Positions 1 to 64,000 of a DNA stretch of 64,000 nt are shown here, piece after piece (positions within the stretch are counted from its first letter, which is position 1; every line of letters starts with the position of its first letter). Origin of the DNA: Saprospiraceae bacterium (GTDB lineage: Bacteria; Bacteroidota; Bacteroidia; Chitinophagales; Saprospiraceae). The stretch covers positions 101,192 through 165,191 of the forward strand of contig JALHQW010000006.1 of assembly GCA_022841745.1 (NCBI GenBank), written 5' to 3'. The notes below the pieces were generated by a model. The model had not been told where the DNA came from. It ran no database searches and saw only the letters and a list, made by a program, of their open reading frames with translations. The position numbers were made by a program, and so were the translations under genes.

Positions 1-1
1 T

Positions 2-1456
2 ACCGACTTTGTCGAAGGGTTTCATGGCTGCTGGGGGGCTTACCCTTACTTTCCTTCGGGGTTGATAGCCGCTTCTGACATCGAAAATGGACTTTTTATT
101 CTAAAGCCAAGTTACCCAAGCGTAGCTTACCTGGAAGGCATGGTGACGGACGCCGCTACTGGCCAAGCAATTTCGGGGGTCAAAGTGGAAATACAGTCTG
201 ATGATGCCAATTTTACAACAACCAGTTTTGCAGGCAAGTATAAAACCGGACAAGCCAATAGCGGCAGTTTTATGGTTAATTTCAAGGCAAAAGGCTATTT
301 TGAAACCACGTTGATTGCTGAATTGGTGGCAGGAGAAGTAACTATCTTGAATGCTCAATTAGAACCACTTCCGCCACACGACATGGGCGGGACAGTATTG
401 GATGAATTCGATGGAAAGCCAATTGCTGGAGCGGCTGTCCGGTTCCAAAACGAGGATTTCAACTATGAAACCTTGACCGATGAAAATGGCCATTTTGACA
501 TGGACGGTGTTTTAACAGGCGACTACGATGTGTTCATCGGGAAATGGGGTTACCGCAATCTGGCCAAAAGCATCAGTGTTATATCAGAAGGTGAAACCGT
601 TTATAAATTGGCCCGAGGCTATGAGGATGACTTCAACAACGACCTCGGCTGGCAAGTGTACTCCACTGCCGATAACGGCATCTGGGTTCGTGACAAACCA
701 CTTGGCACAAGGGCCGCAAACCAACAGTTCAACCCAGCTACCGACTCACCCGCCGATGCCGGGAACAGCGCCTACGTGACGGGCAACACAGGCATCAAAA
801 TCCACGACGACCAAGTGGACAAAGGCTATACCCTCCTCGTATCGCCTCCAATGGATCTAGGAAGTAGGTATATCCGCCCCATGCTCAGTTTTGATTATTG
901 GTGGTACAATGTCTGGTCGAACAACGCACCCGATGACTCACTGATAATAAAAATTGGGTTCGGAGACCAAGCGTTTACCTTACTTCGACTCGCCACTGAC
1001 ACCTCCAACGTACAGGACTGGACACAATCTGTCACCTTTGACCTCAAGCAACTCATGGGGGTATATGATGGCATGGTACTCTACCTAACCACTTCGGATT
1101 CCGAAGAAACACCTAATATTGTTGAGGCAGGGATTGACAATTTCAGGGTATTTGAAGGAACTGATGATGCTATTTTCATCACAGCAGATGACCTCTCCAA
1201 AATGCGGGTTTACCCTAATCCAAGTGCCGATTTGGTCACGGTTGACTACAAGGTGGAAGCCCCCTTCAATGAGTTGAGATTGGAAGTGGTCAATGTATGG
1301 GGACAAGTTTTGCGAAATTATTTATTGCAATCACCAATAGGCTCGGTCGAGTTGAATACCGAAGGCATGGTCGCAGCTCCCTATTTCATTTACTTAAGAG
1401 TAGATGGCAAAATCAGTAAGGCAACCAAACTGATAAAGGTGGTTTATGGGAAATAG
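2..1456 (+). CDS. Choice-of-anchor B-type secreted protein, C-terminal part, with T9SS sorting domain (5' truncated)
   Basis: The reading frame is open to the left edge, so the true start lies outside the window; the TTG at 62 is not a convincing start. The first residues (HGCWGAYPYFPSG, then SDIENGLFIL) look like the end of a choice-of-anchor B (LVIVP-repeat) domain. Two carboxypeptidase-regulatory-like beta-sandwich repeats follow (about nt 125-360 and 380-610), then a jelly-roll-like region, and finally a T9SS type A sorting domain from about nt 1200 (VYPNPSADLVTVDY). I infer an exported, surface-attached or secreted protein of unknown ligand. Family assignment rests on motif recognition only. 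Confidence 0.75.
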   Translation, partial: TDFVEGFHGCWGAYPYFPSGLIAASDIENGLFILKPSYPSVAYLEGMVTDAATGQAISGVKVEIQSDDANFTTTSFAGKYKTGQANSGSFMVNFKAKGYFETTLIAELVAGEVTILNAQLEPLPPHDMGGTVLDEFDGKPIAGAAVRFQNEDFNYETLTDENGHFDMDGVLTGDYDVFIGKWGYRNLAKSISVISEGETVYKLARGYEDDFNNDLGWQVYSTADNGIWVRDKPLGTRAANQQFNPATDSPADAGNSAYVTGNTGIKIHDDQVDKGYTLLVSPPMDLGSRYIRPMLSFDYWWYNVWSNNAPDDSLIIKIGFGDQAFTLLRLATDTSNVQDWTQSVTFDLKQLMGVYDGMVLYLTTSDSEETPNIVEAGIDNFRVFEGTDDAIFITADDLSKMRVYPNPSADLVTVDYKVEAPFNELRLEVVNVWGQVLRNYLLQSPIGSVELNTEGMVAAPYFIYLRVDGKISKATKLIKVVYGK

Positions 1457-1505
1457 CAATGTGCAGGAAAAAGCTATCTCCTACACAACCTCGCTAAATC
1501 AGGCT

Positions 1506-3212
1506 TCACAACTTCCCGTCCTTCACCTGCTTATGCGCATAATCCACCGCCCGTGCCGTCAGCGCCATATACGTGATGCTGGGATTTTGCGTCCCTGAAC
1601 TCGTCATGCAAGCCCCGTCGGTGACGAAGACATTGGGCACTTCGTGCATTTGGTTCCAACTGTTCAAAACACTGGTTTTCGGGTCACGACCCATGCGGGC
1701 AGTGCCCATTTCGTGGATGCAGGCGCCCACGGCGGTAGGCTCGTTGCGGTGGGTGATATTGGTGCAGCCAGCGGCTTCCAGCATTTCGATGGCACAGGCG
1801 ACGCCGTCTTCTCGTAGCTTCAGTTCGTTCTCCCGCAGCTTGGCATCGAAGGTGATGGTCGGCATCCCGAACTTGTCCTTTTTGTCGAAATTGAGGAACA
1901 TCCGGTTGTCGTGGTACGGCAAGATTTCCCCAAAACACGACATGCTGATGCGGTAAGGGCCAGGCTTGAAAATGCCATTTTTCAGTTCCTCACCAATCAA
2001 TCCTTCGGGTGCATTTGCAACTCGGAAGGCTTGCCCTTGATAGCCAAAGCCCCGCACATAGTCCTTGCGGCGGGTGGCCTCGTCAATATTGCGGAAGCGA
2101 GCAATGTAGAAGCCGCCGGGCTTGCGCCCCTTGTAGTATTTGTCCTCGAAACCAGGCAAGTCGCCCGAAGCGCCCATTTCGTAGTGGTGGTCCATCATAT
2201 TGTGGCCCAATTCGCCACTGCTGTTGCCGAGGCCGTTAGGAAAAGCCTCCGAGCGGCTGTTGAGCAGAATGGCCGTGGTGCCAATCGTGCTGGCGTTGCA
2301 GAAGATGATGCGGGCAAAGAACTCCTGCTCCTCGCCCGTGTTGGCGTCCTTGATGCGCACACCCGTTGCCTTGCGCTGTTTTGCATCGAAAACAATTTCG
2401 CTCACGATGCTGTCTGGCCGGATGCTCAGGTTGCCCGTCTCCTCTGCCACTGGCAAAGTTGCCGAAAGGCTGCTGAAATAAGCTCCATAGGGGCAGCCTC
2501 GCACACACCGATTTCTTGTTTGGCATTGCCCCCGCTTGCCCTTGTGTACCTCGGGGTTGTACTCCGAAAGGTTGGCGACCCGGCCTGGCGTGACCACCCT
2601 GCCGGGGTATTTTTTGGCAACGGCCTCCCGCAGGTGCTGCTCAGCACAGTTGAGGGGAAAGGGCGGCAAGAACTTACCATCTGGCACTTGTTTCAGTCCT
2701 TCCTTTTGGCCGGAAACTCCCACGAAAGTTTCCACGTAATCGTACCAAGGTGCAATGTCCTTGTAGCGGATGGGCCAGTCCACGCCGAAGCCCTCCTTGC
2801 CGTTTGCCTCGAAGTCAATATCGCTCCAGCGGTAGCAGTGCCGCCCCCACATGATGGAGCGTCCACCGACGTGGTGCCCCCGAATCCAGTCAAAGCGCTC
2901 GACCTCATCGTAGTCGTAATCGGAGTCCTTGTTGATGAAGTCGAGGTGGTCTTCCCGCACCCACCAGCGCAGGCGGTTCTGCTTGTGGTAGTGCTGCGCA
3001 ATCTCCTCGGCGGCTACCATGTTCTGGTTCTTGAAATCCCAGTCGTCCATGCCTGCCGTGGGATAGTCGCCGTGCTTTTTCATCGGGCCACGCTCCAGCA
3101 CGAGGGTTTTGTAGCCTTTTATGCAAAGTTCCATGGCAGCATAGCCGCCGCTGATGCCAGAGCCGATGACAATGGCGTCGAATTTTGCGCCGTTTTGTAT
3201 TGGTTGACTCAT
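1506..3212 (-). CDS. GMC-family FAD oxidoreductase (glucoside 3-dehydrogenase / gluconate 2-dehydrogenase large-subunit type)
   Basis: A 568-residue flavoprotein. The FAD dinucleotide-binding motif GSGISGG is near the N-terminus and the GMC C-terminal signatures HEMGTARMG and SSGTQNPSITYMALTARA are near the end. The ATG at 3212 (MSQPIQNG) is preferred over an upstream TTG at 3263, because the extra residues are encoded by an intergenic repeat. No signal peptide is visible; such large subunits are usually co-exported with a Tat-signal small subunit, and the gene just upstream (3289-3864) encodes exactly that. With the Gfo/Idh and DUF1080 genes nearby, glucoside 3-dehydrogenase is a good guess, but gluconate or another polyol is possible. 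Confidence 0.85.
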   Translation of the reverse strand: MSQPIQNGAKFDAIVIGSGISGGYAAMELCIKGYKTLVLERGPMKKHGDYPTAGMDDWDFKNQNMVAAEEIAQHYHKQNRLRWWVREDHLDFINKDSDYDYDEVERFDWIRGHHVGGRSIMWGRHCYRWSDIDFEANGKEGFGVDWPIRYKDIAPWYDYVETFVGVSGQKEGLKQVPDGKFLPPFPLNCAEQHLREAVAKKYPGRVVTPGRVANLSEYNPEVHKGKRGQCQTRNRCVRGCPYGAYFSSLSATLPVAEETGNLSIRPDSIVSEIVFDAKQRKATGVRIKDANTGEEQEFFARIIFCNASTIGTTAILLNSRSEAFPNGLGNSSGELGHNMMDHHYEMGASGDLPGFEDKYYKGRKPGGFYIARFRNIDEATRRKDYVRGFGYQGQAFRVANAPEGLIGEELKNGIFKPGPYRISMSCFGEILPYHDNRMFLNFDKKDKFGMPTITFDAKLRENELKLREDGVACAIEMLEAAGCTNITHRNEPTAVGACIHEMGTARMGRDPKTSVLNSWNQMHEVPNVFVTDGACMTSSGTQNPSITYMALTARAVDYAHKQVKDGKL

Positions 3213-3215
3213 TTC

Positions 3216-3293
3216 TATGATTGTTGATATTGTTGAATTGCTTGATTGTTGGGAGTGTAACAATTAAACAATCCCAACAATTTAACAATTAAA
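3216..3293 (-). repeat. Stop-anchored inverted repeat, AATTGTTGGGATTG family
   Basis: On the minus strand the stop codon TAA of the 3289-3864 gene runs straight into TTGTTAAATTGTTGGGATTG, then a short loop, then a partly complementary arm built of CAACAATC/CAATTC units that ends just before the ATG at 3212. The spacer is therefore almost wholly one imperfect hairpin. The sequence is unrelated to the CAGTCC family found elsewhere in the window but has the same architecture. Confidence 0.7.
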
Positions 3294-3864
3294 TTGCCCA
3301 CATTTTACCGCCTGCTTCCTCCACTGAAATACAGGCTTCGTATTTCCCCGGTACGGGCAGGTAATTGAGGTATTTTGTGCCGATTTCCGCATTGGAGAGG
3401 TAATAGGCGATGCTTTGCTGCTTCACGTCGAGGTAGGCGTCCCGTACGGCTTTCAGGCTGGCGTCATCCTTTGCGGCGTCGAGCGTTTTCAGGATTTGCG
3501 TTTGCTCCGCAATGGGTTTGCCCGCAAAGCCTGCCTTGTTCAGGTAGTCAGTCAGGGCGGTGAAGCCCTTGCGGAACTCGGCCTGCCGCTCTGCCGTGTA
3601 AACTTCCCCGACCATTGAGTCCATGATTTTATGGACGCCGACATCCGTGGCGGACGGGCTGTCGGTTTTCGGCAAAATCACGTCCACGAGGCTTCGCAGT
3701 TGTGTCATTTCGCCTTCGGCAAAGAACTTGGCTTGGTAGCTGTCGGCCAACGCCTTCTCCGCTGCATCGGAGCCACAGCCGGAGAGGATGATGCTTGCCA
3801 GTGAACCGCTTACGGCTGCGCCGGTGGCGAAGGCGGTGTACTTGAGAATTTCTCTTCTATTCAT
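3289..3864 (-). CDS. Gluconate 2-dehydrogenase subunit 3-family protein (Tat-exported small subunit)
   Basis: 191 residues, starting MNRREILKYTAF, a twin-arginine signal, followed by a hydrophobic stretch and a lipobox-like LSGC, so probably exported folded and possibly lipid-anchored. The rest is the small helical domain of gluconate 2-dehydrogenase subunit 3 proteins (RSLVDVILPKTDSPSATDVGV is typical). These subunits carry GMC-type flavoproteins across the membrane and support electron transfer from them. It lies 76 bp upstream of the GMC gene on the same strand, which supports one complex. No heme-binding cytochrome gene is visible alongside. Confidence 0.85.
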   Translation of the reverse strand: MNRREILKYTAFATGAAVSGSLASIILSGCGSDAAEKALADSYQAKFFAEGEMTQLRSLVDVILPKTDSPSATDVGVHKIMDSMVGEVYTAERQAEFRKGFTALTDYLNKAGFAGKPIAEQTQILKTLDAAKDDASLKAVRDAYLDVKQQSIAYYLSNAEIGTKYLNYLPVPGKYEACISVEEAGGKMWAI

Positions 3865-3875
3865 TTTTTAGTATT

Positions 3876-3908
3876 TCAGTCCGACAGTCCACAGTCCGCA
3901 GTCAGAAC
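3876..3908 (-). repeat. Partial CAGTCCGCAGTC-family repeat (one arm)
   Basis: Plus strand reads as three CAGTCCGACAGTCC-type units directly upstream of the 3864 start codon, without the conserved loop or the second arm. Read along the minus-strand genes it corresponds to the right arm, adjacent to the ATG, as in full copies. Probably a decayed copy. Confidence 0.6.
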
Positions 3909-3955
3909 CGGGAGAGTTCCAGAAGCAGGGCTTGAACCTTTTAGACCTTGCAATT

Positions 3956-4699
3956 TTACGACTGAATTTTATGTCTTTTCCAAATTCCTTCAACAGAATC
4001 CCTCTCAGCTGATTCGCCATAATTTAAGTCAAAAACTTCGTTTAGGGTAATGTCCCTTTTTATCATTTGCTCCAGTGCGACAATTTTTGCATCATCAATT
4101 ATTTGGTCGCCAGTCAAAAATTGCCAATCCCCATCTTCATCGTGAACTACACGCAGTATTGGCTTGCCCAATTCTAACCATTGCCTTGTAGTGAACACAC
4201 CCAAATTTTTGGCTTCCCGGAATTTGAAATCAGCGTTTCTATCAAGTAAAGGTTGTTTGTAAATGAATTCTTCTTCAAAATCCGCTTCCCAAGGAAATCT
4301 GTCGTTCCTATCAGTCCAGACAAGTTGAAGTGCTTGAAAATCGCTAGCATTGTAAAAGTCAATGGCGGTTCCAAAATAATCGCCTAAATTCCGATCATCT
4401 ACTTTTAGAAAAATGGCTTTGTTGTTTTCGAATATCTCAATATAGGGCTTATTAGGTTCGATACTGTGCCCATTTTTAATCAGGTCAGCAACGTCATTTA
4501 TAATTTCATGCATTGTATTTATCCGCAGCCCAATACAGATAATTTCTGGGTGGTTATAAGTTTGCCAAAGCCCAATACTATAAGCAAAGGATGGAAGATA
4601 ATCTGTCGCCTCAATCAAAACGACTGATAAACCATACTGCTCAATATCAGCAAGTATTTTTGGGTCATTCCAACAGTTGTGCTCGTTTTCGAATTCCAT
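3956..4699 (-). CDS. DUF4262 domain protein
   Basis: A soluble 247-residue protein. The segment ILADIEQYGLSVVLIEATDY followed by FAYSIGLWQTYNHPEIICIGL is the DUF4262 signature; the C-terminal half is unassigned. The ATG at 4699 is chosen over a TTG at 4744 because it is preceded by an AGGAAG Shine-Dalgarno-like sequence, unusual here. The coding sequence is visibly richer in A and T than its neighbours, and the gene is bracketed by repeat elements (3876-3908 and 4750-4853), both suggesting later acquisition. Function unknown; DUF4262 proteins often occur among accessory genes. Confidence 0.75.
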   Translation of the reverse strand: MEFENEHNCWNDPKILADIEQYGLSVVLIEATDYLPSFAYSIGLWQTYNHPEIICIGLRINTMHEIINDVADLIKNGHSIEPNKPYIEIFENNKAIFLKVDDRNLGDYFGTAIDFYNASDFQALQLVWTDRNDRFPWEADFEEEFIYKQPLLDRNADFKFREAKNLGVFTTRQWLELGKPILRVVHDEDGDWQFLTGDQIIDDAKIVALEQMIKRDITLNEVFDLNYGESAERDSVEGIWKRHKIQS

Positions 4700-4749
4700 G
4701 CTTCCTTTCTTAAAAAATGTATACCCCAGCCCTTCGGTCTTCAATTAAT

Positions 4750-4853
4750 AGTCCGTAGTCGGTGCCGTGGTAGCAGACCCAGACTGTGGACTGAAGACTG
4801 CCGGACTGAAGACAGAAGACTGCGGACTGTCGGACTTAAGACTGCCAGACTCA
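4750..4853 (-). repeat. CAGTCCGCAGTC hairpin element, minus orientation
   Basis: Read on the minus strand, the element starts at the TGA stop of the 4851-5945 gene (TGA|GTCTGGCAGTC), runs through several CAGTC-units, a loop containing GGGTCTGCTACCACGGCACC, and a short complementary right arm near the DUF4262 start region. The loop points the same way as the flanking minus-strand genes. Confidence 0.85.
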
Positions 4854-5945
4854 CAAAGTAATCCGCCTATCTTGCTTCGCTGACTTGATAATCGCTTCCA
4901 CCACCCTGATATCCCGCAGCCCCTCTTCGCCCGGCACGATTATTTTCGAGTTGTTGAGGATGGCAAGTGCGTCGTTGTCCATTTGCGTGGCTTGTTCATT
5001 TTCAATGAAAGCATCCAGTAGTTCGCCCTTGCTGTTCACGCCCTTCACGCCAGAGTAGGCCTGGAACGGCAGCAGTCGGTACCAGCCCTGCTCGGCAGTT
5101 ACCTCCAGCGAATTGATGTTCATGGAAAAAGTCGTCATGCAGTTGGCCAATGCGCCACTTGGGAATTCGAGTTGGAACAGCGTGGTTTCATCGCCGTTCG
5201 GGTAGCGGGTGTAGTCACTGGTGCGGTCTTGCGCCAGCACAGCAATGGGTTCTTCGCCGGTCACGTAGCGGGCGGCGTTGAGGGAGTAAACCCCCATGTC
5301 GTAGAGCGGGCTGCCACCCTTGCTGCGTTCCATTTTCCAGTGGTCATTTTTCCCCCAACCAGCCCGGAAACCAGCGCTGGCCGTCACAAACTTCACCGCA
5401 CCGAAGGTCTTCTCCCGGCCGTACTTGATGACCTGCTGCGTATTCGGCTCGTGCTGCATACGGTAGCCAATGGTGAGCTGCACCTTGTTTTTCCGGCAGG
5501 CGTCAATCATCGTTTGGCACTCGTCCTCGGTCATGGCCATCGGTTTTTCGCACCAGACGTGCTTGCCCGCAGCGGCCAGCCGCAGGGTAAACTCCATGTG
5601 GCGGAACGGCGGCACAACCACATAGACCACATCAATGTCCGGATTGTTGGCGATGCCGTCGAGGTTGTCGTAGTTGTAGATGTTCTTGTCTTTGAGCTTG
5701 TGTTTTTCCTGCCATTTCTTCGCCTTCTCCGGCGAGCCAGTGACGATTCCAGTGAGCTTGCAATGCTTCGTGAGCTGCAAGGCCGGGGCCAGCAAATCGG
5801 TGCTGTAATAGCCGAGGCCCATCAGCGCAACGCCGATTTGGTCTTTGGGTTTTTTGAATGAAATATTGGGAAATGCAGAAGTGCTAAGGGCTAGCGCCCC
5901 AGTGCCGATGGCGGCTTGTTTGATGAAAGTTCTACGGTTTGTCAT
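4851..5945 (-). CDS. Gfo/Idh/MocA-family NAD(P)-dependent oxidoreductase, Tat-exported
   Basis: 364 residues. The N-terminus MTNRRTFIKQAA is a twin-arginine signal, shared almost exactly with the serine hydrolase at 7638. A Rossmann domain follows (GVALMGLGYYS, about residues 38-46), with the catalytic-lysine motif CEKPMAM (K134) and the Gfo/Idh C-terminal sheet domain. Exported members carry tightly bound NADP, as in glucose-fructose oxidoreductase. The neighbouring DUF1080 hydrolase and GMC dehydrogenase suggest 3-keto-sugar chemistry. It could instead act as the xylose 1-dehydrogenase missing from the Weimberg genes further along, but the sequence alone does not show this. Confidence 0.85.
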   Translation of the reverse strand: MTNRRTFIKQAAIGTGALALSTSAFPNISFKKPKDQIGVALMGLGYYSTDLLAPALQLTKHCKLTGIVTGSPEKAKKWQEKHKLKDKNIYNYDNLDGIANNPDIDVVYVVVPPFRHMEFTLRLAAAGKHVWCEKPMAMTEDECQTMIDACRKNKVQLTIGYRMQHEPNTQQVIKYGREKTFGAVKFVTASAGFRAGWGKNDHWKMERSKGGSPLYDMGVYSLNAARYVTGEEPIAVLAQDRTSDYTRYPNGDETTLFQLEFPSGALANCMTTFSMNINSLEVTAEQGWYRLLPFQAYSGVKGVNSKGELLDAFIENEQATQMDNDALAILNNSKIIVPGEEGLRDIRVVEAIIKSAKQDRRITL

Positions 5946-5958
5946 GTTCTAAAATTTA

Positions 5959-6058
5959 AGTCCGACAGTCTTTCAGTCCGACAGTCCACAGTCAGTGCCG
6001 AAGTAGCAGCCCCCGACTGTGGACTGGCAGACTGGAAGACTCAAAGACTGCCGGACTA
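5959..6058 (-). repeat. CAGTCCGCAGTC hairpin element, minus orientation
   Basis: It fills the spacer between the DUF1080 gene and the Gfo/Idh gene. On the minus strand the DUF1080 stop codon is part of the first unit (TAG|TCCGGCAGTC); the loop contains GGGGGCTGCTACTTCGGCAC and the right arm (ACTGTGGACTG, GACTGAAAGACTGTCGGACT) ends 13 bases before the Gfo/Idh start codon region. Confidence 0.88.
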
Positions 6059-6916
6059 AAAAAACTGTTTGTATTTCCCCGGCAGCTTCTTCAGCGACCT
6101 GATTTCGATGTTTTTGTAAAAATGCTCTGCTCCTTCGCATTGCAATTCGAGCTTGCCTTTGCGCAGCGGCACTTCTTTTCCATTCACGATATGGCGGGAG
6201 TTTTCCAGCGCCATCACCACCTGTCCATTAATGATGTGCAGGCTCTTTCCCTCGAAATTGATGAGTTCTACCATGTTCCATTCGCCCTTCGGTTTTTCAA
6301 AATCCTGCGAACGGGCCACGTAGCCCCCGGCGGCTTCCCCTTGACCGAAGGAAACGAGCGGGGCATTTTTGCTGTACAAATAAGTCCCGTCCGCCTGTTT
6401 AACCGAACGCACGTCCACCTTCGCACCTGCCTGCGACCAGTAATCCCCAAAGCGGCCCTGCATGATTTGGCACTCCTGCCCCTTCATCCAGGTTTTCCAA
6501 TAATCGGCCCCGTGCGGCCCGACGGCGTTGTAATGAAGGCCGGAATTCATCGGCTCGGTCTCCCGGGGAGCGAAGGTTTTTTCGCCCCATTTCACCTGCA
6601 ATTTCAGGTGGTAGTTTTCAAATTCCGCTTTGGAGGCCAGGCTGCCGTAAATCTCACCGCTCACGTGCAGCACTAGTTCGCCATTTTCTTCCTTGACGGT
6701 GAAAACACCCAAATTGTGCTTGTTCAGTCCAATTGGTTCGGTGTACTCACCCTTGTCGTTTCTCGCCAGCCCCTTAATTTCCTGCGACTTATGTGGGTAG
6801 CTGAGGTAAATGTCCCACTGCGATAGGTCTTTGTCAAGGAGCGGCGTCCATTTTTTACCGCCGAAAAAGGCGGTGAAAAGGAAGAAGGAAAGGAGGATGG
6901 GTAGTGATTTTTTCAT
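6056..6916 (-). CDS. DUF1080 (3-keto-disaccharide hydrolase family) exported protein
   Basis: 286 residues with an N-terminal signal peptide (MKKSLPILLSFFLFTAFFGG). The body is a laminarinase-like jelly-roll of the DUF1080 family: LLDKDLSQWDIYLS at the start, SGLHYNAVGPHGADYW and KGQECQIMQGRFGDYW in the centre, and GKLELQCEGAEHFYKNIEIR near the end. Characterised members hydrolyse 3-keto-glycosides produced by glucoside 3-dehydrogenases. Co-occurrence with a GMC dehydrogenase and a Gfo/Idh oxidoreductase supports that role in the periplasm. The TAG stop codon is embedded in a repeat element. Confidence 0.85.
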   Translation of the reverse strand: MKKSLPILLSFFLFTAFFGGKKWTPLLDKDLSQWDIYLSYPHKSQEIKGLARNDKGEYTEPIGLNKHNLGVFTVKEENGELVLHVSGEIYGSLASKAEFENYHLKLQVKWGEKTFAPRETEPMNSGLHYNAVGPHGADYWKTWMKGQECQIMQGRFGDYWSQAGAKVDVRSVKQADGTYLYSKNAPLVSFGQGEAAGGYVARSQDFEKPKGEWNMVELINFEGKSLHIINGQVVMALENSRHIVNGKEVPLRKGKLELQCEGAEHFYKNIEIRSLKKLPGKYKQFF

Positions 6917-6947
6917 GTGTTTGTTTTGATTGCCAGCAAATTATACG

Positions 6948-7514
6948 CTATTCATCTTTACCTTTAAGATAATTAAGCCGATTTAGTACTGGGTTTTGAC
7001 CAGGTATCGTATCAAGCAGGTTACGGACTTCGTCAATATTGTTAGTGATTTTCTCCAAGTGCCAGGCCAGCGATTTTTTGCTGAATTCTTTCTCTTTCAT
7101 CTGTCTGAATTCCTTGACGATATGGACGTAGAAACGAGGGCTTAGCCAGTTGCAGAAATGGAGGGCTATGTCAAAATGGGCAAATGTGCCGCCGCTGCGA
7201 CCTGTGCTGGAAGTAATTCCAATTGCTTCCATACTACGTATCCACTCAGTTGGCGACAATGAAAAAGCGTTGGAGCCGGAGGCATTCTTCACTTCCTCAA
7301 AATCATGCGGGTTGAACTTTGGGTTGTGGAGCATTTCCCATTCTCCCAAAAACTCTACAGTAGACCTGTTGCGAAGCCAGTTCTGAATTACAATGTCGGG
7401 GCGTTTCCCCGTCGTTTTGGCGATGTCAGAAATACAAATAAAATCACCAAGGGTGTTGTCCTCAAACCTTACATTTGTATCAAGTACCCTGACGGTGTTA
7501 TTGGTTTTAGCCAT
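6948..7514 (-). CDS. KilA-N domain protein
   Basis: 188 residues. A KilA-N DNA-binding-like domain spans about residues 20-145 (DFICISDIAKTTGKRPDIVIQNW through GGTFAHFDIALHFCNWLSPRF), followed by a short coiled-coil-prone tail. KilA-N occurs in phage and large-virus proteins, often with antirepressor domains, and as stand-alone genes in bacterial accessory regions. The gene is AT-richer than the flanking genes, and a 38-bp perfect palindrome lies just upstream. I infer a phage-derived acquisition; its biological role is unknown. A second antirepressor-type relic lies at 14872. Confidence 0.8.
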   Translation of the reverse strand: MAKTNNTVRVLDTNVRFEDNTLGDFICISDIAKTTGKRPDIVIQNWLRNRSTVEFLGEWEMLHNPKFNPHDFEEVKNASGSNAFSLSPTEWIRSMEAIGITSSTGRSGGTFAHFDIALHFCNWLSPRFYVHIVKEFRQMKEKEFSKKSLAWHLEKITNNIDEVRNLLDTIPGQNPVLNRLNYLKGKDE

Positions 7515-7562
7515 TCGTTTGTATTTTTTTATACCGATGCAATATATTCAGAATTAAATCTG

Positions 7563-7600
7563 CCCACAAAACCCCATCGAATTCGATGGGGTTTTGTGGG
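7563..7600. terminator. 38-bp perfect palindrome, possible terminator or operator
   Basis: Two 19-base arms (CCCACAAAACCCCATCGAA and its exact complement) meet at a central GAATTC with no loop. It lies between the serine hydrolase stop and the KilA-N start, both on the minus strand. The stem could fold in RNA as a strong hairpin, but no clear U-run follows it in the minus direction. An operator for the phage-type KilA-N gene is an alternative. Confidence 0.55.
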
Positions 7601-7609
7601 CCAAGACTT

Positions 7610-7655
7610 TGAGTCCGTAGTCTGCGGACTATTAGACTCAAAGACTGCCGACTAA
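7610..7655 (-). repeat. Degenerate CAGTCCGCAGTC-family repeat overlapping a gene end
   Basis: On the minus strand the repeat begins inside the last codons of the serine hydrolase (TTTAGTCGGCAGTCTTTGAG encodes the terminal residues and TGA stop) and continues as TCTAATAGTCCGCAGAC. The conserved loop is lost. The final four or five residues of the protein therefore derive from repeat sequence. Confidence 0.7.
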
Positions 7656-9239
7656 AGAAACCCGCTCCTCCTCCTCCTTCCCCATCATCACGAGGCTGTT
7701 TTTGAAGGAAATGTTGAGGTGGTCGCCCTCAAACCGGCAAATCCATTGGTCACCGTGGACGTTCTCGATGAACTTCAAGTTGATTAAAAGTGTCTGGTCG
7801 TCCCGATTGCTATCGGGATGCCAGGTGGCGCTGGCAGCGGTCTTGGAGGTCAGTTTCACCCGTTCTGGCAGCACGAAAAGGGAGACTGACACGTCCTGCT
7901 CGTTGCCGTCTATATGCCATTTCCCCATGCCGCAGGTCAGGGTTTGCGGGCCTTTTGGGCCGGTTAGCGTCACTTTGCAGGTACTATAATCAAAGGAAAA
8001 CTGCACGAACTCAATGCCTTTGGCGTTTTTCTCCAACTTGTATTTTCTACCCGAAACCCTTGCCGCCTGCGGCGAAACGGCTTGAACCGCCGGGGCTGGC
8101 AATGCCAGTTTTTTCAAATCCTCCGCAAGGGCTTTTTGCGCAGCAATATCCGTTGGCAATGCCTTATCGTTTTTCAAAGCGGGCAATAAATAGTCCCAGA
8201 CCAATTTCATCGAAGCCCCCATGTCCTTGCTCTCACTGTTGATGGCGATGACCGTGTCGTACTGCGGAATGACGATGCAGAATTGCCCAAAAGCCCCATC
8301 GCCACGGTAAAAGCCCGGTTCCGGTTTGCAGCGCCAAAACTGGTAGCCGTAGCCCTGTCCCCAGTCGCTGTCGTTGTCCTGCGAAGGGCCTTGCCGTTTG
8401 GTCGCCTCCTTTACCCAAGCGGCAGGGATGAGTTGCTGGCTCCCCCACTTTCCTTTTTGCAGGTAAAGCTGTCCGAATTTGGCAATGTCCTCCAACCGGG
8501 TGCGCAGCCCGTAGCCGCCCACACTGATGCCTTCCGGGCTGATTTCCCAGTCAGCCCCTTCGATGCCAAGCGGCTTGAACAGGCGTTCGGTCAAGAAGTC
8601 GAAAGTCGTTTTCCCGGTCAGTTTTTGCACGATGGCGGACAGCATGTAGGTCGAGCCGGTATTGTAGAAAAAGTGGGTGCCCGGTTCGTAGGGAATGGGT
8701 TCGGCTAAGTAGGCTTTCGCCCATTTCCCGTTCGGTTCTGCCTGCATCGCATCCATCGGGCGACCATCGTGGCCGTTGTTCATGGTGAGCAAATGTTTCA
8801 CCCGCATAGCAGCCAAGCGAGGCGTGACGGAGTCGGGTAGGTCATTGGGGAAAAATTTCGTGATGGGGTCTTCCACACTCATTTTGCCATCGGCGACGCA
8901 CATCCCGATGGCAGTCGAAGTAAAACTTTTGCTCAACGAGTACAGCGTGTGCTTAAGCGTTGGCTGAAAAGGCGACCACCAACCTTCCGACGCAACATAG
9001 CCATGTCGGACTACCATGAACCCGTGAAATTCTTGCCCACTTTTTTCAACCGCAGCTAAAAAATTGCGGATAGCACTTGACGGAATGCCTTGCGCCTCCG
9101 GCGTGCTCCGGGGCAAATTGCCACTTGCCCATTGCATCCTTCTCAATGGTGAAGGCGTACACCTCGAAGCCTTACCGAGGATTGCAATGCCGATGGAGCC
9201 AAGAGCCGTTTGTTTGATGAATGTTCTTCTGTTTGTCAT
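7638..9239 (-). CDS. Serine hydrolase, class C beta-lactamase / penicillin-binding-protein family, Tat-exported
   Basis: 533 residues with the twin-arginine signal MTNRRTFIKQTA. The serine beta-lactamase-like domain covers about residues 40-370, with the nucleophile motif SLSK in TLYSLSKSFTSTAIG and a tyrosine motif in FFYNTGSTYML. A C-terminal beta domain of about 140 residues is typical of Bacteroidota members. Such proteins are usually esterases or D-amino peptidases rather than antibiotic-hydrolysing enzymes, so no resistance role is implied. The C-terminal residues come from a repeat element. Expected to be periplasmic; substrate unknown. Confidence 0.87.
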   Translation of the reverse strand: MTNRRTFIKQTALGSIGIAILGKASRCTPSPLRRMQWASGNLPRSTPEAQGIPSSAIRNFLAAVEKSGQEFHGFMVVRHGYVASEGWWSPFQPTLKHTLYSLSKSFTSTAIGMCVADGKMSVEDPITKFFPNDLPDSVTPRLAAMRVKHLLTMNNGHDGRPMDAMQAEPNGKWAKAYLAEPIPYEPGTHFFYNTGSTYMLSAIVQKLTGKTTFDFLTERLFKPLGIEGADWEISPEGISVGGYGLRTRLEDIAKFGQLYLQKGKWGSQQLIPAAWVKEATKRQGPSQDNDSDWGQGYGYQFWRCKPEPGFYRGDGAFGQFCIVIPQYDTVIAINSESKDMGASMKLVWDYLLPALKNDKALPTDIAAQKALAEDLKKLALPAPAVQAVSPQAARVSGRKYKLEKNAKGIEFVQFSFDYSTCKVTLTGPKGPQTLTCGMGKWHIDGNEQDVSVSLFVLPERVKLTSKTAASATWHPDSNRDDQTLLINLKFIENVHGDQWICRFEGDHLNISFKNSLVMMGKEEEERVSLVGSL

Positions 9240-9264
9240 GTCCTTAATTTAGACATCCTCTCCT

Positions 9265-9340
9265 TCAGTCTGCCAGTCCGCAGTCAGTCCCGTAGTAGCT
9301 GCCCCCAACTGCGGACTGTGGACTGAAGGACTGAAGACTA
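9265..9340 (-). repeat. CAGTCCGCAGTC hairpin element, minus orientation
   Basis: Between the thioredoxin-fold lipoprotein and the serine hydrolase. On the minus strand it starts with the upstream gene's stop codon (TAG|TCTTCAGTCC), has the loop GGGGGCAGCTACTACGGGAC, and returns through ACTGCGGACTGGCAGACTG. Loop orientation again follows gene direction. Confidence 0.87.
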
Positions 9341-10531
9341 AAAATACCTCCCAATCATCCCGTGCTCCACTATCACTTTTTTCAGTTCATAAAAATCAAC
9401 CGCCCCCTGGTGCCGCCAAACGACCTTGCCGCCAGGCTCAACGAGGATAGTGTAGGGCAGCGCCCCGTTCCATTCCTTGTCCACCGCTTCGATGAGGGCG
9501 TATTTATCATCTTCCGAAAACAGGTAATTGGCCACGGCGGAATGGCTTTCTTGCAAAAATTTCAGCGCCTTTTCTTCCTGGTCGGGCTTGTCGGCGGAGA
9601 TGGAGACGAACTCGAAATCCCGGCGGCTAAAAACCTGGTGGAGAATGACAAACTCAGGATACTCCCGAACACAAGGCCCACACCACGTTGCCCAAACGTT
9701 AACGAGGCGCAGCTTTTTGGAGTCCTCGTTTTTCAGTAATTGCTGTACGCCTTTAGTGTCCAACTTGCTGATAGTTACTGGTTTGGCGTTCCAATCTTTG
9801 GTGGCTTTATCTTTGTCGGCGTGTTTCCAGCCCCATTTTGTGGAGCAGCCGAAAGTCTTCGTGGTGGGCGTGCCGACGGGTTGCCCGGCCAAGGTAGCAT
9901 CCAATGCGGCACGTAAGTCGTCAGCGTTTCCACCGCTGCCCGGCTTCTCTTTAGTGTCCAAACGACCCGCATAAACGAGCTTGCGGTTGGCATCGAAAAC
10001 AAAGGCATGAGGCGTAGCTACTGGGCCATATTTCAACGATGCCTGTTCATTGTCGCCATCGTAGAGGTAGGGAAAATTGAAGGCCTGGTTTTTCGCCCGG
10101 ATAATCATTTCGCTGTAATCGTCATTGAGGTCGGTATAGCCCAGCTCGTCGTACAGCACCCCCAATGGACTGTTCGGAGAAATGGCGACCAATTCCACAC
10201 CCTTTGGCTTGTAATCGTTCACTACCGCAACGACCCGCTCTTCGTAGGCTTGCGCCGTCGGGCAATGGTTGCAGGTAAACAGCACGACGAGCGCCTTGGC
10301 ATCTTTGAAATCGGCGAGGCTGTACCATTTGCCATCCACGCCCGGCAGCTTGAAGTCGGGAGCGGCTGCACCGATTTCGAGGGGCTTCACGGGCACCTCG
10401 GCCACAGGCTGTGGGTTGGCGACGAATTGGGCGGTGGCGGTTGTTTGCTCCGCAATTGGTTGGTTGTCAGTATTTTGACAAGTTAAACCAGTCAGCATCA
10501 TAACAGCGAGGATAGGAAATATGACTTTCAT
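9338..10531 (-). CDS. Double thioredoxin-fold lipoprotein (peroxiredoxin-like plus TlpA-like)
   Basis: 397 residues with a lipoprotein signal ending LTGLTC (C18). Domain 1 (about 52-215) is AhpC/TSA-like with a CNHC motif at 87-90. Domain 2 (about 255-397) is TlpA-like with the redox motif WCGPC at 283-287 and a cis-proline segment ALPYTILV. The order and spacing look like a genuine fusion of two thioredoxin folds, and no frameshift is evident. It would act in the periplasm as a thiol-disulfide reductase or peroxidase. The gene diverges from the Weimberg-type operon across a 136-bp promoter region. Confidence 0.88.
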   Translation of the reverse strand: MKVIFPILAVMMLTGLTCQNTDNQPIAEQTTATAQFVANPQPVAEVPVKPLEIGAAAPDFKLPGVDGKWYSLADFKDAKALVVLFTCNHCPTAQAYEERVVAVVNDYKPKGVELVAISPNSPLGVLYDELGYTDLNDDYSEMIIRAKNQAFNFPYLYDGDNEQASLKYGPVATPHAFVFDANRKLVYAGRLDTKEKPGSGGNADDLRAALDATLAGQPVGTPTTKTFGCSTKWGWKHADKDKATKDWNAKPVTISKLDTKGVQQLLKNEDSKKLRLVNVWATWCGPCVREYPEFVILHQVFSRRDFEFVSISADKPDQEEKALKFLQESHSAVANYLFSEDDKYALIEAVDKEWNGALPYTILVEPGGKVVWRHQGAVDFYELKKVIVEHGMIGRYF

Positions 10532-10598
10532 AGTTAAAAAATTAGCCTCAATTCTAATAAAAAAACCGTTGCAAGGAATGAAATTTTTCCAACTTTAC

Positions 10599-10610
10599 GC
10601 AATCGATTGA
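10599..10610. promoter_or_regulatory. Probable LacI-family operator GCAATCGATTGA (site 1)
   Basis: A palindromic core CAATCGATTG (10600-10609) 58 bases upstream of the dehydratase ATG, preceded by TTTAC. The same core with very similar flanks occurs at 17996 and 30873, each before another xylan/xylose transcription unit. A symmetric core with central CG is typical of LacI-family operators. Confidence 0.7.
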
Positions 10611-10667
10611 TTCTTGAATTAAATTTTAAGTTTTTGGGCATATTTGAGCCTTAGTTTCTTTAATCGA

Positions 10668-12386
10668 ATGAAAAACGAAAAACAACTTCGCAGCCAAGAA
10701 TGGTTCGGCGGCAACGACAAGATGGGCTTCGTACACCGCTCCTGGATGCGCAACCAAGGCTACCCCGACGACCTGTTCGACCGCCCCGTCATCGGCATCT
10801 GCAACACCTGGTCGGAACTGACGCCCTGCAACGGCCACTTGCGGGAGTTTGCCGAAATTGTCAAAAAAGGCGTACTTGAGGCAGGTGGCTTCCCGCTCGA
10901 ATTCCCCGTCATGTCCCTCGGCGAAACCATCATGCGGCCCACCACCATGCTCTTCCGCAACCTCGCCAGCATGGACGTGGAGGAGAGCATCCGGGCCAAC
11001 CCGCTTGACGGCATCGTGCTGCTCACGGGCTGCGACAAGACCACTCCCAGCACTGTCATGGGCGCTTGTAGCGTTGACCTTCCAACCATCGTGGTGCCCG
11101 GCGGTCCCATGCTCCGGGGCGACTACCGTGGCGGTTTCATCGGCTCCGGCTCTTTCAACTGGATTATCAAGGAAAAACAAAATACGGGCGGCATCACCCC
11201 CGAAGAATTGCGCCACGTGGAAGCCTGTGCCGCCCGCAGCACCGGGCATTGCAACACGATGGGTACTGCATCTACTATGGCGTCAATGGTCGAAGCGCTT
11301 GGCCTCACCCTACCTGGTGCCTCCGCTATCCCTGCCGTGGATGCAAGGAAAAAAACAATGGCCTGGCTAGCTGGTCGGCGCATTGTCGAAATGGTCAAGG
11401 AAGATTTGACTTTGTCAAAAATCCTGACCCGGCAGGCGTTTGAAAACGCCATTGTCGTCAATGCGGCGGTAGGCGGCTCCACCAACCTCATCATCCACCT
11501 GCTCGCCATCGCCGGGCGAATCGGGGTGGATTTGACGCTGGAGGATTTCGACAAAATCGGCAGCAAAATCCCGCTACTCGTCAACCTGATGCCCTCCGGC
11601 AAATACCTGATGGAGGACTTTTTCTACGCTGGTGGTTTGCCTGTAGTGTTGAAGGAATTGGGCGAGCGGTTGCACCGCAATTGTATCACCGTCAATGGTA
11701 AAACCCTTGGCGAGAATTGCGAAGCAGCCGAATGTTTCAACCCAGAAGTCATTGCAACGCTGGAAAAACCCTTGCAGTCGGAGGCTGGCATCGCCGTCCT
11801 GAAAGGGAATCTATGTGAAAATGGAGCCGTCATCAAACCCAGCGCCGCCTCGCCCAAGCTGATGAAACACCGAGGCCCGGCGGTCGTCTTCGAAACGATG
11901 GAGGACTACCACACCCGCATTGACGACCCCCTGCTCGACATTGACGAGAACAGCGTCATCGTGCTGAAAGGCGTCGGCCCAAAAGGCTACCCCGGTATGC
12001 CCGAAGTTGGCAATGTGGACCTCCCTGAAAAGCTTATACTAAAAGGTGTGAAGGACATGGTGCGCATCTCTGATGGGCGAATGAGCGGCACGGCCTATGG
12101 CACGGTGATTTTGCATGTTTCGCCAGAATCGGCCATTGGTGGCACGCTAGCGCTGGTCGAAAACGGCGACATGATTGAACTCGACGTGGAAACCCGCCGC
12201 CTGCACTTGGATGTATCTGACGAAATTTTACAACAAAGAAAAGCAGCGTGGACAGCGCCCGCACCGATGGCAACCCGTGGCTATGTGAAGATTTATATTG
12301 ACCATGTGGAACAGGCCGATAAAGGCGCTGATTTGGATATTCTGGTTGGGAAATCAGGGTCTGAGGTTGCGAGAGATTTGCATTGA
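10668..12386 (+). CDS. IlvD/Edd-family sugar-acid dehydratase, probable D-xylonate (pentonate) dehydratase
   Basis: 572 residues from the ATG at 10668; an upstream TTG at 10644 is less likely. Iron-sulfur ligands typical of IlvD/Edd enzymes are present: TPCN (C54), TGCDKT (C122) and GHCNTMG (C195). The length and the early motif FGGNDKMGFVHRSWM fit the arabinonate/xylonate dehydratase branch rather than dihydroxyacid dehydratase. Predicted reaction: D-xylonate to 2-keto-3-deoxy-xylonate in the cytoplasm. It is followed by a GntP permease, a FAH-type dehydratase and an aldehyde dehydrogenase, giving a near-complete Weimberg-type route to 2-oxoglutarate. L-arabinonate is an alternative substrate. 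A palindromic operator lies 58 bp upstream. Confidence 0.85.
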   Translation: MKNEKQLRSQEWFGGNDKMGFVHRSWMRNQGYPDDLFDRPVIGICNTWSELTPCNGHLREFAEIVKKGVLEAGGFPLEFPVMSLGETIMRPTTMLFRNLASMDVEESIRANPLDGIVLLTGCDKTTPSTVMGACSVDLPTIVVPGGPMLRGDYRGGFIGSGSFNWIIKEKQNTGGITPEELRHVEACAARSTGHCNTMGTASTMASMVEALGLTLPGASAIPAVDARKKTMAWLAGRRIVEMVKEDLTLSKILTRQAFENAIVVNAAVGGSTNLIIHLLAIAGRIGVDLTLEDFDKIGSKIPLLVNLMPSGKYLMEDFFYAGGLPVVLKELGERLHRNCITVNGKTLGENCEAAECFNPEVIATLEKPLQSEAGIAVLKGNLCENGAVIKPSAASPKLMKHRGPAVVFETMEDYHTRIDDPLLDIDENSVIVLKGVGPKGYPGMPEVGNVDLPEKLILKGVKDMVRISDGRMSGTAYGTVILHVSPESAIGGTLALVENGDMIELDVETRRLHLDVSDEILQQRKAAWTAPAPMATRGYVKIYIDHVEQADKGADLDILVGKSGSEVARDLH

Positions 12387-12400
12387 AAGGTTGGTAAAAC

Positions 12401-12427
12401 GTCGGCAAGGTTTTGAACCTTGCCGAC
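12401..12427 (+). terminator. Perfect hairpin between dehydratase and permease genes
   Basis: GTCGGCAAGGTT and its exact complement flank a TTG loop, followed by TTTGC. It may attenuate transcription between the two genes, or be a REP-like element; the T-run is weak. Confidence 0.5.
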
Positions 12428-12476
12428 TTTGCATGCGCGTTTATTCACGTTCAAACTCTTAGGAATTCACTGCAAA

Positions 12477-13805
12477 ATGGTTATACTTTATTTACTCCTT
12501 AGCATTGCTTTGATAGTCTTTCTCACCGTACAGTGGAAAGTACACCCCTTCCTCGCCCTGCTACTCACGGCGATACTCTACGGTTTTGCGGCGGGTGTGC
12601 CTGTCAAGGAGTTGATAGCGGCAGTGAACACAGGTTTTGGCGAGACCCTTGGTAAAATCGGCATCATCATCGTGCTGGGCTGCGTCATCGGGGCGTTTTT
12701 GGAGAACTCAGGAGGGGCGTATGCACTGGCCGAAAAAGTATTAAGTGTTATCGGGCGCAAAAAAGTGCCAACTGCGATGGGCATCATGGGCTATATCGTT
12801 TCCATCCCCGTCTTTGCCGACAGCGGCTTTTTGCTCCTCTCGCCCTTGAACAAAAGCTTGTCGAAAAAAGCGGGAATCACCCTCGCCGCCCCTGCCATAG
12901 CATTGGCCTTGGGCTTGATAGCCACCCATACAATGGCGCCTCCTACCCCTGGCCCCATCGCTGCGGCGGGCATCTTGGGCGCAGACCTCGGGCTGGTGCT
13001 GGCAGTGGGGTTGCCCGTGGCAGCGTTAGGATTGATACCCGCTATTTTCTTCGCAAAACGAGTGGCTGGCAAGGTCTGGATAGACCCCAACCCCAACCTT
13101 GACGCCGAGGAATTGGCCAAGCTTACCGCCGCTGCCCCACCTGCTTTCAAGGCTGCCCTGCCCATCCTTGTCCCGATTCTGCTCATCGTGGCAAAATCGG
13201 TTTTTGCGAAGCAACTGGATGAAAACAGCGCTGCGTTCCACGCCCTGAATTTCATTGGTGAACCTTTCGTCGCACTGCTCATCGGGGCGGCGCTTGCGCT
13301 GTTTTTACCAAAGAAATTCGACAAGGAAATGCTTTCCATTTCGGGTTGGGCGGGCACTGCCATGCAGGATGCAGCCAGCATCATCCTTATCACCGGGGCA
13401 GGTGGTGTGTTCGGCAAAATGCTGCAAGTTTCTGGCATCTCCGATGTAGTTGGTACGGCCATGTCCACTGCCAATCTTGGAATTTGGTTGCCTTTTTTGA
13501 TTGCCTTTGCCTTGAAAACGGCACAAGGATCTTCCACTGTTGCCATCATCACCACCGCCTCCATCGTTGCGCCTTTGTTGCCCTCACTTGGGTTGGAAAG
13601 CGACTTGGCGAAAGCCACAACGGTCATTGCCATTGGTGCTGGCTCGACCATGATTTGCCATGCCAACGACAGCTTTTTTTGGGTCGTCACGCAGATGTCC
13701 GGCATGGACGTGAAGCGGGGCTACTCCCTCTTGAGCCTTGGCTCGGTGGTGTTGGGCACCTCTTGTGCGTTGCTGCTTTTTATCCTAATGAAATTCATCG
13801 CTTAA
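12477..13805 (+). CDS. GntP-family gluconate/sugar-acid permease
   Basis: 442 residues, mostly hydrophobic with about 12 predicted membrane segments. GntP signatures are visible: [22 protein letters not shown], the [23 protein letters not shown] segment, and [18 protein letters not shown] near the C-terminus. Members are proton symporters for gluconate and related acids. Between a dehydratase and a FAH-type enzyme, the likely cargo is xylonate or another pentonate. The ATG at 12477 is chosen because it starts the first membrane helix; the longer frame from 12420 runs through a hairpin. Confidence 0.9.
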
Positions 13806-13812
13806 CTTCCTT

Positions 13813-14652
13813 ATGAAAATCTACAAACTAACATCAGGCATCCTAATTGAATCGGGCGAAAAATACTATCTGCTCGAAAATTATGGCTGGGACGATTTCA
13901 TCAACGACGACAGCCTTTATCAAAAAATAAGGAGCTTGTTGCAGCAGAAGGAGCCAATCGAAACAGGTTTGACCATGCTTCAAAACGGGCTGCAAGCCCC
14001 CATTGGCAGCCAAGAGATTTGGGCCAGCGGCGTCACCTATTTCAACAGCAAACTTGCCCGGCAAGAGGAGTCTGAAGCGGCAGGTGGCGGTGATTTTTAC
14101 GCAAGGGTTTACGTCGCCGAGCGGCCAGAGCTATTCTTCAAGTCCACCCCGCACCGCTGCGTGGGGTCGGGAGAGAAAGTGCGCATTCGCAAGGACTCGA
14201 CTTGGAACGTGCCGGAGCCAGAGTTGACCCTGCTGCTCACTTCCAGTGGCAAAATCGTCGGTTACACCATCGGCAACGACATGAGTTCCCGTAGCATAGA
14301 AGGCGAAAACCCGCTTTATTTGCCGCAGGCAAAAACCTACGATGGCTGCGCTGCTCTCGGCCCATGCATCTACGTGAGCGAGTCGCCATTTCCGACTGAA
14401 AGCGAAATTCACCTGCTCATCAACCGAGATGGAGAGGCTGTTTTTGAAGGAAAGACGAGCCTTGCACAGATGAAGCGCAGCTTGGAAGAACTGGTTGGCT
14501 GGCTGTTCCGTGAATTGAGCTTCCCACACGGCTGCTTCTTGATGACAGGCACAGGCATCGTTCCGACCAAGGATTTCACCCTTGAATCTGGCGATGAAAT
14601 CCGTATCAGCATTGATAAAATCGGGACACTGACGAACTGGGTAAGTTATTGA
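13813..14652 (+). CDS. FAH-family enzyme, probable 2-keto-3-deoxy-pentonate dehydratase
   Basis: 279 residues of the fumarylacetoacetate hydrolase fold. Metal-ligand residues appear in EPELTLLL (E135, E137) and [13 protein letters not shown] (D156), with [15 protein letters not shown] downstream, as in 2-keto-3-deoxy-D-arabinonate dehydratases. Predicted reaction: 2-keto-3-deoxy-xylonate/arabinonate to 2-oxoglutarate semialdehyde. It starts 7 bp after the permease, so co-translation is likely, and lies upstream of an aldehyde dehydrogenase that would complete the pathway. Its TGA stop abuts a repeat element. A different FAH reaction cannot be excluded without structural comparison. Confidence 0.82.
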
Positions 14653-14732
14653 GTCAGCAGTGTTTTAGTCCGCAGTCCTTCAGTCCGCAGTCCGCAGTCA
14701 GTGACTGCTACCACGGCCCAGACTGCGCACTA
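14650..14732 (+). repeat. CAGTCCGCAGTC hairpin element, plus orientation
   Basis: It begins at the stop codon of the FAH-type gene (TGA|GTCAGCAG), continues as TTCAGTCCGCAGTCCGCAGTC, has the loop AGTGACTGCTACCACGGCCC and a short right arm (AGACTGCGCACTAAT). The right arm is shorter than the left, so the copy is eroded or truncated, possibly by the insertion that follows. Confidence 0.83.
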
Positions 14733-14871
14733 ATAAAGCGACCCCTCATTTACCCCCTCTAAAATTAATGCTGACATTTGATGTTGAAACTCGTGAAATG
14801 AAAGTTGCTATCAATAATTTGAGGATAGATGGGGTTTCTCGAAGTTTTTAATCATTCAATTCGGAAATATT

Positions 14872-15117
14872 ATGAGTAAAAAGGAAGCTATACAAATCTT
14901 CTAAGACAAGCAGGTACGTACCATTTGGGATGCCGAGCAGGAGAAATGGTATGTTTCAATAATTGATGTTGTGGCGGTACTTACGAGTCAACCTAATTAC
15001 CAAGGAGCAAGAAACTATTGGAAAGTATTGAAATACAGACTCGTTAAAGAAGGTAACGAAACGGTTACAAATTGTAACCGGTTGAAAATGGCAGCCGATG
15101 ATGGCATAAGTAAATAA
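14872..15117 (+). pseudogene. Bro-N / phage antirepressor-type gene remnant
   Basis: From the ATG at 14872 the frame reads MSKKEAIQIF, then an in-frame TAA (14902-14904), then a well-preserved segment including VRTIWDAEQEKWYVSIIDVV, NYWKVLKYRLVKEGNE and a final LKMAADDG before a stop at 15115. This matches the N-terminal part of the common Bro-N/antirepressor-like family, which is normally much longer. It is therefore broken at both ends: an early stop and a missing C-terminal half. The tract is AT-rich and lies in the middle of the Weimberg-type operon, which suggests insertion followed by decay. The rest of 14733-15169 holds no further gene I can recognise. Confidence 0.72.
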
Positions 15118-15169
15118 AATTTCCCGTCAGCCCAACAACCGTTTACGCATCAATCATACAATTTAAAAC

Positions 15170-16744
15170 ATGACACTCACCGGACACAATTTCATCGGAA
15201 AAACACCGAGTGCTAAGGGCACTACCACCTTCCACGCCATCAACCCCGCCACAGGCGAGCCACTCCAACCTGCCTTCCACGAAGCGACGCCAGATGAGGT
15301 GGATGCTGCCGTGCAAAAGGCCGCTGCCGCATTTCAAGTTTACCGCAAAAAATCAGGAGTGGAAAAGGCGCTATTCCTCGAAGCAATCGCTGACGAAATG
15401 ATGGCGCTGGAAGACCTTGGCCAGCGCTACTGCGCCGAGTCGGGCCTCCCCGAAGGCCGTTTCCAAGGGGAGCGAGGCCGCACGGTGGGCCAGCTTCGGC
15501 TCTTCGCCCAATTGCTGCGGGAAGGCTCTTGGGTAAATGCCCGCATTGACCCTGCCCTACCCGACCGCCAACCGCTGCCACGTCCCGATATTCGAAGCAT
15601 GGAGCGCCCACTTGGCCCTGTTGGGATCTTCGGGGCGAGCAATTTCCCATTGGCCTTCTCGGTTGCAGGCGGCGATACTGTTTCGGCCCTGGCGGCGGGC
15701 TGCACAGTAGTAGCTAAGGCACATCCAGCACACCCTGGCACTTGCGAGTTGGTAGCAACGACCATTTTGGCTGCAGCCGAAAAAACGGGGATGCCCGACG
15801 GCGTTTTCTGCATGGTGCATGGTACTTCGACGACGGTCGGCATGGGCATCGTGCAGCACCCACTGATAAAGGCAGTCGGCTTCACGGGTTCCTTTCGTGG
15901 CGGCAAGGCCCTTTTCGATGCTGCTGCGCAACGGCCCGAACCCATCCCGGTTTATGCTGAAATGGGCAGCACAAACCCCGTTTTCGTATTGCCGGGTGCC
16001 CTGCGGCAAAATGGCGGGGACATTGCCAAGGGGCTGGCCGCATCGGTCACGCTGGGCGTCGGGCAGTTCTGCACCAATCCCGGTTTGACCATCGTTGAAA
16101 AATCCACTGAGGGCAGCGCATTCATGGATATTTTAAGCGAAAATATTACTACTGCTACGGCAGGTGTGATGCTGACCGAAGGCATCCACCAAGCCTACGA
16201 GCGTGGCATTGATTCGCTGGCGCAACAGCCGGGCGTACGGGCAACAGCCAAAGGCAAAAAATCAGGCGCCGTCAACAGGGCAGAAGCAAACCTGCTCACT
16301 GTGGACGCCGCCATTTTTTTGACCAATAAAAGGCTGGAAGAAGAAGTATTCGGGCCATCCACGCTGGCCATTCAAACGGGCGGCCACGACGAACTAATGG
16401 CAGTAGCCCAAAGCCTGAGTGGCCATTTGACGGCCACTGTTTTCGGTACGCCCGATGACTTGGAACAGCACCGTGATTTGATTGATTTGCTGTCGCAAAA
16501 AGCGGGTCGGCTCATCATTAACGGCTATCCAACGGGGGTCGAAGTTTGCCATGCAATGGTACACGGCGGGCCGTTCCCTGCCACGACGGACAGCCGAAGC
16601 ACCTCGGTCGGCCCGGCGGCCATTACCCGTTTTACCCGGCCAGTTAGCTACCAAAACTTCCCCCAAAACCTGTTGCCCGATGAATTGAAAGACAATAATC
16701 CCTTGAATATCTGGCGGATATGGGATGGGGAGCGGGGGAAATGA
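15170..16744 (+). CDS. 2-oxoglutarate semialdehyde (2,5-dioxovalerate) dehydrogenase, NAD(P)-dependent
   Basis: 524 residues of the aldehyde dehydrogenase superfamily. The catalytic cysteine is in GVGQFCTNPGL (C301) and the general base in VYAEMGSTNP (E264); the coenzyme loop is VGFTGSFRGG. The N-terminus LTGHNFIGKTPSAKG and overall length match the 2,5-dioxovalerate dehydrogenase subfamily. Predicted reaction: 2-oxoglutarate semialdehyde to 2-oxoglutarate, the last step of the Weimberg and related pentose or glucarate pathways. The pseudogene insertion upstream leaves 437 bp between the preceding element and this start, so an additional promoter may drive it. Stop TGA is fused to a repeat. 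Confidence 0.9.
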   Translation: MTLTGHNFIGKTPSAKGTTTFHAINPATGEPLQPAFHEATPDEVDAAVQKAAAAFQVYRKKSGVEKALFLEAIADEMMALEDLGQRYCAESGLPEGRFQGERGRTVGQLRLFAQLLREGSWVNARIDPALPDRQPLPRPDIRSMERPLGPVGIFGASNFPLAFSVAGGDTVSALAAGCTVVAKAHPAHPGTCELVATTILAAAEKTGMPDGVFCMVHGTSTTVGMGIVQHPLIKAVGFTGSFRGGKALFDAAAQRPEPIPVYAEMGSTNPVFVLPGALRQNGGDIAKGLAASVTLGVGQFCTNPGLTIVEKSTEGSAFMDILSENITTATAGVMLTEGIHQAYERGIDSLAQQPGVRATAKGKKSGAVNRAEANLLTVDAAIFLTNKRLEEEVFGPSTLAIQTGGHDELMAVAQSLSGHLTATVFGTPDDLEQHRDLIDLLSQKAGRLIINGYPTGVEVCHAMVHGGPFPATTDSRSTSVGPAAITRFTRPVSYQNFPQNLLPDELKDNNPLNIWRIWDGERGK

Positions 16745-16882
16745 GTTCGCAGTTCGACAGTTGGCAGTGTGCAGTCAGTGTACAGTCCGATAGTCCTTTA
16801 ATCAATTGCCGCTCACCTTGGCACTGGCTAAACAACTGTCGAACTGACTGCCAACTGCAAACTGTCTAACTGCGAACTGAAG
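16742..16882. repeat. Inverted repeat, AGTTCGCAGTTCGACAGTTGGCAG family, between convergent genes
   Basis: It starts at the aldehyde dehydrogenase stop (TGA|GTTCGCAGTTCGACAGTTGG) and ends at the LacI gene's 3' end with the complementary CCAACTGCAAACTGTCTAACTGCGAACTG. The middle, about 60 bases, is not repetitive apart from a CAGTCCGATAGTCC remnant. It is a sister of the CAGTCC family and may serve as a two-way terminator. Confidence 0.75.
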
Positions 16883-17891
16883 AAGCCCTCGGCACCACAT
16901 ACGTATCGAGGATGGTGATTTTCGGAACATCAGTGATTTCGATGTCGAGGATATTGAAAAGTTGCTTGACGGCCATTTTGCCCATCTCGACACCTGGCTG
17001 ATGGACGGAGGAGAGGTTCGGCTCGATGATGGTACAGACTGGGTCGTCGTTGAAGCCAATGATGGCGAGGTCTTGTGGGATGCGGATGCCTTTTGACTTG
17101 GCGTACAAAATCGTGCTGACAGCGGTGTTGTCGTTAGCGGCGAAAATGCCATCGGGCGGGTTGGCCAGTGATAAGGCTTGTTCGGCGAGCACAAAACCTT
17201 CTTCTGGCGTGAGCTTATTGGCGGTCAGCAGTAGATTTTCGTCGAAAGGCAGGCCATGTTTTGCCAAAGCATCAATATAACCTTGTCGCCGCTGGCGGTA
17301 CATCAACTGCTGGGGCGGCCCGCCATAATGCGCAATGCGGCGGCAACCCTGTTGGATGAGGTGCTCGGTGGCCTTGAAAGTGGCCTCCCGGTTGTCAATC
17401 ATCACTTGGTAGCAGTCCTCCTTTTCTGGGATACGGTCAACAAACACCACGGGAATGCCACTTTCCTTGAACTGCTGGATATGGTCATACTTCGTGGTCT
17501 CAGTGGCGCAAGAGACGAGCAAGCCGCAAATTCGGCTGTTGAAAAAGGCGCTGGCGTTGCCGATTTCAATGTCATGGCTTTCATAGGATTGCGAAATGAG
17601 CACACTGTAACCAGCCTCCCTTGCCGCTTGTTCCATGCCGCTCACGAGCGAAGAGATGAAGGGCCGGTTTATATGAGGCACCAACACACCGATATTGGTC
17701 GAATGCTGCTTGCGAAGGCTAACCGCCAAAAAATTGGGCCGATAGCCAAGCTCCTCAGCCAATCGCTTGACAGCCTTGGTCGTTTCTTCGCCGATGCTGG
17801 CATGGTTCTTCAGCGCCCTCGAAACGGTGGAGGAGGAGACCCCCAATTGCCGGGCGAGGTCGTGTATGGTGACGTTGCTCTTTTTTTTCAT
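16866..17891 (-). CDS. LacI-family transcriptional regulator, probable xylan/xylose regulon repressor
   Basis: 341 residues from the ATG at 17891 (MKKKSNVTIHDLARQLGVSSSTVSRAL, an archetypal LacI helix-turn-helix); another in-frame ATG at 17918 would add nine residues. The hinge segment YRPNFLAVSLR is followed by a periplasmic-binding-protein-like ligand domain with the SVHQPGVEMGKMAVKQL motif. It is divergent from the GH67 alpha-glucuronidase gene, with a palindromic GCAATCGATTG between them. I infer that it binds that site and its two copies at 10599 and 30873 and responds to a xylan-derived sugar or sugar acid. Confidence 0.92.
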   Translation of the reverse strand: MKKKSNVTIHDLARQLGVSSSTVSRALKNHASIGEETTKAVKRLAEELGYRPNFLAVSLRKQHSTNIGVLVPHINRPFISSLVSGMEQAAREAGYSVLISQSYESHDIEIGNASAFFNSRICGLLVSCATETTKYDHIQQFKESGIPVVFVDRIPEKEDCYQVMIDNREATFKATEHLIQQGCRRIAHYGGPPQQLMYRQRRQGYIDALAKHGLPFDENLLLTANKLTPEEGFVLAEQALSLANPPDGIFAANDNTAVSTILYAKSKGIRIPQDLAIIGFNDDPVCTIIEPNLSSVHQPGVEMGKMAVKQLFNILDIEITDVPKITILDTYVVPRASSVRS

Positions 17892-17994
17892 TGAAAATAG
17901 GCGAAGGGAAGTTGCCATCCCGACGGGCTAAGTAACGGATTTTTTGGGTTTTGCTGGCGCAACAATTCATACAAATCCGATAGAACGAATTTTA

Positions 17995-18008
17995 TGCAAT
18001 CGATTGAT
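17995..18008. promoter_or_regulatory. Probable LacI-family operator TGCAATCGATTGAT (site 2)
   Basis: Core CAATCGATTG at 17997-18006 in the intergenic region between the divergent LacI and GH67 genes, 57 bases upstream of the GH67 ATG and about 105 from the regulator's start. This placement fits autoregulation together with control of the GH67-onward unit. Confidence 0.75.
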
Positions 18009-18062
18009 AAGTAATTTATAGCTTCGCCCTTGTGGTTGGCGCTTACAGTGCTTAATGATTTT

Positions 18063-20207
18063 ATGGTAAAAACAACTTGGAAATTGCTGTTTGCCCTAAT
18101 GCTGGCCGTAGGCTCAAGCTACACAGGGGCAAGTGCCGAAAACGGCTACCGGCTATGGCTGCGTTATGACAAGGTCAAGGACGAGGCAAGGCTCAAAAGC
18201 TACCGCTCCCAAATCAATTATTTCATAGTAGAAGGCAACACACCCACACTCGAAGTGGCCCGGAAAGAGCTGGCGCTTGGCCTGGTTGGGCTGCTCGACG
18301 AGCCGCAATTGCCTTGGCAAAAACTGCAAAGCGGACAGGGCATCGTGGTGGCTGTTTTGGGTCAAAACGCTGGCATTGACAGAGAAATCAAAACCGAAGA
18401 CGCCCAAAAATTGCGGACGGAAGGCTATCTTTTGTACAAAACAGGGCAGAAACTGTTGGTGATTGGCAAGGACGACAAAGGCGTTTTGTACGGTGTTTTT
18501 CACCTGCTGCGGCTTATCCAAACCAGCCAACCGCTTGATAATCTGCACGTTGTAGAAAATCCAAAACTCCAGCGCCGCATCCTCAACCACTGGGACAACC
18601 TCGACCGCACCGTGGAGCGGGGTTACGCTGGCTTCTCCATTTGGAACTGGCACACCCTGCCCGACTATCTCGACCCCCGCTACACCGACTATGCCCGTGC
18701 CAACGCCTCCATTGGCATCAACGGCACGGTGCTGACCAACGTGAACGCCAATGCGCTCGTATTGCGGAGCGACTACCTCGAAAAAGTGAAGGCGCTCGCT
18801 GACCTTTTCCGACCCTATAATATAAAGGTGTACCTAACCGCCCGTTTCAGTGCCCCGATTGAATTGGGAAAATTGCCAACCGCCGACCCGCTCGACCCTG
18901 CCGTTCAGCGCTGGTGGAAGGAAAAAGTGGACGAAATTTACCGCCTCATGCCCGATTTCGGCGGCTTCGTGGTGAAAGCAAATTCCGAAGGGCAGCCCGG
19001 ACCGCAAAACTATGGCCGCAACCACGCCGACGGAGCCAATCTGCTCGCCGATGCCCTGGCCCCGCACGGCGGTATCGTGATGTGGCGGGCCTTCGTGTAC
19101 AGCGCCGAGGACGCCACCGACCGCCACAAGCAAGCCTACAACGAGTTCGTGCCGCTGGACGGCAGCTTTCGTGAAAACGTGATGGTTCAGGTGAAAAACG
19201 GGCCGATTGACTTCCAGCCACGGGAACCTGCGCACCCCATGTTCGGCGTCATGCGGAAAACGCCGCTGCTGATGGAATTTCAAATCACGCAAGAATATTT
19301 GGGGCAGGGTACTCATCTCGTCTATCTCGCCCCGATGTGGAAGGAAGTCCTGGACTTCGAGATTGACGGAAAAGGCACGACCGTAGCATCATCCCTCATC
19401 CCTCATCCCTCATCCCTCTCCGCCATCGCTGGCGTCGCCAATATCGGCAACGACTTCAACTGGACGGGCTACCACTTCGCGCAAGCCAACTGGTACGCCT
19501 TTGGGCGCTTAGCGTGGGACTCGGATTTGTCTTCGGAAAAAATCGCCGAGGAGTGGCTGCGCATGACGTTTTCCAACGATGAAAAATTTGTGAAAACGGT
19601 GAAAACCATAATGCTCAACAGCCACGAAACCTGTGTGAACTACATGACCCCGCTCGGCCTGCACCACATCATGGCGACCGGCCACCACTACGGCCCCGGC
19701 CCTTGGGTGGGCGACCTGAGCCGCCCAGAATGGAACCCGACCTACTACCATCGGGCGGACGAAAAAGGCGTCGGCTTCGACCGGACAGCGACGGGAACGA
19801 ATGCCGTTGAGCAGTACACCCCAGCCGTGCGGGAGGTTTTTTCATCGAGAAAACATTGCCCCGAAAAATACCTGCTCTGGTTCCACCATGTCGGTTGGAC
19901 AGAGAAATTGGCCTCCGGCAAAACGCTTTGGGAGGCGCTTTGCCGCCGTTACCACCAAGGCGCAGCAGACGTGGACAACATGCGCCGAACTTGGCAGACC
20001 ATGGAAAAAGAGGTGGACGGACAGCGTTTTCACGAAGTGGACATGATGCTTCAAATCCAAGAAAAGGAAGCTAAGTGGTGGCGGGATGCCTGCCTGACGT
20101 ATTTCCAGACTTTTTCAAAAATGGAAATCCCAAAGGATTTGGAGCAGCCAGCACATGATTTGGAATATTATAAATCATTGGATTACCCATATTCGCCGGG
20201 GCATTGA
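18063..20207 (+). CDS. GH67 alpha-glucuronidase, exported
   Basis: 714 residues from the ATG at 18063 with a signal peptide ending about residue 25 (SYTGASA). The GH67 catalytic region is clear: WNWHTLPDYLDPRYTDYAR, the probable general acid E309 in VKANSEGQPGP, and acidic residues D383 (KNGPIDFQPREP) and E411 (FQITQEYLGQG) at the spacing known for the family. It removes 4-O-methyl-glucuronic acid from the ends of glucuronoxylo-oligosaccharides. It heads the xylan unit and has an operator upstream. Odd feature: residues about 443-453 (SSLIPHPSSLS) are encoded by an ATCCCTC tandem repeat, an apparent in-frame expansion in a loop. Confidence 0.94.
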   Translation: MVKTTWKLLFALMLAVGSSYTGASAENGYRLWLRYDKVKDEARLKSYRSQINYFIVEGNTPTLEVARKELALGLVGLLDEPQLPWQKLQSGQGIVVAVLGQNAGIDREIKTEDAQKLRTEGYLLYKTGQKLLVIGKDDKGVLYGVFHLLRLIQTSQPLDNLHVVENPKLQRRILNHWDNLDRTVERGYAGFSIWNWHTLPDYLDPRYTDYARANASIGINGTVLTNVNANALVLRSDYLEKVKALADLFRPYNIKVYLTARFSAPIELGKLPTADPLDPAVQRWWKEKVDEIYRLMPDFGGFVVKANSEGQPGPQNYGRNHADGANLLADALAPHGGIVMWRAFVYSAEDATDRHKQAYNEFVPLDGSFRENVMVQVKNGPIDFQPREPAHPMFGVMRKTPLLMEFQITQEYLGQGTHLVYLAPMWKEVLDFEIDGKGTTVASSLIPHPSSLSAIAGVANIGNDFNWTGYHFAQANWYAFGRLAWDSDLSSEKIAEEWLRMTFSNDEKFVKTVKTIMLNSHETCVNYMTPLGLHHIMATGHHYGPGPWVGDLSRPEWNPTYYHRADEKGVGFDRTATGTNAVEQYTPAVREVFSSRKHCPEKYLLWFHHVGWTEKLASGKTLWEALCRRYHQGAADVDNMRRTWQTMEKEVDGQRFHEVDMMLQIQEKEAKWWRDACLTYFQTFSKMEIPKDLEQPAHDLEYYKSLDYPYSPGH
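19390..19419 (+). repeat. ATCCCTC tandem repeat inside the GH67 coding region
   Basis: About four copies of the 7-base unit CATCCCT within the alpha-glucuronidase gene. The frame is preserved and the same unit occurs in non-coding DNA at 51490-51562 and in the second FG-GAP gene at 42051-42080. Confidence 0.8.
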
Positions 20208-20281
20208 GCTTGGGAGTCGTTCATCCTCCAGTCCTCAGACAGAGGGTGCTAACTTAAGAAAAGCATTCAACCATTATTAAA

Positions 20282-21421
20282 ATGAAATCATTCAAACTCA
20301 TCCAACTCCTCGCAATCACGGCAGTTTTGCTGGCAGGTTGTAAAGAAGAAACATCGCAGCAGGAAGCAGATGCCCAAGAACCGGGCGGCTTGAAGACCAT
20401 ATTCAAGGACGACTTCTACATCGGCGCAGCCATCAGTGCGACACAAATTGAAGAAGCTGATGCAAAGGCGGCGGCACTGCTCCCAAAGGAGTTCAACAGC
20501 ATCACACCAGAGAATGTCATGAAATGGATGTACATCCATCCCGGTCGTGACAGTTTCGATTTTGCGCTGCCTGACAAATTCGTGGCACTGGGAGAAAAGC
20601 ACGGCATGAACATCATAGCGCATGCGCTGCTTTGGCACAGCCAACTTGCTCCATGGGTGGAACAGGTGAAGGACGCCAAAGAAATGGAAGCTGTTTTGAC
20701 CAACCATATCAACACCATCGTGGGAAGGTACAAGGGCCGGGTGCATGGCTGGGATGTGGTGAACGAGGCGCTGAACGAGGACGGCACTTTGCGGGAAACC
20801 CCTTTTTTGAAAACAATGGGCGAAGCCTACCTTGAAAAAGTGTTCAAATTAGCCGCCGCTGCCGACCCAGCCGCCGAGCTTTATTACAACGACTACAATA
20901 TCGAGCAACCTGCCAAGCGGGCTGGCTGCATTGCTATGATTAAAAAACTGCAAGCTGCCGGGGTGAAGATTGATGGCGTGGGCATCCAAGGCCACTGGAG
21001 CATTGCGGGTCTGCCTTACGAGGACATCGAAAAAAGCATTCAGGAATATGCGGCGCTCGGCCTCAAGGTGCATTTCACCGAACTGGACATGACCGTGCTG
21101 CCCAACCCCTGGGACTTGAAAGGTGCAGAGGTGAGCCAGAACTTCCCCGGCAGCCCGTTCATGAACCCCTACCCCGACTCATTCCCCGTAGCGAGGCAGG
21201 AAGAACAAGCCGTGGCCTACCAGCGCTTGTTCGAGTTGTTCCTGAAACACCGTGACCATATCGAGCGGGTGACCTTTTGGGGCATGAACGACGGCCATTC
21301 CTGGCTGAATGGTTGGCCCATCAAGGACAGGACGAACTACCCGTTGTTGTTTGATAGGAATTTTGAACCGAAGCCCGCTTATAGGAGCGTGATGGAATTG
21401 AAAAAGAAAGCAAAACCGTGA
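20282..21421 (+). CDS. GH10 endo-1,4-beta-xylanase lipoprotein
   Basis: 379 residues with a lipoprotein signal ending LLAGC (C20), so probably membrane-anchored. The GH10 barrel shows the substrate-binding HALLWHSQLAPW, the acid/base E162 in WDVVNEALNEDG and the nucleophile E267 in VHFTELDMTV. It cleaves internal xylan bonds, supplying oligosaccharides to SusC/SusD and to GH67/GH43. The gene follows GH67 with a 74-bp gap and precedes a sugar symporter. No accessory carbohydrate-binding module is present. Confidence 0.95.
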   Translation: MKSFKLIQLLAITAVLLAGCKEETSQQEADAQEPGGLKTIFKDDFYIGAAISATQIEEADAKAAALLPKEFNSITPENVMKWMYIHPGRDSFDFALPDKFVALGEKHGMNIIAHALLWHSQLAPWVEQVKDAKEMEAVLTNHINTIVGRYKGRVHGWDVVNEALNEDGTLRETPFLKTMGEAYLEKVFKLAAAADPAAELYYNDYNIEQPAKRAGCIAMIKKLQAAGVKIDGVGIQGHWSIAGLPYEDIEKSIQEYAALGLKVHFTELDMTVLPNPWDLKGAEVSQNFPGSPFMNPYPDSFPVARQEEQAVAYQRLFELFLKHRDHIERVTFWGMNDGHSWLNGWPIKDRTNYPLLFDRNFEPKPAYRSVMELKKKAKP

Positions 21422-21514
21422 TGATGAACACGGAGGTACAAAGAACACAAAGAGACACAGCGTTAGTTACCTACTCCGTGTCCCTTTGAGCCCTCTTTAC
21501 CTCTGTGTTAAAAA
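21422..21514 (+). repeat. Inverted repeat, CACGGAGGTACAAAG family
   Basis: Starting two bases after the xylanase stop: AACACGGAGGTACAAAGAAC, then a complementary arm reading CTCTTTACCTCTGTGTT about 60 bases later, with a GTTAGTTACC loop. It ends 17 bases before the next start codon, again filling the spacer. Confidence 0.7.
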
Positions 21515-21530
21515 AACAAACCAACTCAAA

Positions 21531-22940
21531 ATGAGCCTTGAATCGCAAAAATTAACGGTAGGCGAAAAAATCGGCTACTCCCTCGGCGACCTCGCCGCCA
21601 ACCTCGTTTTCCAGACACTGCTGACTTTTTTGGCCTTCTTTTACACGGATGTATATGGCCTGAAACCGGAGGTGGCCACGCCGATTATCTTTTTCGTTGG
21701 CCTGTTTGCGGCGCTCGTTTTCAATCCCATCATTGGGGCACTGGCCGACCGGACGGTGACCCGCTGGGGCAAGTTCCGGCCCTGGATTTTGTGGACGGCA
21801 GTGCCATTGGGCGTGATGGCCTTGCTAGCATTTAGCACCCCCGATTTTTCCCCACAGGGAAAAATCATCTACGCCATAGTCACGTATGCGTTGCTGCTGT
21901 TGCTTTATGCCGCCAACAACCTGCCATATTCAGCACTGAGCGGTGTCATCACAGGCGACATGGGCGAGCGGAACAGCATGTCGTCCTACCGTTTTGTGGC
22001 GGTAATGGTGGCGCAGTTCGTGGTGCAGGTGCTGATGTACCCTTTCGTGGACTACATGGGCGGCGGCGACCGGGTGGTAGGCTTCTCCAAGGTAATGACC
22101 TGGCTGGCCGGGGCTGGCATGGTGATGATGTTCATCACGTTTTTCACCACCAAAGAGCGCATCGTTCCCACGCCGGAGCAAAAATCTACGCTTAGCCAAG
22201 ACCTGAAGGATATTGGCAAAAATAAGCCTTGGGCCATCATGCTGTTGCTGACCATCCTCGTTTTCATCACGCTGGCGCTCAAGGGCGGCATGTACGTTTA
22301 CTATTTTGAAAACTACCTGGACGAAGCAGCCATTGGCAGTTTCCTTTCAAAATTTGGCTTGTCGGGCATCGAAAAACCCGCCTCCTACGGGTTTAGCGTC
22401 TTCAACGGTTGTGGCATCATCTTCATGATTGTGGGCATCATGTTCTCCAAAGGCTTGGCCGATAAATACGGGAAGCGGGATACTTTCGGGGTGGCACTCG
22501 TGCTGTCCACGCTCTTCATCCTCGTGCTGAATTTCATCCCGCCCACCTCCATCGGGCTGGTGATGATGGCGCAGGTGCTGCACGGCTTTTTCTATGGCAT
22601 CACCATCCCCATCCTCTGGGCGATGATTGCAGACGTGGCCGACTACTCCGAATGGAAAAACAACCGCCGGGCCACGGCCATCATCTTCTCCGCCATGCTG
22701 GTCGGCCTGAAACTGGGACTGACCTTCGGAAGCGCACTGGTCACGGGCATTTTAGGCGCCTATGGCTACGTGGCAGGAGCTGAAACCCAAAACCCTGAAA
22801 CCATCCAAGGCATCAAACTCTCGGTAAGCATCTACCCTGGCCTGTTCTTCCTGCTGGGGGCTGGGCTGCTGTTTTTCTATGAAATAAACAAGAAGATGGA
22901 GGTGGAGATTGAAAAGGATTTGGCGGAAAGGAGGAAATAG
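21531..22940 (+). CDS. GPH-family (glycoside-pentoside-hexuronide) sugar:cation symporter
   Basis: 469 residues, about 12 membrane segments. The N-terminus GEKIGYSLGDLAANLVF and the loop ADRTVTRWGKFRPWILW are GPH hallmarks, as in xyloside and melibiose transporters. It would carry xylo-oligosaccharides or xylosides over the inner membrane, between the outer xylanase and the unsecreted GH43 that follows. ATG at 21531 is preferred to a longer frame that runs through the repeat. Its stop codon TAG is the first triplet of a repeat element. Confidence 0.92.
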   Translation: MSLESQKLTVGEKIGYSLGDLAANLVFQTLLTFLAFFYTDVYGLKPEVATPIIFFVGLFAALVFNPIIGALADRTVTRWGKFRPWILWTAVPLGVMALLAFSTPDFSPQGKIIYAIVTYALLLLLYAANNLPYSALSGVITGDMGERNSMSSYRFVAVMVAQFVVQVLMYPFVDYMGGGDRVVGFSKVMTWLAGAGMVMMFITFFTTKERIVPTPEQKSTLSQDLKDIGKNKPWAIMLLLTILVFITLALKGGMYVYYFENYLDEAAIGSFLSKFGLSGIEKPASYGFSVFNGCGIIFMIVGIMFSKGLADKYGKRDTFGVALVLSTLFILVLNFIPPTSIGLVMMAQVLHGFFYGITIPILWAMIADVADYSEWKNNRRATAIIFSAMLVGLKLGLTFGSALVTGILGAYGYVAGAETQNPETIQGIKLSVSIYPGLFFLLGAGLLFFYEINKKMEVEIEKDLAERRK

Positions 22941-23006
22941 TCCGCAGTCCTTCAGTCCGCAGTCCGCAGTCGGGGGCTGTTAATACGGCACTTATTGCGG
23001 ACTATT
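22938..23006 (+). repeat. CAGTCCGCAGTC hairpin element, plus orientation
   Basis: It starts with the symporter stop (TAG|TCCGCAGTCC), has the loop GGGGGCTGTTAATACGGCAC and a short arm ATTGCGGACTATTGGACT. A 50-base unrelated stretch follows before the tandem array. Confidence 0.85.
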
Positions 23007-23058
23007 GGACTAAAATTATGGGCTTTGAAAAAAACTTCCAAAATTCGCAGTAAAGACA

Positions 23059-23303
23059 TGCTACCACGAAACTGACTGAAGGCTGTAGGACTGTAGGACT
23101 GAAGACTGTAGGACTGTAGGACTGAAGACTGTAGACTGTAGGACTGAAGACTGTAGGACTGTAGGACTGTAGGACTGTAGGACTGTAGGACTGTAGGACT
23201 GTAGGACTGTAAGACTGAAAAATTAAATTGCCGCAACCCAAGGAAAGTGCCTGCAACCACGGCCCCGACTGTGGACTGCGGACTGAAAGACTTAGGACTA
23301 AAT
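23059..23303 (+). repeat. GACTGTAG tandem array plus second hairpin half, leader of GH43
   Basis: A loop remnant (ATGCTACCACGAAACTGACTG) leads into irregular CTGTAGGA/CTGAAGA units and then seven perfect consecutive copies of the 8-base unit CTGTAGGA (23151-23206). After a short unique stretch comes another loop-plus-right-arm (GCAACCACGGCCCC, then ACTGTGGACTGCGGACTG), ending 4 bases before the GH43 start codon. The array and its relics occupy the rest of the 363-bp spacer 22941-23303; no gene is present. Confidence 0.88.
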
Positions 23304-24317
23304 ATGGAACAACCACTCGACGATAAAACCATTCAAGACTACAACGACCGGGCAATTTCGCCGCCGCTCGTTTCGCACATCTTCACCGCCGACCCTTCGG
23401 CGCATGTGTTTGATGGCAAAATCTACATTTACCCATCACATGACATTGACGCAGGCATCCCGTTCAACGACAATGGCGACCATTTCGGCATGGAAGACTA
23501 CCACGTCATTTCAATGGATGGCCCTGATGCAGGAGCCGTCGACAATGGCGTGGCGCTACATATAAAAGATGTGCCTTGGGCCGAGCGGCAGATGTGGGCA
23601 CCCGATTGCGCCCGCAAAAACGGCAATTACTATTTCTATTTCCCCGCAAAAAGGCCGGATGGTATTTTCCAAATTGGGGTAGCCGTGGGCGACTTTCCCG
23701 TGGGGCCATTCAAGGCGGAACCAGAAGCCATCAAGGGCAGCTATTCGATAGACCCGGCTGTATTCGAGGACGAAGACGGGCAGTTTTATATGTACTTCGG
23801 CGGTATATGGGGCGGACAATTGCAGTGCTACCGCAACAACGTTTTCGATGAAAAAAACGGCTTGAAAAACGACGACGAACCTGCCTTCGGGCCCATCGTA
23901 GCGAAACTGACGGACGACATGCTTCAATTCGCCGAGACGCCCCGTGAGTTGCAGATTTTGGATGAAAACGGCCAACCCCTGCTCGCTGGCGACAACGACC
24001 GCCGCTTTTTCGAGGCCTCGTGGATGCACAAGTACCGAGGCAAATACTACTTCTCGTACTCAACCGGTGACACCCATTTCCTTTGCTACGCAACGGGCGA
24101 CAATCCCTACGGCCCCTTCACTTACCAAGGTCGGATTTTGAACCCTGTGCTGGGCTGGACCTCCCACCATTCCATTTGCGAGTTTGAAGGCAAGTGGTAC
24201 TTGTTCTACCATGATTCTGTGGTGTCAAAGGGCATCACACACCTGCGGAACATCAAAATGACAGAGATTTTTTACGATGAAAACGGGCGGATTTTAACGC
24301 TTGACCCTTATTTGTAG
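23304..24317 (+). CDS. GH43-family glycosidase (beta-xylosidase / alpha-L-arabinofuranosidase), cytoplasmic
   Basis: 337 residues, five-bladed propeller. Catalytic triad candidates: base D30 (FTADPSAHVFDGKIYIYPSHD), pKa modulator D150 (GSYSIDPAVFEDEDG) and acid E237 (FFEASWMHKYRGKYYFSYS). No signal peptide, so it probably acts on imported oligosaccharides after the GPH symporter. ATG at 23304 fits the family start; the longer frame to 23247 is translated repeat. The last base of the leader repeat is only 4 bases from the ATG, and the TAG stop begins another element. Xylosidase and arabinofuranosidase activities cannot be separated by inspection. Confidence 0.92.
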   Translation: MEQPLDDKTIQDYNDRAISPPLVSHIFTADPSAHVFDGKIYIYPSHDIDAGIPFNDNGDHFGMEDYHVISMDGPDAGAVDNGVALHIKDVPWAERQMWAPDCARKNGNYYFYFPAKRPDGIFQIGVAVGDFPVGPFKAEPEAIKGSYSIDPAVFEDEDGQFYMYFGGIWGGQLQCYRNNVFDEKNGLKNDDEPAFGPIVAKLTDDMLQFAETPRELQILDENGQPLLAGDNDRRFFEASWMHKYRGKYYFSYSTGDTHFLCYATGDNPYGPFTYQGRILNPVLGWTSHHSICEFEGKWYLFYHDSVVSKGITHLRNIKMTEIFYDENGRILTLDPYL

Positions 24318-24483
24318 TCGGCAGTCCATCAGTCCACAGACCGACAGTCGGTGACTGCTACCTTTGCACTGATTGCGGACTGCCAGACTGAATACTAAAG
24401 ACTCTTAACTGAATCCAAAATGCGCAGACGTGAGCTGCTACCACGGCACCGACTGCGGACTGTGGACTTAAAGACTGTGGACT
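24315..24483 (+). repeat. Two consecutive CAGTCCGCAGTC hairpin elements abutting a start codon
   Basis: The GH43 stop is the first triplet (TAG|TCGGCAGTCC); the first loop reads GGTGACTGCTACCTTTGCAC with the right arm ATTGCGGACTGCCAGACTG. A second loop (GTGAGCTGCTACCACGGCAC) and arm (CGACTGCGGACTGTGGACTT) follow. The final unit GTGGACT is immediately followed by ATG of the aldo/keto reductase, leaving no room for a Shine-Dalgarno sequence. Confidence 0.88.
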
Positions 24484-25467
24484 ATGAAAAAAAGGACACT
24501 TGGCCGCACAGGCTTCAATATCTCGGAAATCAGCCTTGGCACATGGCAGGTTGGGGGCAAATGGGGTGCTCCGTTCAGCCATGAGAATGCTGACAAAATC
24601 CTCAACGAGGCGGTTGACCTCGGCGTGAATTTCATTGACACTGCCGACGTGTATGGCAATCGAGAAAGCGAAAAAGCCGTAGGGCGGTTGGTGAAAAACC
24701 GCTCAGAGCGGATTTATGTTGCTACGAAATGTGGCAGGTTCATCTCGCCGCACGTCAACGAGGGATACACGCCGCAGGTGCTACGGGGCTACGTCGAAAC
24801 CAGCCTTAAAAACATGGGGCTGGAGGCCATTGACCTCATCCAGTTGCACTGCCCACCGAACGAGGTGTACTACCGACCGGAGATTTTCGAAGAGTTTGAC
24901 AAGCTCATTGCCGAAGGCAAAATCCAAAAACTCGGTGTGAGCGTGGAAAAGGTCGAGCAGGCGCTTAAAGCTATCGAGTACCCGAATGTGGACACGGTGC
25001 AAATTATCTTCAACATGTTCCGGCAACGCCCCGCTGGGCTTTTCTTCGAACAAGCAAAAAAGCGGAATATCGGCGTCATCGTGCGGGTGCCGCTGGCGAG
25101 TGGGCTGCTCAGTGGCAAATACGATGCGAGCACCGCCTTCCAGCCCGGCGACCATCGGCACGACAACCGCCACGGCGAGCATTTCGATAAAGGCGAGACC
25201 TTCTCTGGCGTGGACTATGAGACTGGTTTACAGGCAGTTAGCCGCTTAAAGGGAGTGTTCCCAAGCCTTTCATTGACGCAAGTTGCCCTGCGTTGGGTAC
25301 TGATGTTCGATGCCGTGAGCACGGTCATCCCCGGTGCATCAAGACCGGAACAAGTAGCGGCAAACATTGCTGGAGACGAGCTACGGCCGTTGACGAAAGC
25401 CGAAATGAGTTCAGTTGAAGCAATTTACGATGAAATGATTAGCCCTTTGGTTCACCATTTATGGTAG
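24484..25467 (+). CDS. Aldo/keto reductase
   Basis: 327 residues, TIM-barrel NADPH oxidoreductase. Visible: RTLGRTGFNISEISLGTW at the N-terminus, catalytic DTADVYGN (Asp/Tyr), ATKCG (Lys) and IDLIQLHCPP (His), and the C-terminal coenzyme motif VIPGASRPEQVAANI. In this locus it might reduce or oxidise a pentose or a lactone-related carbonyl, but the subfamily (general YhdN/Tas-like) does not define a substrate. Both ends touch repeat elements: ATG directly after one, TAG at the start of the next. Confidence 0.9.
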   Translation: MKKRTLGRTGFNISEISLGTWQVGGKWGAPFSHENADKILNEAVDLGVNFIDTADVYGNRESEKAVGRLVKNRSERIYVATKCGRFISPHVNEGYTPQVLRGYVETSLKNMGLEAIDLIQLHCPPNEVYYRPEIFEEFDKLIAEGKIQKLGVSVEKVEQALKAIEYPNVDTVQIIFNMFRQRPAGLFFEQAKKRNIGVIVRVPLASGLLSGKYDASTAFQPGDHRHDNRHGEHFDKGETFSGVDYETGLQAVSRLKGVFPSLSLTQVALRWVLMFDAVSTVIPGASRPEQVAANIAGDELRPLTKAEMSSVEAIYDEMISPLVHHLW

Positions 25468-25548
25468 TCCTACAGTCTTCAGTCCGCAGTCCACAGTCGG
25501 GGCTGCTACCACGGCACTGACTGCGGACTGAAGGGGACTACGGACTCA
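25465..25548 (+). repeat. CAGTCCGCAGTC hairpin element, plus orientation (best-preserved copy)
   Basis: From the aldo/keto reductase stop (TAG|TCCTACAGTC) to six bases before the xylulokinase ATG. Left arm TTCAGTCCGCAGTCCACAGTC, loop GGGGCTGCTACCACGGCAC, right arm TGACTGCGGACTGAAGGGGACT. TTCAGTCCGCAGTC pairs exactly with GACTGCGGACTGAA, 14 base pairs. Confidence 0.92.
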
Positions 25549-25553
25549 AAAAA

Positions 25554-27491
25554 ATGTACCTACTCGGATACGATATCGGAAGTTCGACCATCAAGGCAGC
25601 GTTGCTTGATGCGAAGACCCACAAGGTCTTGGGGCTTACGCATTACCCAGACCAAGAGATGGACATGATTTCGAGGCAGCGGGGCTGGGCGGAGCAGCAG
25701 CCGGAGGTGTGGTGGCAGCACTTTTGCGCTGCAACGCACAGGCTGTTGGACACCACAGGCGTTGACCCCAAGCGCATAATGGGCATCGGTATCAGCTACC
25801 AGATGCACGGATTGGTATTGATAGACAAGGAAATGCAGGTGCTACGGCCATCCATTGTCTGGTGTGATAGTCGGGCGGTGGCCATTGGGCAGCAAGCTTT
25901 CGATGAGCTTGGGGAGGATTATTGCCTTCGGCAAATGCTCAACTCACCCGGCAACTTCACTGCCTCAAAGCTGAAGTGGGTCAAGGACAACGAACCGGAC
26001 GTTTACGAAAAAGCCTATAAACTGCTCCTGCCCGGCGACTTCATCGCCATGAAACTGACGGGCGAGGCAACCACCACAATTGCTGGTTTGACAGAAGGTA
26101 TTTTTTGGGATTTCAAGGAGAAAAAAGTCGCCAACCGCCTGCTCGAACACTACGGGCTTCGCAAAGACCTAATTGCAGAGGCCGTCCCGACCTTCTCCAT
26201 TCAAGGCAAGTTGACCAAGGCTGCCGCAGCTCGCACAGGGCTGGCAGAGGGCACATCCATCAGTTATAGGGCTGGTGACCAGCCAAACAATGCATTGAGC
26301 CTCAACGTGTTGCGGCCCGGTGAAGTGGCTGCCACCAGTGGTACTTCGGGAGTGGTGTACGGTATCGTGGACAAACCAGTTTTTGACAAAAAATCAAGGG
26401 TAAACTCCTTTGCCCACGTTAATTACGAACAAAACCACGACCGCATCGGCGTATTGCTCTGCTTAAACGGGGCGGGCATCGAGTACAGTTGGGTAAAGCA
26501 CCAGGTGGCCCGCAGTGACCACTCCTACGCCGACATGGAGCGCATGGCCAGCACCGTTCCAGTCGGCTCAGATGGGCTTTGCGTACTGCCGTTCGGCAAT
26601 GGGGCGGAGCGGATGCTTGAAGACCGCAACGTAAACGCCCATTTTTTCAACCTCGATTTCAACCGCCACACGAGGGCGCATCTATACCGGTCATCGTTAG
26701 AGGGCATTGCTTTTTCATTCGTGATGGGCGTCAACATCTTGCAGGAGTTGGGGTTGAACGTGGACGTCATTCGGGTCGGCAACGACAATATGTTCCAGTC
26801 AAAGATTTTCGCAAAAACCATCTCAACGCTGCTCAACAGCAAAATCGAAGTAGTGGACACGACAGGGGCGGTGGGAGCAGCACGGGCTGCTGGGGTTGCA
26901 ACCGGGCTTTACGCCAACCTTGAAGAAGCGCTGCAAGACGTGAAGCCGGGTGCGGTCTATGAGCCGGACCTGAATTACTCGCTTTGCCAACAAGCTTATA
27001 GCTACTGGATGTCAAGGGTGCGATTGGCGGTGGACGAAGGCACTGCCGTGGCAAGGCATGCAGCGCCCCAAAAGGATGCATTGAATCAATCAAAGGAACT
27101 AGCAGCAGCTCGCCTCCAACTGGATGCAGCGAATGAATTTTTGGCAGAAATAAAAACTGCCTTACAGCGGAACGACAGCGCCTCAATATCGAAGGTGTTG
27201 CAGAAAATAGACGCCAAGTTGAACAGCAGCAATCAACAATGGGATGGTTTTGAGGAACATTTTGACTTGCTCCACGATGATTTTATCAAGAAATTAAAGA
27301 AGCATTACCCTTCACTATCTATGCAGGAGATAAAGCTCTGCGCCTACCTTAAAATGAAACTCAGCACCAAGGAAATGGCGCAACAAATGAGACTCTCCAT
27401 CCGGGGAATTGAGACAGGGCGCTACCGTCTTCGCAAGAAAATGGGGTTGAGCGATGGTGAGAACCTGGCGGAGCATTTGGAACGCATATAA
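25554..27491 (+). CDS. Xylulokinase fused to a C-terminal LuxR/GerE-type helix-turn-helix domain
   Basis: 645 residues. Residues 1-495 form a complete FGGY xylulokinase: ATP-site DIGSSTIKAAL, sugar-site YQMHGLV (84-88), WCDSR, the catalytic Asp in AGDQPNNAL (D242) and the phosphate motif SGTSGVVYG. Residues about 505-560 are coiled-coil-like. Residues 562-645 match the C-terminal output domain of Bacteroidota propeller/Y_Y_Y regulators: WDGFEEHFDLLHDDFIKKLK, then LSMQEIKLCAYLKMKLSTKEM and the recognition-helix region IRGIETGRYRLRKKMGL. The plain paralogue at 27863 stops after the kinase part. I infer a kinase that could sense xylulose and bind DNA. A silent leftover fusion is possible, but the helix-turn-helix residues look intact. 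Confidence 0.9.
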   Translation: MYLLGYDIGSSTIKAALLDAKTHKVLGLTHYPDQEMDMISRQRGWAEQQPEVWWQHFCAATHRLLDTTGVDPKRIMGIGISYQMHGLVLIDKEMQVLRPSIVWCDSRAVAIGQQAFDELGEDYCLRQMLNSPGNFTASKLKWVKDNEPDVYEKAYKLLLPGDFIAMKLTGEATTTIAGLTEGIFWDFKEKKVANRLLEHYGLRKDLIAEAVPTFSIQGKLTKAAAARTGLAEGTSISYRAGDQPNNALSLNVLRPGEVAATSGTSGVVYGIVDKPVFDKKSRVNSFAHVNYEQNHDRIGVLLCLNGAGIEYSWVKHQVARSDHSYADMERMASTVPVGSDGLCVLPFGNGAERMLEDRNVNAHFFNLDFNRHTRAHLYRSSLEGIAFSFVMGVNILQELGLNVDVIRVGNDNMFQSKIFAKTISTLLNSKIEVVDTTGAVGAARAAGVATGLYANLEEALQDVKPGAVYEPDLNYSLCQQAYSYWMSRVRLAVDEGTAVARHAAPQKDALNQSKELAAARLQLDAANEFLAEIKTALQRNDSASISKVLQKIDAKLNSSNQQWDGFEEHFDLLHDDFIKKLKKHYPSLSMQEIKLCAYLKMKLSTKEMAQQMRLSIRGIETGRYRLRKKMGLSDGENLAEHLERI

Positions 27492-27505
27492 AACTACTCT
27501 TTCAA

Positions 27506-27573
27506 TTGACGTAAGAATGACGTATTTTAAAAAGCAATTGGCGAATCTTTGCAGTACGTCAACATTTCGTCAA
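27506..27573. promoter_or_regulatory. Inverted repeat with four TGACG half-sites, possible operator
   Basis: Left arm TTGACGTAAGAATGACGTA (27506-27524) and right arm, complement strand, TTGACGAAATGTTGACGTA (27555-27573). Each arm contains two TGACG half-sites 11 bases apart, about one helical turn, and the arms face each other across 30 bases. It starts 15 bases after the fused kinase gene. An operator for the HTH domain encoded next door is an attractive reading; a terminator is unlikely because no T-run follows. Confidence 0.5.
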
Positions 27574-27674
27574 GTGGGCACATACGTTTTCCTTTGTCCT
27601 GAAATGAAGTTCCGCCTAGCTGCTAAATGGTAAAATCAATTTTGCATAAAGCAAACGAAAAGCAACTAAATGGT

Positions 27675-27815
27675 ATGAAAAAAGGCTGTGCATTACTTAT
27701 CACCATATTAATTGGCTTTGGGCAATTCAATCTTCTAGGCCAGTCAGGAGGCTTCATCACCTTCCCCAATGGGGCGAGGCAGCCATTTGCCTTCACCTAT
27801 TTCTTTAAACCATAG
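27675..27815 (+). CDS. Possible small secreted peptide (46 residues), unknown
   Basis: MKKGCALLITILIGFGQFN followed by LLGQSGGFITFPNGARQ and a short aromatic tail. The first 23 residues look like a signal peptide with an LxGQ cleavage region; only about 23 residues remain after cleavage. I do not recognise it. It may be a real small protein or the truncated start of a lost secreted gene. It is the only possible gene in the 371-bp gap 27492-27862. Confidence 0.35.
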   Translation: MKKGCALLITILIGFGQFNLLGQSGGFITFPNGARQPFAFTYFFKP

Positions 27816-27862
27816 CATTTTTTAATCCCTGTTTCCTACGCCTATTTCATCACACCTAACTT

Positions 27863-29386
27863 ATGTACCTACTTGGCTTTGATATAGGAAGTTCGTCCAT
27901 CAAAGCGGCACTTGTTGACGCCACTTCTGGGGCAACTGCAGGCTTGGTACACTACCCCGACTCGGAAATGGCCATGACCGCAGTCCAACCGGGGTGGGCT
28001 GAGCAAGACCCGCAGTTGTGGTGGGAGTGCATTTGCGCAGCCACCAAAAAGCTTTTGCAAAAAACAGCTGTACAACCTACTGATATCCAAGGCATTGGCA
28101 TCAGCTACCAAATGCACGGTCTGGTGGTGGTGGACAAAAACCAAGCACCACTCCGCCCTTCCATTATCTGGTGCGACAGCCGGGCAGTGGAAATCGGCAA
28201 CCGGGCTTTCGATGAAATAGGGCATGAGCGCTGCCTTTCGCACCTGCTCAACTCGCCCGGCAACTTCACCGCCTCAAAACTCAAATGGGTACAGGCAAAC
28301 GAGCCTGCACTTTACCAAAAAATTGACAAGTTCATGTTGCCCGGCGATTACATTGCCATGCGACTGACAGGGGAGGCCATGACCACGCCGAGCGGCCTTT
28401 CGGAAGGCACCTTATGGGATTTCAAGGAAAATGCCTTGGCCGACCTTGTGCTCGACCATTACGGGATTGACCGCAGCCTGGTACCACACATCGCCCCAAC
28501 CTTTTCGCTACAAGGCGAACTGACACAGGCCGCCGCCGATGCCACGGGCCTCCAAAAAGGGATACCAGTGGCCTACCGGGCTGGCGACCAACCGAACAAT
28601 GCCCTGAGCCTCAACGTGTTGCAGCCAGATGAAGTGGCTGCTACGGGCGGTACTTCGGGCGTTGTTTATGGCGTGGTGGATAAGCCAAATTACGACCCTC
28701 AAAGTCGGGTGAACAGTTTCCTCCATGTGAACCACGGGCTGTCGTCAACCCCAAGGGGGCGAGCCGTCAACCGTCAATCGTCAACCGATAGGATAGGCAT
28801 CCTGCTATGTATCAACGGAGCTGGCAGCCAGTACAATTGGGTTCGTCAGCAGATAGCACAGAGTGGCTTGACTTATGGTGAAATGGAGCAAAAAGCCGCT
28901 TCGGTTCCAGTGGGTTCAGACGACCTGCGCATCATCCCCTTCGGAAATGGGGCAGAGCGGATGTTGGGCAACCAAAACACGGGGGCACAGATAAGCAACC
29001 TGAACTTCAACCGCCATACAAGCGCACACTTATACCGGGCGGCATTGGAGGGCATCGCTTTCTCGTTTGTGCATGGGGTGGGCATTTTGAAGGAAATGGG
29101 CATGGGCATTTCAGCCATGCGGGCTGGCAACGACAATTTGTTCCAGTCGTCCATTTTCAGTCAAACCATCTCCAACCTGCTCGGCTGTACCATTGAATTG
29201 GTGGAAACAACCGGGGCAGTGGGAGCTGCAAAGGCAGCGGGCGTGGCTACGGGGGCATTTTCGTCTGTTGACGAAGCCATGCAGCACACAGAAATCTTGA
29301 TGAAATATACCCCTCAAAATTCCAATGGAATTTACACAGCTGCCTATGCCGATTGGGAAAAGGCGTTGGGCAAAATCATCCATTAA
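27863..29386 (+). CDS. xylB: Xylulokinase (stand-alone paralogue)
   Basis: 507 residues, FGGY family: DIGSSSIKAAL at the N-terminus, YQMHGLV, WCDSR, the catalytic Asp in AGDQPNNAL and GGTSGVVYG. It phosphorylates D-xylulose to xylulose 5-phosphate. It aligns with the kinase part of the 25554 gene through nearly its whole length, so the two are tandem duplicates, and ends where the other continues into the HTH region. Relative to that paralogue it has an insertion of about 15 residues (GLSSTPRGRAVNRQSSTDR region) encoded by GTCAACC repeats. It lies 8 bp upstream of xylose isomerase, a tight operon. Confidence 0.92.
   Translation: MYLLGFDIGSSSIKAALVDATSGATAGLVHYPDSEMAMTAVQPGWAEQDPQLWWECICAATKKLLQKTAVQPTDIQGIGISYQMHGLVVVDKNQAPLRPSIIWCDSRAVEIGNRAFDEIGHERCLSHLLNSPGNFTASKLKWVQANEPALYQKIDKFMLPGDYIAMRLTGEAMTTPSGLSEGTLWDFKENALADLVLDHYGIDRSLVPHIAPTFSLQGELTQAAADATGLQKGIPVAYRAGDQPNNALSLNVLQPDEVAATGGTSGVVYGVVDKPNYDPQSRVNSFLHVNHGLSSTPRGRAVNRQSSTDRIGILLCINGAGSQYNWVRQQIAQSGLTYGEMEQKAASVPVGSDDLRIIPFGNGAERMLGNQNTGAQISNLNFNRHTSAHLYRAALEGIAFSFVHGVGILKEMGMGISAMRAGNDNLFQSSIFSQTISNLLGCTIELVETTGAVGAAKAAGVATGAFSSVDEAMQHTEILMKYTPQNSNGIYTAAYADWEKALGKIIH
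28742..28788 (+). repeat. GTCAACC repeat insertion inside xylulokinase
   Basis: CGTCAACCCC, a GGGGGCGAG spacer, then CGTCAACCGTCAATCGTCAACC. The tandem paralogue at 25554 lacks this segment at the equivalent place (after NSFAHVN), so it is an in-frame insertion or expansion in a loop. Confidence 0.75.
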
Positions 29387-29394
29387 AATAAAAC

Positions 29395-30747
29395 ATGAGT
29401 AAAGTAAAAAGTAGCAAAATTGCTGTAACGACAGGCACCAAGGAATACTTCAAGGGAATTGGTAAAATAGCCTTCGAAGGGCTGGAATCCGACAATCCGC
29501 TCGCCTTCCGTTTCTATGATGAGAGCCGGGTAGTGCGTGGCAAAACGATGGCCGAGCATTTCAAGTTCGCCGTAGCATGGTGGCACACCCTATGCGGTAC
29601 AGGCAGCGACCCTTTCGGCCCCGGCACCAAGGAGTTCCCTTGGAACAAGGCCAAAGACCCCATGCAGGCGGCCCGGGACAAGATGGACGCCGGCTTCGAG
29701 TTCATCACCAAGATGGGCATCCCCTACTATTGCTTCCACGACTACGACCTCGTTGCCGAAGGCAAAAATCTAAAGGAAAGCGGTGAGCGCCTCGACACCA
29801 TAACTGACTACGCGAAGGAGAAGCAAAAGTCCAGCGGCGTGAAGCTGCTATGGGGCACGGCCAACCTGTTCAGCCACCCCCGCTACATGAACGGGGCGGC
29901 TACCAATCCCGATTTCCAGGTAGTGGCTTACGCAGGTGCGCAGGTGAAAAATGCGCTGGACGCCACCATCAAACTGGGCGGCGAGAACTACGTGTTCTGG
30001 GGTGGGCGTGAGGGCTACATGAGCCTGCTCAACACCGACATGAAGCGGGAACTCGACCACCTTGGCCGCTTCCTGAACATGGCCAAGGACTATGCCCGCA
30101 AGCAAGGGTTCAAGGGCACGTTTTTCATAGAGCCAAAGCCGATGGAGCCAAGCAAGCACCAGTATGATTTCGATGCTGCGACTTGCATTGGCTTCATCCG
30201 GGAGTACGGACTGGAAAAGGACTTCAAACTGAACCTGGAGTTCAACCACGCCACCCTTGCGCAGCACACCATGCAGCACGAGATGCAAGTGGCCGCCAGT
30301 GCAGGGATGCTTGGCAGCCTCGACGCCAACCGGGGCGACAACCAGAACGGCTGGGACACCGACCAGTTCCCCGTGGATGTGTACGAGCTGACCGAGGCCA
30401 TGCTCGTCCTGCTGGAAAGCGGCGGCCTTAAAGGGGGCGGTATCAACTTCGACGCCAAGACCCGCCGCAACTCGACTGACCTCGCAGACATCTTCTATGC
30501 CCATATCGGGGGCATGGACGCCTTTGCGAGGGCACTGCTGGCGGCGGACGCAATCTTGGAAAAATCCGATTACCAAAAGCTACGGGCAGTGCGCTACGCC
30601 TCCTTCGACAAGGGCAAGGGGAAGGACTTTGCCAAGGGCAAGCTCTCCCTCAAAGACCTGGCAAAGCTGGCCGCCGAGTACGGGGAGCCGGAGCAACGGA
30701 GCGGGAAGCAGGAGCTTTTTGAGAATATCATCAACAGGTATGTCTGA
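29395..30747 (+). CDS. xylA: Xylose isomerase
   Basis: 450 residues, class II length. Active-site residues: H115 in [10 protein letters not shown]246/K248 in [15 protein letters not shown], metal ligands in [11 protein letters not shown] and [20 protein letters not shown]. It converts D-xylose to D-xylulose and forms an operon with the xylulokinase 8 bp upstream. Together they feed the pentose phosphate pathway, in parallel with the oxidative genes at 10668-16744. Confidence 0.97.
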
Positions 30748-30872
30748 AAACAGGAAGTCCTGATGGCCGCCAAATGGGCTTATTCATAATGACCGTTAGT
30801 TTTTCTGGCGTTCGGGTTAGCGCGGGACGACAATTTAGAAATCATTTTATTTGAAATAATATGGCAACTTTC

Positions 30873-30884
30873 GCAATCGATTGG
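30873..30884. promoter_or_regulatory. Probable LacI-family operator GCAATCGATTGG (site 3)
   Basis: Core CAATCGATTG at 30874-30883 in the 305-bp spacer before SusC, about 170 bases upstream of its ATG, followed by a partial half-site GCACGATTGCC. The rest of the spacer is AT-rich leader without a gene; I see no confident promoter boxes. Confidence 0.68.
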
Positions 30885-31052
30885 GTTGCACGATTGCCCA
30901 AGACGACACCTAAAAGCTTTTTATTTTTTCACTTAACTAATTGTATTGCAATGGAACTTAAAAATCATTCTGAACAACTGAAGGCCCCACCATGACGGCA
31001 TTTTGCACGATCACCGAGTACAATCTTTTTTATAACTAAACTTTCTTAATGC

Positions 31053-34000
31053 ATGAAACAGATACATTCATCCAAAATCCAACGGCTAATGCTTAGGCTT
31101 AGGCCGGTGGGGATTACACTTTCGTTTCTGTTGCTGTTTTCAGCGGGGCTTTTCGCACAGGCGAAAACCGTGAAGGGTACAGTGACCGACGAGACGGGAC
31201 AGGGCCTACCAGGGGTCAACATCCTTGTGCAAGGTACTGCCGATGGCACAATAACCGATGTGGACGGCACCTACGAGTTGAGGGCCGCCAAGGGTGCTAC
31301 CCTTTTGTTTTCTTTTACAGGTTACACTGCGCAATCGGCTGTTGTTGGCGACAGCCCTACCATGGACGTCTCCTTGCAGCCTAATTCAGAGGTGCTCAGC
31401 GAGGTAGTCGTTACTGGCTACTCCTCACAGCGCAAGCGGGACATAACAGGGGCGGTATCGGTGGTCAACTCAGAAGAATTGAATCAAATAGCAGCTACCA
31501 GTTTCACGCAAAAGCTGGAGGGCAGGGCATCTGGTCTGACCATTTCCACATCCGGTGAGCCAGGAGAAGGCACTTCGGTACGTATTCGGGGCGTCAGCTC
31601 TTTTCAGAACAATGACCCACTTTACATCATTGACGGTGTGCCGGTACAGGATGCTTTCAATACGGGCTTCAACCCGAACGACATCGAGAGCATTCAAGTA
31701 CTGAAAGACGCTTCTGCTGCATCCATTTATGGTGCTCGTGCAAACAACGGCGTAATCATTATAACTACCAAGAAAGGTAAGGCTGGCAAGGTTAGCGTCA
31801 CTTATGATGCTTATATTGGCATGGCCAACCCAATCAACAGGCCTGATTATATGATTACCGACCCAAAGGATTTTTCAAACTACCTTTGGGACAAGCACGA
31901 AAACGCAGGTTTGGTGGTGGATGCTTCCAACCCATATTCAGGTGGCAGGGGTGTATTGCCGACCTATTCCTTTCCGTTTAGCGCTGGCACAACACCTTCC
32001 GAATCGGACTATGTGTTCCCTACTTCTTTGGTCATGAAAGCTAACCAGTCAGGTACCAATTGGTTCGATGAGGTATTCGATGCTGCTGCGCCAATGACGG
32101 AACACAACCTCGGGATTTCCGGCGGCAGTGATTTGGGCAGCTACTATATTTCGGCAGGGTACCTGAATCAGCAAGGCACCATGATTCACAACTATTTCAA
32201 CCGCTACACCATTAGAGCGAACACGCAGTTCAATAAAGGCAGGTTCTCTTTTGGTGAAAATCTTACCCTCAGCCGTACAGATGGTATCGGCAACGACGGC
32301 GTAAGTGGCGGCAACCAAGACGAACAAGGCGTGATGACTTGGATTACGCTGATGAACCCCCTCACTCCTGTGAAAGACGTTGGAGGAGAATGGGGCGGTG
32401 ACAAGGCCAATGGCATGAGCAACGGCACAAATCCCGTAGCCAGCCTTACCCGCAACAAGGATAACGTTCGCACCAGCTACCGTGTGCTGGGCAACGTCTT
32501 TGCAGAGGTCAACATCGTGGACGGCCTGAAAGCCCGCACAAGCCTTGGTACGGATTTCAACCAAGGCTTCCGGGGTGCATTTACCTTCCCGAACTATGAA
32601 AACCGAGAGCCTAGCGCTACCAATGGTTTCCGGGAAGACTGGAATACAGGTTTCAATTGGACGTGGACGAACACTTTGAACTTCAGCAAGACCTTTGCTG
32701 ATGCCCACAATTTTGGCATTTTGGTTGGCTACGAAGCTATTAAGGGGAAGGGGCGTTTCATCAACGGTTCATTTGCTAACTACTTTACGCAGGACATCAA
32801 CGCTTGGTACCTAAACGGTGGCTTGGCCAACCCGGGTACTCGCCAAATCAGCAGCGGTGGTGGCCCATATTCTTTGGCATCATCTTTTGCTAAATTGGAC
32901 TACTCTTTCAGTGACAAGTACCTGGTAAGCCTCACGGTTCGTCGGGATGGTTCTTCCAATTTTGGGGAAGAGAAGTATGGTACTTTCCCAGCAGCCAGCC
33001 TTGGTTGGCGAGTGAGCAATGAATCGTTCATGCAAGGGCTTGACTGGTTGGATGACCTCAAGCTGCGCTTTGGCTGGGGTATCACTGGTAACCAAAGTGT
33101 ACCCGGCGGCAACGCCTTCGACCGTTTTGGTGGTGGCACTTCTTCCACTTTCTATGACATAGCAGGTTCTAATAGCGGCCTTACCACTGGCTACTCGCTT
33201 GCAAGGCGCGGTAACAAGGACACTAAGTGGGAAGAAAACATTTCAACCAATTTTGGTGTGGACGTATCTTTGTTCGGTGGCAAATTGAACTTTGTAGCAG
33301 ACGTTTACAAACGCACAGTTGATGGCCTTCTATTCAATCCAGATAACCCTGGCACCGCAGGTACTGCAAGTCCAGCCTACATCAATATTGCCAAGATGGA
33401 CAACAACGGTATTGACCTCGGCTTGGACTACAAGAACAGGGTGAACAGCGATTTCGGTTACAGCATCGGCATTACTTGGGCTACTTACAAAACAGAAGTC
33501 GTCAAAATTGACGGAAGCACTGAGACTGTTTTCCCTACAGGTTTCGACTCAAGGATTGGCATAATTAACCATTTCGCCCTTGGCTTGCCAGTTTCCTCCT
33601 TCTACGGTTACACTGCTGATGGCCTCTTCCGCTCTCAACCAGAGGTGGACGCTCATGCAATGCAAGATGGCAAGGATATTGGCCGAATTCGGTTTAAAGA
33701 CCTCAATAGCGACGGCGTCATCAACGACATGGACAAAGGTGCCATTGGCAACCCGCACCCAGACTGGTATGGTGGTCTTAACCTCGGGTTCAATTACAAG
33801 CAATTCGACTTGAACATCTTCTTGTTTGCCTCCGTTGGCAACGAGATTTTCCGCTACAATAAACTGTTCGACACTTTCGGCTTCTTCAATTCCAATGTTA
33901 GGAAGGACGTGCTTACCAACTCGTTCCACCCAACCAAGAATCCAGATGGTGACCTGCCGATGCTCAACGTGAACGATACCTACAGCTACCAACCGAGTAG

Positions 34001-34298
34001 CTTCTTTGTAGAAGATGCCTCTTACTTGCGCGCCAAGAACCTCCAGTTGGGCTATAATTTCAAGCCTGCTACCCTTGGCAAGTCTTTCAGCAGCCTTCGG
34101 GTTTATATCTCGGCACAGAACCTGTTCACATTGACTAAGTATGAGGGACTCGACCCTGCTCCGTCGAACTTTGGCGTACAAGGCTCTAATCCGAACGACC
34201 TGAATTCCAATATCAAAAGCGACCTTTGGACTGGCTTTGATTTTGGTAACTATCCTGCCAGCAAAATTTTCATGCTCGGCGTGAATGCAGGTTTTTGA
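31053..34298 (+). CDS. SusC/RagA-family TonB-linked outer-membrane transporter
   Basis: 1081 residues with a signal peptide ending SAGLFAQ. A carboxypeptidase-regulatory-like domain (about 40-115; VKGTVTDETGQGLPGVNILVQGT) precedes the TonB plug (VSVVNSEELNQ, VRIRGVSSFQNNDPLYIIDGVPV), then a 22-strand barrel ending in aromatic MLGVNAGF. No STN domain, so signalling through an anti-sigma factor is not expected. Together with the SusD gene 79 bp downstream it imports oligosaccharides; location next to xylan enzymes and a shared operator suggest xylo-oligosaccharides. Confidence 0.95.
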   Translation: MKQIHSSKIQRLMLRLRPVGITLSFLLLFSAGLFAQAKTVKGTVTDETGQGLPGVNILVQGTADGTITDVDGTYELRAAKGATLLFSFTGYTAQSAVVGDSPTMDVSLQPNSEVLSEVVVTGYSSQRKRDITGAVSVVNSEELNQIAATSFTQKLEGRASGLTISTSGEPGEGTSVRIRGVSSFQNNDPLYIIDGVPVQDAFNTGFNPNDIESIQVLKDASAASIYGARANNGVIIITTKKGKAGKVSVTYDAYIGMANPINRPDYMITDPKDFSNYLWDKHENAGLVVDASNPYSGGRGVLPTYSFPFSAGTTPSESDYVFPTSLVMKANQSGTNWFDEVFDAAAPMTEHNLGISGGSDLGSYYISAGYLNQQGTMIHNYFNRYTIRANTQFNKGRFSFGENLTLSRTDGIGNDGVSGGNQDEQGVMTWITLMNPLTPVKDVGGEWGGDKANGMSNGTNPVASLTRNKDNVRTSYRVLGNVFAEVNIVDGLKARTSLGTDFNQGFRGAFTFPNYENREPSATNGFREDWNTGFNWTWTNTLNFSKTFADAHNFGILVGYEAIKGKGRFINGSFANYFTQDINAWYLNGGLANPGTRQISSGGGPYSLASSFAKLDYSFSDKYLVSLTVRRDGSSNFGEEKYGTFPAASLGWRVSNESFMQGLDWLDDLKLRFGWGITGNQSVPGGNAFDRFGGGTSSTFYDIAGSNSGLTTGYSLARRGNKDTKWEENISTNFGVDVSLFGGKLNFVADVYKRTVDGLLFNPDNPGTAGTASPAYINIAKMDNNGIDLGLDYKNRVNSDFGYSIGITWATYKTEVVKIDGSTETVFPTGFDSRIGIINHFALGLPVSSFYGYTADGLFRSQPEVDAHAMQDGKDIGRIRFKDLNSDGVINDMDKGAIGNPHPDWYGGLNLGFNYKQFDLNIFLFASVGNEIFRYNKLFDTFGFFNSNVRKDVLTNSFHPTKNPDGDLPMLNVNDTYSYQPSSFFVEDASYLRAKNLQLGYNFKPATLGKSFSSLRVYISAQNLFTLTKYEGLDPAPSNFGVQGSNPNDLNSNIKSDLWTGFDFGNYPASKIFMLGVNAGF

Positions 34299-34376
34299 CC
34301 ACTAGCTTTTTTAATCATTTCGGGTGTTTGAAAAACACATGTTATTTCATCATCCTTCTTAAAAATAAAAATTAAC

Positions 34377-36065
34377 ATGAAAAAGTATCTAAACTGGCTG
34401 TTTGCGGCCACTTTGGCGGGCGGTATTCTCTTTGCCTGCTCCGAAGACTTTTTGGATGCTCCAGCACAAGGGTCGCTCGACAACCTGACCCTTGCCAACC
34501 AAGCGGGTGTCGAGGCAGCCTTGATTTCTGCCTATTCCATGCTCGACGGCTGGAATGCAGATTGGGGCGTATTCAATCCACCTTGGGGTGGAGCTGGCAG
34601 CAACTGGGTTTGGGGTAGCGTCACTTCCGACGAAGCCTATAAAGGCTCAGAGCCAGGCGACCAAGGAGAAATCCAACAAGTAGAACTTTACCAATGGGCA
34701 CCGGGCAACGTTTACTTCAACGTCAAGTTCCGTGCGCTTTACGAAGGCATCGCCCGTTCGAATGCCACACTGAAACTTGCAGCCGCTGTAACTGACCTGA
34801 CCGAAGGTACCCGCATAGCTGGCGAAGCCCGTTTCCTACGTGCACACTATCATTTCGATGCTTGGAAGATGTGGAAAAACGTGCCTTACTACACTGAGGC
34901 TGACGAAGATTTCCGCAAGGCCAATAACGAGGACATTGTGCCCCGTATAGCAGAGGATTTCCAATTTGCCATTGATAATCTTCCAGAAACGCAAGGCGCA
35001 GTTGGTCGTGTGACCAAGGGGGCAGCCCAAGCCTATCTTGGGAAATTGTTGCTCTACACTGGCGATTACTCAAAAGCGAAGGAGCAGTTCGACAACGTTG
35101 TGAACAGTGGCAAATATGACCTTGCACCATGCTTTCATGACTTTTTCACTACTGATGCTGAAAACGGCTCTGAGATGATTTTCTCCATCCAAGCCTCTGT
35201 GAACGACGGTGATGGTGAAGGCTCCAACGGGAACTTTGCCGACCGCCTCAACCACCCGCACGGTGGCAGCCCATTTGGCTGCTGCGGCTTCCACCAACCT
35301 TCGCAAAACCTTGTGAATTCGCATAAAGTGGACGCCAACGGCCTACCTTTGATTGATTCTTTCAATGGTTCCGATGTCACTGCAACCGATGCCGTTGACC
35401 CTCGCCTCGACTGGACGGTTGGCCGTGACGGTGTGCCTTTCCTCGATTGGGGTACGCACAACGAGACCTGGATTCGTGCAAGGTCATGGGCTGGGCCTTT
35501 CAGCTCAAAGAAATTTATCCATGCCAACGGACAACAAAGTTCAGTGGGCTGGTCCAACGTTCAACTAAGCCCAGTAAACATCCCTGTCATCCGCTATGCC
35601 GACGTGCTGCTGATGCTGGCGGAATGCGAGGTAGAATTGAACAACTTGGAGCGGGCACGTGAATTGGTGAACATGATACGGGAGCGGGCAGGTGTCTGCG
35701 CACAAGGCGCTGATGGCAATGCAACAACTGACCTATCCGACCCCGGCATTACTTGGGCCACCTACAGCGTGGGAACTTACACCGCTGCTTGGACTGACAA
35801 GGATGCTGCTCGTGATGCAGTTCGCTTCGAGCGCAAAATCGAGCTGGCATTGGAAGGTCACCGCTTCTTTGACCTGCGCCGCTGGGGTATTGCAAAGGAG
35901 GTTATCAATAACGACTACCTACCAGTTGAAAAGACCAAGCGCACCTACTTGGAGGCTTCAGGCGGTTTCGAAGACAGGCATGTACTGTTCCCGCTGCCTT
36001 CTGTTCAGATTGAGCTGAGCAAGAAGGACGGACAGCCGCAACTCCAGCAGAATGCTGGATATTGA
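34377..36065 (+). CDS. SusD/RagB-family surface glycan-binding lipoprotein
   Basis: 562 residues, lipoprotein signal ending ILFAC, then SEDFLDAPAQGSLDN typical of SusD N-termini. The TPR-like helical core includes RGKAAQAYLGKLLLYTGDY-like and PVIRYADVLLMLAECEVELN segments, and the C-terminal signature FERKIELALEGHRFFDLRRWG is complete. It caps the SusC pore and presents xylan fragments. A clear intrinsic terminator follows at 36108. Confidence 0.95.
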   Translation: MKKYLNWLFAATLAGGILFACSEDFLDAPAQGSLDNLTLANQAGVEAALISAYSMLDGWNADWGVFNPPWGGAGSNWVWGSVTSDEAYKGSEPGDQGEIQQVELYQWAPGNVYFNVKFRALYEGIARSNATLKLAAAVTDLTEGTRIAGEARFLRAHYHFDAWKMWKNVPYYTEADEDFRKANNEDIVPRIAEDFQFAIDNLPETQGAVGRVTKGAAQAYLGKLLLYTGDYSKAKEQFDNVVNSGKYDLAPCFHDFFTTDAENGSEMIFSIQASVNDGDGEGSNGNFADRLNHPHGGSPFGCCGFHQPSQNLVNSHKVDANGLPLIDSFNGSDVTATDAVDPRLDWTVGRDGVPFLDWGTHNETWIRARSWAGPFSSKKFIHANGQQSSVGWSNVQLSPVNIPVIRYADVLLMLAECEVELNNLERARELVNMIRERAGVCAQGADGNATTDLSDPGITWATYSVGTYTAAWTDKDAARDAVRFERKIELALEGHRFFDLRRWGIAKEVINNDYLPVEKTKRTYLEASGGFEDRHVLFPLPSVQIELSKKDGQPQLQQNAGY

Positions 36066-36107
36066 AAAAGACTTAAAGTCAATATTTAAAGAGAATAAAT
36101 TGTACCG

Positions 36108-36146
36108 CAAGAGGCAGCCAAGTGCTGCCTCTTGTTTTGTTTTTTC
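36108..36146 (+). terminator. Intrinsic terminator after SusD
   Basis: CAAGAGGCAG and CTGCCTCTTG form a perfect 10-bp stem with a 7-base loop, followed directly by TTTTGTTTTTT. It ends the SusC/SusD unit, so the FG-GAP gene at 36204 needs its own promoter or readthrough. Confidence 0.85.
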
Positions 36147-36203
36147 TTTCGTAGTTTTCGGACTGGTTCCACCCATTTTTACAAAGGCATACTGAACAGA
36201 CTT

Positions 36204-39200
36204 ATGAAGAAAGCGCAGCTAATAAGGTTTTTCTTGCCCCTTCCAGCCCTCTTATTGTGGGGTTCCTGCAACAAGCAGCAACAGTCAGGCGGAAGTGTCG
36301 AACAGCTTTTTCACAAACTCCCAGCATCGGAAACAGGACTTGACTTCGTCAATGAGGTAAAGGATGGCGAAGATTTCAACGTGCTTACCTACCGCAATTT
36401 CTACAACGGAGGTGGCGTCGCCATTGGCGACGTCAACAACGACGGGCTGGCTGACATCTACTTCACCGCCAACCAGCAACCCAACAAACTCTACCTCAAT
36501 AAAGGCAACTGGAAATTCGAAGACATCACTGAAAAAGCGGGCGTCGGTGGCACCAAATCTTGGAGCACTGGCGTGTCAATGGCCGACGTGAACGGCGACG
36601 GCTGGCTCGACATCTACGTCTGCAACTCCGGCGATATCGTTGGCGACAACAAGGAAAACGAGCTTTTCATCAACCAGTCCGGCAGTAATCAGTCCGGCAG
36701 TCCGAAGTCGGGGGAAGTGCTTATACCCACCTTTAAGGAACAAGCCAAAGCATATGGACTTGCAAACAAGGGCTTTTCTACCCACGCCTCCTTCTTCGAT
36801 TACGACACCGATGGCGACCTTGATTGCTACATCCTTAATAATTCCTACAAAAACCCAGAGCGCATAGACCCCTTCAAAAGCACCCGCCTCCAAAAAGACT
36901 CGCTCGGTGGCGACAAACTCCTGCGCAACGACGGTGAACGATTCACAGATATAACTGATGCAGCAGGCATCTATTCCTCCGCCATCGGCTTCGGCCTTGG
37001 CGTCTCCATCAGCGACCTGAACGGCGACATGCTGCCCGATATTTATGTGAGCAATGACTTTTGGGAAAGGGACTATCTCTATCTTAACAGTCCACAGTCC
37101 ACAGTCAGCAATCAGCAGTCGGGGGCTGCTACCACGGCATCGACTGCCGGACTGAAGACTGGCGGACTGAAGGCTTTCAAAGAAGAACTCACCACCCGCA
37201 TCCCCCTCTGCTCCGTCGCCAGCATGGGTGCCGATATTGCCGACCTCAACAACGACGGGCATCCTGACATCTTTACAACCGACATGCTCGCAGCCGACAA
37301 TTACCGCCTAAAAGCCATGACCGTCTTCGACCCCTACCACCTCGAAGACCTGAAATACCGGGCCGACTACCATTACCAAATCCTCCAGAATTGCCTCCAA
37401 ATCAACGATGGCAACGCCAATTTCCAAGAAACAGCCCACCTCTCCGGCGTCGCCGCCACCGACTGGAGCTGGGGTGCCCTCGCTTTCGATTTTGACAACG
37501 ACGGCTGGAAGGACATTTTCGTCGCCAATGCGCTCTATAAAGAAATCATGTACCTCGATTTTACCAATTTCATCAACGACAAAGACGAGGTGAAAAAGGT
37601 CGTCACTGAAAAAGGCAAGTTCGACTGGCGAGACTTCGCCGAGTTCCTCCCCTCTAATCCGCTGCCGAATTACGCCTTCGTTAACCAGTCTTCAGTACGT
37701 CAGTCCGTCAATCCGCAGTCCGGCACTGCTACCACTGAACCGACTGCCGGACTGAGGACTGATGGACTGATGACTCAAAAAAGCGGACTGCTGACTTTCA
37801 AGGACCAAGCCACCGCCCTCGGCCTCGGCGACCCCTCCTTCTCCAACGGCGCAGCCTACGGCGACCTCGACAACGACGGCGACCTCGACCTTGTGGTGAA
37901 CAACGTGAACATGCCCTGCTTTGTCTATCGGAACGACGCCAGCAGCAAGCCCAATCACAACTATTTGAAAGTCAAATTGATAGGTGAAGGCAAAAACACG
38001 CTGGGCGTAGGCGCAAAAGTGAAGATCACGGCTGGCGGAACGGAACAGGTGCTCCAGCACTTCCCACAGCGGGGCTTCCAAAGCAGCATGGAACCCGGCC
38101 TGCTTTTCGGTTTGGGTGCTGCGCAACAGGTGGAAAAACTCGAAATCACCTGGCCCGATAAGCGCACCCAGGTATTGGAAAACCTGGCTGCCAATCAAAC
38201 GCTGGTGTTGAAACAGTCCGGCAGTCCGCAGGCCGGCAGTCCGCAGTCCGGCAGTCCGCAGTCCGGCAGTCCGCAGTCCGGCAGTCCGCAGTCTGGCAGT
38301 CCACAGTCTGGCAGTTCACAGTCGGGGGCTGCAGGCATGGCACAGATTCCGGACTGGAGACTGAAGCCTGAAGCACTCAAAGAAAGCCGCCACACCGAAA
38401 ACCGCTTCAACGACTTCGATCATGAGCGGCTGTTGCCGAGGATGCTCTCCACCGATAGCCCGAAAATCATCCGGGGCGACCTCAACGGCGACGGGCAGGA
38501 GGACTTTGTGCTAACGGGTGCTGCTGGCGACCCCGATAAGTTATTTTTCCAAAAAAACGGAACTTGGAATCACCAGCCTGATTTTCAATCCAAAGATGAC
38601 ATCGAGCGGGAAACCACCTGCGGCGCTATCTTCGACCTGGACGGCGACGGCGACAACGACCTGCTGCTTGGTACGGGCGGCAATGAGTTTCAGCGTGGTT
38701 TTGAATACTATTTGCTGCGGTTTTATGAAAACGACGGCAAGGGCAAACTTCAAGCAAATCACTCGATGGCCCCCCCGGCTGGCGGCATGCTCTCCTGCAT
38801 CGTCACTGGCGATATTGATGGTGACAAAGACCTTGACCTCTTCATCGGTGGGCGAGCCGTGCCGGGCAATTACGGACTGATGCCCCGTAGTTTTTTGCTC
38901 CGCAATGACGGCGGGGGTCGCTGGACGGACGTGACCGAAAAAGAACTCGGCAACTGCGGAATGGTCACCGACGCTGCATTCGCCGACACGGACAAGGACG
39001 GCGACCAAGACTTGCTTGTGGTGGGTGATTGGATACCCGTCATGCACTTCCAGAACGAGGGCGGACGCATGGTTTTCTCCAAAAAGCAAACCCAAAAACC
39101 CTTCTCCGGCTGGTGGACCTGCATCGAAGCCGCCGACCTCGATGGCGACGGCGACCTCGATTTCGTGCTGGGCAACTGGGGCTTGAACACCAAGTTCAAG

Positions 39201-39836
39201 GCCACTGATGAGCGCCCGCTCACGATGTACGTCAAGGATTTTGACCAAAACAAAAAGACCGAGTTCGTGCTGAACTGGTACCCGCCGCTCGACGACAAAC
39301 CCTGGCCCTTTGCTGGGCGGCTCGATATGACTGGGCAAGTGCCCTCATTGAAAAAGAAGGCGCTCAAATTCGAGGACTACGCCAAGCTGACTTACGAAAC
39401 CATGTTCACCGAAGCGGAAAGAAAAGGCGCAGTGGCGCACAAAGCCAACTGGCTGCAAACCTCCGTGCTTTGGAACGATGGCAAGGAGTTCAGGCTCGAA
39501 GCGCTGCCGATGGAAGCGCAGGTCTCCCCAGTGTTCGGCATCGCCGTGGACGATTTCAATGCCGACAGGAAAATGGACATCTGGCTCGGCGGCAATTTTT
39601 ATGGCTTAAAACCAGAAGTGGGGCGGCACGACTCCAGCCGAGGGGTCTTACTGGCTGGTGATGGCAACCCTAAAGGGGTAAGTTTTTCTTTCATAAAAAA
39701 CTCGGAGTCGGGCATTTATATCAATGGCGAGGTGAGGGATGCGGCAGTGTTTGAGACAAAAAGCGGCAAGTTGCTTTTGGTGGCGAGGAATGATGCGGAG
39801 GCGGTGTTTTACGTAAAAACTGGACAGATCCAATGA
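36204..39836 (+). CDS. Giant FG-GAP/VCBS-repeat lipoprotein with ASPIC/UnbV domain (CRTAC1-like), first paralogue
   Basis: 1210 residues from the ATG at 36204; lipobox WGSC. Many FG-GAP/VCBS blades with calcium-binding DxNxDG loops (DVNNDGLADIYF, DVNGDGWLDIYV, DTDGDLDCYI, DFDNDGWKDIFV and others) suggest one or two beta-propellers on the cell surface. A central ASPIC/UnbV domain spans roughly nt 37945-38210. Four in-frame CAGTCC-family repeats interrupt loops between blades (36674, 37088, 37686, 38214). It overlaps the next paralogue by four bases (ATGA). Such proteins often sit next to SusC/SusD; I infer a surface glycan-related role, unproven. Confidence 0.88.
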   Translation: MKKAQLIRFFLPLPALLLWGSCNKQQQSGGSVEQLFHKLPASETGLDFVNEVKDGEDFNVLTYRNFYNGGGVAIGDVNNDGLADIYFTANQQPNKLYLNKGNWKFEDITEKAGVGGTKSWSTGVSMADVNGDGWLDIYVCNSGDIVGDNKENELFINQSGSNQSGSPKSGEVLIPTFKEQAKAYGLANKGFSTHASFFDYDTDGDLDCYILNNSYKNPERIDPFKSTRLQKDSLGGDKLLRNDGERFTDITDAAGIYSSAIGFGLGVSISDLNGDMLPDIYVSNDFWERDYLYLNSPQSTVSNQQSGAATTASTAGLKTGGLKAFKEELTTRIPLCSVASMGADIADLNNDGHPDIFTTDMLAADNYRLKAMTVFDPYHLEDLKYRADYHYQILQNCLQINDGNANFQETAHLSGVAATDWSWGALAFDFDNDGWKDIFVANALYKEIMYLDFTNFINDKDEVKKVVTEKGKFDWRDFAEFLPSNPLPNYAFVNQSSVRQSVNPQSGTATTEPTAGLRTDGLMTQKSGLLTFKDQATALGLGDPSFSNGAAYGDLDNDGDLDLVVNNVNMPCFVYRNDASSKPNHNYLKVKLIGEGKNTLGVGAKVKITAGGTEQVLQHFPQRGFQSSMEPGLLFGLGAAQQVEKLEITWPDKRTQVLENLAANQTLVLKQSGSPQAGSPQSGSPQSGSPQSGSPQSGSPQSGSSQSGAAGMAQIPDWRLKPEALKESRHTENRFNDFDHERLLPRMLSTDSPKIIRGDLNGDGQEDFVLTGAAGDPDKLFFQKNGTWNHQPDFQSKDDIERETTCGAIFDLDGDGDNDLLLGTGGNEFQRGFEYYLLRFYENDGKGKLQANHSMAPPAGGMLSCIVTGDIDGDKDLDLFIGGRAVPGNYGLMPRSFLLRNDGGGRWTDVTEKELGNCGMVTDAAFADTDKDGDQDLLVVGDWIPVMHFQNEGGRMVFSKKQTQKPFSGWWTCIEAADLDGDGDLDFVLGNWGLNTKFKATDERPLTMYVKDFDQNKKTEFVLNWYPPLDDKPWPFAGRLDMTGQVPSLKKKALKFEDYAKLTYETMFTEAERKGAVAHKANWLQTSVLWNDGKEFRLEALPMEAQVSPVFGIAVDDFNADRKMDIWLGGNFYGLKPEVGRHDSSRGVLLAGDGNPKGVSFSFIKNSESGIYINGEVRDAAVFETKSGKLLLVARNDAEAVFYVKTGQIQ
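36674..36716 (+). repeat. In-frame CAGTCC-family repeat 1 in FG-GAP gene A (left arm only)
   Basis: Encodes QSGSNQSGSPKSG after LFIN. Only the left arm and the GGGGG of the loop remain. Located in an inter-blade loop. Confidence 0.85.
37088..37172 (+). repeat. In-frame CAGTCC-family repeat 2 in FG-GAP gene A (complete)
   Basis: Left arm, loop GGGGGCTGCTACCACGGCATC and right arm are all present. Encodes SPQSTVSNQQSGAATTASTA then GLKTGGLK. Same frame as the other coding copies. Confidence 0.9.
37686..37796 (+). repeat. In-frame CAGTCC-family repeat 3 in FG-GAP gene A (complete)
   Basis: Encodes QSSVRQSVNPQSGTATTEPT then AGLRTDGLMTQKSGLLT. The loop reads CACTGCTACCACTGAACC, somewhat diverged. 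Confidence 0.88.
38214..38366 (+). repeat. In-frame CAGTCC-family repeat 4 in FG-GAP gene A, with seven 15-base units
   Basis: Seven tandem copies of GGCAGTCCGCAGTCC (38220-38324), each encoding GSPQS or a close variant, then the loop (SGAAGMAQIPD) and a degraded right arm. The unit length is a multiple of three, so copy-number change keeps the frame. It links the ASPIC/UnbV domain to the second propeller. Confidence 0.92.
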
Positions 39837-42800
39837 ACAAACAGCTACTATATTTTTCACTGTTTACCCTTTTTTTGGGCGCTTGCACAAAAAAGGAAAA
39901 ACCCCTTTTCCAGTCGCTCCCTGCTTCCGAAACGGGCATCCATTTCTCCAACCGCATCACTGAGGACGACACGTTCAATATCCTCAACTACGAGTACGTC
40001 TATAACGGCGGCGGCGTGGGCATCGGCGATTTCAACAATGACGGCTTACAGGATGTGTTTTTCACGGGCAATCAGGTGGGCAACAAATTATACCTAAACA
40101 AAGGCTCCAAAGGAGCAAGCGATTTCAAGTTTGAGGATGTGACTGAACAGGCTGGCGTCGCCGCCAAAAACCGCTGGAATTCTGGTGTCGCTGTCGTGGA
40201 CATCAACAACGATGGTTGGCTCGACCTCTACGTCTGCGCCACCACCTACCAGCCGGGCAGTCGCCGGGCGAATTCGCTTTTTATCAATAATGGCGGGCAG
40301 AGTCCGCAGTCTGACAGTCGGCAGTCTGGCAGTCCAACGGCAAACTCGACTGACGGACTGAAGACTAAAGGACTGACTACTGCCACCTTCACCGAGATGG
40401 CCGCCGAATACGGCATCGCCGACACCTCCCATACCATGAACGCCGCTTTTTTCGATTACGACAACGACGGCGACCTCGACCTTTACCTGCTCGTCAACCA
40501 GATGGACGAGAAAAAAGTACCGAATGTTTACCGCCCAAAAATCACGGACGGCACTTCCAAGCGAACTGATAAATTGTTCCGAAACGACTACGACGAAACG
40601 CTCAAACACCCAGTATTTACCGATGTTTCCAAAGAAGCAGGCATCCTCATCGAAGGCTTCGGCTTGGGCGTCAATATCTGTGACATCAACCAAGACGGCT
40701 GGAAGGACGTGTACGTGACGAACGATTATTTGACCAATGATTTGCTGTGGGTGAACAGTCCGAAGTCCTCAGTCCGGCAGTCCGACAGTCCGCAGTCAGG
40801 GGCTGCTACCACGGCGCCGACTGCCGGACTGAGGACTGCCGGACTGAGGACTGACGGACTGAGGACTGACGGACTGAGGACTGACGGACTGAGGACTGAC
40901 GGACTGAGGACTTTTGTTGATAAAGCTCCCCAATACCTCAAGCACACCAGCCACAGCGCCATGGGCAACGACGTGGTGGACCTCAACAATGACGCCCTGC
41001 CCGACATCGTAGCCGTTGACATGCTGCCGGAAGACAACCTCCGCCGCAAGACCATGCTCATGCCCAATAACTACAATTCCTACCTGAACAACGACAAATT
41101 CGGCTACCAGTACCAATACGTCCGCAACACCCTGCAACTCCACCAAGGGTTCAAGCCGGGTAGCCCTGACCCACTGTTTAGCGAAGTTGCTATGTTCTCC
41201 GGCATCTCCTCTACCGACTGGAGTTGGACGCCCCTCGTCGCCGATTTCGACTGCGATGGTTACCGGGACATCATCATCACCAACGGCTTCCCAAAGGATG
41301 TGACCGACCGTGATTTCATTGATTTCAATTCGGAAAAAGGCAGGTTTTTGACCAAGCAGCAGTTGATGGAGAAAATCCCTTCGGTTAAAATAAAAAACTA
41401 TGCTTTTCGGAATGAGTCAGCAGTATATCAGTCCGGCAGTCCGCAGTCCACAGTCCACAGTCCGCAGTCCACAGTCCACAGTCCGAAGACCGAAGTCCAC
41501 AGTCCGCAGTCCACAGTCCACAGTCCGCAGTCGGGGGCGCAGACTGGCGGACTGAAGACTGAAGGACTGCGGACTCAACAAAACCCGCCAACTTTCGAGA
41601 ACATGGGCGCCAAATGGGGCATCACCCAATCCTCCTTTTCCAACGGTGCCGCCTATGCCGATTTCGACAATGACGGCGACCTCGATTATGTGGTGAACAA
41701 TATAAACGACAGCGCTTTTGTGTTCAAAAACACGCTCATCGAGACAAGGAAAGACAGTGCTAACTGGTTGAAAATCAAATTGAAAGGCCCTGAAAAAAAC
41801 CTGAACGGCCTCGGCGCTACCGTGCAGGTATATTATGGCGGTGAAACGCAGTTTTGGGACAATACCCCGCACCGTGGCTACCTCTCCTCTGTGGAAACTG
41901 GGGCGCATTTTGGTTTTGGAAAAACGAAGCAACTCGACAGCGTGGTGGTTATTTGGCAAGCGGCCTACCCCACCCCGGCGTTAAGGCAGGTTTTGAAAAA
42001 TACCGCTACCAACCAAGTACTAACGGTTAATTACAAGGACGGCAGCCCTTTCATCCCTCATCCCTCATCCCCCATCCCTATTTTCGCCTCCCACGACCTC
42101 AACTACATCCATGCCGAAAGCGATTACATTGACTTCAACGTCCAGCGCCTCCTGCCGCACAAGCTCTCCCAGTTCGGCCCAGCCATTGCCATTGCCGATG
42201 TGAATGGCGATGGCTTGGACGATTTCTATGTAAGCGGTTCGCATTTCAACAAGGGCAAATTTTTTATACAAAAGTCTGATGGTCAATTTGTTGCGCAAGA
42301 CTTGCTGCCGGGTGAAGATGGCAACGCCAAGCGGGGCGAAGAACTAGGCACCCTATTTTTCGATGCGGACGGCGATGGCGACCAAGACCTTTACCTTGCC
42401 ACAGGCGGCTACGAATTCGACCTCAGCGACAGCTGCTACCAGGACAAACTCTACCTAAACGAAGGCGGTCGTTTCACACTGGCCAAGGATGCCCTGCCCC
42501 CCATCTTAAGCAGCGGCTCTTGTGTCAAAGCCGCCGATTTCGACCGGGACGGCGACCTCGACCTCTTCGTCGGGGGACGGGTGCTGCCCTTTCAGTACCC
42601 ACTGCCTGTTAGCAGTTATTTATTAAAAAATGATGGGAAAGGCCATTTTACGGTAGCAAACAAAGACGCCGCCCCCGCCCTCGAAAACATTGGCCTCGTC
42701 TGCGATGCCCTCTGGACCGACTACGACAACGATGGCTGGCAAGACCTCCTCCTCGCAGGGGAATGGATGCCGCTTTTATTCCTACACAATGACAAGGGAA

Positions 42801-43816
42801 ATCTCACGCTCCCATCCTCTCATCCTCTCACCGATAAAATCGGCATGTGGAACAGCCTCGCCGCTGCCGACTTCGACCTCGATGGCGACATGGACTATGT
42901 GGTGGGCAACCTTGGCACGAACACCCTTTTCAAAGCTGACGAAGACCACCCCATCGGCATCTATGCTGCCGACTTCGATGCCAACAAAACCGAACTGACC
43001 AACCCCGCCGCCGATGCAAACGTGAAGGGCAACCTCGGCATGGATGCCATACCGTCCGCCTGGTTTCCAGATGAGAAGGGCAAACTGACCGAATTTCCCT
43101 TCTTCGGCAGGGCGGATATGGACAAACAGCTCATCCGAACGAAAAAGCTCTACCTCCACCACCACGATTTTGGCAAGGCAACAATGGCGGATTTGATGGG
43201 GCATTTTCCAGCCGCCAAGCCGCTTGTTTTAAAAGCTAATTATTTGAAAACCAGCTACATAGAAAACCTTGGGGACGGCAATTTTGCGCTGCGGGAAATG
43301 CCGCCTGCCGCCCAGCTTGCCCCGGTTTTCGGCATGGTTACCGGTGATTTCAACGGCGATAACTTGCCCGACCTGTTGCTCACGGGCAACGATTTTGGCA
43401 CAGAAACGGGCATGGGCCGCTCTGATGCCTTGAATGGCCTGCTCCTGCTCGGCGATGGCAAGGGAAATTTCACGCCGACGGCCATGCAGCAAAGCGGCAT
43501 TTGCATAACCGGCGACGGCAAAAGCCTCGTCCGAATGCAAGGCAAGGATGGCAGTTCACTCATTGCCGCAGGTCAAAACAAAGGACCATTGCAGGTTTTT
43601 AAAAACGGCAAATTGAGCGACAAATCACTGCCCTTGCAGCCTGCCGATTGCGCAGCAATTATCACCTTGTCCGATGGGCGGAAATACCGGGAAGAATTGT
43701 CGTATGGCCATAGTTTTCTTTCTCAATCTGCCCGGCGGCTATGGCTGCCTGTGGGGGCGGTTTCTTTTGAAATCTTTGATTATCAAGGGAATAAACGGAG
43801 CGACCGGGTTCAATAA
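39833..43816 (+). CDS. Giant FG-GAP/VCBS-repeat lipoprotein with ASPIC/UnbV domain (CRTAC1-like), second paralogue
   Basis: 1327 residues; lipobox LGAC then TKKEKPLFQSLPASETGI, closely matching the first paralogue. Repeated calcium-loop motifs (DFNNDGLQDVFF, DINNDGWLDLYV, DYDNDGDLDLYL, DFDCDGYRDIII, DFDLDGDMDYVV) mark FG-GAP blades; an ASPIC/UnbV domain lies at about nt 41755-42030. Three in-frame CAGTCC-family repeats and two ATCCCTC-type repeats sit in loops. Start ATG overlaps the previous stop (ATGA), indicating translational coupling. It is probably a tandem duplicate; function inferred only from family and context. Confidence 0.88.
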   Translation: MNKQLLYFSLFTLFLGACTKKEKPLFQSLPASETGIHFSNRITEDDTFNILNYEYVYNGGGVGIGDFNNDGLQDVFFTGNQVGNKLYLNKGSKGASDFKFEDVTEQAGVAAKNRWNSGVAVVDINNDGWLDLYVCATTYQPGSRRANSLFINNGGQSPQSDSRQSGSPTANSTDGLKTKGLTTATFTEMAAEYGIADTSHTMNAAFFDYDNDGDLDLYLLVNQMDEKKVPNVYRPKITDGTSKRTDKLFRNDYDETLKHPVFTDVSKEAGILIEGFGLGVNICDINQDGWKDVYVTNDYLTNDLLWVNSPKSSVRQSDSPQSGAATTAPTAGLRTAGLRTDGLRTDGLRTDGLRTDGLRTFVDKAPQYLKHTSHSAMGNDVVDLNNDALPDIVAVDMLPEDNLRRKTMLMPNNYNSYLNNDKFGYQYQYVRNTLQLHQGFKPGSPDPLFSEVAMFSGISSTDWSWTPLVADFDCDGYRDIIITNGFPKDVTDRDFIDFNSEKGRFLTKQQLMEKIPSVKIKNYAFRNESAVYQSGSPQSTVHSPQSTVHSPKTEVHSPQSTVHSPQSGAQTGGLKTEGLRTQQNPPTFENMGAKWGITQSSFSNGAAYADFDNDGDLDYVVNNINDSAFVFKNTLIETRKDSANWLKIKLKGPEKNLNGLGATVQVYYGGETQFWDNTPHRGYLSSVETGAHFGFGKTKQLDSVVVIWQAAYPTPALRQVLKNTATNQVLTVNYKDGSPFIPHPSSPIPIFASHDLNYIHAESDYIDFNVQRLLPHKLSQFGPAIAIADVNGDGLDDFYVSGSHFNKGKFFIQKSDGQFVAQDLLPGEDGNAKRGEELGTLFFDADGDGDQDLYLATGGYEFDLSDSCYQDKLYLNEGGRFTLAKDALPPILSSGSCVKAADFDRDGDLDLFVGGRVLPFQYPLPVSSYLLKNDGKGHFTVANKDAAPALENIGLVCDALWTDYDNDGWQDLLLAGEWMPLLFLHNDKGNLTLPSSHPLTDKIGMWNSLAAADFDLDGDMDYVVGNLGTNTLFKADEDHPIGIYAADFDANKTELTNPAADANVKGNLGMDAIPSAWFPDEKGKLTEFPFFGRADMDKQLIRTKKLYLHHHDFGKATMADLMGHFPAAKPLVLKANYLKTSYIENLGDGNFALREMPPAAQLAPVFGMVTGDFNGDNLPDLLLTGNDFGTETGMGRSDALNGLLLLGDGKGNFTPTAMQQSGICITGDGKSLVRMQGKDGSSLIAAGQNKGPLQVFKNGKLSDKSLPLQPADCAAIITLSDGRKYREELSYGHSFLSQSARRLWLPVGAVSFEIFDYQGNKRSDRVQ
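40297..40380 (+). repeat. In-frame CAGTCC-family repeat 1 in FG-GAP gene B
   Basis: Encodes QSPQSDSRQSGSPTANSTDG then LKTKGLT. It occupies the same relative position (after the LFINN of an early blade) as repeat 1 in gene A. The loop is shortened. Confidence 0.87.
40755..40912 (+). repeat. In-frame CAGTCC-family repeat 2 in FG-GAP gene B, expanded right arm
   Basis: Complete element: left arm, loop AGGGGCTGCTACCACGGCGCC, and a right arm expanded to six 15-base units (GGACTGAGGACTGAC) encoding GLRTD repeats. It follows LLWVN, equivalent to the position of repeat 2 in gene A (after YLYLN). Confidence 0.92.
41416..41575 (+). repeat. In-frame CAGTCC-family repeat 3 in FG-GAP gene B, expanded left arm
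   Basis: The left arm is expanded in 12-base units (CAGTCCACAGTC and variants) encoding STVHSPQ-type repeats; a short loop GGGGGCGCAG and a right arm encoding TGGLKTEGLRT follow. It sits after the AFRNES segment, equivalent to repeat 3 of gene A (after YAFVNQ). Confidence 0.92.
42051..42080 (+). repeat. ATCCCTC tandem repeat inside FG-GAP gene B
   Basis: CATCCCT units encoding FIPHPSSPIP between the ASPIC/UnbV domain and the second propeller, the same linker where gene A carries its seven-unit repeat. A smaller related stretch (CATCCTCT units) lies at 42811-42831. Confidence 0.78.
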
Positions 43817-43836
43817 ATTCAAAATCAATCAATTGC

Positions 43837-45045
43837 ATGAAATCACTCTACCTGACTTTTTATTGCATCATTTTCCTTCAATCGCTACAAGCCCAGTGGA
43901 TTGAACTGCCCAGTTTTACCACCAAACCACTTACCTCGGTGGACTTCAAGGACGAGAGCATGGGCTTGGTCTGCGGTCACAACCAAATCTGGCGTACCAC
44001 CAACGGCGGCGACGACTGGACTTCGGTTTACACTGGAAACGAGGCAATCAGCCTCGAAGAAGTGCGCTGGGCCAGCGACCAAGTAGCCGTGGCCGTGGGG
44101 CTTGCCCAAGACGGAAGCAAGGGCCTGATACTCCGCTCCACTGACAGTGGGCAGTCGTGGTCACAGGTAAACAACACTATCTCATCCATTTTCACTGACA
44201 TTTTTTTCGTGAGCGAAAACGTGGGCTACCTCTGCGGTGGCAATACCCGCATTTTGAAAACAACCAATAGCGGCCAAAGCTGGACTTCGCAGTTCAACGA
44301 CAACAATTCCGACCTGTTTTCCATCCATTTTATCAGTGAAAATGAAGGTTATGCAGCGGGTGGCGTGGGTGGTACTGGACGGCTGCTACATACTAACAAT
44401 GGTGGAGCAACTTGGGTGGATGTGAATTTGCCTGCCCCTTTTCTCCTTCAGTCCGTGTTTTTTGCTTCGCAAAACGTGGGCTATGTGGCGGGCGTGGGTG
44501 GTGAAATGCGAAAGACCGTGAACGGTGGCACTGACTGGGAAGACCTCAGCACCGCCAACTCGACCAATATCCTCGACCTCTATTTTTTCGACCATACGTT
44601 TGGGTTTCTTGTGGGCGGCACATTGACTGTTACTTCCCTTCAAAAGACCGTTAATGGCGGCGGTTTTTGGGGGAATGATGCCCCCAATGCCGGAGCGGGC
44701 CTGTTCAGCATTGACTTCGTTGGCACAACCGGCTACGCCGCCGGCGTGAACGGCACAGTATTAAAAACAGTGGTGACAGTGAGCACGGAGGAGGTAGAAG
44801 ATGCAGTGGCGGCAAGGGTTTTTCCCAATCCTTGCTCCGATGTTTTGACCGTGGAATTGCCGGAGGCAAAACTGGTGAGGATGGAACTGCTGGACGTGAA
44901 TGGGAGGCTCTTGCGGAGCAACAAAATGGATTCAACTGCTACGACCACGACCTTGGATATTTCAAGCCTACAACCGGGTTTTTATTTTTTGAAAATCTCC
45001 ACGAATGAAGGGATAGCTGTGAGGAAACTGACCGTTGCCCGATAA
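43837..45045 (+). CDS. YCF48/BNR-type beta-propeller protein with T9SS type A sorting domain
   Basis: 402 residues with signal peptide (LQSLQAQ). Repeated blades of the photosystem II assembly factor-like family: IWRTTNGGDDWTSV, ILRSTDSGQSWSQV, ILKTTNSGQSWTSQ, LLHTNNGGATWVDV, MRKTVNGGTDWEDL. A C-terminal T9SS sorting domain starts about residue 325 (ARVFPNPCSDVLTVELPEAK) and ends VRKLTVAR. Exported and probably surface-attached by T9SS; ligand unknown. It follows the FG-GAP pair by 20 bp and could be cotranscribed. Confidence 0.9.
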   Translation: MKSLYLTFYCIIFLQSLQAQWIELPSFTTKPLTSVDFKDESMGLVCGHNQIWRTTNGGDDWTSVYTGNEAISLEEVRWASDQVAVAVGLAQDGSKGLILRSTDSGQSWSQVNNTISSIFTDIFFVSENVGYLCGGNTRILKTTNSGQSWTSQFNDNNSDLFSIHFISENEGYAAGGVGGTGRLLHTNNGGATWVDVNLPAPFLLQSVFFASQNVGYVAGVGGEMRKTVNGGTDWEDLSTANSTNILDLYFFDHTFGFLVGGTLTVTSLQKTVNGGGFWGNDAPNAGAGLFSIDFVGTTGYAAGVNGTVLKTVVTVSTEEVEDAVAARVFPNPCSDVLTVELPEAKLVRMELLDVNGRLLRSNKMDSTATTTTLDISSLQPGFYFLKISTNEGIAVRKLTVAR

Positions 45046-45069
45046 TTTATTTGTGAAATCACCTAATTG

Positions 45070-47466
45070 ATGTCAAGAATAATTTTTGTTTTATTGCTCT
45101 TTGCCTTCGGCAAAACTGCATTCTCGCAACAAGATGTGCTGATGCTGGGAGCAACCAATGGGAAACCAGAGGAGATGCTCGTGCTAAGTGGCCGGGTGCT
45201 CAATTCGGTCAGCAGCGAACCCATACCAGGGGCAGTATTGCAGCTGCAACCCATCGGCTTAAACGAAGTGACCGCCACGGATGGAAATTTCAAATTTTCT
45301 ATTCCCCCAGGATTTTATACCCTGATTATCAGCAACTTAGGATACGAGGAACGCAGTGTCAAAATTCAAATCCTCGGCGATGCCAGCCACGACTTCATGC
45401 TGTCAGAAGGTGCTATTGAATTGGAGCAAATCACCGTCACCGAAACCCGCAGCAATGACAACGTGCGTGAGGTTTTGGCAGGCGTGGAGCAGTTGAGCAT
45501 CGAACGGATGGAGCGGCAGGCGAAGTTCTTGGGGGAAACAGATGTGCTGCGCAGCCTCCAGTCTGTGAGCGGGGTCACGAGCGTGGGCGAGGGCGCCTCT
45601 GGCTTCAACGTGCGGGGCGGCAACACCGATGAGAACCTGATTTTGATGGACGGCAACTTGGTGTTCAACCCCGTGCATGCGCTCGGTTTTTTCTCGCTTT
45701 TTCATCCCGATATGGTTCAGGGCGTCACGCTCTACAAGGGCGGGGTACCAGCCAAATACGGCGGGCGGCTCTCTTCTGTGCTCGATGTGCGGCTGCGGGA
45801 AGGCAACGACCAGCGGCTATCGGCAAAGGGGGGCGTGGGCATCGCCACTTCCCGCCTCGTGCTGGAGGGGCCGATTGTGAAGAACAAGGCATCGTTCATC
45901 GTGGGGGCAAGGGCCAGCTACGTGGACTGGATGCTGAAGCGCACCAACAACGTTGACCTACAGAAAAGCCAAGCCTTCTTCTACGACCTGACAGCCAAAG
46001 TGGACGCCCGTTTGACGAAGACGACCCAGTTCGGCTTAACGGCCTTCAATACGCATGACGATTTCCAGTTTGCCGACGAGGTGAAGTTCGAGTACGCCAC
46101 ATCGAGCGCCAATGCCTATATCAAACAGTTGATCGGTAAAAAAATCAACTTGACGGCGCAGGTGAACGCCGGGGAATACCAGAGCGATTTATTCGATGTG
46201 AACGGCAACGACCAGTCGCAGTTCACCAATCGAATCGGGTTTTTGCGGGGCAATTTTGGGGGTGTTGCGCAGCTCACAAAAGGCTACAACATGGATGCAG
46301 GCGTGGAACAAACCCGCTACCGGGTGTCGCCGGGCAAGTTAGCACCGTTGTCTGATTCCAACGTGAAGCCCGACCAGTTGTCCGACCAGGATGGCTTCGA
46401 GACCAGTTTTTACCTAAACAACCAAGTGGCTTTTGGTAAAAAAATCGAGGTGATGCTCGGTGGGCGCTACACCATTTTCAAGAACCGGGGCCCGGGACAG
46501 GTCTATCTCTATGAGCCGGGGGTGCCGAAGCGGGAGCAGACCATCATTGACTCGGTTTCGTTTTCCGAAGGCGAGGAAATCGCCAACTACACAGGCTTCG
46601 AGCCTCGCTTCTCAATCCGCATCAGCACGGGTGAAAACAGTTCCATCAAGGGGGGCTACAACCGCTCGTACCAGTATTTCAGTCAAGTTTCCAACACGGC
46701 TTCGGCCACGCCGATTGACATCTGGCAGTTATCAAACTACCATGTCAAGCCGCAGTGGGCGGACAATTTCTCGTTAGGCTACCACCATAATTTCAACGAG
46801 AACATTGACCAGACCTACCTGACGGTTTTTTACCGCAACATCGAAAACCTGATAGACTACAGGGATTTTGCACGGCTGCTGCTCAACCGCCACCTCGAAA
46901 CGGAGCTGGTGACAGGCAAAGGCAAGGCATACGGCGTGGAGTTTTACCTGAAAAAAAGCCTACGACAACACCAGTTCGAGCTGAACTACACCTATTCCCG
47001 AACCCTGCGCCAAGTATTGCGAAGCGAGGTGCAGGCGCCCATCAACCGTGGTGACTGGTACCCATCCAACTTCGACAAACCCCATAGTTTTAACCTCAAT
47101 TATTTCTGGCAAATCAAGCCGAAAAGCAGCCTATCTGCCAATTTCACCTACAGCACTGGCAGGCCTACAACAGCGCCGGTTAGTTCATTTAGCAGTGGAA
47201 ATGTACTTACGGCACCCGTTTACTCGGAGCGCAACCAATTCCGAATCCCCGACTACCACCGCCTCGATGTGGCCTATTCCATCGGCCCGTGGGGCAAAAA
47301 GGAGCGTTGGCGCAACAGCCTGACCTTCTCGATTTACAACCTGTATTTTAGGAAAAATGCTTTCTCCGTTTTCTTCCGCCAGAACCCGTTCCAAAGCGTG
47401 ACCGCCTACCGTGTGGCCGTGCTTGGCTCGATGTTCCCGGCGGTGACGTATGATTTCGAGTTTTAG
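45070..47466 (+). CDS. TonB-dependent receptor with N-terminal carboxypeptidase-regulatory-like domain
   Basis: 798 residues; signal peptide ending TAFSQ. A carboxypeptidase-regulatory-like domain (about 40-115) precedes the plug (GASGFNVRGGNTDENLILMDG) and a barrel. ATG at 45070 is used; a TTG one codon earlier is less likely. Together with the DUF4249 lipoprotein downstream it forms a pair common in Bacteroidota, whose substrate is generally unknown. The C-terminal Phe fits an outer-membrane barrel. The stop codon TAG is the first triplet of the repeat that follows. Confidence 0.9.
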   Translation: MSRIIFVLLLFAFGKTAFSQQDVLMLGATNGKPEEMLVLSGRVLNSVSSEPIPGAVLQLQPIGLNEVTATDGNFKFSIPPGFYTLIISNLGYEERSVKIQILGDASHDFMLSEGAIELEQITVTETRSNDNVREVLAGVEQLSIERMERQAKFLGETDVLRSLQSVSGVTSVGEGASGFNVRGGNTDENLILMDGNLVFNPVHALGFFSLFHPDMVQGVTLYKGGVPAKYGGRLSSVLDVRLREGNDQRLSAKGGVGIATSRLVLEGPIVKNKASFIVGARASYVDWMLKRTNNVDLQKSQAFFYDLTAKVDARLTKTTQFGLTAFNTHDDFQFADEVKFEYATSSANAYIKQLIGKKINLTAQVNAGEYQSDLFDVNGNDQSQFTNRIGFLRGNFGGVAQLTKGYNMDAGVEQTRYRVSPGKLAPLSDSNVKPDQLSDQDGFETSFYLNNQVAFGKKIEVMLGGRYTIFKNRGPGQVYLYEPGVPKREQTIIDSVSFSEGEEIANYTGFEPRFSIRISTGENSSIKGGYNRSYQYFSQVSNTASATPIDIWQLSNYHVKPQWADNFSLGYHHNFNENIDQTYLTVFYRNIENLIDYRDFARLLLNRHLETELVTGKGKAYGVEFYLKKSLRQHQFELNYTYSRTLRQVLRSEVQAPINRGDWYPSNFDKPHSFNLNYFWQIKPKSSLSANFTYSTGRPTTAPVSSFSSGNVLTAPVYSERNQFRIPDYHRLDVAYSIGPWGKKERWRNSLTFSIYNLYFRKNAFSVFFRQNPFQSVTAYRVAVLGSMFPAVTYDFEF

Positions 47467-47645
47467 TCTTCAGTCCGGCAGTCCGCAGTCCGGCAGTTCG
47501 CAGTCTTCAGTCCGGCAGTCCGGCAGTCGGGGGCTGCTACCACGGCACTGACTGTGGACTGCCGGACTGCCGGACTGCCGGACTTTCGGACTGCGGACTG
47601 CCGGACTGCGGACTGCCGGACTACCGGACTACCCTTTGGACTAAA
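47464..47645 (+). repeat. CAGTCCGCAGTC hairpin element, plus orientation, multi-unit arms
   Basis: TAG|TCTTCAGTCCGGCAGTC through a left arm of about seven units, loop GGGGGCTGCTACCACGGCAC, then a right arm of CGGACTGCCGGACT units. It ends ten bases before the DUF4249 ATG and fills the 189-bp spacer. Confidence 0.92.
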
Positions 47646-47655
47646 AAATGCTTTT

Positions 47656-48702
47656 ATGAAAAAAACAATACCAGCCACCCTTCTACTGCTTTCGCTGCTG
47701 TTCGCCCGGTGTATCAGCGAGATAAACCTTGACATAGACAGCAACCGCACTTGGGTCAATGTGGATGGCCTCGTGACCGATAGCCTGCAAGTGCAGACCA
47801 TCAAAATCAAGCGGAGTGCCGTGATTGGCGTGGGCAACGACAATATCCTGCCGCCCGTGGAGGGTTGCGCCGTGAAGGTGCTCGACGATGCGGGGCAAAG
47901 CTTTGATTTCACGGAAACGGAACCAGGTGTTTACACCCGTGAAATGCAAGGCCTGCCCGGTAGAGCCTACCAAGTGGAGGTTAAAATGCCTGATGGTAAA
48001 ACCATTTTGAGCCGACCTTCGGTGCTGGTAGAGGCACCTCCCCTACTCCCTATCACTGCCGAAATTACCGAGAAAACCATCATCGGTGCTAACGGGCGAG
48101 CCACTACTACCAACCAGTTGTCATTAGGCATGAACACAGAACTTGGCGCTGTTTCGCAACGTCCCTACCTGCGCTGGCGGGCAACAGGCGAGTACGAATT
48201 TAAAGAGAACTTCCCAATGGCGCTCAGTACGAAGACCTGCTACATCAAGAACAACCTTGACTTCAACAATATCAAGATTTTCGACCCCAACGAATTGGAA
48301 GGCACTACCCTAACGAACGAGCCTTTCCTCAATACAGCCTTCGATTATCGCTTTGCCGACCAGTATTGTTTTCACCTGTTCCAATACGCTATAAGTGAAG
48401 AGGAGTACCGGTATTGGGAGCAAATGCGGGACATCGTGACCATTGATGGAAGCCTCTTCGACCCTCCGCCGGGCACGGTGCAGGGCAACCTTTACGACTC
48501 CAACGACCCCGACGAACTAATTCTTGGCTATTTCTCCGTGTCGGGCGTGGCGTATCGGCGGGAGTTTGTCAACAGCAATTCGTTGGGTTTTTTCGTAGAG
48601 CCTCGGTGCAGTTCGCTCAGTTTCCGGCCCCAGTACCCCGATTGCCGGGCCTGCCAAACCATCCTTTTTAGCAGCCTCGACAAGCCAGTGTATTGGCCGT
48701 AG
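47656..48702 (+). CDS. DUF4249 lipoprotein, TonB-receptor partner
   Basis: 348 residues, lipobox LFARC. The segment INLDIDSNRTWVNVDGLVTD and the following beta-rich domain are typical of DUF4249. These proteins usually follow a TonB receptor, as here, and are presumed surface-exposed accessory lipoproteins. The ATG at 47656 is chosen; the longer open frame upstream (to 47554) is repeat sequence translated as CRTAGLPD-like residues. Confidence 0.88.
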   Translation: MKKTIPATLLLLSLLFARCISEINLDIDSNRTWVNVDGLVTDSLQVQTIKIKRSAVIGVGNDNILPPVEGCAVKVLDDAGQSFDFTETEPGVYTREMQGLPGRAYQVEVKMPDGKTILSRPSVLVEAPPLLPITAEITEKTIIGANGRATTTNQLSLGMNTELGAVSQRPYLRWRATGEYEFKENFPMALSTKTCYIKNNLDFNNIKIFDPNELEGTTLTNEPFLNTAFDYRFADQYCFHLFQYAISEEEYRYWEQMRDIVTIDGSLFDPPPGTVQGNLYDSNDPDELILGYFSVSGVAYRREFVNSNSLGFFVEPRCSSLSFRPQYPDCRACQTILFSSLDKPVYWP

Positions 48703-48908
48703 TTTCAGTCCGCAGTCTTTCAGTCCGCAGTCCGGCAGTCCGGCAGTCTTCAGTCCGGCAGTCCGGCAGTCCACAGTCCGGCAGTCCACAGTCGGGGGCT
48801 GCTACTACGGCACTGACTGCGGGCTGCCGGGCTGCCGGACTGCCGGGCTGCCGGACTGCCGGACTGCCGGACTGAAGACTGCCGGACTGCCGGACTGCCG
48901 GACTGTGG
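48700..48908 (+). repeat. CAGTCCGCAGTC hairpin element, plus orientation, long arms
   Basis: Starts at the DUF4249 stop (TAG|TTTCAGTCCGCAGTC). Left arm of GGCAGTCC units, loop GGGGGCTGCTACTACGGCAC, right arm of GCCGGACT units extending almost 100 bases. It ends 15 bases before the next ATG and fills the 221-bp spacer. Confidence 0.92.
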
Positions 48909-48923
48909 ACAAAATATTTCTAC

Positions 48924-50390
48924 ATGAAAAAAAGCTACCTACTACTAATGCTACTGCCATTGCTGGGTTGTAAGCCAAAACAAAAGCTCGACAACTGGAT
49001 TGCCACCTTGCCCAGCCACGGCACCAACTCGTCGCCACGACTGGCCGATTTGACGGGCGATGGCATCCTGGACGTGGTCATTGGGGCAGGCAAAAACGAG
49101 TGGCAGCAGAGCGATACGGCTGTCGTAGCGTTGGATGGAACGAATGGCAAACTGCTTTGGTCGGTGGCTGCTCCTAACCAAGTGACGGGCACGGCCAGCT
49201 TTCTCGATGTGACGAAAGATGGTGTCCCCGATGTTTTTATCGGAGGTCGAAGTGCCTTTATGGTTGGCATCAATGGCAGAACAGGTCAATTACTTTGGCA
49301 ATACCAACTGCCAAAGGACACGATAGGCGCTATCCGCTTTGCAACGCACAACTTCTTCAACGCACAGGCCGTGCCCGACCAATCGGGCGATGGGATTCAG
49401 GATTTGCTCGTAGCCAATGGCGGCAACCCACAATCCTACCCCAATACCGCCGATGGACGTGAGCCGGGCGTGCTCATGGTATTGGAAAGCACAACGGGAA
49501 AAGTGCTGGCCATCGCTGCCGTAGCTGACGGCAAGGAAACCTATATGTCGCCTTTGATTTATGATTTTGGCAAAAATGGAAACCTCGAAGTGATTTTCGG
49601 AACAGGTGGCGAGACCATCGGTGGCGGCCTCTATCGTGCGGCATTCGCCGATTTGATGAAAAATGACTTGAGCAAAGCCAAGGCGCTCATGCAAACCACT
49701 GGTCACGGGTTCGTCGCCCCGCCCGTATTGGCGGATATTACCCAAGATGGCACCCCTGATATTGTGACCAATAACCAAGGCGGCATCCTGATGGCTTTTG
49801 ATGGCAAAACGGATAAGCTGATTTGGCAATTGAAGGTGGACAGCACTGAGTCGAGCAGTAGTTTGGCAGTCGGGTATTTCAACAATGACGAAGTGCCTGA
49901 TTTTTTTGGGCAGTATTCCGTTGGCGTTTGGCCAGACAACAGCGGCTCCCGCCAATTGGCTGTTGACGGGCGCAATGGCAGTATATTGAAGGAGTACCGA
50001 CTTGGATGCACTGGGTTTTTCTCACCTGTAGCATTGGACATTGACGGCAACGGCATGGACGAAATCCTGATGAGCGTCAACAACTACAACTGCACGGGCA
50101 TTCATGTGGTGGACTGCCAGCATTACCTCGCCTTGTTTGATTTTAAAAAAGGTGTGCGGCAGTTCAGCGAACAAAAAAAAGTGAAAAACCTCTCCACCAC
50201 CCCGTGGGTCGGTGATATGGACGGCGACGGGCTACTCGACGTCGTCTATTGCGTGCAAGCCAATACATCGAAAATCATCGAGTTTTATGGGATGGGGTTA
50301 GTAAGACAGGAGTCAAGGCAAAAATTGAAAAAGAGGCCGCATTGGGGTGCTTATATGGGCAATTTGGGAGACGGGATTTTTCAACGTTGA
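48924..50390 (+). CDS. Beta-propeller lipoprotein (FG-GAP/PQQ-like repeats)
   Basis: 488 residues, lipobox LLGC. Blades resemble FG-GAP and quinoprotein-like repeats: DLTGDGILDVVIGAG, DVTKDGVPDVFIGG, INGRTGQLLWQYQ, ADITQDGTPDIVTNNQGG, DMDGDGLLDVVYCV. An envelope-anchored binding protein is inferred. It could be part of the same unit as the TonB receptor and DUF4249. No catalytic residues can be assigned. Confidence 0.82.
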   Translation: MKKSYLLLMLLPLLGCKPKQKLDNWIATLPSHGTNSSPRLADLTGDGILDVVIGAGKNEWQQSDTAVVALDGTNGKLLWSVAAPNQVTGTASFLDVTKDGVPDVFIGGRSAFMVGINGRTGQLLWQYQLPKDTIGAIRFATHNFFNAQAVPDQSGDGIQDLLVANGGNPQSYPNTADGREPGVLMVLESTTGKVLAIAAVADGKETYMSPLIYDFGKNGNLEVIFGTGGETIGGGLYRAAFADLMKNDLSKAKALMQTTGHGFVAPPVLADITQDGTPDIVTNNQGGILMAFDGKTDKLIWQLKVDSTESSSSLAVGYFNNDEVPDFFGQYSVGVWPDNSGSRQLAVDGRNGSILKEYRLGCTGFFSPVALDIDGNGMDEILMSVNNYNCTGIHVVDCQHYLALFDFKKGVRQFSEQKKVKNLSTTPWVGDMDGDGLLDVVYCVQANTSKIIEFYGMGLVRQESRQKLKKRPHWGAYMGNLGDGIFQR

Positions 50391-50482
50391 CTTTGATTGC
50401 TCAGCAATTTGTGCCAAAAAATTTACACGGCATCTATGTCCTTTTGCCCACCATTTGCATCTATCCATAAAAAATCCAATCC

Positions 50483-51457
50483 ATGAAACAGTCCATTTTT
50501 TGCTTCGTAACAGTTTTCGCCCTGCTTTTTGCCGCAGCCTGTCAAAACGCTGAAAAAACAGCACCTGCGGACTTAGATTCTCCACAAGCTTATTTCCCTG
50601 AAGAAACTACGGTTTCTGCCAATCAGGCTGCCCCTTCTGACGAAGCTGATTTTCAGTCCAAAGCCGCTGATATCGAAACAGAAGAAGAACCACCCGCCCC
50701 GCCCCAACAGCCCAACGGCGGCGGTGGCCAGCCAAAGCCCCCAATCAAAAACCCGAAATCAGAAGTACCGAATCCGCCCATTGCAAGGCAAATCATCAAG
50801 ACCGCCGAGTACCGCATTCAAGTGGAAAACGTGGACAAGAGCAGCCGCCATGCCAATGAACTGGCAACGAAACATGGCGGCTTTGTTTCTGCCAGCGAAC
50901 TGAGCAACACCAGCTACGAAACCTCCAACCGCATCACCATCCGGGTGCCAGCCGCCAATTTCGACGTCCTGCTCAACGACCTTGGCACCGATGCACTGCA
51001 TACTGTCTTCAAGCGCATCAGTTCGCAGGACGTGACGGAGGAATACGTGGACATCACGACTCGCCTTAAAACCAAAAAAGAAGTGCGTGACCGCTACGTG
51101 GAAATCCTGCGCACGAGGGCCAAGTCTGTAAAGGACGTTTTGGATGCCGAAGAACAAATCCGCATCATCCAAGAAGAAATAGAAGCCAAGGAAGGCCGCC
51201 TGCGCTACCTGAAAGACCAGGTGGGCATGAGCACCATCAACCTTGAGCTTTTCCAGACCATCGAATATCGCCCCGAACCAAATGCTTTCCACGAGTCTTT
51301 TTGGTCGAAAATGGTCGGCGGCTTGAAGAATGGTTGGGAACTGCTGCAAGGCATCGTCATTTTCTTCGTAAACATTTGGCCGTTGCTCATCATTGGCGGG
51401 CTGCTGTGGTGGAAGCGCCGTTGGGTTTGGTCAAAAATCAGGCGGAAACAGGTGTAA
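50483..51457 (+). CDS. DUF4349 membrane lipoprotein
   Basis: 324 residues. Lipobox LLFAAAC, a low-complexity acidic/proline linker (about 35-95), then the DUF4349 domain (ARQIIKTAEYRIQVENVDK, GGFVSASELSNTS, SSQDVTEEYVDI) with a long coiled coil, and a membrane helix (IVIFFVNIWPLLIIGGLLWW) before a basic tail. Function unknown; related proteins occur in many bacteria. Confidence 0.85.
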   Translation: MKQSIFCFVTVFALLFAAACQNAEKTAPADLDSPQAYFPEETTVSANQAAPSDEADFQSKAADIETEEEPPAPPQQPNGGGGQPKPPIKNPKSEVPNPPIARQIIKTAEYRIQVENVDKSSRHANELATKHGGFVSASELSNTSYETSNRITIRVPAANFDVLLNDLGTDALHTVFKRISSQDVTEEYVDITTRLKTKKEVRDRYVEILRTRAKSVKDVLDAEEQIRIIQEEIEAKEGRLRYLKDQVGMSTINLELFQTIEYRPEPNAFHESFWSKMVGGLKNGWELLQGIVIFFVNIWPLLIIGGLLWWKRRWVWSKIRRKQV

Positions 51458-51489
51458 TTGCCATTTTTTGCCACTTATATTTGCCTGAA

Positions 51490-51562
51490 AAGGAATGAGG
51501 AATGAGGGATAAAGAATGGCATCCGCCAAATCATCCCTCATCCTTCATCCCTTATCCTTTGC
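51490..51562 (+). repeat. Inverted repeat, GGAATGAGGAATGAGGGAT family
   Basis: Left arm GGAATGAGGAATGAGGGATAAAG and right arm TCATCCCTCATCCTTCATCC are complementary, around GAATGGCATCCGCC. It ends 3 bases before the carbonic anhydrase ATG. The same unit occurs in coding DNA in the GH67 and FG-GAP genes. Unlike other elements it starts about 30 bases after the preceding stop. Confidence 0.8.
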
Positions 51563-51564
51563 TT

Positions 51565-52083
51565 ATGCCACTCATTATACCCGTCCGGGGCTTTACGCCA
51601 CAATTCGGAAAAGACTGCTACTTGGCTGAAAATGCCACCATCATTGGCGATGTGATCATGGGTGACCAATGCAGCGTTTGGTTCACCGCCGTTGTACGTG
51701 GGGACGTTAACTTCATCCGCATGGGCAACAAAGTGAACGTGCAGGACGGCGCCATCATCCATGGCACTTACCAGAAGTGCGGCACCACCATTGGCAACAA
51801 TGTGAGCATTGGCCACCGGGGCATTGTACATGGCTGCACCATCCACGACAATGTGTTGGTGGGAATGGGCGCCATCGTGATGGACAATGCAGTGGTTGGT
51901 GAAAACTGCCTGATAGCAGCCGGGGCCGTGGTGCTGGAAAACTCAGTACTGGAGCCCGGCCATATCTATGCTGGCGTGCCCGCCAAAAAAGTAAAGGCTA
52001 TCCCTTCGGAAATCTTCAAGGGCACAGTCGAGCGCATTGCCAACAACTATTTGATGTACGCGGGGTGGTTCAAAGCCCCATGA
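51565..52083 (+). CDS. Gamma-class carbonic anhydrase-like hexapeptide-repeat protein
   Basis: 172 residues with left-handed beta-helix hexapeptide repeats. Metal-binding histidines H66 (AIIHGTY), H84 and H89 (SIGHRGIVHGC) match gamma carbonic anhydrases, together with VVRGDVNFIRMGNKVNVQDG. ATG at 51565 starts the family's normal N-terminus. Its 3' end overlaps the cytidylate kinase gene on the other strand by 37 bases. Cytoplasmic trimer expected. Confidence 0.92.
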   Translation: MPLIIPVRGFTPQFGKDCYLAENATIIGDVIMGDQCSVWFTAVVRGDVNFIRMGNKVNVQDGAIIHGTYQKCGTTIGNNVSIGHRGIVHGCTIHDNVLVGMGAIVMDNAVVGENCLIAAGAVVLENSVLEPGHIYAGVPAKKVKAIPSEIFKGTVERIANNYLMYAGWFKAP

Positions 52084-52820
52084 GTTGATTCTGCCCGTTC
52101 CCGCACCAAGTCCAACGCCAACTCCAATTGCTGTTCATGGTCGAGGTCGGTGTTGTCTATCACCACGGCATCGTCGGCTTTGCGCAAAGGGCTGTCCGCA
52201 CGGGTGGAGTCAATATGGTCACGTTCAGAGAGGTTTCGCTTGACGCTTTCAAAATCAACATGTTGCCCTTTTGCTGTGAGTTCGTCGTAGCGGCGATGGG
52301 CACGCACATCCACGTCGGCGGTAAGGAAGATTTTCAGTTCGGCTTGGGGAAAAACGACGGTTCCAATGTCACGCCCATCCATCACCACGCCTTTTTGCTC
52401 GCCCATGAGTTGTTGCTGGTGTACCATTTCCCGCCTCACTTCCGAGATGACTGAAACTGGGCTGACCAAATCCGCTACATGCATTTTGCGGATTTCTTCC
52501 GAAACATCCAGCCCGTTCAGGTGGATACGGTTGCCGTTGTCATCTGCCACAAAATGCAGGTGGATATGCTTCAATGCTTCCAACACGGCAGCCTTGTCGT
52601 TTATATCCACTTGGTTTTCAATGAAATACAGCGTGACGGCCCGATACATGTCGCCCGAGCTGATATAGGCATAGCCGAGGGCGTTCCCCATTGCCTTGGC
52701 GAGGGTGCTTTTCCCACAGGATGAATGCCCGTCTATGGCGATGATGATTTTGTTCAAGTGGTTGTGGTTGGTGATTGGTGACTCGTGATTCGTGATTCGT
52801 GATTGGGGGCAAAAATCCAT
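52047..52820 (-). CDS. cmk: Cytidylate kinase
   Basis: The P-loop GHSSCGKST, the CMP-binding SSGDMYRAVTLYF and VVMDGRDIGTVVFP and the lid SERDHIDSTRADSPL identify cytidylate kinase, which makes CDP from CMP. The ATG at 52820 gives 257 residues, but residues 8-21 (RITNHESPITNHNH) are translated GATTCGTGATT repeat; a TTG at 52757 (MNKIIIAIDG) gives the normal family start. Thus the repeat either lies in the leader or has extended the protein. Convergent overlap with the carbonic anhydrase gene. Confidence 0.93.
   Translation of the reverse strand: MDFCPQSRITNHESPITNHNHLNKIIIAIDGHSSCGKSTLAKAMGNALGYAYISSGDMYRAVTLYFIENQVDINDKAAVLEALKHIHLHFVADDNGNRIHLNGLDVSEEIRKMHVADLVSPVSVISEVRREMVHQQQLMGEQKGVVMDGRDIGTVVFPQAELKIFLTADVDVRAHRRYDELTAKGQHVDFESVKRNLSERDHIDSTRADSPLRKADDAVVIDNTDLDHEQQLELALDLVRERAESTHGALNHPAYIK
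52768..52807 (-). repeat. GTGATTCGTGATTGG tandem repeat at the cmk start
   Basis: GGTGATTGGTGACTCGTGATTCGTGATTCGTGATTGG on the plus strand: four or five 8-9-base units. It lies either in the 5' leader or the first 22 codons of cmk, depending on the start codon. Confidence 0.72.
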
Positions 52821-52829
52821 CTTTTACCT

Positions 52830-52872
52830 AAAAGAAAAAGCCTTGGGCAAGAAACCCAAGGCTTTTTCTTTT
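52830..52872 (-). terminator. Intrinsic terminator after the OmpA-family gene
   Basis: An 18-bp perfect stem (AAAAGAAAAAGCCTTGGG and complement) with a 7-base loop; the A/T-rich ends give a U-run in either direction. It separates the OmpA-family gene from cmk on the minus strand. Confidence 0.85.
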
Positions 52873-52894
52873 GAATTTATTTTCAACAGTTGTT

Positions 52895-52943
52895 CAAATT
52901 CCGGCATTGACTGCCAACTGCCAACTGTCTAACTGCTAACTTA
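52895..52943 (-). repeat. AGTTAGCAGTTGGCAG-family repeat at the OmpA gene stop
   Basis: On the minus strand the stop TAA runs into GTTAGCAGTTAGACAGTTGG, then CAGTTGGCAGTC. It matches one arm of the 16742-16882 element, without a clear partner arm. Confidence 0.68.
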
Positions 52944-55517
52944 GAACGGACAGCTCTTGCACTCGTCCACCTTCACGTTCGGGTTTTGTGCGGAGAGCAG
53001 TTGCCCTTTTTTGTCCACACAATCCGTGCAACCGACCACTTTGAACTCAGTGCGGCGGTTCATCTGGTGCTCCCGCTCGGTACAGGGAACGTTGTTCACG
53101 CACTCGTTCACGCCAACCGTTTCACCATAGCCACGGGCCACGAGGCGGCTGCGGTTGATGCCCTTGTCGGACAACCAACGAACCACAGACTCGGCACGAC
53201 GTTGGGAAAGGCGCTGGTTATAGTGACCCGAACCACGGGCATCCGTATGCGAACCGATTTCGATGATGTATTGCGGATTCTCCACCATCAGCTTGTGCAG
53301 TTTATCGAGTTCAGGCATAGCGTCATCACGGATACTGGCTTGGTCGAAGTCGTAGTAGATGTGGAGGAGGTAAGTAAAGGCACCGTCCTCACCTGGATCA
53401 ACTGGCCCTTTAATCCAGCCTTTGTCAGGACTCTTTTTTACGACCCCTTTTTCAAAGACAGAACCATCGGGATATTTGCCTTGTGCTGGCAAACGAGTAT
53501 CCTTATCTATATAGGTGTCCGTTACAGGGTCGTAAAAGGCGTATTCCGTGTCTTTGAAATTGCCAGGATAGGTAATGATTCCAGGTTTATCACCTCCTTG
53601 ACCATCTGGGTTCTCAACTTCTTTCTTTTTCTTTTTATCAATAACCACCACAGGAGGCTCTGGCTTCTTGGTATTATCAGTCAAAGTATTATTATTCGTC
53701 GGCTGCAAGTAAAGGTTCTCCTTCAACACCTCCGAAGAATCTTTGCCCTTCGTGCAAACGTTCTCAGCGATACCAGCGAAGTAATTGTTCATGGTCGCCT
53801 TTATTTTATAGCAGCATTCCCTGTCCAATTTGAAGGCATAACGGCCATTCACGCTGGTCGTGAAAGGCTCAGCCAATGGCTGGCCGCAGTCGTTTTCAAG
53901 TGTAACAGTAGCACCTTCCATCGGCAATTGGGTGAAAGCATCGAACACCACGCCTTCCACTTCGAACATGGCCGAACGCTTCATCGGGATTTTAACCTGC
54001 AATTTGTCGGTCAGGGTCATATTCTTGGTGCTGGCCTCGGCCTCGCTGGGCAGGTAGCCCTCCATACTGGCCGTTAGTTGGCAAGTCTCGTTCAGCTTCA
54101 GGTCAAACATGATTTTGCCTTCGGCAGTCGTGGTCATGGAGTCTTGTTTGCAAGCTACATAGACAATAGCACCTTCGAGCGGGGCCTCTGTTTTTTCATC
54201 GAAAACAAGCACCTCCACGCTGAGGGCCGTCTTCTTGAAAGCATAAATATCGTCGTGGCCTACGCCGCCTTCACGGTCAGAGGCAAGGAAGCCGCAAGTG
54301 CCTTCTTCGTTGAAAACGATGCTGAAATCATCGGCAACCGTGTTCATCGGGTAACCGAGGTTCTCCGGCATTGACCACACGTTGGTCTCTTTTGCAGTAG
54401 TGTAGTAGATGTCGAGGCCACCCAAGCCCACATGGCCATCGGAGGCAAAGTACAGCCTGCCATCCGGTGAAACATAAGGGAAAATTTCATGGCCCTCGGT
54501 GTTCACATCCGGGCCAAGGTTCATCGGTGGGCCCCAACGGCCAGCGTCTTTTTCGGACAGGTACAGGTCCATGCCACCAAAGCCGCCAGGCATATCAGAA
54601 GCGAAATAGAGTTTGTTGCCATCAGCAGAAATTGCAGGGTGCGCTACGGAATATTCATTGGAGTTGAAGGGCAGGCTCTGGAGTTCGCCCCATTTGCCTT
54701 CGCCCTCGCTGCGGGCATAGAAGATTTTTAAGCGCATGATGCCAGCGTCGTCTGCTTCTTTCTTGCCATCGAGGAAGTTGTTGCGGGTAAAGAAAATCTC
54801 CTCACCGTTTGGCGAGAAAGCCACCGAAGCATCGTGGTACTTGGTATTGATTTCATTGGAAAACTTCTCCGGGCGGCCGAAAGTGTAGCTACCACAGCCT
54901 TCTTCCTTGCTATCTGATTGTTTTACGTCAATGTAATAAAGCTCAAGGAAAGGATTGCCAGTCCAGTTGTGCGTGCGGCGGATGATGGGGTTGGTGTCCC
55001 GTTCGGAGGAGAACACCATGCCGTCCTTGTAGAAAAACGGGCTGAAATCGTCGGAGGCGGAGTTGAAATCGCAGTTGGTGATTTCATAGCTCGACACGGC
55101 TTTGGTCATCAGTTCTTCCTCGTAGTTACAGGCATCGAGGAGGTGAGCGCCCCGCTGGTCGTCAGGCGTTAGGTCAACGAACTGCTGGAACCACTCCCTG
55201 GCCACGTCGCATTTGCCGTTGCGCTGGAGCATCATGCCGTAGTAGAGCTTGTGGATGGGTTCTGCCTGCGGCAAGCGCACCACTTGGCCGTACCAGAATT
55301 CGGCATTTGGCGTATCGTTTATCTTGCGGTAAGCCTCGGCAAGGTTGATTTTGGCCGTGGCATCGTCGCTTTTTTCCAAAATTTGGTTGTACAGTTCAAT
55401 GGCCCCGATATAGTCGAGATTGTCCATTTTCATTTGGGCAGCTTTTAGCTTGCCCGATTGGGCCATCGCCCCAACAGCGAAAAGGAGGCAGAAAACCGGG
55501 GTGAGGAAATTTCGCAT
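52941..55517 (-). CDS. OmpA-family protein with TPR, PD40 propeller and carboxypeptidase-like domains (PorE-like)
   Basis: 858 residues with signal peptide (VGAMAQSG). Order: TPR-like helices (25-130), WD40-like PD40 repeats (about 150-420; FSPNGEEIFFTRNN, SADGNKLYFASDMPGGFGG, SPDGRLYFASDGHVGLGG), two carboxypeptidase-regulatory-like domains (about 430-610), a linker with a KKKKKE segment, and a C-terminal OmpA peptidoglycan-binding domain (IEIGSHTDARGSGHYNQRLSQRRAESV, NRRTEFKVV). This is the arrangement of PorE, which tethers the T9SS/PorP complex to peptidoglycan. It is encoded after PorP/SprF and a type-B CTD protein. Confidence 0.9.
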   Translation of the reverse strand: MRNFLTPVFCLLFAVGAMAQSGKLKAAQMKMDNLDYIGAIELYNQILEKSDDATAKINLAEAYRKINDTPNAEFWYGQVVRLPQAEPIHKLYYGMMLQRNGKCDVAREWFQQFVDLTPDDQRGAHLLDACNYEEELMTKAVSSYEITNCDFNSASDDFSPFFYKDGMVFSSERDTNPIIRRTHNWTGNPFLELYYIDVKQSDSKEEGCGSYTFGRPEKFSNEINTKYHDASVAFSPNGEEIFFTRNNFLDGKKEADDAGIMRLKIFYARSEGEGKWGELQSLPFNSNEYSVAHPAISADGNKLYFASDMPGGFGGMDLYLSEKDAGRWGPPMNLGPDVNTEGHEIFPYVSPDGRLYFASDGHVGLGGLDIYYTTAKETNVWSMPENLGYPMNTVADDFSIVFNEEGTCGFLASDREGGVGHDDIYAFKKTALSVEVLVFDEKTEAPLEGAIVYVACKQDSMTTTAEGKIMFDLKLNETCQLTASMEGYLPSEAEASTKNMTLTDKLQVKIPMKRSAMFEVEGVVFDAFTQLPMEGATVTLENDCGQPLAEPFTTSVNGRYAFKLDRECCYKIKATMNNYFAGIAENVCTKGKDSSEVLKENLYLQPTNNNTLTDNTKKPEPPVVVIDKKKKKEVENPDGQGGDKPGIITYPGNFKDTEYAFYDPVTDTYIDKDTRLPAQGKYPDGSVFEKGVVKKSPDKGWIKGPVDPGEDGAFTYLLHIYYDFDQASIRDDAMPELDKLHKLMVENPQYIIEIGSHTDARGSGHYNQRLSQRRAESVVRWLSDKGINRSRLVARGYGETVGVNECVNNVPCTEREHQMNRRTEFKVVGCTDCVDKKGQLLSAQNPNVKVDECKSCPF

Positions 55518-55530
55518 GGCTTCTATCTTT

Positions 55531-55643
55531 AAGAATTGGAGGATTGAAGGATTGAATTATGAAGGATTGAAGGATTGGAGGATTGAAGGATTGAAGGAAT
55601 TGCTTGGCCAAAACCTTCAATCCTCCAATCCTCCAATCCTTAA
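55531..55643 (-). repeat. Inverted repeat, GGATTGAAGGATTGGAG family
   Basis: On the minus strand the PorP/SprF stop TAA runs straight into GGATTGGAGGATTGGAGGAT and TGAAGG units; after a GTTTTGGCCAAGC loop the complementary CAATCCTTCAATCC arm leads to the OmpA-family gene leader. It fills most of the 122-bp spacer. Confidence 0.85.
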
Positions 55644-56650
55644 AAATATCTTGGTGTTATTACTTTGTTCTCCCTGAAGTCGAACTCGTAGCCGAGCATG
55701 AACTCCATGGAGCCGCTGGTAACCCGGTTTAGCTTGGTTAAATTATAGCTGTAGGCTGCACCTATGCGGAGGCCATTTTTCAGCACATAAGAAACCCAAA
55801 AATCGCTGGTGCCTATGCTGGAGCGTGGAGGATCCTCAAGCCCTTTAATTGAGAAGGCTGAGTTGATGGATGTCCCAACCCATAATGATTGATGGAAAAG
55901 CAGCGATAAGTCCAATTGGAACTCGTTTGGGGCACCAATATCCCTGAACGGCGTCAGCTTGGATAGGCGCTTGTCCGCACCTACGTTACGCCAGATGAAT
56001 GATGGCTTAAAAATCACGGCATCGCCTTTTACGGGGATAGCAGCACCTGTCATAAAATAAAAATGGCGAACTGCACGGGCATAGACCTCAGGGCCACCTG
56101 GGTTTTCCTCTCCCAGCGCATACTCTACCAATTTAGGACTGGATACACCGGCATAGAAGGACTTGCCATAGAAGAAAAGGCCCATCCCAAAATTGGGCAG
56201 CACGAAATTCACATTGTTCTGAAACACTTCGTCATTTGGGTCGTCAATCACGATATCCTGATAGTTGGCGTTGTAATTGTCCACCCCACCCTGCAAGCCT
56301 ACACAGAACTTGTACTTGCCCATCGGGATGCGGTAGGAGTAGGAAAGGTTGGCGCCTGTGGTACGGCTCGGCCCTATGATGTCATTCACAACGCTGATGC
56401 CCACCCCTACCCTTTGGTTGCGCAGCGGCGTGTGTGCCGTCAGGCTCTGGGTAATCGGTGCGCCATCAATTTCGCCCAGCCATTGGGAGCGATGGAGCAG
56501 CCCAACGGATAGATAGTCCTTGCTGCCCGCATAGGCTGGGTTGTAAACCAAGCTGTTGAACATGTACTTGGTAAACATCGGCTCTTGCTGCGCAAAGGCC
56601 ATTTTGCCCAAGATCAACATGCAGGTGAATAAGGTCAAAGTTTTTTTCAT
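55640..56650 (-). CDS. PorP/SprF-family type IX secretion system membrane protein
   Basis: 336 residues from the ATG at 56650, signal peptide ending KMAFAQ. The N-terminal signature QQEPMFTKYMFNSLVYNPAYAGSKDYLSV and the aromatic-rich outer-membrane barrel are typical of PorP/SprF. Such proteins anchor or help display partner proteins with type-B C-terminal domains; such a partner lies upstream (56777-58795). C-terminal EFDFRENKVITPRYF fits the family. Confidence 0.93.
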   Translation of the reverse strand: MKKTLTLFTCMLILGKMAFAQQEPMFTKYMFNSLVYNPAYAGSKDYLSVGLLHRSQWLGEIDGAPITQSLTAHTPLRNQRVGVGISVVNDIIGPSRTTGANLSYSYRIPMGKYKFCVGLQGGVDNYNANYQDIVIDDPNDEVFQNNVNFVLPNFGMGLFFYGKSFYAGVSSPKLVEYALGEENPGGPEVYARAVRHFYFMTGAAIPVKGDAVIFKPSFIWRNVGADKRLSKLTPFRDIGAPNEFQLDLSLLFHQSLWVGTSINSAFSIKGLEDPPRSSIGTSDFWVSYVLKNGLRIGAAYSYNLTKLNRVTSGSMEFMLGYEFDFRENKVITPRYF

Positions 56651-56700
56651 CGCTAAGGAATTTTGCAAAACAATGCTTTGAATGGTTATGCTGGAACAGA

Positions 56701-56774
56701 TTGCTTCATGGTTTCATTGCTTCATGGTTTCATTGTCAATGGAACAGTGAAACCATGAGACTGTGAAGCCATGC
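56701..56774 (-). repeat. Inverted repeat, GCTTCATGGTTTCATT family
   Basis: On the plus strand GCTTCATGGTTTCATT occurs twice, then a short loop, then TGAAACCATGAGACTGTGAAG, its complement. It lies between the type-B CTD gene stop and the PorP start, beginning about 5 bases after the stop on the minus strand. Confidence 0.82.
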
Positions 56775-56776
56775 TC

Positions 56777-58795
56777 TTATCTCATCAACTGCAAGAAGCC
56801 ACTGAACTTCCTGCCATCTTTCAAGAGGTCAAGGCGGTAGAAGTAGGTTCCGTCAGGCAAATCGGCGCTTTTGTACGTGCCTTGCCAGGTATTCTTGTAG
56901 TCCGTTTCCTTGAAGACCAACAGTCCCCATCGGTTATAGACCTCTACCGTGTTCGAGAACTTTTCGATGTTTTTAATTTTGAACACCTCGTTGGTCCCAT
57001 CGCCGTTGGGCGAGAAGCCATTGTAAATGATGATGTCAAAATTATTACCGCAAACATCAATGACCACCGTAGCCGTATCACAGCCCACCGGGCTGCAAAG
57101 CACGTACTGAAAACTGTCCATTCCGCAGAAATCCTGGTTAGGGATATAGTCAACGGTCTGGTTCGGGTTCAGCACGGTTAGGCCGTGGTTGGGGCCAATG
57201 CCGCCTGTGCTTGGGTTGAGTATGGTCAACTCCACCGGCAGGCAATCGCCCAGTGTGTCATTCGCCAGAATGTCAATATTAACGGGGGTATTCTCTTGTG
57301 CGGTCGCTGCGTCGTCCACAGCGTCAGGGGGAAGGGAATTTGCACAAGGGCCATCAGTCGCAACTACCGTGATGTAAGCATAAGTGGTGTCACAAACGCC
57401 GTAATCATCGCAGATGACGATACAAGCTGTATCGGTTCCGAGGCCAATGCCTTCTGCAAACAGGCATAAAGATACGTTGTTCGGCAGAAACACAACCTCA
57501 TTACCGGATAAATTAGGGCAAAAATTTGTAATACTTACAATATTGCCAGCCAATTCAGTAGTGTCAAGACAATAGGTTTCGTTTGTGTTAAGCCCAATCG
57601 TGTCAATAATTGTACCAGTCTCCGGCAGACCGACATAGACACAGAGCGTGGTAGTGTCCGTATTGCCATAATCATCTGTGATTAGGAAGCAAGCTTGATC
57701 GAGTCCTGGTGCAAAACCAGTGTAGATGATGCAGTTTGTCGCCGGGTCAAAATCAAAGTCAACGCTCTCGCCGCTTTCGTCGGGGCAGATGTTTTCGACG
57801 GTGACGACGTTGCCAGGCACATTGCCCAAATCAAGGCAAAAAGTATCTGAAAAATTGATGAGGAGCGAGTCCACTACTTTGCGGCCAGCCGCTTGGCAAA
57901 GCGAGCCATCCACTGTAATGACAACATAAGTCGTATCGCACATGCCCAAATTATCACAGATGACGATGCAGGCCTGCTCTGTGCCATTGCAGCGCAGCCC
58001 AGCGTATTTCAAGCAATAATTGGCTTCGTCTAAATAAAAATCCACGAATTCGCCGCTATCGCCAGGGCAAACATTTTGGATGGAAACGGGAACACCCAAC
58101 AGGTTGAAGTCGTTGAAACAAACCGAGTAGGGCAGGCTGTCTGCTGGAATGGTATCGTAAAAATAGGAGGGCGGCGGCATGACAACGCATTGAACCATCA
58201 CCATGACGGTATCCCGAACATTGGACGTAAAATCAATGGCAATCATGGTATTCAGCCCGATAGGCAACTGTAATTCGGAGCCTTGGGGCAGCAGCCCAAA
58301 ATTCAGCCCAATAATGGACTGGGTAGAATTGGCCATCACCTCCACTTGCATATCGGAATAGTCGGCGCCGGGAGCGCCCCCTTTGATGCTAAGGGTGTTC
58401 GGATCTTGCGTCCAAAAGCCAAAGGGATCCCAGATGTTCATCAAGCCAACCAGTTCGACGACGTCCGTGAACATGCCCTCGTAAGTTTGGCCGTTCACCG
58501 ACCAGCCTTCGAGGTAGTAGGGGCCCATCTCGCCCAAACCGAAAAGCGTGTTATAGCTATAAGTAATGGTCGTATCGAAATTGCAACCCGAGATGCCCGA
58601 TGCGAAGGGGCTTCCGTTTTGCAATACGATATAATGGGAAAAATCCGCCGCCGGAATGGGCAGGCAGACTTTGGCCATTTGGCAGTCGGGTGAGTAGGCG
58701 TAGAGGGTGTCCATCGGGAAAATGCCATCGGCCTTGGCCTTGAACATCGCCAAAATGGCCACCAACGCTACCAGAAGATGCTTCATTTTATTCAT
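56777..58795 (-). CDS. Secreted protein with gliding-motility-associated (T9SS type B) C-terminal domain
   Basis: 672 residues from the ATG at 58795, with a signal peptide. The middle contains repeated cysteine-pairing Ig-like units (ACIVICDNLGMCDTTYVVITVDG, ACFLITDDYGNTDTTTLCVYVG, ACIVICDDYGVCDTTYAYITV). The last 90 residues are the type-B sorting domain (NGFSPNGDGTNEVFKIKNIE, VYNRWGLLVFKETDYKNTW, GTYFYRLDL). It is transcribed with PorP/SprF and the OmpA protein, the usual T9SS adhesin module. Ligand unknown; an adhesive or motility role is inferred. Confidence 0.93.
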   Translation of the reverse strand: MNKMKHLLVALVAILAMFKAKADGIFPMDTLYAYSPDCQMAKVCLPIPAADFSHYIVLQNGSPFASGISGCNFDTTITYSYNTLFGLGEMGPYYLEGWSVNGQTYEGMFTDVVELVGLMNIWDPFGFWTQDPNTLSIKGGAPGADYSDMQVEVMANSTQSIIGLNFGLLPQGSELQLPIGLNTMIAIDFTSNVRDTVMVMVQCVVMPPPSYFYDTIPADSLPYSVCFNDFNLLGVPVSIQNVCPGDSGEFVDFYLDEANYCLKYAGLRCNGTEQACIVICDNLGMCDTTYVVITVDGSLCQAAGRKVVDSLLINFSDTFCLDLGNVPGNVVTVENICPDESGESVDFDFDPATNCIIYTGFAPGLDQACFLITDDYGNTDTTTLCVYVGLPETGTIIDTIGLNTNETYCLDTTELAGNIVSITNFCPNLSGNEVVFLPNNVSLCLFAEGIGLGTDTACIVICDDYGVCDTTYAYITVVATDGPCANSLPPDAVDDAATAQENTPVNIDILANDTLGDCLPVELTILNPSTGGIGPNHGLTVLNPNQTVDYIPNQDFCGMDSFQYVLCSPVGCDTATVVIDVCGNNFDIIIYNGFSPNGDGTNEVFKIKNIEKFSNTVEVYNRWGLLVFKETDYKNTWQGTYKSADLPDGTYFYRLDLLKDGRKFSGFLQLMR

Positions 58796-59170
58796 GGAAC
58801 TACGGTTTTTGTTTCCGAATATTATCATGCTGTTTCAAAAAAAAGGCAAGGCACAGCCTGTACTGCTGATGCGAAAGTTTGGTCGGTCAAGAACCAGAAC
58901 AGGAATAGTGGTTTGCCGTAAAATACCTAAGTGTTCGTCGGAAATGCTGTTTTCGGTAAGGTCTATTTTGTTGATTCGATTGGCGTCGGAACGCTCGCCA
59001 TTGCTCTTAAATTAGATTTTATTGCAATACACGAAAATTGTGCCAGAATTATGAAAAAAAATAATGTGTTTAGATTTACGGTAGCCAAAAATCATTGGAG
59101 CTGATTACGAAAATCATTCGACCGGTTGAAAAAAGCCCGCAAGTTTGAGACAACAGTACAATTCCAATAC
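58796..59170. promoter_or_regulatory. Divergent promoter region (375 bp), no gene
   Basis: AT-rich sequence between the minus-strand secreted protein and the plus-strand hybrid regulator. I see no tandem-repeat element here, unlike most other spacers, and no convincing Bacteroidota -33/-7 pair; TTTG and TAGATTTA motifs are present but weak. Confidence 0.4.
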
Positions 59171-61333
59171 ATGCAAACTCCCCCAATACAGCAATTCGAT
59201 GCTTTGATGAGCCGTATGGTCGCCCGTCCCAATGATACCGAGGAGTCGTCGTTTGCCCAAAAAAAATCCTATCTGCTCGGCATCTTCGCTTTGTTTGGCA
59301 TAGTGTCATTCATGACCTTCCTGACTTGGCAATTGGAACTGACCATCCTGACCAACTACGGGTTGGCGTTGTTGGCTTTTTTTGGGCTTCAATTTGTTCT
59401 ATTTATCACACTTCGTCGGGGCTTGAAATGGTTCGTGGTGGTGAGCAATACCTATAATATCCTGCTCACTTTTTGGGCTATCTTGAAATTAGGCGGCATC
59501 ACCCACTCTGGCGGGCTGATTTTTGTGGGGCTTACCTGCGTGGTTTATTCGATGATTTACCCCAGCACAAGGATGCTTTGGTGGACTTTCCTATTATACG
59601 TTGGCACACTGGTCATTGCTGGTTTTTTGCACGCAAAGCTGGTACCTGCTGCCGAAATGGTGCCTTGGAAAAACCAGCTACTCTTTGTCTTGAATTCGTT
59701 TTGGCTGTCCGCCAATATCTTGATACTGGTATTCTTCGTCTATCGGAACCAGGCAGAAATTGCGAAACTGAAAGCCCAGCGCCTTCAAGAGGCCGATGAA
59801 ATGAAAACCCGAATGTTCGCCAACATCGCCCATGAGTTTCGAACCCCGCTCACCATTATCGGCGGCATGGCCGAACTGATGCAGGAAGACCCCGTACACC
59901 AGCACCGAGAGCGCACGGAAGCCATCCAGCGCAACGCCAACAAGTTGCTCCGCTTGGTGAACCAAATGCTGAACCTGGCCCGCTTGGAAGCTGGGTCCTT
60001 ACCTTTGAATTTGGTGCAATCAGATGTGGCAACGTTCATCAAATACGTGTTCAATTCCTTCAAAGGCTTGTCAGAGCACCGCAAGGTACGGCTGCATTAT
60101 TTACCAGAAAACCAAAGCCTTATGATGGATTTTGACCCAGAGAAAATGGAGGAAATGCTGGGCAATCTGCTCTCCAACGCCCTCAAATACACGCCAGCTG
60201 GGGGCGATGTTTACCTGAATTTCCATGCCTCGCCCGACTTGTTCACCCTCCATGTTAAGGACACGGGCGTCGGCATCCCTGCCGATAAATTGGGCTATAT
60301 ATTTGACCGTTTCTACCGGGTGGAAGGTGAACAACAACGTTATGAGGAAGGCAGCGGCATCGGCCTGACGCTCGTGCGTGAGTACGTGCAGCTCATGGGT
60401 GGGCAGATTTCGGTGCAGAGCAAATCGGGCGAAGGCTCGGAGTTTACCATCAGCCTGCCAGTGACCAACCGGGTTGCCGTGCAGAAGGTGCAAACAACCA
60501 TTGTGCCAGCACCAAAGCCTGAAACCGTGGACTTAACACCATTTTTCGATGAAAAAGAAAAGGAGACCATGCCCCAGTTGCTGGTCATTGAAGATAACCC
60601 AGAACTCAGCCAATACCTTCAAGTCGTGCTGGGGCCGAAATTCCGCCTGCTTATCTCCAACGATGGGGAAGAGGGTATCCAGAAAGCTATCGAACTGTTG
60701 CCCGACCTCATCCTCAGCGACGTGATGATGCCCAAAAAAGACGGTTACGAAGTTTGCCGAACACTTAAAAAGGACTTCCGAACCAGCCATATTCCCATCG
60801 TACTGCTCACTGCCCGAGCCGACGCTGCAAGTCGCATCATTGGCATGGAGCAAGGTGCTGATGCCTACCTCACCAAGCCGTTCAACAAGCGGGAACTGTT
60901 GGTTTGCTTGCGCAATCTTTTTGTTTTAAGGGAGAAACTACGCATCAAATACTCGGCTCATTCCGATGCGAAAGACAATTCCCATACGCTGGGTATGGAC
61001 GAGGTGTTCAAGCAAAAAGCCAACTCCATCCTTGAGGACAACTATACCAATGAGGCATTTGGCATTGAGGAACTTTACCATGCTCTCGGCGTCAGTCGGG
61101 TGCAGTTGCACCGCAAGTTGATGGCACTCACGGGGCAGTCTGCCTCCCATTTCATACGTAGCTTCAGGTTGGAAAAATCAACGCAAATGCTGCTCACCAC
61201 CACCAAATCCGTTTCGGAAATAGCCTACGAGACGGGCTTCTCAGATGCCAATTATTTCAGCCGGGTATTCGCCCAAGCGTACGGGGTGCCGCCGAGCGAC
61301 GTGCGAAAGGGTACAACAAGAACAGCCGCATAA
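59171..61333 (+). CDS. Hybrid two-component regulator: membrane histidine kinase, receiver and AraC DNA-binding domain
   Basis: 720 residues from the ATG at 59171. Six membrane helices (about 30-190) replace the usual periplasmic propeller; then HisKA with H221 (FANIAHEFRTPLT), HATPase (NLLSNALKYTP, DTGVGIP, GSGIGLTL), a receiver domain with phospho-acceptor D517 (LILSDVMMPKKDGYEV), and a C-terminal AraC helix-turn-helix (about 610-715). All steps from sensing to transcription are in one protein. No periplasmic sensor domain, so it may sense a membrane-soluble or membrane-protein signal. Targets unknown. Confidence 0.93.
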   Translation: MQTPPIQQFDALMSRMVARPNDTEESSFAQKKSYLLGIFALFGIVSFMTFLTWQLELTILTNYGLALLAFFGLQFVLFITLRRGLKWFVVVSNTYNILLTFWAILKLGGITHSGGLIFVGLTCVVYSMIYPSTRMLWWTFLLYVGTLVIAGFLHAKLVPAAEMVPWKNQLLFVLNSFWLSANILILVFFVYRNQAEIAKLKAQRLQEADEMKTRMFANIAHEFRTPLTIIGGMAELMQEDPVHQHRERTEAIQRNANKLLRLVNQMLNLARLEAGSLPLNLVQSDVATFIKYVFNSFKGLSEHRKVRLHYLPENQSLMMDFDPEKMEEMLGNLLSNALKYTPAGGDVYLNFHASPDLFTLHVKDTGVGIPADKLGYIFDRFYRVEGEQQRYEEGSGIGLTLVREYVQLMGGQISVQSKSGEGSEFTISLPVTNRVAVQKVQTTIVPAPKPETVDLTPFFDEKEKETMPQLLVIEDNPELSQYLQVVLGPKFRLLISNDGEEGIQKAIELLPDLILSDVMMPKKDGYEVCRTLKKDFRTSHIPIVLLTARADAASRIIGMEQGADAYLTKPFNKRELLVCLRNLFVLREKLRIKYSAHSDAKDNSHTLGMDEVFKQKANSILEDNYTNEAFGIEELYHALGVSRVQLHRKLMALTGQSASHFIRSFRLEKSTQMLLTTTKSVSEIAYETGFSDANYFSRVFAQAYGVPPSDVRKGTTRTAA

Positions 61334-61357
61334 TGTCCATTTAGGAGCTGTAACAGT

Positions 61358-61678
61358 TTAATCTTTCATGTAGATTTTCTCCACCTTAATGAGGCCCTCT
61401 ACATCGCCCCACCAATTGTCGTATTCCGTCCATTCCACCTCCACGGGGATTGGGAACTCCAGTTCGGAATTGAAATCAATATTTGTATCTGTGGGTGCTT
61501 CCAAAAACCTTAAGGTCTCCCCATCCATTTCCAGGAACCAGCCGCCGCAGTAAGGGCTGGCACATTTGCGCTCATCAATGCCCGTCAGCATGGCATTGCT
61601 GGTAGAGAGGTCGTCGGATTTGTTGCAACAGGGGAAGCAAAGTGTGGAGAGCAACAACAGCAAAAGGAAATTTTTCAT
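61358..61678 (-). CDS. Small lipoprotein of unknown function
   Basis: 106 residues: signal peptide with lipobox at FPCC, then CASPYCGGWFLEMDGETLRFL and an acidic beta-rich remainder. ATG at 61678 begins the signal; the longer frame (61765) has no signal at its start. Convergent with the hybrid regulator, 24 bp apart. I do not recognise a named family. Confidence 0.7.
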   Translation of the reverse strand: MKNFLLLLLLSTLCFPCCNKSDDLSTSNAMLTGIDERKCASPYCGGWFLEMDGETLRFLEAPTDTNIDFNSELEFPIPVEVEWTEYDNWWGDVEGLIKVEKIYMKD

Positions 61679-61926
61679 GGCTTTAGATTTTACCTGATAG
61701 ACAGTTATTTGGGACAAATGGTTGGGGGAAATGTCCATGAAACAAAAATGCAGCTTTTGGAACAAAAATCCAGCAATTACGGGCAGTTTGTCCAGCTATT
61801 GGAACAACCAGATAGAAGTTTTGAGCGTGAAGCAGGCCATTTTTGAGATGTTCAGAAGAAGAAAAAGATTGGGGTTCTTGCTTTGAGCTTTTCCTTCTTG
61901 ATTTCTTCAATATAAATACCTGCGTC

Positions 61927-62436
61927 ATGAAAAAGATGATTTTTCTTTCCATCATGCTGATGGCATTTTTCTTCACTGCTTGTGAAAAAGAAGTCATCAC
62001 TCCTTATGTCGCCCTCACTGGCAACTTCACAAACACCCCCGATCCGAGTGCAGGTTTTTGGGAAGTGCTGATACCGGATGGTTCCATCTTTATGTCCCCT
62101 AAAAAATACGTGGTGGAAGGCACTTCCGCCCTTTTTGGGAAGGTAGATGAAACCAAGAGCTTCATGGAACTGCCAAGCCCAGTATTTGAGCCAAAAATTG
62201 GCGGATTCACGGGCGAGTGTACGATTACCACGGTGGACAAGGACGGCGACGAACTGATTTATGTGGGTGAGTATTATATGTTCGCCGATTTTTCCAACAA
62301 AACCTACCTGCGGATTGACGGAGGCACGGGTAAATGGGAAGATGCACAAGGATGGTTCAACACGACTGGACAAGTTGACCCTATCACTGGCGTGAACACA
62401 CTGAGTGGGACGGGTGAAGTCACTGAACCCAAATAG
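61927..62436 (+). CDS. Lipoprotein of unknown function, beta-barrel-like
   Basis: 169 residues, lipobox FFTAC. The remainder is beta-rich with a glycine-containing turn (RIDGGTGKWEDAQGWFNTTG) that faintly recalls allene-oxide-cyclase-like barrels; this is not a firm assignment. Divergent from the preceding lipoprotein across 248 bp. A terminator follows at 62463. Confidence 0.7.
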   Translation: MKKMIFLSIMLMAFFFTACEKEVITPYVALTGNFTNTPDPSAGFWEVLIPDGSIFMSPKKYVVEGTSALFGKVDETKSFMELPSPVFEPKIGGFTGECTITTVDKDGDELIYVGEYYMFADFSNKTYLRIDGGTGKWEDAQGWFNTTGQVDPITGVNTLSGTGEVTEPK

Positions 62437-62462
62437 CTTAGTGAGACAACCAATGAACCAGA

Positions 62463-62493
62463 CTGCCCCGCATCCCAGCGGGGCAGTTCTTCT
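62463..62493 (+). terminator. Intrinsic terminator
   Basis: CTGCCCCGC and GCGGGGCAG form a perfect 9-bp stem with a 6-base loop, followed by TTCTTCT. Located 27 bases after the lipoprotein stop. Confidence 0.85.
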
Positions 62494-62544
62494 AATCTAA
62501 TTGATTGAAAACCAATTCATTACCCATCAAACAGTAAATTCGCC

Positions 62545-63909
62545 ATGAAAAAGCTGTTAGTTTTCCCAATCCTTATCCTTTACATCTCCATCGGCTATGG
62601 CCAATGGACGACCACCAACCTCTCCGAACCCAAAGAGGCAATGGGCGTTGCCGCATTGCCCGGCAGCAACACATTCTGGTTTGCCGGAGGCTGGGGCGAC
62701 ATGACTGAAACCAACAAAGTGGAGATTTACAACGCCGAAACTGACACATGGACTTTTTCGCAGCTTTCGCAAGCAAGGTCGTGGCCGGCGGGCTTAGCTT
62801 ACAAAGACCATATTTTCTTCGCTGGTGGCATGTTTTGGAACAATAACCAAGCTACCTCTAGGGTGGATATTTGGAACAATGAGGCTGCCCAATGGACAAC
62901 CGCTGAACTTTCAGTACCTCGATTCTCCATTTCTGCAGTTGGAATAGACAACAAAGCCCTGTTCGCCGGAGGTGTCGATATCAGCCAAAACACCGCTTCA
63001 AGTGTAGTTGACATCTTTGATTTCTCCTCTGGCCAGTGGGCTACTACCGAATTGTCAGCCCCAAGGGCAGCCATGGGTAGCGCTGTGGTGGAAACATCAG
63101 ATGGCCCTATAGCCCTTTTCGGCGGCGGTGCAATAGGAATTTCTGGCCCTGCAACGGATATGGTGGAAATCTACCACGCCAACACAGGCACATGGAGTAC
63201 AGCGCAATTGTCTCAAGCGAGGGCGCACTTGAGCGCAACAGCAGTAGGCCATAAGGTCATTTTTGCTGGTGGCATAACCAACGACAACATCCTTTCAGAC
63301 AGGGTGGATATTTATGATGCCCTGACGGGCGAATGGACTACAGCCAGCCTTTCTGTTCCGAGGTGTACTGATGCAGTGGATGGCTTGACTGAGACCGTTT
63401 GCGGTAAGGTATATATCGTTGGTGGTGGCAGGATTGACTTGTTTTCTGGAATCATAACCGATGCTTCCAACGTGATAGACATTTACGACCCCGCCACGGA
63501 TACTTGGTCGGTCGAATACCTTAGCAGGCCAGTATTCATACACGCTGTGGTTTCCGACGGCAACCGGCTGTTGGTTGCTGGTGGTCGGAACACCGAATTT
63601 GATTACTTGTACGATAGGGTGGACGTTTACACCTGCTCCGCAAACGCAGCTACGGAAACCAGTTTTGCTACTCCGCAATACCGAATTTACCCCAATCCCA
63701 ACAATGGCGGATTCTTCCTCAAAAAATTGGGCGACAGCCCACAAAAGCCAGCAATGATAAGGGTTTGCAATACCTTGGGCGAGTTGGTGGCTCAGCGAAA
63801 CCTCAGCCTTACTGATGAAAGCTTGGAATTGAATTTAACGCCCGGCACCTATATTCTGACCATTCTTTCTGATAGCAGTAACCAAACGGAAAAACTGGTG
63901 ATACAATGA
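62545..63909 (+). CDS. Kelch-repeat secreted protein with T9SS type A sorting domain
   Basis: 454 residues, signal peptide ending IGYGQ. Six or so kelch blades with the VDIYDALTGEWTTASLS / FAGGxxxxN pattern, e.g. KVEIYNAETDTWTFSQLSQ, VDIWNNEAAQWTTAELS, VIDIYDPATDTWSVEYLS. The C-terminal T9SS domain starts near residue 380 (YRIYPNPNNGGFFLKKL) and ends EKLVIQ. Predicted surface-anchored beta-propeller of unknown ligand. A strong terminator follows. Confidence 0.92.
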   Translation: MKKLLVFPILILYISIGYGQWTTTNLSEPKEAMGVAALPGSNTFWFAGGWGDMTETNKVEIYNAETDTWTFSQLSQARSWPAGLAYKDHIFFAGGMFWNNNQATSRVDIWNNEAAQWTTAELSVPRFSISAVGIDNKALFAGGVDISQNTASSVVDIFDFSSGQWATTELSAPRAAMGSAVVETSDGPIALFGGGAIGISGPATDMVEIYHANTGTWSTAQLSQARAHLSATAVGHKVIFAGGITNDNILSDRVDIYDALTGEWTTASLSVPRCTDAVDGLTETVCGKVYIVGGGRIDLFSGIITDASNVIDIYDPATDTWSVEYLSRPVFIHAVVSDGNRLLVAGGRNTEFDYLYDRVDVYTCSANAATETSFATPQYRIYPNPNNGGFFLKKLGDSPQKPAMIRVCNTLGELVAQRNLSLTDESLELNLTPGTYILTILSDSSNQTEKLVIQ

Positions 63910-63931
63910 CGTATTCGGAATTTACTGCGAG

Positions 63932-63976
63932 CCGCAACGCCCGGCCATCAGAGGAGGGCCGGGGTTGCGGTTTTAT
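63932..63976 (+). terminator. Intrinsic terminator after the kelch gene
   Basis: CCGCAACGCCCGGCC pairs with GGGCCGGGGTTGCGG over 15 positions (one mismatch) across a 9-base loop, followed by TTTTAT. Confidence 0.85.
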
Positions 63977-64000
63977 ACATTCAGTCGAGTTTCTAGCTTA

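Follow-up and report, generated by a model that had tools for sequence, protein, structure and literature searches.

ROK-family repressors (NagC, Mlc, and B. subtilis XylR) carry an N-terminal helix-turn-helix (HTH) on a sugar-kinase fold and mostly lack kinase activity. In the trigger enzymes NadR, PutA, and BirA, a single polypeptide catalyzes a pathway step and also binds DNA to control that pathway. For xylose, Bacteroides XylR BT0791, a member of the NrtR family, is the predicted regulator of the xylRBAE operon (PMC3878776).

We analyzed a 64,000-nucleotide stretch of DNA (hereafter, the window) from a Saprospiraceae bacterium, in which a xylulokinase-type FGGY kinase runs on into a coiled coil and a NarL/LuxR-type HTH. 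The first-pass annotation of the window knew of no FGGY-HTH example, and our search of the open-access literature also found none (subscription papers were outside its scope). We consider it likely that this fusion is a one-component, bifunctional trigger enzyme, that is, a working xylulokinase that also regulates its pathway via an operator of four half-sites; the kinase activity, DNA binding, effector, and activation are inferred.

The fusion gene, its distribution, and its tail

The gene and its surroundings are listed in Table 1. The first-pass annotation had described an FGGY kinase with an intact catalytic Asp that continues in frame into a coiled coil and an HTH, with a plain paralogue just downstream. 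All of this stood: the 645-codon frame is continuous and its coordinates were right, neither a stop nor a frameshift separates the kinase from the HTH in the window or in 30 other full-length frames, and the paralogue shares 60% identity with the fusion over the kinase and lacks the tail. In Pfam searches, both kinase domains scored above their curated cut-offs, FGGY_N at aa 2–245 (E = 2.5e-46; 158.7 bits, cut-off 28.8) and FGGY_C at aa 259–449 (E = 2.7e-11; 44.1 bits, cut-off 27), and D242 is present. Judged by its domains and residues, the predicted protein is a member of the FGGY carbohydrate kinases. The single sequence gave only a weak GerE/LuxR HTH match at aa 587–635 (E = 0.002, under the gathering score). 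The Pfam matches of the protein included no ROK domain, its HTH being C-terminal, and no Reg_prop propeller or Y_Y_Y domain. The full-length structure model (pLDDT 69.5) was too weak for a fold search.

Table 1. Positions of the fusion gene, its parts, the putative operator, and neighboring genes in the window
Feature	Position	Strand	Basis or remark
Fusion gene, xylulokinase-type FGGY kinase, coiled coil, NarL/LuxR-type HTH (645 aa)	25554–27491	+	One uninterrupted 645-codon ORF
FGGY kinase part (aa 1–490)	25554–27023	+	Pfam matches, XylB alignment
Codon of D7	25572–25574	+
Codons of M84/H85	25803–25808	+
Codon of D242	26277–26279	+
Linker and long helices/coiled coil (aa 491–575)	27024–27278	+	Predicted helices 506–539, 542–556, 562–573
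NarL/FixJ-type HTH (aa 577–645)	27282–27488	+	Profile searches, predicted fold (pLDDT 93–97)
Putative operator pair 1, TGACGTA-N4-TGACGTA, exact	27507–27524	+	Only exact copy in the 8.4-Mb assembly
Putative operator pair 2, TGGCGAA-N4-TGCAGTA	27539–27556	+	Start-to-start distance from pair 1, 32 bp
Third, inverted pair, TGACGAA-N4-TGACGTA	27555–27572	-	Two-mismatch version in same-genus locus L091
-7-like promoter box TTCCTTTG	27589–27596	+	Distance from pair 2, 32 bp
Plain xylulokinase-type paralogue (507 aa), probable target	27863–29386	+	Pfam, alignment to fusion
Xylose isomerase XylA, probable target	29395–30747	+	TIGR02630 above cut-off
SusC/SusD pair after xylA	31053–36065	+	Family searches

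The same domain pair was sought in samples of 398 genomes of the window's family (Saprospiraceae), 298 of its order, and 296 of its phylum, and it recurs. At least 31 of the 398 family genomes contain a full-length, uninterrupted fusion frame (profile positions 1 to 658 or more of 660), and three more (G142, G221, and G297) have fusion parts at contig ends, so that the fusion is carried by at least 34 genomes with 22 genus labels. It is present in 11 of the 298 order genomes, one of which (G436) belongs to a sister family. In the phylum sample (E ≤ 1e-190), the fusion was found only in the window's own genome and in none of the 295 others; a plain kinase was present in 79 other genomes of that sample. 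A pattern scan of 84,980 species yielded 27 loci; in 17 of these both halves share one frame, which in one of the 17 is truncated by the start of the contig. A tree was built from 95 kinase domains. All 33 fusions included in it (the 31 full-length ones, the contig-cut kinase of G142, and G436; G221 and G297 were left out) were separated from the rest by a branch with 93% SH-aLRT support, obtained with a quick method. An earlier tree without G436 supported the same group at 99%, and G436 itself is placed inside the group. One origin of the fusion would be the simplest reading of these trees.

The tail gave clearer results with its homologues. GerE was detected in 18 of 18 homologous tails at E ≤ 0.1 (best, 3.9e-7), and a profile built from the 18 homologues picked up SsrB and EsrB (E about 1e-4) and EvgA, DosR, and FixJ (E 0.008–0.14) among PDB entries; phmmer with the tail alone against the PDB returned nothing useful. 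In the predicted fold of the tail, a small helical HTH (pLDDT 93–97) comes after long helices. The Foldseek neighbors of this fold were DosR, VraR, NarL, ComA, and FixJ; isolated domains among them reached a TMt of up to 0.82, but no match had E ≤ 0.001. HTH residues are conserved across the fusion homologues. Ratios of dN/dS, obtained for three of six fusion pairs (the other three were saturated), were 0.03–0.05 for the kinase, 0.01–0.13 for the HTH, and, where computed, 0.08–0.12 for the linker; these values are rough because dS exceeded 1.5 in two of the three usable pairs. The HTH is under selection.

Within the same genome, the closest relative of the tail is found in a 965-aa regulator (L219; 42% identity over the tail), in which Reg_prop scored above and Y_Y_Y just below the cut-off, and a second relative (1029 aa; 29% identity) has both domains above cut-off. 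Since these relatives are propeller-type regulators, the tail would most simply be the coiled coil and HTH of such a Bacteroidota regulator moved onto a kinase, which is the origin that the first-pass annotation had suggested. Directly after the fusion in Saprospirales bacterium GYS_P2D (G078; locus L017), there is a free-standing 177-aa protein of coiled coil and HTH (L103 7012–7545, minus strand) with 37.5% identity to the fusion tail, and a pair resembling the operator described below, with two mismatches, lies between the two genes. This protein might serve the fusion as a partner or act as its decoy.

Several other features of the window region were observed. The promoter region at 27597–27862 can be aligned at 70% with the same-genus locus L091, and the alignment extends to roughly the start codon of a GH3 gene. 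The window has no such gene at this place, as if it had been lost, which leaves a leader of about 260 bases before the plain kinase. Genes for a pentonate-type dihydroxy-acid dehydratase, a gluconate-type permease, an FAA-hydrolase family protein, and an aldehyde dehydrogenase nearest to alpha-ketoglutarate semialdehyde dehydrogenase lie at 10668–16744; most of them scored below equivalog cut-offs, and they perhaps represent an oxidative pathway for pentoses in addition to that via the isomerase. Intergenic tandem repeats GACTGTAG and AGTCCGC with a recurring CTGCTACCACGGCACNGACTGCGGACTG element are present around the xylan-cluster genes (22939–23219, 24320–24480, and 25470–25545). A third xylulokinase-like gene is on the same contig outside the window (G000:C6:192074–193393).

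A putative operator and the sign of regulation

The gaps around fusion genes contain a motif, TGACGTA-N4-TGACGTA, which is an 11-bp direct repeat. On comparative evidence only, these pairs are probably an operator, new in this analysis. The region 27506–27573, which had been proposed from the window alone as a DNA target for control of the xylose operon, gained support, as it contains the conserved tandem motif; there are no binding data. We hand-picked 32 sites at likely target operons by pair 1 alone, leaving out those directly before a fusion gene, overlapping second matches, and matches judged weak or unrelated (loci L092, L105, L114, L121 on the GH3 side, L181–L185, L196, and L202). Pair 2 follows pair 1 in 27 of the 32 sites (at least 11 of 14 positions; shuffles, mean 1.3, maximum 5), at a spacing of 32–33 bp in 26 of them and of 23 bp, about one helix turn less, in one. 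The pair-2 pattern was derived from the same 32 sequences in which it was counted. The Bacteroidota -7 consensus is TAnnTTTG, and a T[AT]NNTTTG box was found 32–33 bp after pair 2 in 16 of the 27 sites (1000 shuffles, mean 0.13, maximum 2).

The fusion is probably an activator, a sign that was inferred from this arrangement and not measured: two tandem pairs on one helix face at a fixed distance upstream of a promoter suggest activation. It is possible, but rather unlikely, that the apo-protein instead represses the operons and is released by xylulose. The layout of the target operons speaks against such a repressor: the -7-like box comes after both pairs, at the above distance from the end of pair 2, and activators typically bind in such a position. 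It would agree better with the fusion gene itself, because many genomes have a pair just before its start codon. With start codons assigned by a simple rule, the distance is -1 to 18 bp in 13 loci and larger in other loci; a protein bound so close to the start would presumably block expression. This position suggests autoregulation, and a negative sign would be compatible with it. In the two fusion genomes of the window's genus, its own and that of L091, no site precedes the fusion gene.

The kinase half and its substrate

Residues D7, M84, H85, W103, D105, D242, the GTSG loop (G263-T264-S265-G266), and N305-G306 are identical in 33 of the 33 fusions checked, which rules out a dead kinase as the general case. 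D242 of the window fusion aligns with D233 of E. coli XylB, which we take to be the catalytic base; the Met-His pair presumably contacts the substrate, and the roles of the ATP-loop residues are likewise assumed. In the absence of activity data, D-xylulose is inferred to be the substrate because of the Met-His pair and the nearby xylA. The XylB equivalog model (TIGR01312; cut-off 380.25) was missed by both the window fusion (291 bits) and the plain paralogue (289 bits), and no match in 13 scanned fusion genomes reached it; the substrate therefore remains an inference.

A scan of 13 chosen fusion genomes with the XylB model (E ≤ 1e-20) bears on the division of labor between the fusion and plain kinases. 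By analogy with ROK proteins, the kinase domain could be mainly a sensor whose residual activity is unimportant, with the plain paralogue doing the metabolism. We regard this as unlikely, although in five of the 13 genomes (G000, G004, G033, G036, and G436) a plain xylulokinase reaches about the same score as the fusion, and the fusion often precedes its target operon as a regulator gene would. The invariant D7, M84, H85, D242, and GTSG loop and the low kinase dN/dS speak against a mere sensor, and so do three genomes that have no XylB-like match besides the fusion at this threshold (G212, 100% complete; G266, 96%; G375, 86%). In these three, the fusion is located 51–94 bp upstream of xylA, and susD, GH3, and symporter genes belong to the same operon. 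Provided that these cells rely on the isomerase pathway, their xylulokinase has to be the fusion. G212 has, in addition, an operator-like site before this operon (no activity data). Further, weaker XylB-like matches were found in G145, G191, G239, G339, and G355 (best, 3e-68 to 2e-59). The SusC, SusD, GH3, and symporter labels rest on family searches with one to three proteins each and otherwise on BLAST clustering.

Association of the site with the fusion and comparison with known systems

Sites accompany the fusion far more often than they accompany plain kinases of fusion-less genomes. We counted them within 150 bp of the fusion on both strands at 32 loci, with 20 dinucleotide shuffles as control. 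With at most one mismatch, sites were found at 12 of 29 upstream and 16 of 32 downstream sides (shuffle mean, 0.0), and with at most two mismatches, at 17 of 29 and 20 of 32 (shuffle means over all these counts, 0.0–0.05); 12 of the 32 loci thus had no downstream site at this tolerance and distance. The corresponding numbers for plain kinases of fusion-less genomes were 1 of 38 upstream (400 bp) and 0 of 37 downstream, the G016 kinase being counted twice. Genome-wide, the loose pattern TGRMGTANNNNTGRMGTA had too high a background (164 of 398 genomes), so the exact pair 1 was used. It occurs in 16 of the 398 family genomes, namely 15 of 34 with the fusion versus 1 of 364 without a detected one (Fisher p = 4.9e-17, uncorrected for relatedness; because the genomes are related, this value overstates their independence). 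The reversed control pattern gave four sites in three genomes, none with the fusion.

Fusion genomes also have sites on other contigs, before plain xylB or xylB-xylA (G186, G362, and G033 [two mismatches]), before a GH26-like and GH3 gene pair (G194, one mismatch), and before susCD (G198, two mismatches); directly before a SusC/SusD pair, operator-like sites are found in some genomes other than the window's. For genomes with the fusion inside the operon, a site before susC was predicted beforehand. It was present with one mismatch about 142–145 bp upstream in G239, G212, and G355, all three lacking pair 2, and with two mismatches and pair 2 in G290, whose operon contains the fusion. No site was found in the 669 bp before susC of G375, and the contigs of G266 and G339 end at and before susC, respectively. 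Sites with at most two mismatches were also absent from the stretches read for the plain kinase copies of G036, G078, and G004:C15 (L192, L193, and L197). These absences count against the favored reading, as do the three sites without pair 2, the loci with no downstream site, and the lack of a site before the fusion gene in the window's genus. A one-mismatch search of the window's own genome gave no further convincing targets (seven matches versus nine for the reversed control). Two stretches around its propeller regulators contained no site within three mismatches that would indicate a general site for this HTH class.

Operator-like sites also flank an apparently broken fusion in G100 (L183). 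Three TGACGTA-like half-sites (L185 1952–1980; G130:C451) lie just after the stop of another protein, the tail of which has 35% identity to the fusion tail; these half-sites may be a related operator on which a related regulator acts.

It is improbable that another regulator owns the TGACGTA pairs and that the fusion merely travels along with them, its tail having another role. Room for such a regulator is left by the lack of direct binding data and by G251, a genome without a detected fusion that has a one-mismatch site (L202 2995–3012) 15 bp before the start of a plain kinase, maybe a relic after loss of the fusion. Mere co-travel would not account for the varying genes next to the fusion at different loci, for the sites on other contigs of fusion genomes, or for the near absence of the exact pair elsewhere, its sole copy in the 364 genomes without a detected fusion (G016) being inside a 758-aa ORF. 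A local NrtR-like XylR beside plain kinases was not recognized by eye in the gene lists of a few loci. An accidental gene fusion or assembly artefact can practically be dismissed: the window itself rests on a single assembly, but conservation of the full-length frame in at least 31 of 398 genomes, in one clade with low dN/dS, refutes it.

In the bifunctional trigger enzyme that we favor, the N-terminal FGGY domain would be a working xylulokinase, and the coiled coil with the NarL-type HTH would bind the four half-sites (0/11 and 32–33/43–44 bp) just upstream of the promoters of xylose/xylan operons (xylB-xylA, susCD, and GH3). Xylulose (with ATP) in the catalytic cleft would probably alter domain closure or the oligomer state and thereby DNA binding, and the fusion would activate these operons from sites upstream of the -7-like box. 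A stronger version seems to us evenly balanced between true and false: in some genomes of the family, one polypeptide would be both the only xylulokinase and the activator of the xylan/xylose operons, with its catalytic cycle, through the closed xylulose/ATP state, gating the four-half-site operator, and it would be the FGGY counterpart of ROK repressors with the activity kept.

If this holds, the fusion would add an independent second example of a sugar kinase that became a gene switch, here from the FGGY family and with an active site that has been retained. As a candidate operator has been defined, the link between enzyme state and transcription is testable with two purified components. The fusion is also a candidate xylose regulator for the window's family, for which the open-access search found no paper on such a regulator.

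Compared with known systems, the fusion shares FGGY_N, FGGY_C, the catalytic Asp, the Met-His pair, and a place near xylA with E. coli XylB (PDB 2itm), which lacks the approximately 155 extra residues of coiled coil and HTH. These residues are homologous to the coiled coil and C-terminal LuxR-type HTH of Reg_prop/Y_Y_Y one-component regulators such as L219, whereas the sensor half of the fusion is a kinase without propeller or Y_Y_Y. Like the fusion, ROK repressors join a sugar-kinase fold to a DNA-binding domain and control sugar genes, but they belong to another kinase family and their HTH is N-terminal, not C-terminal. NadR, PutA, and BirA follow the same enzyme-regulator logic as proposed here with other enzymes and other DNA-binding folds. 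Bacteroides XylR BT0791, from the same phylum, is a predicted xylose-operon regulator, as the fusion is proposed to be, but it belongs to the NrtR family, and its gene is separate from xylB, which encodes the kinase (PMC3878776).
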